The notes under the pieces are model-generated. The model did not search any database and was not told the origin of the DNA. It saw only the letters and a program-made list of their open reading frames with translations. From a virus, in IMG/VR virus record IMGVR_UViG_3300043399_000225, positions 1 to 22,050 of that record: a stretch of 22,050 nucleotides of DNA, one strand, 5' to 3'. Both the position numbers and the translations under genes were made by a program. Below are positions 1-22,050 of the stretch, piece by piece; the stretch's first letter is position 1, and each line of letters opens with the position of its first letter.

Positions 1-34
1 CGATTTTTACTTTCACAGTCACTCTCCATTTGTT

Positions 35-128
35 TGGTAGGCCCACCCGGATTCGAACCAGGACCGCGCACCAATCTAGTGCATACCACGTGTATAAGAC
101 GTGCGTTCTACCATTAAACTATAGGCCC
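35..128 (-). tRNA. tRNA-Ile (anticodon UAU), with an extra-long variable arm
   Basis: The minus strand folds as a cloverleaf. The acceptor is GGGCCTA paired with TGGGCCT (G1:U72 wobble), followed by discriminator A and an encoded CCA. The D stem is GTTT/GAAC. The anticodon stem is CACGT/ACGTG around the loop CTTATAC, giving UAU, which would read the AUA codon. The T stem is CCTGG/CCGGG with loop TTCGAAT. About 24 nt lie between the anticodon and T stems, including a GCAC/GTGC stem, so the variable arm is class-II-like. That is normal for Leu, Ser or Tyr but not for Ile. The tRNA call is firm; the isotype rests only on the anticodon. Confidence 0.82.
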
Positions 129-131
129 ATT

Positions 132-208
132 TGGCGCACCCTAGTGGACTCGAACCACTGACCCACAGCTTAGAAGGCTGTTGCTCTATCCGGCTGAGCT
201 AAGAGTGC
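132..208 (-). tRNA. tRNA-Arg (anticodon UCU)
   Basis: Canonical 77-nt cloverleaf on the minus strand. The acceptor GCACTCT pairs with AGGGTGC, with discriminator G and encoded CCA. The D arm is GCTC...GAGC, the anticodon stem is ACAGC/GCTGT with loop CTTCTAA, and the T loop is TTCGAGT. It reads AGA, a rare codon in many GC-rich hosts. It lies 3 nt upstream of the tRNA-Ile(UAU) gene, so the two are probably one transcript from the promoter at 225-253. Confidence 0.95.
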
Positions 209-224
209 TTTAGAATATATGTAT

Positions 225-253
225 ATATTATACTATCAAACGCAGTCTGTCAA
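225..253 (-). promoter_or_regulatory. sigma70-type promoter of the tRNA pair
   Basis: On the minus strand, -35 TTGACA at 248-253 is followed after 17 nt by TAATAT (225-230), or after 15 nt by TATAAT (227-232). It begins just after the stop codon of the preceding leftward gene and points into the two tRNAs. Confidence 0.72.
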
Positions 254-260
254 CTACTAT

Positions 261-464
261 TTAACGTACTCGAAAAGTACTGCAACGAACCTTGAAGTTA
301 TTAGGTGAGTTGTAAATAGTAGCCTGTAAGAATGGTCCGTATAAAACATCTACCGCTTCAAAGACGTTAGCTTCTTCTTTAGTCCCCCACGGAGTATCAA
401 CCATCATCTTCTTTCCCAGTGGGGCGTCTAGTGGCTGCTTCAGGACTCGTTGCGTGTTGATCAT
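261..464 (-). CDS. Hypothetical protein, 67 aa
   Basis: Small protein of unknown function beginning MINTQRVLKQPL. A longer reading from a TTG at 476 is possible. The ATG at 464 is preferred because GAGG lies 7 nt upstream (minus-strand GAGGTACGAG before ATG). That ribosome site sits just after the stop of the 393-aa gene upstream, so the two genes are probably translated in tandem. It is the last gene of the leftward operon that starts at the DUF932 gene. No domain, signal peptide or membrane segment is visible. Confidence 0.75.
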   Translation of the reverse strand: MINTQRVLKQPLDAPLGKKMMVDTPWGTKEEANVFEAVDVLYGPFLQATIYNSPNNFKVRCSTFRVR

Positions 465-472
465 CTCGTACC

Positions 473-1654
473 TCAATTGACTTTAAGAAGGATAGTGTTC
501 TCGTTGATCCTGTCCTGAACGTTGTCTAACTTCTTACACACGTTCAGGGCTTTGGCAAAGTTCTTTTTGCCACCATCTAGAGCCAGACTCAAGACACTCT
601 CGGCCTTGCGTGAGCCCACTCGATACGTAGCTGTGGTAGACTCATCGTACTTCTTGATAGTCGTCCCAGCCACGTCTAGGCCACCCCTATCGATGGCTTG
701 GAACACGGTAAGGGTATTATACCGCGTGTTGTACGCCAGGAGGCCCTGTGACCCTAAGATCTTTTCTGGAGAGACTGACGTCAGCTTGAGCTCCTTAGAC
801 TCTTTTAGGTACTTAAAATTCTTAAGTTTTTTGTCAGCTGTGACTGGCTTAGGCTTACGCTGTGCTTTTTGCTTCTTGGTGTTACCGACGTAACGCTCGA
901 CGTCACTAATCAGTGAAGAGTAGAAAGTGGCTCTCTGCTTGACCTGGTCTCGAGTCAGGTGGTTATACCCTTCACGGAGTTGAGGATCACAGTTCTTGTC
1001 CAGGAGCTGGTTAGCTTCGTCAGAGATGGGCTTGAAGTGGTCGATGAACTTAGAAGCGATCATCGGTGGCACTTCACGCTTCGTCAGCCACTCATACGTA
1101 TCGATGTTCCACCCCACTCGATCGATCTCTTCGTCAAACATTCCGATAAAGTTAGAAGCTTTCTCTCGCACGCGGTCCTGGATAGAGACGACTCTTTCTT
1201 CTCTGGGCTTATCTTCTTTATTACCAGTCAAGCGCTTGACGTCTTCGTCTTCTTTCTTATCTGAAGTCAGGATCATGTCCTTGATCCTGTCGTTCATGTG
1301 GTCGATAGAACGCTGAGTGAGCTTAGAACCACGAGTCAGCATCCTAGCGATCCAGCAAGTGTGTTCATTGAGACGATTGTCTGGTAGAGCCTTGATCTTC
1401 TGTAGCTCGTCGATCCTACCAGACGCTTTCAGAAAAGTCTCTAGGTAAGACCGCGCGTCTGATTTGTTGCACATGTAGTTGTACCAAGTCAGAGCAGAGC
1501 TATAGTCAGTGTCGTTTACCTGAATACCAGGCTTAAAAGTCGGCTCGTCACCCATGTACTTAAGGTTGATAAGATACTGTTCAGACCTAGTGACCTTAGG
1601 TTTGATCTTCTTAGTAGCTTTTAGTGACTTTGGTGTGGCAGCCGACTTAGCCAT
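473..1654 (-). CDS. Conserved phage protein of unknown function, 393 aa
   Basis: Soluble, highly charged protein with no recognised catalytic motif. The first 25 residues are Lys/Ala-rich and basic. A central low-complexity acidic/basic stretch (about residues 130-155, KKEDEDVKR...KEDKPREER) separates two parts. A Lys-rich segment near residues 260-285 precedes a C-terminal part with the motif GLLAYNTRYNTLTVFQA. Similar proteins of this size occur in large T4-like phages as conserved hypotheticals (recalled family resemblance, not a search). The start ATG has AGGAAT 6 nt upstream. It sits between two unknown small genes in one leftward operon. The strong charge and basic ends would fit nucleic-acid binding, but that is only inference. 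Confidence 0.9.
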   Translation of the reverse strand: MAKSAATPKSLKATKKIKPKVTRSEQYLINLKYMGDEPTFKPGIQVNDTDYSSALTWYNYMCNKSDARSYLETFLKASGRIDELQKIKALPDNRLNEHTCWIARMLTRGSKLTQRSIDHMNDRIKDMILTSDKKEDEDVKRLTGNKEDKPREERVVSIQDRVREKASNFIGMFDEEIDRVGWNIDTYEWLTKREVPPMIASKFIDHFKPISDEANQLLDKNCDPQLREGYNHLTRDQVKQRATFYSSLISDVERYVGNTKKQKAQRKPKPVTADKKLKNFKYLKESKELKLTSVSPEKILGSQGLLAYNTRYNTLTVFQAIDRGGLDVAGTTIKKYDESTTATYRVGSRKAESVLSLALDGGKKNFAKALNVCKKLDNVQDRINENTILLKVN

Positions 1655-1666
1655 GGTATATTCCTA

Positions 1667-1930
1667 TCAGGGATTGATCGTGAACATGGTAGTCACGTTA
1701 GAAGGAGTCTCTTGTAGGAAAGAGACCTTAGTATCTTGAGTCTCACTACTCACGAAGTCTAGGTGTCCATTGGGCACGTAACCAAGAGCCACGATAAGCT
1801 GCTCCACCTTTTCCAGGAGAGGATAATATGTCTCGTCCGGTTTCAGGTTAAAGTTGAATGAGACTTGTTCGTCACGTTCGCCACCGTAGCGGCTGAAGGA
1901 TAGTGTGACGTTGATTTGTTCGTCGTTCAT
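1667..1930 (-). CDS. Hypothetical protein, 87 aa
   Basis: Acidic protein of unknown function. It begins MNDEQINVTLSFSRYGG and alternates hydrophobic and polar residues near both ends, suggesting beta strands. AAAGGA lies 7 nt before the ATG, a good ribosome-binding site. It lies 12 nt upstream of the 393-aa gene and 16 nt downstream of the DUF6745 gene, all on the minus strand. Confidence 0.82.
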   Translation of the reverse strand: MNDEQINVTLSFSRYGGERDEQVSFNFNLKPDETYYPLLEKVEQLIVALGYVPNGHLDFVSSETQDTKVSFLQETPSNVTTMFTINP

Positions 1931-1946
1931 GATATATTCCTTTCTG

Positions 1947-2798
1947 TTAAGTGCGAACTTCTAGGTTAAGAAGCTCATTAGGATCATCAATCCCAAATGT
2001 CCATGCATTAGCCTGAAGAGCCGTCTTCATATCGGGCGGGACCGGCAGGGCGAACTCGCGACCCGTACCGCAAAGAACTCGAAGAAACTTCTCGCGCCCA
2101 ATCTCGGGGATGTTAACCTCGAGAAGAGTACCGATCATGGGATCCTCGTCCATGTCGATGACCTTAGCGTCCAGCTCCTTGATGATGTTGACCCAGCCAA
2201 GGATCTCACAGGCGGCTCGGCGCTGCTCAACGTTCTCCCAGGTAAGAGCAGTCTTAGCAGTCAGACTAGACTTGTCCTCAATCCACTCGTGAGGAACGCG
2301 GACACCGTGCCAGCTATAGACCGCGAAGCCATCGGCGTACAGGATAGCCGGTCCAGTCTCACAGTGAAGACGGTTGTCCTCGTCCATCTTAATATGAAGA
2401 GGACGATCCTGGACGACCGCCATGGTGTCATAGCAGGAGACCCAACCACACTCGTTAGCCACCGCCATGAGGCCGTCCAGCTTACCCTCGAAGTCGATAC
2501 CGCACACGTTCTGCATGTAGTCGTAGAAAGAGAGCCAGGCTGCCTCGTGATTGCCATAGACACAGCTATCAGTCACGGAGTGATCCTTGCCGAGGAGCTC
2601 TTTAGCGTGGCGAGGACCATTGGCGAAAACGATCTTATCCGGAGCAGAAAGACCGCCTCGAGCGTAGAGAAGCTCGACAGCCGCGCGAGCACGCTTGGGA
2701 TCGATCCGATCGGTGTTGAGACCGATCTTGATCCACTTGTCACGATACACAGACATCTGAGCTTCCTGGTCGGGAGTCAGGCTGGTGATCTTCTTCAT
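1947..2798 (-). CDS. DUF6745-family protein, 283 aa
   Basis: I recognise the DUF6745 domain, found in bacteria and some phages with no assigned biochemical role. Diagnostic segments are TDRIDPKRARAAVELLYARG (about residues 29-48), the AAWLSFYDYM region, CGWVSCYDTMAVVQDRPLHI with RLHCETGPAILYADGFAVYSWHGVRVP following, and a C-terminal segment with a CG-x-G-REFALPVP motif. The full family length seems present. The gene is clearly GC-richer than the small ORFs around 5-8 kb. GGAAC lies about 8 nt upstream of the ATG, and the gene is 47 nt downstream of the 117-aa gene. Bacterial DUF6745 genes are often found next to homologues of that 117-aa protein, which supports a functional pair. Confidence 0.88.
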   Translation of the reverse strand: MKKITSLTPDQEAQMSVYRDKWIKIGLNTDRIDPKRARAAVELLYARGGLSAPDKIVFANGPRHAKELLGKDHSVTDSCVYGNHEAAWLSFYDYMQNVCGIDFEGKLDGLMAVANECGWVSCYDTMAVVQDRPLHIKMDEDNRLHCETGPAILYADGFAVYSWHGVRVPHEWIEDKSSLTAKTALTWENVEQRRAACEILGWVNIIKELDAKVIDMDEDPMIGTLLEVNIPEIGREKFLRVLCGTGREFALPVPPDMKTALQANAWTFGIDDPNELLNLEVRT

Positions 2799-2845
2799 GA
2801 TATAAGTTCCGTTCTTCCTGTGTTGAGTCTAAGAGTTAAGAAGGG

Positions 2846-3199
2846 TTAGTCCTGAGCCCGGCGGAAACCCTCGGCCACGTATTCACGCTGACGACGGACG
2901 CGGTAGTTGCCGGGTGGGACAAGCAGGGTCTCGTGGGTATCGAAACTACGGAGGTGATTGATCTCCGTGGGAGCCTCGACGGAGAGGAACATCTCGTAGA
3001 GGTCGACTTCCTTGACGCCGGCTGGCTTGTAGGCAGTCACACGATCTGCAAGCATCACATGATCATGTCCAGTCTCGGAATGAGCCACGACGATATGGTT
3101 CTTGTTGTTAGCCGGGATGGGCTCAACGTTCGTGGGGATAGAATCCACTCGCATGATGAGGAAGTCACCCTGGGCAGCCATCTTGGTAAAAGTCTTCAT
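2846..3199 (-). CDS. DUF6745-associated small protein, 117 aa
   Basis: Resembles a family of short proteins often encoded beside DUF6745 genes in bacteria. Their common pattern is 'QGDVLLIRVD..P..' near the N terminus, then 'GHDH/GHAH', a Leu/Val-rich strand, and a C-terminal 'LPPGNYRVRRQREY'. Here one sees QGDFLIMRVDSIP (about residues 10-22), SETGHDHVML and VPPGNYRVRRQREYVAEGFR. The role is unknown. The frame stays open far upstream, but ATG 3199 is chosen because AAGGAG lies 7 nt before it. A dedicated promoter (3228-3256) ends inside the last codons of the DUF932 gene. It is followed by DUF6745. Confidence 0.85.
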   Translation of the reverse strand: MKTFTKMAAQGDFLIMRVDSIPTNVEPIPANNKNHIVVAHSETGHDHVMLADRVTAYKPAGVKEVDLYEMFLSVEAPTEINHLRSFDTHETLLVPPGNYRVRRQREYVAEGFRRAQD

Positions 3200-3227
3200 T
3201 TTCAGTCTCCTTGTTTTCAGTATGTGT

Positions 3228-3256
3228 ATTATATCAGGCAGCTTCAGCCATGTCAA
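3228..3256 (-). promoter_or_regulatory. sigma70-type promoter embedded in the DUF932 gene end
   Basis: Minus strand TTGACA (3251-3256), 17-nt spacer, TATAAT (3228-3233). The spacer and -35 are also the last codons of the DUF932 protein. It drives the 117-aa protein and DUF6745. Confidence 0.75.
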
Positions 3257-4190
3257 CGGCAATTTCAAGGGCTCGTGTCTTGACGACCTTGTTGGTGCCG
3301 TACCAAGCGGACTGGAGTCGAGTGTCCTGCGAACGACCAGCCAGGTGGTCGGTGAAGTACGTGACTCCGTTGAAAGCCTGCCACCAGGTGCCACGAGCAA
3401 AGTCGGCGCCAGGCTGAGTGTCGAGGATAGACAGTGCCGTCTTAGCAGACTTAGAGAGCTTCTTCTTAGCGCTGGGACCACCAGACACCGGAAAGACTCG
3501 CTTGAAGTACTCGACCACCGACTCGTTGGTGTAGCGCTTAGTACCGAGGAACTTAGCCATCTCCTTATACTTAGCTAGCTTCTCCTGAGCGACGTCGAGA
3601 GCGAGCTTGACAGAGTCGCCGTTGAACTCGCGACGGTGGCTGATCTTGACGAAGCGCTCGACCTTGGTGTTGAGCGAGAGCGTCAGGGTGTTGTTGCAGA
3701 CCACTCGGATCGGAGTGAACCGAACGTCGGTCGAGCAACCATACTTATGAAAGTTGGTGAAGTGAAGGTAAGACTCCACGGCGTCACCACCAAAGAGGTC
3801 GAAGCCGTCCTTGATCTTAGCCAGAGCCCAGACGATCTGACCCTCGGCCAGAGAACCAGCCGTATGCATCTCCATGCCGCCCTCGGCAATGAAGTCGTTG
3901 AAGAACTCAAACGCGTCAGCGTTCTGCACCGGGTTCCAGTCGTTGGAGACAATGTCTAGGATCTTATGATCCGTCTTACGGACGAGGGCAGAGTGCCCGA
4001 CATCAACGTTCTTACCATTGACGTTAGCATAGGCCTTGACCTTTTCGACTTCCCAGTCGAGACCAGCAGCCTCGAGCATCTGCTCGGGCGTCAGATCAGA
4101 CGGGACCTGAACGCCAAGACCATGCCAGGGAACATCACCAGCATAAGCCATCTGAGCCTTACCGTTGATAAATTCGATATTGTGAGCCAC
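3234..4190 (-). CDS. DUF932 / phage-plasmid-like protein (TIGR03299 type), 318 aa
   Basis: Recognised as the DUF932 family, common on phages and plasmids. Its function is unknown, though linkage to recombination or replication genes has been noted. Typical features are the N-terminal AHNIEF, MAYAGDVPWHGLG (about residues 11-23), the 'ILDIVSNDWNPVQNADAFEF' segment, and FTPIRVVCNNTLTLSL in the middle. The C-terminal GTWWQAFNGVTYFTDH part also fits. I use the GTG at 4190, not the ATG at 4226: GAGGG lies 7 nt before the GTG, and family members usually begin with M-A-H. The gene is GC-rich and heads a leftward operon from the promoter at 4238-4266. Its leader carries a 7-bp hairpin. Confidence 0.9.
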   Translation of the reverse strand: MAHNIEFINGKAQMAYAGDVPWHGLGVQVPSDLTPEQMLEAAGLDWEVEKVKAYANVNGKNVDVGHSALVRKTDHKILDIVSNDWNPVQNADAFEFFNDFIAEGGMEMHTAGSLAEGQIVWALAKIKDGFDLFGGDAVESYLHFTNFHKYGCSTDVRFTPIRVVCNNTLTLSLNTKVERFVKISHRREFNGDSVKLALDVAQEKLAKYKEMAKFLGTKRYTNESVVEYFKRVFPVSGGPSAKKKLSKSAKTALSILDTQPGADFARGTWWQAFNGVTYFTDHLAGRSQDTRLQSAWYGTNKVVKTRALEIAVDMAEAA

Positions 4191-4209
4191 TTTTTTACCC
4201 TCTGTTTGT

Positions 4210-4226
4210 ATGGGGACCATCCCCAT
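4210..4226 (-). promoter_or_regulatory. 5'-leader hairpin before the DUF932 gene
   Basis: Perfect inverted repeat ATGGGGA-N3-TCCCCAT. It lies about 5 nt after the predicted transcription start and about 8 nt before the GAGGG ribosome site. It could stabilise the mRNA 5' end or bind a regulator. Confidence 0.5.
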
Positions 4227-4237
4227 GTCATAGTCGG

Positions 4238-4266
4238 ATATTAAACCAGGTCGAGAATTATGTCAA
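4238..4266 (-). promoter_or_regulatory. sigma70-type promoter of the DUF932-DUF6745 operon
   Basis: Minus strand TTGACA (4261-4266), 17-nt spacer, TAATAT (4238-4243). Confidence 0.75.
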
Positions 4267-4305
4267 CCACTTTTTTTTGAAAGTTGGTCGACACCCTCTT
4301 AGCTC

Positions 4306-4482
4306 TTATAGATCCATGAACTTCTTAACGATTCGAATCTCAGAAGCCGTCAGGGGCTTCTCAAAGAGAGCCTTGGTGTGGGCGAAGCGCTCCGCGACAC
4401 GCATGACTGCGTTCGAGAGCTTATCGTCTTTGGTGGTACGAGCGAAGTCATACATCCGATCCAACACTGTAGCAGCGTTCAT
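4306..4482 (-). CDS. Hypothetical protein, 58 aa
   Basis: Small, mostly helical-looking protein MNAATVLDRMYDFARTTKD... with 'LTASEIRIVKKFMDL' at the end; function unknown. The frame continues seven codons upstream, but those residues (MMRKEQT) belong to a leader shared exactly with the gene at 9857-10204. AAGGAA 6-7 nt upstream supports the ATG at 4482. It is a single-gene cassette with its own promoter (4510-4538). Confidence 0.75.
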   Translation of the reverse strand: MNAATVLDRMYDFARTTKDDKLSNAVMRVAERFAHTKALFEKPLTASEIRIVKKFMDL

Positions 4483-4562
4483 AGTCTGTTCCTTCCTCAT
4501 CATAGCCTAACCATAACCCATCCAGATAAAAAAGTCAATACCTGAAAAATCAATGGGTTAGC
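4480..4562 (-). repeat. 83-bp regulatory cassette, copy 1 (identical to 10202-10284)
   Basis: Positions 4480-4562 and 10202-10284 are identical base for base. Each copy spans the half-stem CAATGGGTTAG, the TTGACT-N17-TATGGT promoter, the leader with AAGGAA, and the start ATG of an unrelated gene. Confidence 0.9.
4510..4538 (-). promoter_or_regulatory. cassette promoter
   Basis: Minus strand TTGACT (4533-4538), 17-nt spacer containing TCTGGATGGGT, TATGGT (4510-4515). It serves the 58-aa gene. Confidence 0.75.
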
Positions 4563-4807
4563 TCTATCTCAGCTATGATCTTACGCAGGGCAGTATCCAG
4601 GTGGGTATCGTTCATGCCCAGGGGATACACGTTGTCACAGATCCACCGAGCCCCGATAGAGTCGTAGCAGACATCCCAACGGAGACGCTTCTCGACGTCC
4701 TTAACTGTGCCGAGAGACTGCAGATGCTTTCTGTAGTCCTGAAGGACGGGAGCACGGGTACGCATGCAGATCAGCATGTAGTCATAGAGTTCCTTAGGCA
4801 TCTTCAT
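4550..4807 (-). CDS. Hypothetical protein, 85 aa
   Basis: Unknown small protein starting MKMPKELYDYMLICMRTRAPVL. It contains a Trp/Cys-bearing middle (RWDVCYDSIGARWICDNVYP) and an acidic helical tail. A GAGG ribosome site lies 9 nt before the ATG, in a leader like that of the neighbouring cassettes. Its stop codon lies inside the CAATGGGTTAG half-stem of the next cassette, so gene end and regulatory module overlap. It has its own promoter at 4839-4867. Confidence 0.75.
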   Translation of the reverse strand: MKMPKELYDYMLICMRTRAPVLQDYRKHLQSLGTVKDVEKRLRWDVCYDSIGARWICDNVYPLGMNDTHLDTALRKIIAEIELTH

Positions 4808-4838
4808 AGTCAGTCACCTCATTCCTCATCATAGTCAG

Positions 4839-4867
4839 ATTTTAACCCATCCAGATAAAAAAGTCAA
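4839..4867 (-). promoter_or_regulatory. cassette promoter
   Basis: Minus strand TTGACT (4862-4867), 17-nt spacer, TAAAAT (4839-4844). It serves the 85-aa gene. Confidence 0.78.
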
Positions 4868-4877
4868 CCCAACGATA

Positions 4878-4980
4878 TCAATGGGTTAGCCACCCAACAA
4901 ACCTAAGTGGTTGATATGATTAGGAATTTTTTTGCAAAAAAGTTTGAAAAAAATGCTAGCCCAATCATATCAATGGGTTA
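4878..4980 (-). repeat. ~100-bp intergenic module, copy 1 (imperfect copy at 12583-12690)
   Basis: Both copies have the same order of blocks: ATCAATGGGTTAG, then CTAAGTGGTTGATATGATTAGG, then an A-rich tract with AAGTTTGAAAAAAA, then TGCTAGCCCAATCA and TCAATGGG. The first block half and the middle block match almost fully; the spacing of the A tracts differs. Confidence 0.8.
4947..4980 (-). terminator. Rho-independent terminator after the 115-aa gene
   Basis: Minus strand TAACCCA (4974-4980) pairs with TGGGCTA (4957-4963), one A-C mismatch, and is followed by a run of seven T. The hairpin begins with the stop codon of the gene at 4978-5325. Confidence 0.65.
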
Positions 4981-5325
4981 TCTGAAAATGAACGCCATCT
5001 CGCTACTGACCATCACGGTATCAGCATTCTTGGCAAGCAGCCTCAGCTCTGCAACACGTCGGCGCCAGTTTGCACCCGAATTCATTGCCAGATCATGGGG
5101 AGTATAGATGCAGTCATTCATACCATGATACCAATAATGTGTGGCTTCTTCTTCTGTATAAAAACGCTTATTCCAGAACCAACCATGCTTCTTCTGAGTC
5201 AAATTCTTGATATATTCCTGCTTCTTGTTTTCGTATTTCTCTTCACAGAAACGAAGATACTCATCGCAAGCAGCAATCACCTTATCGGAGCTGATAATGA
5301 TGTAGCCATAAGCTGTATCAGTCAT
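4978..5325 (-). CDS. Hypothetical protein, 115 aa
   Basis: Unknown phage protein, MTDTAYGYIIISSDKVIAAC... A charged segment CEEKYENKKQEYIKNLTQKKH (about residues 28-48) is followed by an aromatic patch with GWFWNKRFY and ATHYWYHGMNDCIY. The C terminus is helical and hydrophobic (VAELRLLAKNADTVMV). GAGGG lies 8 nt before the ATG. It is a single-gene cassette with promoter (5356-5384) and terminator (4947-4980). Confidence 0.78.
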   Translation of the reverse strand: MTDTAYGYIIISSDKVIAACDEYLRFCEEKYENKKQEYIKNLTQKKHGWFWNKRFYTEEEATHYWYHGMNDCIYTPHDLAMNSGANWRRRVAELRLLAKNADTVMVSSEMAFIFR

Positions 5326-5355
5326 GTGTTATCCCTCATTCCTCATCATAGTCCC

Positions 5356-5384
5356 TTTATACCCCATCCAGAGATTAAAGTCAA
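5356..5384 (-). promoter_or_regulatory. cassette promoter
   Basis: Minus strand TTGACT (5379-5384), 17-nt spacer with CTCTGGATGGGG, TATAAA (5356-5361). It serves the 115-aa gene. Confidence 0.8.
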
Positions 5385-5409
5385 TAGGTGTTTTCAGAAC
5401 CAAAATCCA

Positions 5410-5453
5410 TATAAAATCAATGGGTTAGGTCCAGCAAGGACCTAACCCATTGA
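5410..5453 (-). terminator. Perfect 16-bp stem-loop closing the membrane/SBP operon
   Basis: Positions 5417-5432 and 5438-5453 form a perfect 16-bp stem around a 5-nt loop. On the minus strand it is followed by TTTTATATGG, so it most likely ends the operon 7270-5486. It also lies directly upstream of the next promoter, making a stem-loop/promoter unit. Confidence 0.75.
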
Positions 5454-5485
5454 AAAATATCAAAAAAAAGTTTTGTAAGGAAAAG

Positions 5486-5857
5486 TTACTTACCTTTCAG
5501 CGCTTCAGTCTCTTTCTTGATCCACGTCTTAAGAAGTTCGATAGACGGATCGACCACATCGACTACCTGTTGACTTGTTACTAGACGCTGACCTACTTCT
5601 GAAGCCGCGATAAGCATCACCGTATTCTTAGTTGGTAAGAATGAAGCGATACCAGCACAGATGAAACCAACGATTAGATAGTTACCCGATGGTAGTCGTT
5701 CTTGATCTTCTTTTGTGATCATTCGCTCGTGATGTAAGATAAAAGAAAGCCTGGCCACAATCCAAATAGTGAAACACACGACAGAAACTACAACAATGAT
5801 AAAAATCATTTTATCAACTAGACCAACAAAGTAGATCAACCAACTAAGAGAATTCAT
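5486..5857 (-). CDS. Two-helix inner-membrane protein, 123 aa
   Basis: An N-terminal hydrophobic stretch (about residues 7-37, LIYFVGLVDKMIFIIVVVSVVCF...) and a second one (about 63-77, LIVGFICAGIASFLP) suggest two membrane segments. Between them is a charged loop with HHERMITKEDQE. After helix 2 comes TKNTVMLIAASEVGQRLV, then an amphipathic acidic tail ending in LLKTWIKKETEALKGK. A 'P-TK-T-M-x-I-AASE' pattern occurs in small membrane proteins of other tailed phages (recalled, unnamed). Start 5857 has GGAG 7 nt upstream, overlapping the stop of the DUF6524 gene. It is the third gene of the SBP operon. It is not obviously a holin or spanin. Confidence 0.82.
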   Translation of the reverse strand: MNSLSWLIYFVGLVDKMIFIIVVVSVVCFTIWIVARLSFILHHERMITKEDQERLPSGNYLIVGFICAGIASFLPTKNTVMLIAASEVGQRLVTSQQVVDVVDPSIELLKTWIKKETEALKGK

Positions 5858-5861
5858 GATG

Positions 5862-6269
5862 TTACTCCACACCTTCTGCAGTTACAGTTCCAGTAGCTTG
5901 ACGCCAGATTCGTGGCCATTGCCACCCTAGCGTGAGAATGATACTCAAGACGGGTTGTACGATCCAAGAAAGAATCGTAGTGTTAATAAGAATCCCAGGA
6001 ATCACTACTATTGTGCACCACGCTACGATGGCAATCATGACTAAAATCATGATAAGACCGATCCAGCTAGTAGACTTATACGTACCATATAGGATCAGTG
6101 ACATGGGACCGAGAATGAAAGCTGTAAGCAGTAAGTTCCATGGCATGCCGTTGATAGCTGGATACGCAGTCCAGAGATGCCAGATACTATAGCCGGCGGG
6201 GTTAAAGATAGCGAATAACCCCGCCGTGATGATAGCATACCATCCCCAGAAGGAGATGTTCTTGATCAT
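5862..6269 (-). CDS. DUF6524-family four-helix membrane protein, 135 aa
   Basis: Recognised as DUF6524, a bacterial integral-membrane family of unknown function. It shows the diagnostic FNPAGYSIWHLWTA near residue 22, where bacterial members have YNPSGYSYYHW, and the C-terminal W-P-R-I-W-R-Q-A-T-G-x-V. Four hydrophobic segments are visible at about residues 6-24, 46-62, 69-89 and 96-115. The ATG overlaps the stop of the solute-binding-like gene (ATGA), so translation is coupled. A four-helix protein beside a TAXI-like binding protein invites comparison with the small DctQ subunit of TRAP transporters, but the family match is to DUF6524, and no large DctM permease is present. Confidence 0.88.
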   Translation of the reverse strand: MIKNISFWGWYAIITAGLFAIFNPAGYSIWHLWTAYPAINGMPWNLLLTAFILGPMSLILYGTYKSTSWIGLIMILVMIAIVAWCTIVVIPGILINTTILSWIVQPVLSIILTLGWQWPRIWRQATGTVTAEGVE

Positions 6270-7270
6270 CGAGCGTTCTCCACCGCCTTCTTAGCCGCTT
6301 CTACACCAGCGACGGCTTGTTCAACCGCAGCTTGACTCAGTCGAGTAGCTCCATTAAGGATAGCGGCGATCGTGTTATCCTTGGGAAGAAGGTTAGCACG
6401 AGGAACGGAGCTAACGCGTTGAATAAGCTCAGCAGCGTCGTCTTTGCCATTGCGATCTTCAAATGCATCTGGACTACCGGTGATTAGTGAGACCGGTGTA
6501 CAAGAAGTAGTCACTGTCTGAGCTGAACCACCGATACCAAAGATACCACCCTCTGAGAGCTTGAAAGTCTGAGCTTGATACACGGTGTTCTCACCGACTC
6601 GAGCACGAAGAATTTCGCGTGAGATCACTGGGATCACTCGAAGCTTCTTTTCTACCATGAGCTTGATGTTAGCGTTTCGTGGGTCCGCGAACTGTACAAA
6701 GAAACCCACAGAACCGTCTGTAGAGTTAGCTACAGTCTCAAGAACAGTAGTAGCGTCTTTCACGTAAGAGATATTAGAATCAGGCGTGCGACCGAGCCCA
6801 TCAGGGTCGATAGAGCGTAGGTAGTTAAAGCTAGCAGTAGAACCAGAGGCCTGGGGTGGTAGAACGAACTTGATTCGACGACTCATGGCTAGTACTCGCC
6901 CAAAATCAAGGTCTGGATTATTAGTGACCATCCATAGACCTTCACAAGCCACATCAGTACGAATAACACTGATTCGCTTGAACTCTTCGGGTCGAGCTGC
7001 AGCTTCACGAGCAAATACATCAAACTGAACGAAACTGATGTTTGTTGGTGACTTTAGTACACGAGCAATGTTTTCGACGGTACCAGCGGATGGTGTACAG
7101 CTATAACCATGAAAGTACGCGTTAGTCAGTACATTTGGAATGGGTGGACAAAAGGTGCTGTGATAAGCACCAGCTAGACCACCCGTATTGATTGACTTTA
7201 GTCCCGGTGTCTGCGCCATAGCTGAAGTAGCAGTCATAGCAAGGACGGTAGCCATCAGTAGAGTCTTCAT
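6266..7270 (-). CDS. Secreted TAXI/TRAP solute-binding-like protein, 334 aa
   Basis: A signal peptide is clear: MKTLLMATVLAMTATSAMA with cleavage before Q20. The mature start, TGGLAGAYHSTFCPPIPNVL, followed by SCTPSAGTVENIARVLKSPTNISFVQFDVFA, matches the N-terminal lobe of TAXI-family periplasmic binding proteins (TGG..G.Y.......G.SVENL......D.A.VQ.DV). Several cysteines (near 41, 57, 108 and 258) could form disulfides in the periplasm. The C terminus is an Ala-rich helix (LSQAAVEQAVAGVEAAKKAVENA). AAGGAA lies about 9 nt before the ATG. It is the first gene of a three-gene operon with two membrane proteins, under a near-consensus promoter. The ligand cannot be told. A periplasmic role in superinfection exclusion or nutrient capture is inference. 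Confidence 0.8.
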   Translation of the reverse strand: MKTLLMATVLAMTATSAMAQTPGLKSINTGGLAGAYHSTFCPPIPNVLTNAYFHGYSCTPSAGTVENIARVLKSPTNISFVQFDVFAREAAARPEEFKRISVIRTDVACEGLWMVTNNPDLDFGRVLAMSRRIKFVLPPQASGSTASFNYLRSIDPDGLGRTPDSNISYVKDATTVLETVANSTDGSVGFFVQFADPRNANIKLMVEKKLRVIPVISREILRARVGENTVYQAQTFKLSEGGIFGIGGSAQTVTTSCTPVSLITGSPDAFEDRNGKDDAAELIQRVSSVPRANLLPKDNTIAAILNGATRLSQAAVEQAVAGVEAAKKAVENAR

Positions 7271-7299
7271 ATCATATGTTCCTTTGTTTGTACAGTCAG

Positions 7300-7328
7300 A
7301 TTATATCACGGTTAAGACGAAGAGTCAA
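7300..7328 (-). promoter_or_regulatory. sigma70-type promoter of the SBP-membrane operon
   Basis: Minus strand TTGACT (7323-7328), 17-nt spacer, TATAAT (7300-7305). The -35 lies 3 nt after the stop of the gene at 7332, with no terminator between. Confidence 0.85.
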
Positions 7329-7331
7329 CCC

Positions 7332-7655
7332 TTAAGCCGTTTGCCATTTTTGTGCATAAGCATATGTGATGCTTTCAAAACCATCGTACGCATGTACTCG
7401 AAACTGAGTACCGACTGGCATCCACTCGATCTTCAGTTGAGTCAAGTTAGAACCAATATACGTATCAGGATAAGTCGATTCCATATATGCTTCGATCGAA
7501 TCTAGTTGATCTATTGGCTTGCCTGCTTCTACCCACTCTACGATCTTAGGATCATACAAGATCTGTGGATACTCAGTATTCCACGTATACCAACCAGAAC
7601 CATAACCGGGTGAATAGAGGACAGCCACTAATCCGTCACGTACTACTTTATCCAT
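7332..7655 (-). CDS. Conserved phage hypothetical protein, 107 aa
   Basis: Belongs to a small soluble family seen in many phages, with the pattern VAVLYSPGYGSGWYTWN (about residues 10-26), a 'DPKIVEWVEAG' helix and the C-terminal LKIEWMPVGTQFRVHAYDGFESI. I recall the family but it has no established function. ATG 7655 is chosen over 7667 because GAGG lies 7 nt upstream. It is the last gene of a four-gene chain with overlapping ends (7648-8225). Confidence 0.85.
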   Translation of the reverse strand: MDKVVRDGLVAVLYSPGYGSGWYTWNTEYPQILYDPKIVEWVEAGKPIDQLDSIEAYMESTYPDTYIGSNLTQLKIEWMPVGTQFRVHAYDGFESITYAYAQKWQTA

Positions 7656-7812
7656 GATATTCCTCACTATATGCGTTCCACATTACTTCTAGTATGTCAT
7701 ACCTAGCATCATTGACTAGTCGAAGCTGGATATCATGACGTCCCTTGGGTAGTTTACCATATGACGATATTACATGTTTAGTCCTGAGTTCATAAGTTGA
7801 TACTGTTTTCAT
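7648..7812 (-). CDS. Small hypothetical protein, 54 aa
   Basis: Short basic protein MKTVSTYELRTKHVISSYGK... with GRHDIQLRLVNDARYDILEVMW, suggesting a strand-helix arrangement. Its ATG lies inside the 3' end of the preceding gene (stop 7790) and its stop overlaps the start of the following one (7655). This dense packing is the main argument that it is real. No strong ribosome site is seen, so translation would rely on coupling. Function unknown. Confidence 0.62.
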   Translation of the reverse strand: MKTVSTYELRTKHVISSYGKLPKGRHDIQLRLVNDARYDILEVMWNAYSEEYHG

Positions 7813-7984
7813 TGAAATCAATTTCTAGATTTATATCTGTGCACATAAAACCTATAACAAGTGTAATAGGATGCATGAGTTGGTCTGAAATATCATCCCT
7901 GAGTGTAGAGATGCATGCATCAACTATGCATTGTGCCGAATCACGCTTCGGCATATACATGACTTCAACCCATAGATTCTTCAT
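7790..7984 (-). CDS. Small hypothetical protein, 64 aa
   Basis: Begins MKNLWVEVMYMPKRDSAQCIV, contains TLRDDISDQLMHPITLVIGF and ends CTDINLEIDFNENSINL. The pattern suggests an alpha/beta fold. Start 7984 is preferred because GAGG lies 9 nt upstream; the ATG is inside the 3' end of the 86-aa gene. Function unknown. Confidence 0.7.
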   Translation of the reverse strand: MKNLWVEVMYMPKRDSAQCIVDACISTLRDDISDQLMHPITLVIGFMCTDINLEIDFNENSINL

Positions 7985-8225
7985 CTGAAGCATCCTCTTC
8001 GGCACTGTCATCATAATCATCAATCAGATTCTGATGATCCTCGAGTAGATCCATCAGCTTACGGCACTGTTCATACATACGACTATACGCACGTTGTTCG
8101 TACTGATTTAGATCCAGGGGTTCATTTTCCTGCAACGCTTCATCGAGCATATTCATCACCTGTTCAAGATGATTGCCGGTATTCTCGAAAGCGCAGTAGC
8201 TCATGGAGGGATAGTTACGGCTCAT
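7965..8225 (-). CDS. Acidic hypothetical protein, 86 aa
   Basis: Strongly acidic, probably helical protein. MSRNYPSMSYCAFENTGNHL is followed by helices containing MNMLDEALQENEPLDLNQYE and the RKLMDLLEDHQNLIDD segment, and a very acidic tail (DDSAEEDASDEESMG). Early phage genes near host-takeover regions often encode such acidic proteins, but no specific match is recognised. AAGGAA lies 7 nt before the ATG. It is the first gene of a four-gene overlapping cluster from the promoter at 8257-8285. Confidence 0.82.
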   Translation of the reverse strand: MSRNYPSMSYCAFENTGNHLEQVMNMLDEALQENEPLDLNQYEQRAYSRMYEQCRKLMDLLEDHQNLIDDYDDSAEEDASDEESMG

Positions 8226-8256
8226 GTTCTGTTCCTTAGCGCCTGTTGATAGTCAC

Positions 8257-8285
8257 TTTATACCATGGGTAGAATTTAAAGTCAA
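8257..8285 (-). promoter_or_regulatory. cassette promoter
   Basis: Minus strand TTGACT (8280-8285), 17-nt spacer, TATAAA (8257-8262). It serves the cluster 8225-7332. Confidence 0.8.
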
Positions 8286-8305
8286 TCTATCATCTTTAAA
8301 AAAAG

Positions 8306-8536
8306 TTATCCTAGAATCAGGATACCCTTGCTGTCCATCTCTCCGAACACGCCTGAATACATTTCAAAATCTCTGGGAGAAGAATCCTGATCTATATTCT
8401 CGAGAAGATAATAGGCTTCTTTTTTTGAAATCTTCAAATACTTCTCAGAAACACCAAATCGAACACCAATCAATACTTCTTTAGCATTCTTAATGGCAGC
8501 ACGAAGTTCCAGGATATTGGTAATCTGCTTGGTCAT
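8306..8536 (-). CDS. Hypothetical protein, 76 aa
   Basis: Begins MTKQITNILELRAAIKNAKEVLIGVRFG. A helix-strand pattern is followed by EKYLKISKKEAYYLLENI and a Gly-containing C terminus. Function unknown. The start is the ATG after the leader GGAACAGACC, as in the other cassettes, rather than the upstream in-frame ATGs in the leader. Confidence 0.75.
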   Translation of the reverse strand: MTKQITNILELRAAIKNAKEVLIGVRFGVSEKYLKISKKEAYYLLENIDQDSSPRDFEMYSGVFGEMDSKGILILG

Positions 8537-8563
8537 GGTCTGTTCCATCTGCATCATAGGTAT

Positions 8564-8592
8564 ACCTTATACCGTCCAGAGGTTAAAGTCAA
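8564..8592 (-). promoter_or_regulatory. cassette promoter
   Basis: Minus strand TTGACT (8587-8592). The -10 is TAAGGT at 17 nt (8564-8569) or TATAAG at 15 nt (8566-8571). The spacer keeps CTCTGGA. Confidence 0.7.
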
Positions 8593-8601
8593 TAGGGCAT
8601 T

Positions 8602-8811
8602 CTACCCCTCAACGGTTGACCACTTGTCGACACGCTTCCAGGACTTCCGCTTCTTGCGCCCGGGCGAGCCGTCGTAGTAGCCGTCGGTGCCGAACGACGT
8701 GGTGCCGTACTCCTGCAGGTTAGTCTTCCACAGGTCGCCCTTCCGGTACTTGTCCCGGCTGGAGTGGAAGCGCCCGTTGGAAGCCATGGTCACGTTCATC
8801 TTCTCGGTCAT
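8602..8811 (-). CDS. Basic hypothetical protein, 69 aa
   Basis: Lys/Arg- and Gly-rich small protein. MTEKMNVTMASNGRFHSSRD is followed by YRKGDLWKTNLQEYGTTSFG and a very basic SPGRKKRKSWKRVDKW tail, consistent with nucleic-acid or nucleoprotein binding (inference). It is GC-rich compared with its neighbours. Start 8811 has AAGG 5 nt upstream; 8829 is an alternative within the leader. Confidence 0.68.
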   Translation of the reverse strand: MTEKMNVTMASNGRFHSSRDKYRKGDLWKTNLQEYGTTSFGTDGYYDGSPGRKKRKSWKRVDKWSTVEG

Positions 8812-8860
8812 GTCAACCTTATTCCTCACGGGTTGGTTGTCAACCCTTCATCATAATCAG

Positions 8861-8889
8861 ATCTTAACCCATCCAGATAAAAAAGTCAA
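8861..8889 (-). promoter_or_regulatory. cassette promoter
   Basis: Minus strand TTGACT (8884-8889), 17-nt spacer, TAAGAT (8861-8866). It is preceded by two direct CAATGGGTTAG copies (8903-8928). Confidence 0.78.
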
Positions 8890-8932
8890 TACCTGATTTG
8901 TCAATGGGTTAGTCGCCCAATGGGTTAGCGGT

Positions 8933-9019
8933 TGGCGGAGCGACTGGGAGTCGAACCCAGTCTACCCATAAGGTAGTACAGATTAGCAATCTGCTGCATT
9001 CCCGTCCTGCCCTCGCTCC
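8933..9019 (-). tRNA. tRNA-Ser (anticodon GCU)
   Basis: 87-nt class II tRNA. The acceptor GGAGCGA pairs with TCGCTCC, with discriminator G and encoded CCA. The anticodon loop TTGCTAA sits on a GCAGA/TCTGT stem, the variable arm is TACC-TTAT-GGGTA, and the T loop is TTCGACT. It reads AGC and AGU. It is the last member of the leftward tRNA group. Confidence 0.95.
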
Positions 9020-9028
9020 AGATAGTAA

Positions 9029-9098
9029 TACCAGGTAGAGGTACTGCCCCTCTCACATAAGATCGTATGAAGATCCATGGATCCTTGATCGACCTGGT
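9029..9098 (-). ncRNA. tRNA-like element (degenerate or non-canonical tRNA)
   Basis: The minus strand can form ACCAGGT/ACCTGGT (7 bp), GATC...GATC (4 bp), CATA/TATG (4 bp, six-base loop) and AGAGG/CCTCT (5 bp, loop GGCAGTA) in tRNA order and at tRNA length. It lies 3 nt after tRNA-Ile(GAU) and 9 nt before tRNA-Ser. There is no encoded CCA, no TTC-type T loop and no clear 7-nt anticodon loop, so it is probably a decayed tRNA or a spacer fold. Confidence 0.4.
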
Positions 9099-9101
9099 GT
9101 A

Positions 9102-9175
9102 TGGTAGACCCAACAGGTAACGCTCCTGTGTCTATCGCTTATCAAGCGAGTGCTCTACTATTGAGCTATGGGTCC
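9102..9175 (-). tRNA. tRNA-Ile (anticodon GAU), atypical T loop
   Basis: 74-nt cloverleaf. The acceptor is GGACCCA/TGGGTCT (G1:U72), with discriminator A and encoded CCA. The D arm is GCTC/GAGC. The anticodon loop TTGATAA sits on a stem whose first pair is mismatched. The T stem ACAGG/CCTGT carries loop AGCGTTA instead of the usual TTCRANY. It reads AUC and AUU. The odd T loop may weaken its detection or activity. Confidence 0.75.
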
Positions 9176-9180
9176 TTAAC

Positions 9181-9447
9181 TTAAAACTTCCTCCATTCAT
9201 AGACAGAAGAACGAGTACGAAACTTCATATAGTCTTCTTGTTCCTCGAGGATTTCAAGGACAGGAGAACATTGCCACCAATCCTGCAGACTATTAGTTCG
9301 AGCATAGTGCGAACCAACACGAACACCGCAACCAACCTTTGGTCGATCTTCACCCGCAATTGGCTTCCAGGATTCATAATCCAGGATCTCGCACATCTGA
9401 CCAGAGTCACCTGCATTATCCGAGAGTCGGTATAGAGAGTAAGTCAT
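9181..9447 (-). CDS. Hypothetical protein, 88 aa
   Basis: MTYSLYRLSDNAGDSGQMCE... suggests a beta-rich domain. Aromatic residues occur in ESWKPI, QDWWQCSP and VYEWRKF. No family is recognised. AAGGA lies 6 nt before ATG 9447. The gene sits between tRNA-Lys and tRNA-Ile in a mixed tRNA/mRNA transcript; its stop lies 5 nt from the tRNA-Ile 5' end. Confidence 0.78.
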   Translation of the reverse strand: MTYSLYRLSDNAGDSGQMCEILDYESWKPIAGEDRPKVGCGVRVGSHYARTNSLQDWWQCSPVLEILEEQEDYMKFRTRSSVYEWRKF

Positions 9448-9470
9448 CATTGATCCTTGAACATGAGAAA

Positions 9471-9545
9471 TGGTAGACCAGACAGGACTTGAACCTGCAA
9501 CCTGGAGATTAAGAGTCTCTCGCTCTACCGTTGAGCTACTGGTCC
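9471..9545 (-). tRNA. tRNA-Lys (anticodon CUU)
   Basis: 75-nt cloverleaf. The acceptor is GGACCAG/CTGGTCT (G1:U72), with discriminator A and encoded CCA. The D arm is GCTC/GAGC, the anticodon stem is AGAGA/TCTCC (first pair mismatched) with loop CTCTTAA, and the T loop is TTCAAGT. It reads AAG. Confidence 0.9.
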
Positions 9546-9552
9546 TTAATAA

Positions 9553-9741
9553 TTAGTCAAGATCGAGTTCGTCCTCGAGGAAGTCACCAACGACACCGGG
9601 CGTATACCGAGCAACACCGAAGCAACCAGGTCCAGCGGGAACATAAGAACGAGCTAGTTCTCGAGCAGCATCCAGAGACAGAGCCACACCCACAACCGAC
9701 CGGTCATAAGAGTCGCCATAGGAAACCACGAACACGTCCAT
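9553..9741 (-). CDS. Hypothetical protein, 62 aa
   Basis: Begins MDVFVVSYGDSYDRSVVGVA, followed by SLDAARELARSY and an acidic end EDELDLD. A strand, 'D..VVGVA', and an 'S.DAA.ELA..Y' helix recall small phage proteins of the 'viGvf.s.ekA...' type, a loose resemblance only. GC-rich. AAGGAA lies 8 nt before the ATG. It is the first gene of the tRNA-containing transcript from the promoter at 9794-9822. Confidence 0.78.
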   Translation of the reverse strand: MDVFVVSYGDSYDRSVVGVALSLDAARELARSYVPAGPGCFGVARYTPGVVGDFLEDELDLD

Positions 9742-9793
9742 CTTATCCGTTCCTTGTCAGGAGAGACCACCCTTGATCTCTCATCATAGTCAG

Positions 9794-9822
9794 ATCCTAA
9801 CCCATCCAGATAAAAAAGTCAA
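9794..9822 (-). promoter_or_regulatory. cassette promoter of the tRNA-Lys/Ile/Ser transcript
   Basis: Minus strand TTGACT (9817-9822), 17-nt spacer with TCTGGATGGGT, TAGGAT (9794-9799). Confidence 0.78.
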
Positions 9823-9856
9823 TACCTGATTCATCAATGGGTTAGGCACTCATGGG

Positions 9857-10204
9857 TTAGTTAGAGGCTTTAGCCTTCTCGGCAGCGACCTCGTTGATCT
9901 GGCGCCAGTACTTTGTTAGGCGCATCTCACCCCGCTCGTTACCTTCCAGCCACCTCTGAACCTGCCAGGACTCGAGCTTCTTATGCTTGATGTAGTACTT
10001 AGCGGTGATGGAGCCGCTCTTAGCGTCGCCTGCGGTGAACCCACGATTGTTGTTAACGTTTGTATCATTCGAAGCCCGTTCCGTCTCCGTCTGACGCTTG
10101 AAGAGCGCCACCAGTGCGCGACCCACGATGTGCTGCAGCTTGACAGGATCCGGAGTGGTACGAACGTAAGCGTCGAAGGCGCGGCGGTTGGCGAAGAGCG
10201 TCAT
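9857..10204 (-). CDS. Conserved phage/plasmid hypothetical protein, 115 aa
   Basis: Basic protein with VGRALVALFKRQTETERASN (about residues 28-47), then NNNRGFTAGDAKSGSITAKYY and KHKKLESWQVQRWL, ending RLTKYWRQINEVAAEK. I recall this pattern (RAL..LF.RQT..E......N..GFTG.DA.SG...AKYY..H..L..WQ...W) from many phage and plasmid proteins of unknown role. GC-rich. The start at 10204 follows the shared leader with AAGGAA 6-7 nt upstream. Confidence 0.85.
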   Translation of the reverse strand: MTLFANRRAFDAYVRTTPDPVKLQHIVGRALVALFKRQTETERASNDTNVNNNRGFTAGDAKSGSITAKYYIKHKKLESWQVQRWLEGNERGEMRLTKYWRQINEVAAEKAKASN

Positions 10205-10284
10205 AGTCTGTTCCTTCCTCATCATAGCCTAACCATAACCCATCCAGATAAAAAAGTCAATACCTGAAAAATCAATGGGTTAGC
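10202..10284 (-). repeat. 83-bp regulatory cassette, copy 2 (identical to 4480-4562)
   Basis: Exact copy of 4480-4562, here joined to a different gene (9857-10204). Cassette promoter, leader and start codon are shared; the coding sequences are unrelated. Confidence 0.9.
10232..10260 (-). promoter_or_regulatory. cassette promoter
   Basis: Minus strand TTGACT (10255-10260), 17-nt spacer, TATGGT (10232-10237). Confidence 0.75.
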
Positions 10285-10288
10285 CGAT

Positions 10289-10465
10289 TCAAGACTCTTC
10301 TCTGACAAGAACCCATACGTCGTTTGTAAAACTCATGTTAACATTACCCCTGAAGTTAGACATCAGATCAATAAACACAGAATCATCCACTAGTATACTA
10401 GTCTTATAGAAGCTAAATCTTAAGTTATCATCAAAGACTCTATCTAATACTGGTTTATGATTCAT
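10289..10465 (-). CDS. Small hypothetical protein, 58 aa
   Basis: MNHKPVLDRVFDDNLRFSFY..., with MSNFRGNVNMSFTNDVWVLV near the end. The start overlaps the stop of the 63-aa gene (ATGA), continuing the overlap chain that starts in array A. No recognised family. The 'V-x-D-R-V-F-D-D-N-L' opening resembles the ends of array repeats (RDRV...DDRL), so it may descend from them. Confidence 0.62.
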   Translation of the reverse strand: MNHKPVLDRVFDDNLRFSFYKTSILVDDSVFIDLMSNFRGNVNMSFTNDVWVLVREES

Positions 10466-10653
10466 ATTAGATCATTCTCATAGTCATGTACGCTTGATTT
10501 AGTAGTAAACATGATTTCATGCTGTATCACGTTGATCTGTTCACTGACTGTTTCCCAGACATGTAGAGTAACGCTCTCTAGTTCATGAGTATGTAACTTA
10601 GTCAGACATCGCGATACGGGGTTGACTCGAATCTCGTCCCATGCGCTATTCAT
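10462..10653 (-). CDS. Small hypothetical protein, 63 aa, downstream of array A
   Basis: MNSAWDEIRVNPVSRCLTKL, followed by VTLHVWETVSEQINVIQ. Its ATG overlaps the stop of the last array A repeat ORF, so it is probably read by the same ribosomes. The 'VWETVSEQI' stretch keeps a V-W-x-x-V spacing like the repeats. Function unknown. Confidence 0.65.
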   Translation of the reverse strand: MNSAWDEIRVNPVSRCLTKLHTHELESVTLHVWETVSEQINVIQHEIMFTTKSSVHDYENDLI

Positions 10654-10811
10654 AATCTATCATCCCTGACTTGATTCCAGACTTTATTCCAGACTTGATT
10701 CTTGACTTGATCCATGACTTGATCCATGACTTGATTCCTGACTTGTAACCTGACTTGACTATCAACTTGATTCTTGACTTGATTCCAGACTTGATTCTTG
10801 ACTTGATTCAT
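10650..10811 (-). CDS. Tetrapeptide-repeat (NQVx) protein A4, 53 aa
   Basis: Almost the whole protein is [N/D/S]-Q-V-x repeats: MNQVKNQVWNQVKNQVDSQV, then RLQVRNQVMDQV and so on, ending RDDRL. One repeat is altered to WNKV. ATGA overlaps link it to the ORFs on both sides. Unknown function; coding is supported by unbroken frame, the conserved DDRL end and the overlaps. Confidence 0.65.
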   Translation of the reverse strand: MNQVKNQVWNQVKNQVDSQVRLQVRNQVMDQVMDQVKNQVWNKVWNQVRDDRL

Positions 10812-10993
10812 AATCTATCATCCCTGACTTGATTCTTGACTCGATCCCTGACTTGACCATAGACTTGATTTTCGATTTGATCATAGACTTGATTCAAGAC
10901 TTGATTTTCGATTTGATCATAGACTTGATTCAAGACTTGATTCCAGACTTGACTATCAACTTGATTCTTGACTTGATTCTCGATTTGATTCAT
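10808..10993 (-). CDS. Tetrapeptide-repeat (NQVx) protein A3, 61 aa
   Basis: MNQIENQVKNQVDSQVWNQV followed by further repeats, including two copies of a longer block LNQVYDQIENQV. That shows expansion by units larger than 12 bp. It ends RDDRL. The start overlaps the 17-aa ORF stop and the stop overlaps the next start (ATGA). Confidence 0.68.
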   Translation of the reverse strand: MNQIENQVKNQVDSQVWNQVLNQVYDQIENQVLNQVYDQIENQVYGQVRDRVKNQVRDDRL

Positions 10994-11043
10994 AATCTAT
11001 CATCCCTGACTTGATTCCAGACTTGATTCTTGACTCTATTCAT
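10990..11043 (-). CDS. Tetrapeptide-repeat mini-protein A2, 17 aa
   Basis: MNRVKNQVWNQVRDDRL: a complete minimal unit with start, three repeats and the DDRL end, joined by ATGA overlaps to both neighbours. It is too small to call a gene alone. It shows that the repeat number between the fixed ends can shrink. Confidence 0.5.
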   Translation of the reverse strand: MNRVKNQVWNQVRDDRL

Positions 11044-11225
11044 AGTCTATCATCCCAGACTTGACCATAGACTTGATCATAGACTTGACCATAGACTTGA
11101 CCATAGACTTGAATCCAGACTTGATTCTTGACTTGATTCCAGACTCGATCCCTGTCGCGATCCCAGACTTGATTCCTGACTTGATCGTAGACTTGATTCC
11201 AGACTTGATTCTCGATTCTATCCAT
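11040..11225 (-). CDS. Tetrapeptide-repeat (NQVx) protein A1, 61 aa
   Basis: First ORF of array A: MDRIENQVWNQVYDQVRNQV, then WDRDRDRVWNQV and YGQV repeats, ending VWDDRL. AGGA lies 8 nt before the ATG, the only clear ribosome site in the array. Translation of the following ORFs may depend on coupling from here. The near-consensus promoter at 11265-11292 lies just upstream. Confidence 0.7.
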   Translation of the reverse strand: MDRIENQVWNQVYDQVRNQVWDRDRDRVWNQVKNQVWIQVYGQVYGQVYDQVYGQVWDDRL

Positions 11226-11264
11226 ACCAGTGATCCTATACCATTACCATTGGCTCAATACCTG

Positions 11265-11292
11265 ATTATACATACTTCTGGATAAATGTCAA
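11265..11292 (-). promoter_or_regulatory. sigma70-type promoter of array A
   Basis: Minus strand TTGACA (11287-11292), 16-nt spacer, TATAAT (11265-11270). It is close to consensus and unlike the TCTGG-spacer cassette type. Confidence 0.78.
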
Positions 11293-11313
11293 CCTAGTTT
11301 TGTACATCACTCA

Positions 11314-11342
11314 TAAAAAAACCAGGGAGATTATCCCTGGTT
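11314..11342 (-). terminator. Rho-independent terminator of the 11366-11897 transcript
   Basis: Minus strand ACCAGGGA-loop-TCCCTGGT stem (five-base loop) followed by a run of seven T. It insulates array A from the genes upstream. Confidence 0.88.
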
Positions 11343-11365
11343 GAGTAGTAGTAATGATAGTTAGT

Positions 11366-11674
11366 TTAAGCCTTGCCGAACTTCTTGCCAAGACGTTCAA
11401 ATTCTTTTCGTTCAGCCTCTTCTGTCTTCACAGCGGCATATTCTTCTATTTCAATACGTTGAGCCATCTCTGCATCTGTTTCCGAGCGAATCGCCATGAG
11501 TGCCATGTATGTGTCATCATTATACGAATAAAACCTGGTCTCAAAGAAAGCGTTACCACCAACCTCTTCACGATACTTCTGAAGGCGTGTAAGCACTTCA
11601 TCCAGAGTATCGTAGTCGAGGTTGATCTGAGCATGCTCGACTGCAATCATCTTGCGTTCACGGTTCACGGACAT
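11366..11674 (-). CDS. Hypothetical protein, 102 aa
   Basis: MSVNRERKMIAVEHAQINLD, then a helical region LDEVLTRLQKYREEVGGNAF, then ETRFYSYNDDTYMALMAIRS, and a long charged C-terminal helix (EIEEYAAVKTEEAERKEF... ending KKFGKA). It is probably a strand plus coiled-coil-prone helix. Unknown function. AAGGA lies 7 nt before ATG 11674. The reading frame extends far upstream, but that stretch lies in the neighbouring gene. Confidence 0.78.
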   Translation of the reverse strand: MSVNRERKMIAVEHAQINLDYDTLDEVLTRLQKYREEVGGNAFFETRFYSYNDDTYMALMAIRSETDAEMAQRIEIEEYAAVKTEEAERKEFERLGKKFGKA

Positions 11675-11684
11675 GTCCTGATCC

Positions 11685-11897
11685 TTAACCACGGTTCTTG
11701 CGGAGGTAGACGTACAGGGCGCCAGTATATTTGTTACACTTGACGGATAGAAGAACACCAAAATCTTTTGCTTCACAATACAACTGAGAGATAAAATCAT
11801 CTTCAGCTTGATTGATCTGAACATAGTCAAAGATATTAGTCCTTGACTTACCATAGACCTCAAGTTCATCCCAGACGTCGTCGCTGTAGAAGGTCAT
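11685..11897 (-). CDS. Hypothetical protein, 70 aa
   Basis: MTFYSDDVWDELEVYGKSRT, followed by INQAEDDFISQLYCEAKDFG, then a strand pair ending GALYVYLRKNRG. An acidic alpha/beta small protein of unknown role. AAGGA lies 7 nt before the ATG in the leader common to these cassettes. It is followed 10 nt later by the 102-aa gene. Confidence 0.78.
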   Translation of the reverse strand: MTFYSDDVWDELEVYGKSRTNIFDYVQINQAEDDFISQLYCEAKDFGVLLSVKCNKYTGALYVYLRKNRG

Positions 11898-11927
11898 GTC
11901 CTGTTCCTTGGTGGTGTTCATAGTCAT

Positions 11928-11956
11928 CTTATACCATAGCCAGAGATTAAAGTCAA
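11928..11956 (-). promoter_or_regulatory. cassette promoter
   Basis: Minus strand TTGACT (11951-11956), 17-nt spacer, TATAAG (11928-11933). It serves the 70-aa and 102-aa genes. Confidence 0.8.
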
Positions 11957-11972
11957 TAGGTGAGCGGCTTTG

Positions 11973-12194
11973 TCACTTGACGCCTCGCCGCGAGGCCCAC
12001 TCCTCAGCCCACTTGATGTTCTTCTGGACATACGCCTTCAGAGCGGCGGTCTGCTTCTTGGTGAGCTTGAGATCGGGGTCATGCGCCATATCAGCCACCA
12101 TGGAGTGCAACCAGCCGATGGCGTAGTCAGAGCCGATGTCGCTACGGAGGACGTCGGTGAGCTTCGTCATGTCGGCGAGGATGGTGGAGGTCAT
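11973..12194 (-). CDS. Hypothetical protein, 73 aa
   Basis: MTSTILADMTKLTDVLRSDI, then a mostly helical body (GWLHSMVADMAHDPDLKLTK) and a basic end EWASRRGVK. GC-rich. The start at 12194 has AGGA 9 nt upstream; earlier in-frame ATGs belong to the stereotyped leader that follows the promoter. Unknown function. Confidence 0.75.
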   Translation of the reverse strand: MTSTILADMTKLTDVLRSDIGSDYAIGWLHSMVADMAHDPDLKLTKKQTAALKAYVQKNIKWAEEWASRRGVK

Positions 12195-12221
12195 GCCAGT
12201 CATTCCTGTGTTCATAGTCAG

Positions 12222-12250
12222 ATCCTAACCCATTCAGAGATTAAAGTCAA
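12222..12250 (-). promoter_or_regulatory. cassette promoter
   Basis: Minus strand TTGACT (12245-12250), 17-nt spacer, TAGGAT (12222-12227). It serves the 73-aa gene. Confidence 0.78.
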
Positions 12251-12277
12251 CAAGGGATTTTGAAATCCCGACAGGCT

Positions 12278-12517
12278 TTAGACCACCCGGTCCATGTCCC
12301 ACCACGAGTCCTTGATGGCCTTGTAGGCGGCGTCGTACGAGTCGAAGTGGGTAGCGAACTCGGAGAAGCCCCGCTCCTCCCACGCCGGCATGGCCCACTC
12401 GGGCTCGGACTGGTTCCAGTAGCCGAACGTTTCGATGGTGAACTTGCCGTTGACGTAGGCGCCCTCCTCGGAGATGCGGATGCAGCCGAAGAGGTGGTCG
12501 GTGGAGGTGGTGGTCAT
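12278..12517 (-). CDS. Hypothetical protein, 79 aa
   Basis: MTTTSTDHLFGCIRISEEGA, a beta-rich first half (YVNGKFTIETFGYWN), then EPEWAMPAWEERGFSEFATH and a helical DSYDAAYKAIKDSWWDMD. Very GC-rich for this window. GAGGA lies 7 nt before the ATG. It is the leftward gene nearest the divergence zone. No family recognised. Confidence 0.78.
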   Translation of the reverse strand: MTTTSTDHLFGCIRISEEGAYVNGKFTIETFGYWNQSEPEWAMPAWEERGFSEFATHFDSYDAAYKAIKDSWWDMDRVV

Positions 12518-12541
12518 GATCAGTTCCTCGTTCATAGTCAG

Positions 12542-12570
12542 ATCCTATATCGACCAGCTAAAAAAGTCAA
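12542..12570 (-). promoter_or_regulatory. cassette promoter
   Basis: Minus strand TTGACT (12565-12570), 17-nt spacer, TAGGAT (12542-12547). It serves the 79-aa gene. Confidence 0.75.
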
Positions 12571-12582
12571 CCGTGACATATC

Positions 12583-12690
12583 AATGGGTTAGGACCCCGA
12601 GGACGCTAAGTGGTTGATATGATTAGGAAAAAAGTTTGAAAAAAATCTGAAAAAAATGCTAGCCCAATCACGTCAATGGGCTAGCTGCTT
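12583..12690 (-). repeat. ~100-bp intergenic module, copy 2 (see 4878-4980)
   Basis: Imperfect copy of 4878-4980, with an extra A-rich stretch and a stronger stem (GCTAGCCCA/TGGGCTAGC). Confidence 0.8.
12645..12685 (-). terminator. Minus-strand terminator at the left edge of the divergence zone
   Basis: GCTAGCCCA (12658-12666) pairs perfectly with TGGGCTAGC (12677-12685). On the minus strand the stem is followed by T-rich tracts. No minus-strand gene lies upstream, so it would stop transcripts coming out of the gene-free zone. Confidence 0.65.
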
Positions 12691-12978
12691 AGAGGGTATC
12701 TGGGCCACCTAAGCTATCTTGGCTGTATAGTAACCCAACATTTTAGCCTAACGTGACCAGAAGCCATCAAACAAGAGTTTGGCCCAAAATGGCCATCTCA
12801 GACCGTCTGAAAACGGCCCGAAACTGCCCAAAAACGGCCCGCGATGAACCCAAAAGCAGCTTCCAGATGGTGTGAAAATTACCATCATTTTAGTTCAATG
12901 CGCGAGTGTAGCCCACGCTCTTACGTAGCGCGATACGCTCTTACGTAGCTAAAAAAGTTCAAAAAAGTTTTGATAATC
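12686..12978. other. Gene-free divergence zone with repeats
   Basis: No supported ORF lies here; transcription leaves leftward and rightward on either side. It holds the direct repeat CGCTCTTACGTAGC (twice within about 12918-12952), a duplicated AAAACGGCCCG motif (about 12816-12842), GGCC-rich small palindromes near 12782, and an A-rich right edge. A replication origin, a regulatory region or an untranslated RNA are all possible. Confidence 0.6.
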
Positions 12979-13021
12979 ATATCAATGGGTTAACCCGCTT
13001 GACGACCTAACCCATTGATAT
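12979..13021. promoter_or_regulatory. 14-bp stem-loop before the first rightward promoter
   Basis: ATATCAATGGGTTA (12979-12992) and its exact reverse complement (13008-13021) flank a 15-nt loop. On the minus strand it is followed by a T-rich tract. On the plus strand it lies 7 nt before the -35 of the next promoter, the stem-loop/promoter arrangement of the cassettes. Confidence 0.8.
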
Positions 13022-13028
13022 CGTTGAG

Positions 13029-13057
13029 TTGACTTAATATGGGATAAGAGGTATAAG
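13029..13057 (+). promoter_or_regulatory. cassette promoter, rightward
   Basis: TTGACT (13029-13034), 17-nt spacer, TATAAG (13052-13057). An ATG follows the -10 immediately, so that ATG cannot be the usual translation start. Confidence 0.8.
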
Positions 13058-13102
13058 ATGACTATGAACACAGGAACGACCGACCCTTATAAGGAACTGC
13101 TG

Positions 13103-13294
13103 ATGCTGACCATGACCAACCGCTTCGACACCATCATCAACCTTGACACCGCTGCTGAAATCCTCGAGAAGGTTCGGAACCAGCTCCAGGACATGGCCTG
13201 CCCGCAGTACATGGATGATCAGGTTAAAAACCTGCTCAACCAGCTCGACGAGCTTCGGTACCAGGTCCTGAACGAGGACCTGGCCGAGGGCTAA
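13103..13294 (+). CDS. Hypothetical protein, 63 aa
   Basis: MLTMTNRFDTIINLDTAAEI, followed by LEKVRNQLQDMACPQYMDDQ and KNLLNQLDELRYQVLNEDLAEG. It is a helical, probably coiled-coil protein with heptad-like Leu spacing. The frame opens at 13058, but that ATG abuts the -10. The ATG at 13103 has AAGGA 7 nt upstream and lies at a normal distance from the promoter. Unknown function. First rightward gene. Confidence 0.72.
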   Translation: MLTMTNRFDTIINLDTAAEILEKVRNQLQDMACPQYMDDQVKNLLNQLDELRYQVLNEDLAEG

Positions 13295-13301
13295 GAGCCT
13301 G

Positions 13302-13330
13302 TTGACTTTAATCTCTAAGCCGGTTAAGAT
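13302..13330 (+). promoter_or_regulatory. cassette promoter of the AAA+ ATPase
   Basis: TTGACT (13302-13307), 17-nt spacer with ATCTCT, TAAGAT (13325-13330). Confidence 0.8.
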
Positions 13331-13365
13331 CAGACTCAACGACAGACACAGACAAGGATACTGAC

Positions 13366-14247
13366 ATGCCCCGTGGTGTTCCCCGCGCCGGTTACCGCAA
13401 GCCTCGCCAGTCCAAGATGGACAAGACCGCTCAGCTGGCTAAGATCATGAACGTCCAGGCGCCGGCTGAGCCGGTCGTGGTTGAGACTGATGAGGAGATC
13501 GAACAGAAGCTGAACGATCGCTTCGAGGTCCTGGCTGACATGACGGAAGCAGCCACCGACGGTGCGGTACGTTCCATGATTGTCTCGGGTCCAGGTGGTC
13601 TCGGCAAGTCCTACACCGTGGAGCGTGTCCTGAACTCCTGGGATCCCAATGCCGTCAATCACACCGTGATCCGTGGGTTCGTCAAGGTGACCGGTCTCTT
13701 TAAGCTCCTGTATCAGAACCGTGCTCCTGGTCAGGTGCTGGTGTTCGACGACGCTGACTCCGTGTTCCTGGACGACGTGTCAGTCAATCTGCTCAAGGCG
13801 GTGTGCGACTCCACCGAGAAGCGTATCGTGTCTTACATGTCTGAAGGTGTGCTGATCGACGACGAGAGCGCCGAGCGTCTGCCCAAGTCTTTCGAGTTTG
13901 AGGGTACCATCATCTTCATCACCAACATGGACTTCGACGGCATGATCGACCGCGGGTCGAAGCTGGCTCCTCACCTCGAGGCCATGCTGACTCGGTCTCA
14001 CTATATCGACCTGGCAATGAAGACTCGACGTGACTACATCATCCGGATCAAGCAGGTGGTTGCCGCTGGCATACTCCGTGGTCGTGGTCTGGATGCCGAG
14101 GCCGAGACTGACGTGATGGAGTTCATTGACGAGAACCAGGACTGCCTCCGTGAACTCTCCCTCCGCATGGCCATCAAGCTGGCAGACATCCGTAAGAGGA
14201 ACTCTAAGACCTGGAAGAAGACGGCTCGTGTCACCTGCTGTAAGTGA
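13366..14247 (+). CDS. AAA+ family ATPase, 293 aa
   Basis: Walker A GPGGLGKS (residues 75-82), Walker B VLVFDDAD (124-131), sensor-1 TIIFITN (N187) and a likely arginine finger at R210 (MLTRSHYIDL) define an AAA+ core of about residues 60-230. A small helical lid domain follows (RELSLRMAIKLADIRKR). The basic N terminus MPRGVPRAGYRKPRQSKM may bind nucleic acid. Similar stand-alone AAA+ ATPases are common in large phages; their partners are mostly unknown. GC-rich, with AAGGA 8 nt before the ATG. Array B follows 4 nt after its stop, so repeat ORFs and ATPase are probably cotranscribed. That hints that the ATPase may act with the repeat proteins (inference). Confidence 0.93.
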   Translation: MPRGVPRAGYRKPRQSKMDKTAQLAKIMNVQAPAEPVVVETDEEIEQKLNDRFEVLADMTEAATDGAVRSMIVSGPGGLGKSYTVERVLNSWDPNAVNHTVIRGFVKVTGLFKLLYQNRAPGQVLVFDDADSVFLDDVSVNLLKAVCDSTEKRIVSYMSEGVLIDDESAERLPKSFEFEGTIIFITNMDFDGMIDRGSKLAPHLEAMLTRSHYIDLAMKTRRDYIIRIKQVVAAGILRGRGLDAEAETDVMEFIDENQDCLRELSLRMAIKLADIRKRNSKTWKKTARVTCCK

Positions 14248-14251
14248 TGAT

Positions 14252-14377
14252 ATGAAACGTTTCATTGATCAAGTCCGGAGTCAAGTCCTGAATCAAGTCG
14301 GGAATCAAGTCGGGAATCAAGTCTGGAATCAAGTCAGGGATCGAGTCTTGAGTCAAGTCTTGGATGATAGACTATGA
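14252..14377 (+). CDS. Tetrapeptide-repeat (NQVx) protein B1, 41 aa
   Basis: First ORF of array B. A unique opening, MKRFIDQVRS, leads into QVLNQVGNQVGNQVWNQV and ends LDDRL. The start lies 4 nt after the ATPase stop, within reach of terminating ribosomes, and its stop overlaps the next ATG. Confidence 0.68.
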   Translation: MKRFIDQVRSQVLNQVGNQVGNQVWNQVRDRVLSQVLDDRL

Positions 14378-14523
14378 ATCAAGCCATGCATAAAGTCAGG
14401 AATCAAGTCTGGAATCAAGTCAGGGATCGAGTCTTGAGTCAAGTCTGGAATCAAGTAGAGAGTCAAGTCTGGAATCAAGTCAGGGATCGAGTCTTGAGTC
14501 AAGTCTTGGATGATAGACTATGA
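14374..14523 (+). CDS. Tetrapeptide-repeat (NQVx) protein B2, 49 aa
   Basis: MNQAMHKVRNQVWNQVRDRV followed by repeats, ending LSQVLDDRL. The block WNQVRDRVLSQV occurs twice here and once in B1, showing recent duplication of larger units. ATGA overlaps at both ends. Confidence 0.66.
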   Translation: MNQAMHKVRNQVWNQVRDRVLSQVWNQVESQVWNQVRDRVLSQVLDDRL

Positions 14524-14765
14524 ATCAAGCCATGCATAAAGTCAGGAATCAAGTCATGAATCAAGTCATGAATCTAGTCCATGATCAAGCCATGCATAAA
14601 GTCTGGAATCAAGTCTACGATCAAGTCAGGAATCAAGTCTGGAATCAAGCCAAGAATCAAGTCGGGAATCAAGTCTGGAATCAAGTCAAGAATCAAGTCT
14701 TGAATCAGGTCGTGAGTCAAGTCAAGAATAAAATCAAGAATCAAGACTTGGATGATAGACTATGA
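14520..14765 (+). CDS. Tetrapeptide-repeat (NQVx) protein B3, 81 aa
   Basis: Longest repeat ORF: about 20 tetrads. It opens MNQAMHKVRNQVMNQVMNLV, repeats an internal DQAMHKV, and ends KNQDLDDRL. The last repeats are degenerate (VSQV, KNKI). ATGA overlaps at both ends. Confidence 0.7.
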   Translation: MNQAMHKVRNQVMNQVMNLVHDQAMHKVWNQVYDQVRNQVWNQAKNQVGNQVWNQVKNQVLNQVVSQVKNKIKNQDLDDRL

Positions 14766-14854
14766 ATCAAGCCATGCATAAAATCGAGAGTCAAGTCATG
14801 AATCAAGTCGAAGATCAAAAATCAAAGGTTGACTTTAATCCGAGTATGGATTAA
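14762..14854 (+). CDS. Short, partly degenerate repeat ORF B4, 30 aa
   Basis: Starts MNQAMHKIESQVMNQVEDQK, like B2 and B3, then leaves the repeat (SKVDFNPSMD). The unusual end is encoded by the promoter at 14829-14857, so a cassette promoter seems to have replaced the 3' part of a repeat ORF. Confidence 0.5.
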   Translation: MNQAMHKIESQVMNQVEDQKSKVDFNPSMD

Positions 14855-14857
14855 AGT
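14829..14857 (+). promoter_or_regulatory. cassette promoter inside array B
   Basis: TTGACT (14829-14834), 17-nt spacer, TAAAGT (14852-14857). It starts a new transcript for the 77-aa gene and the second repeat block. Confidence 0.75.
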
Positions 14858-14881
14858 CTTAACATGGTATGGAGAGATGAG

Positions 14882-15115
14882 ATGTCTGACGTGTATGACC
14901 TGGTGACTGAACTGAGTGAGTCTACTATCGATGCGTTCGAGGATCCATGCAAAACCATCGCTATCTTTGAGAACTTCGTCAGTGGTCTGGAACGACACCT
15001 AGATCTAGACGAGGCTCGCGTGACTAAACTTAAAAACTATTTGCGACTCAACATAGACATCGTCAATGACATGGGTAAAGCTCTTAGAGATAATAAGGTT
15101 AAACCAGAGTCATGA
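14882..15115 (+). CDS. Acidic hypothetical protein, 77 aa
   Basis: MSDVYDLVTELSESTIDAFE, then KTIAIFENFVSGLERHLDLD and a basic helical end (KLKNYLRLNIDIVNDMGKAL). It is helical and not made of NQVx repeats. GGAG lies 7-8 nt before ATG 14882; the ATG at 14864 would fall at the transcription start. Its stop overlaps the start of B5. Unknown function. Confidence 0.76.
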   Translation: MSDVYDLVTELSESTIDAFEDPCKTIAIFENFVSGLERHLDLDEARVTKLKNYLRLNIDIVNDMGKALRDNKVKPES

Positions 15116-15249
15116 ATCAAGTCTGGAATCAAGTCGAGAATCAAGTCGAGAATCAAGTCTGGAATCAAGTCGCGATTCAAGTCAGGGATCAAGTCTGGAA
15201 TCAAGTCTATGGTCAAGTCTATGATCAAGTCTGGGATGATAGTCTATGA
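15112..15249 (+). CDS. Tetrapeptide-repeat (NQVx) protein B5, 45 aa
   Basis: MNQVWNQVENQVENQVWNQV, then AIQVRDQVWNQV and YGQVYDQV, ending VWDDSL (DDSL instead of DDRL). ATGA overlaps at both ends. Confidence 0.66.
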   Translation: MNQVWNQVENQVENQVWNQVAIQVRDQVWNQVYGQVYDQVWDDSL

Positions 15250-15434
15250 ATCAAGTCTGCGATCAAGTCTATGGTCAAGTCTGGAGTCAAGTCAGGTTAC
15301 AAGTCTATGGTCAAGTCTGGGATCAAGTCTGGAATCAAGTCGAGAGTCAAGTCTATGGTCAAGTCTGGAGTCAAGTCAGGTTACAAGTCGAGAATCAAGT
15401 CTGGAATCAAGTCGGGAATCAAGTTAGGGATTAA
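15246..15434 (+). CDS. Tetrapeptide-repeat (NQVx) protein B6, 62 aa
   Basis: MNQVCDQVYGQVWSQVRLQV; the block YGQVWSQVRLQV occurs twice. It ends GNQVRD, where a TAA replaces the usual codon before DDRL. A second open frame here (MVKSMIKSG..., serine-rich) is a shadow of the repeat. After the stop, a six-codon ATG...TAG remnant (15438-15458) leads to the next gene. Confidence 0.66.
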   Translation: MNQVCDQVYGQVWSQVRLQVYGQVWDQVWNQVESQVYGQVWSQVRLQVENQVWNQVGNQVRD

Positions 15435-15460
15435 GTCATGAATGAAGATCGTACGTAGCT

Positions 15461-15646
15461 ATGAATAAAGTATGCACGAAACTCAGCTATGATCCTTGGG
15501 ATGAAGCATACGTGAATGTTCAAGTAGCATTCATGCATGAACGTGCATCTTACGAGAACGTCTTCGAAAACACGCATCGCGAAGTCTCCGACGTGATCGA
15601 TACGATTTTAGCACGCATCAATGAAGCATCACACGGCGACGATTAA
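15461..15646 (+). CDS. Small hypothetical protein, 61 aa
   Basis: MNKVCTKLSYDPWDEAYVNV, then AFMHERASYENVFENTHREV and SDVIDTILARINEASHGDD. A helical acidic protein. The junction before its ATG (TAGCTATGAATAAAG) resembles the repeat-ORF junctions, so it appears to continue the chain. No strong ribosome site. Unknown function. Confidence 0.62.
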   Translation: MNKVCTKLSYDPWDEAYVNVQVAFMHERASYENVFENTHREVSDVIDTILARINEASHGDD

Positions 15647-15665
15647 TTTTTACTCAATAAAGAAT

Positions 15666-15715
15666 TAGTTCGACATAGAACTATTATTTGCCATAATAGT
15701 TCGACATAGAACTAT
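15666..15715 (+). repeat. Two direct copies of a small hairpin
   Basis: TAGTTC-GACATA-GAACTA at 15666-15683 and ATAGTTC-GACATA-GAACTAT at 15696-15715, 12 nt apart. The gap 15647-15775 holds nothing else recognisable. It could be a protein-binding site pair or a weak transcript end; no T-run follows. Confidence 0.65.
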
Positions 15716-15775
15716 ATAATCGGGTATCCATCACTGTTATCGATATTTTTCCGTGCAAGAACTTCTTTCTCGCCA

Positions 15776-15804
15776 TTGACTATCCTGGTTTTTTGTCGTA
15801 TAAT
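15776..15804 (+). promoter_or_regulatory. sigma70-type promoter, near consensus
   Basis: TTGACT (15776-15781), 17-nt spacer, TATAAT (15799-15804). It starts the transcript running to the terminator at 17376-17400. Confidence 0.83.
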
Positions 15805-15834
15805 ATCCTATATCAATAGATAGTGGAGTATATC

Positions 15835-16038
15835 TTGATCGGTGTCAATAGTAGTTTATATAATACTAGTAAGATCACGAGTCGTGTAAATGATGTAGTA
15901 AAGGATTCAGTAATCTCTTCTGCTGTCATAGATACGATTGAGTCTAGTATTATTGATCAAGTTAAGTCTAATGTTATTGATCAAATCTGGAATCGAGTCT
16001 ATTATTCAACATTCGATAAAGTGAGTGATGGTCTATGA
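15835..16038 (+). CDS. Hypothetical protein, 67 aa, possibly a diverged repeat protein
   Basis: Starts at TTG 15835, with GGAG 6 nt upstream; GTG 15823 is an alternative. IGVNSSLYNTSKITSRVNDV is followed by SSAVIDTIESSIIDQVKSNV and IDQIWNRVYYSTFDKVSDGL. The later part keeps [I/V]-[x]-D-Q-[V/I]-x spacing and W-N-R-V, so it looks like an eroded NQVx protein, and it ends DGL near the usual DDRL position. The stop overlaps the next ATG. Confidence 0.6.
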   Translation: MIGVNSSLYNTSKITSRVNDVVKDSVISSAVIDTIESSIIDQVKSNVIDQIWNRVYYSTFDKVSDGL

Positions 16039-16181
16039 GACCAGTTCGTTATAAAGACTTGATCGATCCTAAGATCTTAGAGATGAAGATCGATGACTCG
16101 GTATTAAATGGCTTAAAGCCTGATAATAGGTTAAATCAGATTTGGTTAAATGTCTTTATCCGAGTCGGGGAGTCGTATTAA
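16035..16181 (+). CDS. Small hypothetical protein, 48 aa
   Basis: MRPVRYKDLIDPKILEMKID, then DSVLNGLKPDNRLNQIWLNV and FIRVGESY. ATGA overlap with the gene before; the next repeat ORF starts 3 nt after its stop. 'NQIWLNV' recalls the repeat tetrads. Unknown function. Confidence 0.55.
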   Translation: MRPVRYKDLIDPKILEMKIDDSVLNGLKPDNRLNQIWLNVFIRVGESY

Positions 16182-16184
16182 GTC

Positions 16185-16418
16185 ATGGATCAAGTCAGGT
16201 TTCAAATCATGAATCAAGTCCGGAATCGAGTCTTGAATCAAGTCATGAATCAAGTCCGGAATCAAGTTGATAGTCAAGTCTGGGATCAAGTCTGGAATCA
16301 AGTCGAGAGTCAAGTCTGGAATCAAGTCTATAATCGAGTCTGGAATCGAGTCAAGAATCAAGTCTGGGATCAAATCGGGAATCAAATCGGGAATCAAGTC
16401 AGGGATAATAGATTATGA
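16185..16418 (+). CDS. Tetrapeptide-repeat (NQVx) protein B7, 77 aa
   Basis: MDQVRFQIMNQVRNRVLNQV, about 18 further tetrads (DSQVWDQVWNQV, YNRVWNRV, WDQIGNQIGNQV) and the end RDNRL. It starts 3 nt after the preceding stop and ends in an ATGA overlap with the next gene. Confidence 0.7.
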   Translation: MDQVRFQIMNQVRNRVLNQVMNQVRNQVDSQVWDQVWNQVESQVWNQVYNRVWNRVKNQVWDQIGNQIGNQVRDNRL

Positions 16419-16582
16419 TGCAAGAAGTTTATAGCAAAATAGTTCATCATGTTTATTATGACGCCATGTCTATGACTGTTAAACACCCAGTAACGTATGA
16501 GATCAGAAAAAAAACTTTCCATATCGATGTTATCTGGGACGAAGTGAGGGGTAACGTGTATGCTGAACTCCATGAGTATTGA
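16415..16582 (+). CDS. Small hypothetical protein, 55 aa
   Basis: MMQEVYSKIVHHVYYDAMSM, then a basic segment KHPVTYEIRKKTF, and IDVIWDEVRGNVYAELHEY. The last part repeats V/I-W-D-x-V-x-x-x-V like the NQVx proteins. The start overlaps the stop of B7; the next gene's ATG lies inside its end. Unknown function. Confidence 0.58.
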   Translation: MMQEVYSKIVHHVYYDAMSMTVKHPVTYEIRKKTFHIDVIWDEVRGNVYAELHEY

Positions 16583-16727
16583 TACTAAAAATATGCTAAA
16601 ACAAGTAGAAAACGATATCTGGTCCAAAGCAATAGATAGTATAGTATATGATATTATAGTAAAATTTGATAATCGTATATTTTTCGATATAGAAGATGCT
16701 CTCAGAGACTGCTATGAAGAGCATTAA
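16572..16727 (+). CDS. Small hypothetical protein, 51 aa
   Basis: MSIDTKNMLKQVENDIWSKA, IDSIVYDIIVKFDNRIFFDI and EDALRDCYEEH. Periodic V/I every four residues (LKQVENDIWSKAIDSIVYDI) is again reminiscent of the repeat family. It overlaps genes on both sides; AT-rich. No strong ribosome site. Confidence 0.55.
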   Translation: MSIDTKNMLKQVENDIWSKAIDSIVYDIIVKFDNRIFFDIEDALRDCYEEH

Positions 16728-16905
16728 AACCCCTGTAAGAGAACTTATACATCATGACGTCATGGATACAGTGTGGTGTGGTGACGTTGTGAATAACATG
16801 ACTTGGTGGAAAATATATAAGACTATCGACGTGGCTGATATCGTTAACCCATTGATCATAGGTGTAGATGATGCAATCCGTATCACTCAAACAAAATCCA
16901 ATTAG
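16714..16905 (+). CDS. Small hypothetical protein, 63 aa
   Basis: MKSIKTPVRELIHHDVMDTV, then a Trp-rich WCGDVVNNMTWWKIYKTIDV and ADIVNPLIIGVDDAIRI. The start may be 16714 or 16696; the former overlaps the stop of the preceding ORF. Unknown function. Confidence 0.58.
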   Translation: MKSIKTPVRELIHHDVMDTVWCGDVVNNMTWWKIYKTIDVADIVNPLIIGVDDAIRITQTKSN

Positions 16906-17044
16906 TGACTGTTTGAAGAAAACTACACTCTATATAAAACAGAATAGAGTAAACGATATCTCTAAAGGAGTGTACAACCCGGTCTTGGTGATACGTGACG
17001 TGAAAGATTTTATATATCTGGAGGCGCACCGTGAACAGTTGTGA
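16871..17044 (+). CDS. Small hypothetical protein, 57 aa
   Basis: MQSVSLKQNPISDCLKKTTL, then YIKQNRVNDISKGVYNPVLV and IRDVKDFIYLEAHREQL. Start 16871 has AGGTG 6 nt upstream and overlaps the previous gene by 35 nt; it overlaps the next gene by 14 nt. Basic, function unknown. Confidence 0.55.
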   Translation: MQSVSLKQNPISDCLKKTTLYIKQNRVNDISKGVYNPVLVIRDVKDFIYLEAHREQL

Positions 17045-17369
17045 AGATACTTGTGATAGGCTAGACTGCCGAGAACGTGGTTGTATCGGACCTGCATCAA
17101 CCGTTAAAGAAAAGATGATAGTCGACGTCATGGATAAGATGTCGAAACTAGAAGAAGCTGAACGACTTATTGACCGTGCTAAAGCTCTACTAGCAATGGA
17201 TAAGGCTAAGTTAAAAGAACAATGTAATGGAACTTGTGTTCATCTATTCAGGAAAAAAGAACATTATCCCGGTGGCTACCTAGATAAATCTATGACCGAA
17301 TACATCGATACTTGCCACATATGTGGATACTATAAGATAGTAAAAACTGAATACGGTGGATACGGATAA
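17031..17369 (+). CDS. Cysteine-rich, zinc-finger-like protein, 112 aa
   Basis: The N terminus has C4, C8, C13 and C18 (NSCEDTCDRLDCRERGC). The middle is a charged coiled-coil-like helix (EEAERLIDRAKALLAMDKAKLKEQ). The C-terminal half holds CNGTCVHLF and DTCHICGYYKIVKTEY, that is C-x3-C-x-H and C-x2-C pairs able to bind zinc. The GTG start has GGAGG 6 nt upstream, the best ribosome site of this stretch. Last gene before the terminator. Possible nucleic-acid or protein binding is inference. Confidence 0.82.
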   Translation: MNSCEDTCDRLDCRERGCIGPASTVKEKMIVDVMDKMSKLEEAERLIDRAKALLAMDKAKLKEQCNGTCVHLFRKKEHYPGGYLDKSMTEYIDTCHICGYYKIVKTEYGGYG

Positions 17370-17375
17370 AAATAT

Positions 17376-17400
17376 AGCCCTGGTTTTGCCAGGGCTTTTT
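17376..17400 (+). terminator. Rho-independent terminator between convergent genes
   Basis: AGCCCTGG-loop-CCAGGGCT followed by TTTTT on the plus strand. On the minus strand it is followed by ATATTTTTA, so it may work in both directions. Confidence 0.9.
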
Positions 17401-17563
17401 AGTATTCTTTATACTGTGTATAGATTACATCATATATATCATATATTTCTTTTGGTATAGTCATATGAAAAATATAATCTTCAAGTTTTATATCTATAAA
17501 GCTAAGCACCTTATTTGAACAGTTGACTTTAGGTTTGGAATATACTTCAGCTACTACTTGCAT
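17399..17563 (-). CDS. Small hypothetical protein, 54 aa (paralogous start with the next gene)
   Basis: MQVVAEVYSKPKVNCSNKVL, then SFIDIKLEDYIFHMTIPKEI and YDIYDVIYTQYKEY. Its first 25 bases nearly repeat those of the 54-aa gene upstream (M-x-V-V-A-E-V-Y), and the overlap with the previous stop is built the same way. Its stop touches the bidirectional terminator. Unknown function. Confidence 0.6.
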   Translation of the reverse strand: MQVVAEVYSKPKVNCSNKVLSFIDIKLEDYIFHMTIPKEIYDIYDVIYTQYKEY

Positions 17564-17718
17564 GTAACTATATCCTTACAGATTGCACGAGTCATAGCAC
17601 TAAACATATTCAAATATAATTCTTGTCTAATAAGCATATCAGTACGTTCTTCTCTGTCTAATATAATATTCATACAGTCATTACGTACTGACTTATATAC
17701 TTCGGCTACTACTGACAT
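17554..17718 (-). CDS. Small hypothetical protein, 54 aa
   Basis: MSVVAEVYKSVRNDCMNIIL, then DREERTDMLIRQELYLNMFS and AMTRAICKDIVTCK. Helical. The start overlaps the exonuclease stop by 10 nt, and its own end overlaps the next start by 10 nt in the same manner. Unknown function. Confidence 0.62.
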   Translation of the reverse strand: MSVVAEVYKSVRNDCMNIILDREERTDMLIRQELYLNMFSAMTRAICKDIVTCK

Positions 17719-18398
17719 GTAAATATATCTTTCACTTGATTTATATATTGCTCTCTTGACTTAATAAAGACTAATGGATCATCATGATCTACCGCCATGA
17801 TGATGACGATGTTTGGTGTAATAATACCAGTCCTCTCCTCAAGCATCAGTGAATAACAGGTGGCTTGCAAGAAATAAGACTGAATATCATCTTCAGTCTT
17901 TACTCTCTTTGAAGTCTTGAAGTCAATGATCGATGGTACACCGTCAAACGAGGCAATCAAGTCAACTCTTCCGGCAGTATGTAACACTTCAGACCATAGA
18001 GCACCCTCAATACAAGTGACGTCAGTCACTCTCTGGTCGAGTACCGGTCGAATGGTCTCAAACGTAGCCACGTTGACTGGCATGGCTCCGGATGTATAGT
18101 CATCTCTATCTAACAAATACTTCTCAGCCAAGTCATGTATAGCTGACCCCCGACGAGTCGCTATGGTCGAGACTCTATTAGCTTCTTCCTCACCGACCCT
18201 GGCTCTCCATGCTTCTAGACCGGACTTGTCTAGCTTACGACCAAGTACAGTCGTGACCGATGGTAAGTCACCGACGGGAGTGTGATAGTACCTACCCTCG
18301 TTAGTAGTGGTGGCGTCTATAGAGGGTAGATCAAGCAACTGTGGTCGGAAATACCGACCACGTTTTGCCTTGTTACTCTTTAGATCAGAAAAGTTCAT
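17709..18398 (-). CDS. PD-(D/E)XK exonuclease (Cas4/RecB-like), 229 aa
   Basis: Motifs in order: LPSVTTVLG (residues 45-53), GSAIHDLAEKYL (H88), AGRVDLIASF (D146), IIDFKTSKR (D159 and K161, the D-x-K core) and QATCYSLM (Q178, Y182). This is the RecB/Cas4-like nuclease order, with metal-dependent DNA cleavage. Such exonucleases accompany replication and recombination genes in T4-like phages. Length is typical. The start can be 18404 or 18398; the latter leaves AGGG 8 nt upstream and forms a TGATG junction with the preceding gene. It lies downstream of PhoH in the leftward core block. Confidence 0.9.
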   Translation of the reverse strand: MNFSDLKSNKAKRGRYFRPQLLDLPSIDATTTNEGRYYHTPVGDLPSVTTVLGRKLDKSGLEAWRARVGEEEANRVSTIATRRGSAIHDLAEKYLLDRDDYTSGAMPVNVATFETIRPVLDQRVTDVTCIEGALWSEVLHTAGRVDLIASFDGVPSIIDFKTSKRVKTEDDIQSYFLQATCYSLMLEERTGIITPNIVIIMAVDHDDPLVFIKSREQYINQVKDIFTCQ

Positions 18399-18610
18399 CA
18401 CCATGGCCCTTTTGGAATAGGAGCCCAGTGTGTCGGCGCATCATCATCATTTTCACCATATTGTGAATACTCGCTGGTTCCTGAATAATACCATCGATTC
18501 AATCCTTTGAACTTTCTTCCAAATCTTATCCAACGCTTATTTTTATTTGCTACCATAACGTGTTGAGGCATATATTTTTCATAACTAGAAATTTCATACC
18601 ATTCAAGCAC
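18398..18610 (-). CDS. DUF551-like small protein, 70 aa
   Basis: Ends PTHWAPIPKGPW, close to the 'THWMPLPEPP' end of DUF551 proteins. It begins LEWYEISSYEKYMPQHVMVA, comparable to 'W.P.SE..P..G..VLV', with NRWYYSG in the middle. GTG 18610 is chosen because it gives this family-like start and an 8-nt overlap with the PhoH stop; an ATG at 18646 lies inside phoH. No function is known for DUF551. Confidence 0.7.
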   Translation of the reverse strand: MLEWYEISSYEKYMPQHVMVANKNKRWIRFGRKFKGLNRWYYSGTSEYSQYGENDDDAPTHWAPIPKGPW

Positions 18611-19346
18611 AAATTCCAAGTCTATCTTTCTCAATGATATAGTCACGAACTAAGTCACTCCTCAATATATCATTTTTGTTAAACTCAACGAACTTAAACA
18701 ACCTTATATTTTTTATGATCTTAATGAACTGAGTTATACCCATTCGATCTTTATCGTTGGTAAAGTCAGACTGAGTAAAGTCACCAGAGAATATGATCTT
18801 ACAGTCACGCCCTACACGTGTTACTACAGAATCCAACTCATGGAAAGTAGCGTTCTGGCATTCATCCATGATCACTATACAGTCATTCAGTGTGGTGCCT
18901 CGGATGAAAGAGGTTGACATAAACTCAATCATGTTCTTGCTCTTCAAGTATTCATAAGCGTCACCACGACCAAACAACTCTGAACAGATAGCATAATAAG
19001 GCGCTTCATATACTTTAGCTTTTTCTTTATTTGTACCAGGTAAAAATCCTACGTCACGAACCGGCACTATAGACCTGACGATGTATATTTTTTTATACGC
19101 TGACTCAGTATTTAATATCTGATTGAGCGCTAAGTATAGAGAAATATATGATTTACCGGTGCCCGCTATACCATGAAGCATCAAGTTTTTATTATTTTTA
19201 TAAGCTTCAAAAGTAAGTTTTTGGTTCTCTGTCAGTGGTGTGACGTCACGGAGAGTAAAGTTTAGCTTTTCCGCCACTCCCTCTCCGTTCTGTCTCTGTA
19301 ATCTTCTCTCTTTACGTGATAGTCTCTTCTTAGGCGGTGCTGACAT
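18603..19346 (-). CDS. phoH: PhoH-family P-loop ATPase, 247 aa
   Basis: Walker A HGIAGTGKS (residues 58-66), then IYIVRSIVPVRDVGFLPGT (87-105) and Walker B CIVIMDECQN (156-165). KIIFSGDFTQSD (183-194) completes the PhoH signature, and the C-terminal EFNKNDILRSDLVRDYI is also typical. PhoH proteins are RNA-helicase/nuclease-related ATPases common in large phages, especially marine T4-like ones; the phage role is unclear. The N terminus (KKRLSRKERRLQRQN) is very basic. AAGG lies 7 nt before the ATG. Confidence 0.95.
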   Translation of the reverse strand: MSAPPKKRLSRKERRLQRQNGEGVAEKLNFTLRDVTPLTENQKLTFEAYKNNKNLMLHGIAGTGKSYISLYLALNQILNTESAYKKIYIVRSIVPVRDVGFLPGTNKEKAKVYEAPYYAICSELFGRGDAYEYLKSKNMIEFMSTSFIRGTTLNDCIVIMDECQNATFHELDSVVTRVGRDCKIIFSGDFTQSDFTNDKDRMGITQFIKIIKNIRLFKFVEFNKNDILRSDLVRDYIIEKDRLGICA

Positions 19347-19384
19347 GTATAACCTTTTTGTCGTTATACGTCCACGGCACCCGA

Positions 19385-19633
19385 TTAAAAAGTATTGATG
19401 CTACTTCTAGACATTCCGCGAGAGTGATGTTTCTTTATCTCTTTCAGTCTATCCCGGAAGCCATCGTCTGGCTTTCTTAGTCCTAGCCTGATCGGATCCC
19501 CTAGAGCGGGTGCGCCATGGACGAGTTGAGTGATGTGTGGGTTGTTTGCTAGGTACTCGTCCCTCTCTGTTATTGACATAAAGAGCTCCTGCTCTTCACC
19601 AGTATTTAGGTCTTTGAAGAGATAAGTCGGCAT
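19385..19633 (-). CDS. FmdB-like phage protein without zinc cysteines, 82 aa
   Basis: MPTYLFKDLNTGEEQELFMS, then ITERDEYLANNPHITQLVHG and a C-terminal DGFRDRLKEIKKHHSRG. The MPTY-F start and 'NPHITQL...AP' match the FmdB-like proteins conserved in T4-like cyanophages. Classical FmdB proteins have a C-x-x-C zinc ribbon after the start; here those positions read DLNTG, so metal binding is lost. The ATG at 19633 has GAGG 9 nt upstream, and the start is 1 nt beyond the preceding stop. Confidence 0.85.
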   Translation of the reverse strand: MPTYLFKDLNTGEEQELFMSITERDEYLANNPHITQLVHGAPALGDPIRLGLRKPDDGFRDRLKEIKKHHSRGMSRSSINTF

Positions 19634-19634
19634 A

Positions 19635-19808
19635 TCATTCATCCTCGTCCATGTCTAGCAGTCGATCGATGTTCTTTGATCTGATCAGGTTCTTTAGTCT
19701 TTTTTCTTTTCGTCGCTCTTGACTAGCTCGATGGTCATTACTATAGTCTTCATTGTCTTCTTCATCATACCAATTACGACCATGGTTCTTAGCTTTTGAC
19801 TTGCTCAT
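19635..19808 (-). CDS. Small conserved T4-like phage protein, 57 aa
   Basis: MSKSKAKNHGRNWYDEEDNE, then DYSNDHRASQERRKEKRLKN and LIRSKNIDRLLDMDEDE. The charge is in alternating blocks (basic start, acidic D/E/Y stretch, basic helix, acidic tail). Similar acidic/basic short ORFs lie between the FmdB-like and DUF6433 genes in T4-like cyanophages (recalled synteny). It begins in a TAATG overlap with the DUF6433 gene. Confidence 0.8.
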   Translation of the reverse strand: MSKSKAKNHGRNWYDEEDNEDYSNDHRASQERRKEKRLKNLIRSKNIDRLLDMDEDE

Positions 19809-20218
19809 TAGAATAGACCTGGGAATGCCTCTAGTACTACGTCACTCGTGACGCCTGGGTATGGGAGATGCTTGTTTTTTACTGACAACAGTAGTTTAGC
19901 GTCTTGCGGGTCTAGAGTCTCGAGTAACTCGATGAACAGAAACTCTCGTCTAGTCTGCTTGAGGTTGGGGTTACCACCCTCTACAAACAGATACATCTTT
20001 CTGTATTCTCTCAGTAAGACATGTTGCTGATCCGGTAAGTCGTTTTCTCTATAGGGCGGATCTGAGTCTGGAAGTAACCAGATGATCTTGGGATCAAAAG
20101 CTCCCTGTAACATGGCTCGTAAGGCTGGAGACTCATTCTCCTTAAGCATCCTTACTCTGTCTTCATGACTAGTCATCTTTGAAGTACGTTCTAGTACTTC
20201 AGATACACCGAGTCTCAT
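19808..20218 (-). CDS. DUF6433-family T4-like phage protein, 136 aa
   Basis: MRLGVSEVLERTSKMTSHED, then ESPALRAMLQGAFDPKIIWL, the loop LPDSDPPYREND, and YLFVEGGNPNLKQTRREFLF. The end PGVTSDVVLEAFPGLF completes a full-length match to the DUF6433 family, conserved in T4-type phages with unknown role. GGAG lies 8 nt before the ATG. It sits 12 nt downstream of rnh. Confidence 0.92.
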   Translation of the reverse strand: MRLGVSEVLERTSKMTSHEDRVRMLKENESPALRAMLQGAFDPKIIWLLPDSDPPYRENDLPDQQHVLLREYRKMYLFVEGGNPNLKQTRREFLFIELLETLDPQDAKLLLSVKNKHLPYPGVTSDVVLEAFPGLF

Positions 20219-20230
20219 GTAGAAACTCCG

Positions 20231-21091
20231 TTAGACAAATTCATTCATATTCTCCATCAGGTTTTTTAGACGATTGGTGATAAAATAATTCATTAGTCCA
20301 GGACTGGCTTTCTTTTCTAGTTGAGACACGTAGCTCTCGATGACTCGAGCATAGACCTCGTCTGGAATCATATTTAGGTCGATCAGTTGTTGGTTTCGCT
20401 TGTAGTTACGAAGCTGAGTCATCGAGTCACAGAACTCCTCTGGGTTCTTATTAACCCAAGAGTCCAGCTTCTTCTGCGTGATTGGCTTCTGTCGAACACC
20501 AGTCACTAGACTGTTGTCATCAGACAAGAAGTTAGGGATACCGTCACCGGAGTCACCCTTGATGATGTGTTCCTTGAGGAAACGATCCGGGTCGTTGCAT
20601 GTAATAAACTTTTTCATGACAGGGTTGTACTGCTTGACATTCATAAAACGCTGTAGCTGTTGAAAGTCTTTGTCGCCACTGATGATGAGGATCTTCTCGT
20701 TGGTGTTACCATACTCCTTGCATAGAGTACCGATGATATCATCAGCCTCAGCAGTATCGATACGAATAGTTACATATGGAAAATACTCTGTTAGTTCATC
20801 ACGAATCTTATTCAGACACTCGAAGATAGCTTTCCAGTCCAGCTCGGAAGCAGCCTGGGACTTCTTACGATTAGCTTTATAGTAAGGGAATAGCTGACGA
20901 CGCCAGTAGTTAGTGGCGTCATAAGCGATAACCATCTTACCGTACTCAGGACCAAACTTAGTCTTATACATACGGATTGAATTCAAGACCATGTGTCTGC
21001 ACATGTTCTCATCGACTTGAGCATTGGTGTGGTTACCAAGCTGAACCATGATGTTAGACAGCATCACCTGTGAAAAATCAATGACGATCAT
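20231..21091 (-). CDS. rnh: T4-type RNase H / 5'-3' exonuclease (FEN-like), 286 aa
   Basis: Acidic metal-site motifs are in order: MIVIDFSQ (D5), VIAYDATNYWRR (D58), TAEADDIIGTL (E115, D117, D118), IISGDKDFQQL (D140, D142) and IKGDSGDGIPN (D180, D183). It is close to T4 Rnh (305 aa) in length and order. The T4 enzyme removes RNA primers from Okazaki fragments with a 5'-3' flap activity. The following gene order is typical of T4-like phages. The ATG lacks a good ribosome site; the preceding stop is 9 nt away, with a small CGAG-TAG-CTCG hairpin between, so translation may be coupled. Confidence 0.95.
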   Translation of the reverse strand: MIVIDFSQVMLSNIMVQLGNHTNAQVDENMCRHMVLNSIRMYKTKFGPEYGKMVIAYDATNYWRRQLFPYYKANRKKSQAASELDWKAIFECLNKIRDELTEYFPYVTIRIDTAEADDIIGTLCKEYGNTNEKILIISGDKDFQQLQRFMNVKQYNPVMKKFITCNDPDRFLKEHIIKGDSGDGIPNFLSDDNSLVTGVRQKPITQKKLDSWVNKNPEEFCDSMTQLRNYKRNQQLIDLNMIPDEVYARVIESYVSQLEKKASPGLMNYFITNRLKNLMENMNEFV

Positions 21092-21102
21092 TTTTTAACG
21101 AG

Positions 21103-21480
21103 CTACTCGCTCTTTCCTTCCTTGGGTGTGATTATGATCTTAACTTTATCAGATACTGCTAAGCCATCTTCAGTATGAATGAATAGGTTGTCAGCAATCA
21201 TCTGTAGCGGATGGTCGATACCCCTGATCAGACATAACAGTGATCTAATAGATTCTACGACCATGGCTGAATGCTTCATGACTTCATCATCGTCTTCATC
21301 GGGCGCAAATCCAGCTACAGTCAATTGATCAAACAGAGTCGGTATGATAGTCTCGATAGTCTCTTGTATATGAAACTGCTTTACCAGGTCCATAGTCTCG
21401 TCTATCTCTTCGAGAGATGTCGGACCATTGTACCTGTTATTCTTAGACGGGAAGATGATGACGTTATTAGCAGTAGTCAT
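21103..21480 (-). CDS. Hypothetical T4-like phage protein, 125 aa
   Basis: MTTANNVIIFPSKNNRYNGP, then helices ETMDLVKQFHIQETIETIIP and GFAPDEDDDEVMKHSAMVVE, and a C-terminal strand-rich KVKIIITPKEGKSE. Proteins opening with '..NVI.FP' precede replication genes in other T4-like phages (loose recall). The ATG lies only 5 nt after a perfect -10, without a Shine-Dalgarno sequence, so it may be read from a leaderless mRNA. Unknown function. Confidence 0.83.
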   Translation of the reverse strand: MTTANNVIIFPSKNNRYNGPTSLEEIDETMDLVKQFHIQETIETIIPTLFDQLTVAGFAPDEDDDEVMKHSAMVVESIRSLLCLIRGIDHPLQMIADNLFIHTEDGLAVSDKVKIIITPKEGKSE

Positions 21481-21485
21481 AGTTT

Positions 21486-21514
21486 ATTATACCAGGTTAC
21501 ATGAAGATTGTCAA
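21486..21514 (-). promoter_or_regulatory. sigma70 consensus promoter upstream of the rnh block
   Basis: Minus strand TTGACA (21509-21514), 17-nt spacer, TATAAT (21486-21491): a full consensus match. It starts immediately after the sugar-kinase stop and drives the 125-aa gene and rnh. Confidence 0.85.
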
Positions 21515-21517
21515 CCA

Positions 21518-22050
21518 TTATATGATAGTCTCGTCACCATACACGACTCGTGAGCCGTCTTCTGTAAACTTAAAATCATAAGTCACGGCTCTAGTGTTCT
21601 TACCCAAGACGTGAGACAAGTTTTCTTTCTTATCGGAGTCACAGTAGAGTATCATGAACCCTCCACCACCGGCGCCTAGTACTTTACCACCCAGGGCACC
21701 GTTCTGCATAGCTAAGTCGTATATCTCATCGATACTATCATTGGTTATACCAGAAGTCACATTCTTCTTATCGACCCAAGCTTGGTGTAGCAAGTCTCCA
21801 AACGTATCTAAATCACCACGTTCCAGCAAGTCAGCGGCAAAGATAGCTTTGTTCCTACCGTTCATAACTAAGTTAAACTTATCGTCATCTGTCATGGCTC
21901 TAGACTGTTCAGACAAGATCTTGTTAGCTGAGCGTGGTATATTGGTATACACTAGTAGTAAGTTATCTTGAAGTCTGTTCATGGTCTCTTTACTAACGTT
22001 TAATATAGATTTAGAGACCATGTCTTTTGAGAACTTGAATAGGTTTAAAC
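21518..22050 (-). CDS. hddA: GHMP-family sugar kinase, HddA-like (C-terminal part; 5' end outside the window)
   Basis: The frame stays open to the window edge (LNLFKFSKDMVSKS...), so the ATG at 22021 is internal and the gene is partial. Visible are LLLVYTNIPRSANKILSEQS (about 40-60 residues into the visible part), GITNDSIDEIYDLAMQNGAL and the GHMP motif 3 GGKVLGAGGGGFMIL. This fits the C-terminal half of D-glycero-D-manno-heptose 7-phosphate kinase, which phosphorylates heptose-7-phosphate in nucleotide-heptose synthesis. Another GHMP sugar kinase cannot be excluded without the N-terminal half. A phage copy may serve surface-sugar or DNA modification, which is inference. Confidence 0.85.
   Translation of the reverse strand, partial: LNLFKFSKDMVSKSILNVSKETMNRLQDNLLLVYTNIPRSANKILSEQSRAMTDDDKFNLVMNGRNKAIFAADLLERGDLDTFGDLLHQAWVDKKNVTSGITNDSIDEIYDLAMQNGALGGKVLGAGGGGFMILYCDSDKKENLSHVLGKNTRAVTYDFKFTEDGSRVVYGDETII

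What the first reader, a model, noticed from the sequence alone, without database searches (positions are those of the whole stretch)
10650..16418. Two outward-facing arrays of short proteins made only of an NQVx tetrapeptide repeat
About ten ORFs of 17-81 aa consist almost entirely of (N/D/S)-Q-V-x repeats from a 12-bp DNA unit. Array A is on the minus strand, array B on the plus, on opposite sides of the divergence zone and next to an AAA+ ATPase. Codon 4 varies among many residues (W, R, K, E, Y, M, G, L, C, A) while Q-V is fixed: a constant scaffold with one variable face. This could be a diversified set of small phage effectors or binding peptides. I know of no described system of this kind.
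Basis: partly seen in the sequence, partly recalled or inferred. Interest (0 to 1): 0.92.

Follow-up and report, generated by a model that had tools for sequence, protein, structure and literature searches.

The report
Phage arrays of four-residue-repeat microproteins
A phage carries rapidly reshuffled rows of tiny proteins built from one four-amino-acid repeat, and in other phages and bacteria the same repeat sits inside an uncharacterised protein (DUF6745) that this phage also encodes, pointing to an undescribed two-part protein system with a constant core and an interchangeable, variable set of parts.

Summary
Eleven ATGA-coupled ORFs (17-81 aa) of (N/D)-Q-V-x repeats lie in two outward-facing arrays. 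They are proteins, not a DNA or RNA repeat. Over 3250 repeat units, 4 in-frame stops were seen against 201 expected, while shifted frames match expectation. Unrelated phages encode the same repeat with different codons, and one relative fuses it in frame to a conserved tail. New here: in other contigs the same tract lies inside DUF6745 proteins. Tract-in-DUF6745 (cis) and stand-alone arrays (trans) never co-occurred in the loci examined. DUF6745 is present in 38 of 48 array-bearing viral records but in none of 49 array-less relatives. A third gene adjoins DUF6745 in 80 of 80 loci fetched blind to the repeat. The window holds all three parts. Varied positions are n and x, changed almost only by amino-acid replacement (80 non-synonymous, 1 synonymous). 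The best reading is a constant core (DUF6745 plus partner) with a recombination-diversified repertoire of tetrad-repeat helices, perhaps gripped as Sus1 grips the Sac3 helix. Protein status and the DUF6745 link are well supported; the molecular role is inferred. The closest precedent, an internal tetrapeptide tract in mycobacteriophage Tweety gp54, also has no known function.

The parts
11040..11225 (-). Array A, ORF 1: NQVx microprotein, 61 aa
   Evidence: 12/12 sigma-70-like promoter 40 nt upstream
10990..11043 (-). Array A, ORF 2: 17 aa NQVx mini-ORF
   Evidence: ATGA overlaps on both sides
10808..10993 (-). Array A, ORF 3: NQVx microprotein, 61 aa
10650..10811 (-). Array A, ORF 4: NQVx microprotein, 53 aa
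10462..10653 (-). Small ORF coupled to the end of array A (ATGA); possibly a decayed member, its period-4 signal is not significant on its own
   Evidence: p = 0.41
11265..11292 (-). TTGACA-N16-TATAAT promoter-like site just upstream of array A
   Evidence: 12 of 12 matches; a terminator-like stem lies upstream at 11342-11320
14252..14377 (+). Array B, ORF 1: NQVx microprotein, 41 aa, 4 nt after the AAA+ gene
14374..14523 (+). Array B, ORF 2: NQVx microprotein, 49 aa
   Evidence: gene-scale duplication unit of 146 bp, 3.3 copies
14520..14765 (+). Array B, ORF 3: NQVx microprotein, 81 aa
14762..14854 (+). Array B, ORF 4: short decayed copy, 30 aa
15112..15249 (+). Array B, ORF 5: NQVx microprotein, 45 aa, coupled to 14864-15115
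15246..15434 (+). Array B, ORF 6: NQVx microprotein, 62 aa
16185..16418 (+). Array B, ORF 7: NQVx microprotein, 77 aa; AlphaFold2 model is one long helix
15823..16038 (+). Probable diverged tetrad member (ends ...IDQVKSNVIDQIWNRVYYSTFDKV)
   Evidence: period-4 power 0.77 against 0.24 shuffled, p 0.048
16560..16727 (+). Diverged tetrad-periodic microprotein without DNA-level repeat
   Evidence: period-4 power 1.39 against 0.23 shuffled, 0 of 500 shuffles
16711..16905 (+). Small ORF whose C-terminal tail (ADIVNPLIIGVDDAIRITQTKSN) is fused in frame to an NQVx protein in relative L130
1947..2798 (-). DUF6745 protein (PF20530), 283 aa, without internal tract: proposed core partner of the arrays
   Evidence: E 2e-36, 125.6 bits, cut-off 27
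2846..3199 (-). Conserved partner gene just upstream of DUF6745 (QGD...TGHDH...QREY motif), 117 aa
   Evidence: next to DUF6745 in 80 of 80 blind loci; consensus promoter-like site 3256-3228
13366..14247 (+). AAA+ ATPase (phrog_1250) at the head of array B; neighbour, probably not part of the system

Best explanation
SHOWN: the arrays encode a family of phage microproteins built on a tetrad with one aliphatic residue every four (n-Q-V-x), made as translationally coupled tandem genes that turn over quickly. The same tract is an internal, length-variable insert in DUF6745 proteins elsewhere. In the loci examined it exists either inside DUF6745 or as separate arrays near a tract-less DUF6745, never both, and a third small gene adjoins DUF6745. 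INFERRED: the stand-alone proteins are the trans-acting form of the DUF6745 tract and work with the DUF6745-plus-partner core. Each is a long helix whose aliphatic stripe winds around it and is gripped by the core, as Sus1 hairpins grip the four-residue-repeat helix of yeast Sac3. The n and x positions then vary freely on the outside. Unequal crossing-over and conversion between 12-bp repeats, plus gene-scale duplication, give each phage its own repertoire of variants. These most likely act as interchangeable adaptors or decoys towards changing host (or rival phage) proteins, which would explain why amino-acid replacement, not silent change, dominates.
For: Protein level: in-frame stops at x 4 seen against 200.8 expected (window 0 against 12.3), with frames +1, +2 and antisense at expectation. 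Each locus is near-uniform in its own codons but loci differ (CAA-GTC, CAG-GTT, CAA-GTG, CAG-GTA ...). Variant scaffolds NQLx, DRVx and SSLx keep one aliphatic per four residues. In L064, 16 array ORFs with two or fewer strict repeat steps still have 83% V/I/L/M/F at the V position against 54% in shuffles. In-frame fusion to a conserved tail. Link to DUF6745: 38 of 48 array records against 0 of 49 array-less relatives, Fisher p 5e-18; within phrog_1250 phages 12 of 15 against 0 of 49, p 1e-10. Cis and trans are exclusive: 36 DUF6745 with tract, none with arrays; 34 of 36 tract-less with arrays. Blind to the repeat, 52 of 80 DUF6745 loci (37 of 47 clusters) have arrays, 30 clusters within 120 bp. 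Cis/trans changes at least twice, most simply five times, on the DUF6745 tree. Partner gene adjoins DUF6745 in 80 of 80. Coupling: 75 neighbouring pairs overlap by ATGA. Variation: x and n 80 non-synonymous against 1 synonymous; Q and V 15 against 5. Helix: AlphaFold2 single helix, pLDDT 91.5. Precedent: Sac3 helix with a four-residue repeat gives a right-handed hydrophobic stripe bound by Sus1 (PMC2726291). A solenoid in place of the tract: Deinococcus DUF6745 proteins carry an LRR-like N-terminal half.
Against: No physical interaction, expression or phenotype is shown. The helix model is weak evidence: AlphaFold2 tends to draw helices for repeats (own knowledge), the tract inside DUF6745 scores only about 52-67, and Chou-Fasman means favour strand slightly (1.12 against 1.02). 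One 102.6-kb array-bearing contig (G010) has no detectable DUF6745. In the window the arrays lie 8-14 kb from DUF6745. The non-synonymous excess could come from shuffling of old repeat variants rather than present-day selection. Among the blind 80, 28 loci lack strict NQVx ORFs nearby; some have diverged tetrad proteins instead, some show none within 9 kb. Cis and trans forms are partly separated by phylogeny, so exclusivity is not all independent.
Confidence: 0.45

Rival explanations
1. The tetrad proteins are substrates, not adaptors: DUF6745 and/or the partner gene modifies the repeat (a RiPP-like or structural peptide system), with substrate in cis in some hosts and in trans in array phages.
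For: Many short coupled ORFs with conserved caps and a variable body resemble precursor peptides. On five plasmids (Streptomyces x2, Deinococcus x3) the partner gene plus DUF6745 sit beside the STM4011-STM4015 cluster, which includes two radical-SAM proteins in the Deinococcus cases. DUF6745 has invariant H, D, E, W and C residues.
Against: No radical-SAM gene was identified in the window. No Cys or Ser/Thr-rich core, no protease-site pattern. The only distant hit of the DUF6745 profile to a RiPP protein (MbnC) is not significant (E 0.37). Aliphatic periodicity is kept in diverged members, which suits folding or binding rather than a linear substrate.
Confidence: 0.15
2. The arrays are expanding repeats that persist because they encode a harmless or weakly useful helix (a near-neutral linker or expression spacer) with no repertoire function.
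For: Copy number differs between relatives with a 94% identical neighbouring ATPase; tract length in DUF6745 ranges from 6 to 82 repeat steps; repeats are homogenised within loci.
Against: Strong depletion of stops, preserved register and residue classes in members that no longer repeat at DNA level, replacement-biased change at two positions only, tight linkage to DUF6745.
Confidence: 0.25
3. A DNA- or RNA-level repeat (replication iterons, recombination or regulatory array near the divergence zone) that happens to be open in one frame.
For: 12-bp unit, arrays on both sides of the strand switch near the GC-skew minimum, near-uniform codons inside each locus.
Against: Codons differ between loci while the peptide is kept, stops are depleted only in the NQVx frame, the frame continues into a conserved tail in L130, and the same tract is read inside DUF6745.
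Confidence: 0.03
4. Structural or assembly proteins (for example filament-forming or virion components) made in many near-equivalent copies.
For: Repetitive N/Q-rich sequence and beta-favouring composition could polymerise.
Against: Neighbours are replication and nucleotide-metabolism genes, not virion genes; array A has its own near-perfect host-type promoter, typical of early genes; no structural-family match.
Confidence: 0.1

Closest known systems
Mycobacteriophage Tweety gp54 / Che8 gp57 / PMC gp51 tetrapeptide-repeat protein (PMC2884959)
   Same: 12-bp unit read as a tetrapeptide; two residues fixed, two variable; third codon positions conserved while first and second vary; W and G among the variable residues; copy number differs between phages; function unknown.
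   Different: One internal alanine-rich tract (AA-G/W/Q-S/Y) in one protein; no stand-alone coupled arrays; not a DUF6745 protein and no DUF6745 or partner homology in gp53-gp56.
DUF6745 (Pfam PF20530)
   Same: The window encodes a member above cut-off; in other members the same tract is an internal insert.
   Different: The Pfam model covers only the C-terminal part; no paper in the searched library names it, and I found no description of the cis tract, the trans arrays or the partner gene.
Yeast Sac3 CID helix with Sus1 (PMC2726291)
   Same: Works-like only: a long helix with an approximate four-residue repeat that winds a hydrophobic stripe around it for wrapping partners.
   Different: No homology; eukaryotic mRNA export; the repeat there is short and irregular.
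Pentapeptide-repeat and leucine-rich-repeat solenoids
   Same: Short repeats with a fixed buried position and variable surface positions; an LRR-like half replaces the tract region in Deinococcus DUF6745 proteins.
   Different: Period is 4, not 5 or about 22; no match of NQVx proteins to those families.
PHROG families phrog_5189 and phrog_33514 (unknown function)
   Same: Weak matches of 12 and 5 of 51 NQVx proteins.
   Different: Unnamed small families; matches are short and partly compositional.

Membership tests
DUF6745 (PF20530), for window 1947-2798 | Domain match above the Pfam gathering score | tested here: met
   125.6 bits against cut-off 27, E 2e-36
DUF6745 (PF20530), for the NQVx ORFs | Domain match | tested here: not met
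   No PF20530 match to the NQVx ORFs scanned; they correspond only to the insert that some DUF6745 proteins carry
Tweety gp54-type tetrapeptide tract | 12-bp in-frame unit with two fixed and two variable residues, third codon positions conserved | tested here: met
   searches compared with PMC2884959
Tweety gp54-type tetrapeptide tract | Tract internal to a protein with the Tweety gp54 N- and C-terminal domains | tested here: not met
   Stand-alone ORFs here; gp54 shows no DUF6745 or partner similarity and no Pfam domain
Pentapeptide-repeat proteins | Five-residue period A(D/N)LXX | tested here: not met
   Hydrophobic spectrum peaks at 4.0 and its harmonic 2.0, 0.06 at 5.0; no Pfam pentapeptide match
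Coiled coil (heptad or hendecad) | Hydrophobic period 3.5 to 3.67 | tested here: not met
   Power 0.12 at 3.5 and 0.22 at 3.67 against 2.93 at 4.0
Diversity-generating retroelement target | Reverse transcriptase, template repeat and adenine-directed variation | tested here: inconclusive
   Changes are whole-codon replacements not confined to adenines; reverse transcriptase and template repeat were not searched for systematically
Known anti-phage defence protein (PADLOC) | Model match | tested here: not met
   No match for the NQVx ORF, window DUF6745 or AAA+ proteins scanned
RiPP precursor array | Leader-core peptides with a modifying enzyme that acts on them | not testable with these tools
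   Needs biochemistry; only neighbourhood hints

The most novel reading that the evidence does not exclude
A phage-encoded combinatorial protein system: one constant core (DUF6745 plus its partner) is supplied with a recombination-diversified repertoire of interchangeable tetrad-repeat helices, each presenting a different surface to host or rival-phage proteins, and the same module exists in bacteria and prophages as a single fused polypeptide.
Probability: 0.3. Interest if true: 0.95.

Novelty: categorically new. Interest (0 to 1): 0.85.

Why it matters
It would be a widespread module of phages, prophages and plasmids with no described counterpart: proteins made on a four-residue period that matched no named family searched here, delivered either inside a core protein or as a fast-evolving gene array. 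It gives DUF6745, a domain with no paper in the searched library, a testable set of partners, and it gives a long-noted oddity (tetrapeptide tracts whose variation falls on codon positions 1 and 2, reported for Tweety gp54 in 2007) a genomic context in which function can be tested. If the repertoire idea holds, it is a protein-based diversification strategy that does not resemble the known ones (retroelements, tail-fibre switching, toxin cassettes).

Tried and rejected
DNA or RNA repeat: rejected by the stop test, codon differences and tail fusion. AAA+ ATPase as the functional partner: most phrog_1250 loci have no arrays. BLAST against deposited phages found one prophage only or nothing, because BLAST masks the repeat. 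PDB sequence searches gave only compositional hits such as the (GQMP)n tract of an ARID protein. Foldseek and VIA-align of the DUF6745 model gave no convincing relative outside DUF6745 and uncharacterised phage proteins; the VIA rows matched mainly the low-confidence tract helices. A first in-frame stop count on pre-selected ORFs was circular and was replaced by the unbiased unit scan. Shine-Dalgarno sequence in the C-terminal caps as the reason for cap conservation: only slightly stronger before starts than inside tracts (p 0.006) and absent in several phages, so the ATGA overlap is the consistent feature. Period-2 excess in L064 as proof of beta strand: not conclusive, since two-residue register slips give the same signal. 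A pooled substitution count mixed paralogous repeats and was replaced by independent between-contig pairs. Literature searches on DUF6745, the repeat strings, STM4011-4015 and tandem small phage genes returned nothing direct. Searches failed on input limits.
Full report
1. What is there. The window is a fragment of an uncultivated T4-like phage (PhoH-like protein, exonucleases and a clamp-loader-like AAA+ ATPase by PHROG or BLAST, tRNAs). Between 10650 and 16418 lie eleven ORFs of 17-81 aa made of (N/D/S/G)-Q-V-x tetrads from a 12-bp unit: four on the minus strand and seven on the plus strand, facing outward from a strand switch at about 12.6-13.05 kb, near the GC-skew minimum. Successive ORFs overlap as ATGA and most end in DDRL. 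Array A has a 12-of-12 sigma-70-like promoter at 11292-11265 just upstream and a terminator-like hairpin before that.

2. They are proteins. The circular way to count stops (inside chosen ORFs) was discarded. Instead every CARRTN-xxx-nnn-CARRT unit lying in a run was taken from all loci without regard to frame, and stops expected from base composition were compared with those seen: 4 against 200.8 at x in 3250 units (window: 0 against 12.3). In the +1 and +2 frames the counts were 88 against 78 and 356 against 360, and antisense-stop triplets 13 against 8.9. Each locus uses nearly one codon for Q and one for V, but loci differ: CAA-GTC, CAG-GTT, CAA-GTG, CAG-GTA and others. Arrays are thus homogenised within a genome while the peptide is kept between genomes. 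Other scaffolds keep one aliphatic residue per four: NQLx in L171, L174 and L202, DRVx in L303, DQLx/GQLx in prophage prophiGD102-1 gp38 and SSLx in MW202476.

3. From perfect repeats to diverged members. L064 holds a row of about twenty coupled ORFs, most ending in QNIKL or a close variant, from perfect NQVx to ORFs without obvious repeat. In 16 of the latter 83% of the V positions are V, I, L, M or F against 54% in shuffles, and the Q, n and x positions keep their residue classes. The hydrophobic spectrum of all array members peaks at 4.0 and its harmonic 2.0, with nothing at heptad or hendecad periods. In the window, 16560-16727 shows the same period (0 of 500 shuffles reach it), and 15823-16038 weakly (p 0.048). 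In L273, a phage with DUF6745 and no strict NQVx ORF nearby, a 66-aa ORF has a very strong four-residue period (P4 3.10).

4. Close relatives. L128 is the same phage. L129 and L130 have a 94% identical AAA+ protein, but at the corresponding places a different number of NQVx ORFs with sequences that do not align one to one. In L130 one NQVx ORF runs in frame into ...ADIINPLIICIDDEIHITQTRSN, which in the window is the tail of a non-repeat small ORF (...ADIVNPLIIGVDDAIRITQTKSN). In eleven independent pairs of related array ORFs from different contigs, x and n differ by 80 non-synonymous and 1 synonymous codon changes, Q and V by 15 and 5 (Fisher p 0.001). Many are whole-codon replacements (TGG to AGT, AAC to TGG), so conversion from neighbouring repeats is likely; this may reflect old selected variation being shuffled rather than new mutation.

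5. The link to DUF6745. A degenerate DNA pattern found 119 or more viral stretches of two kinds: arrays of stand-alone ORFs, and long proteins with an internal tract. The long proteins are DUF6745 (PF20530), and alignment shows the tract inserted at one site between the N-terminal region and the C-terminal domain. The window's own DUF6745 protein (1947-2798) aligns to both flanks and lacks the tract.

6. Testing the link. (a) DUF6745 is found in 38 of 48 array-bearing viral records. Among 50 records of phrog_1250 phages taken as array-less it is found in one, and that one (L162) carries an NQVx ORF; so 0 of 49 (p 5e-18). Within phrog_1250 phages alone it is 12 of 15 against 0 of 49 (p 1e-10). 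(b) Among loci fetched by the repeat or by the ATPase, 36 DUF6745 proteins carry the tract and none has stand-alone arrays beside it, while 34 of 36 tract-less ones do, 33 on the same strand. (c) Fetched by DUF6745 alone, blind to the repeat, 80 of 80 are tract-less by the strict measure (L301 keeps a very short QV tract), and 52 (37 of 47 clusters) have strict NQVx ORFs, 30 clusters within 120 bp. (d) On a quick tree of 91 DUF6745 domains the cis/trans state changes at least twice on strongly supported branches and five times in the simplest count, so exclusivity is partly but not only phylogenetic. Exception: a 102.6-kb array contig with no DUF6745 by a sensitive profile; the other array records without it are shorter fragments.

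7. A third part. Just upstream of DUF6745 lies a gene for a protein of about 100-120 aa with a QGD...TGHxH...QREY pattern, with no Pfam or NCBIfam name (PHROG phrog_27831, unknown). It adjoins DUF6745 on the same strand in 80 of 80 blind loci and 24 of 36 tract-bearing loci, many of which are cut contigs. In the window it is 2846-3199, behind a consensus promoter-like site. Microcystis phage Ma-LMM01 has the pair as gp175-gp174. On plasmids of two Streptomyces and three Deinococcus the pair stands next to the STM4011-STM4015 cluster, and the Deinococcus proteins have an LRR-like N-terminal half.

8. Where it occurs. A pattern typical of stand-alone members hit 36 viral stretches and 3 of the GTDB genome collection; of these three one is a true array, on a 16-kb contig that also carries tract-less DUF6745, and one is a tract-bearing DUF6745. 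PF20530 was found in 2 of 296 genomes of that bin's phylum, one of them the bin itself. Stand-alone arrays are therefore essentially viral. Gene neighbours in other phages are mostly nucleotide and DNA metabolism genes.

9. How it may work. AlphaFold2 gives a single helix for 16185-16418 (pLDDT 91.5), and two long low-confidence helices for the tract inside DUF6745. A strict four-residue period on a 3.6-residue helix makes the V stripe wind around the helix. This arrangement is known: the Sac3 CID helix has an approximate four-residue repeat that forms a right-handed hydrophobic stripe, gripped by Sus1 hairpins (PMC2726291). My inference is that the DUF6745 core grips tetrad helices through the V stripe, in cis or in trans, and that n and x provide a variable outside surface. 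Composition slightly favours strand, so a beta arrangement is not excluded. Tandem duplication (a 146-bp unit in array B) and repeat exchange would give a changing repertoire. Shown: coding, coupling, periodicity, variation at n and x, linkage to DUF6745 and partner, cis/trans exclusivity in the loci examined. Inferred: physical association, helix gripping, adaptor or decoy role.

10. Comparison with the known. The nearest published sequence is Tweety gp54, with a 12-bp tetrapeptide tract, variation on codon positions 1 and 2 only, different copy numbers between phages, and unknown function (PMC2884959). It shares the style of tract but not the arrays, DUF6745 or the partner. No paper in the searched library names DUF6745. 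I rate the system categorically new because its combination of parts matches nothing described that I could find; the tract alone would be a new variant of the Tweety kind.

Noticed in passing
window 4479-4562, 4808-4891, 8830-8913, 9763-9846, 10201-10284; also 5333-5393, 8234-8294, 8541-8601, 11916-11957, 12210-12251, 12530-12571: A repeated promoter-like cassette (minus strand TTGACTTTTTTATCTGGATGGGTTA...ATGATG) stands before many minus-strand genes; two copies 5.7 kb apart (4479-4562 and 10201-10284) are identical over 84 nt.
   Followed up: partly
L312, L313, L319, L320, L321 (Streptomyces and Deinococcus plasmids): The partner gene plus DUF6745 adjoin the STM4011-STM4015 cluster (radical-SAM proteins, hydrolase, STM4014/4015) in two phyla; no paper in the library names two or more genes of that cluster.
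   Followed up: partly
window 3234-4226 (-): TIGR03299 phage/plasmid-like protein (phrog_1221) directly upstream of the partner gene and DUF6745; a relative lies within 2 kb of DUF6745 in 22 of the 80 blind loci.
   Followed up: partly
L118 about 10861-10885: A repeat run with three in-frame TAG codons at x, the only clear break of the open frame in the whole unit scan; could be a non-coding strand, a decayed array or a recoded stop.
   Followed up: no
L064 88-5638: A row of about twenty coupled small genes with a common QNIKL-like end, from perfect repeats to fully diverged; a natural series for structure prediction and for studying how new small genes arise.
   Followed up: partly
window 8933-9175 and 9471-9545: Three tRNA-like genes on the minus strand (Ser, one reported only by Rfam at 9105-9175, Lys) between small genes.
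   Followed up: no
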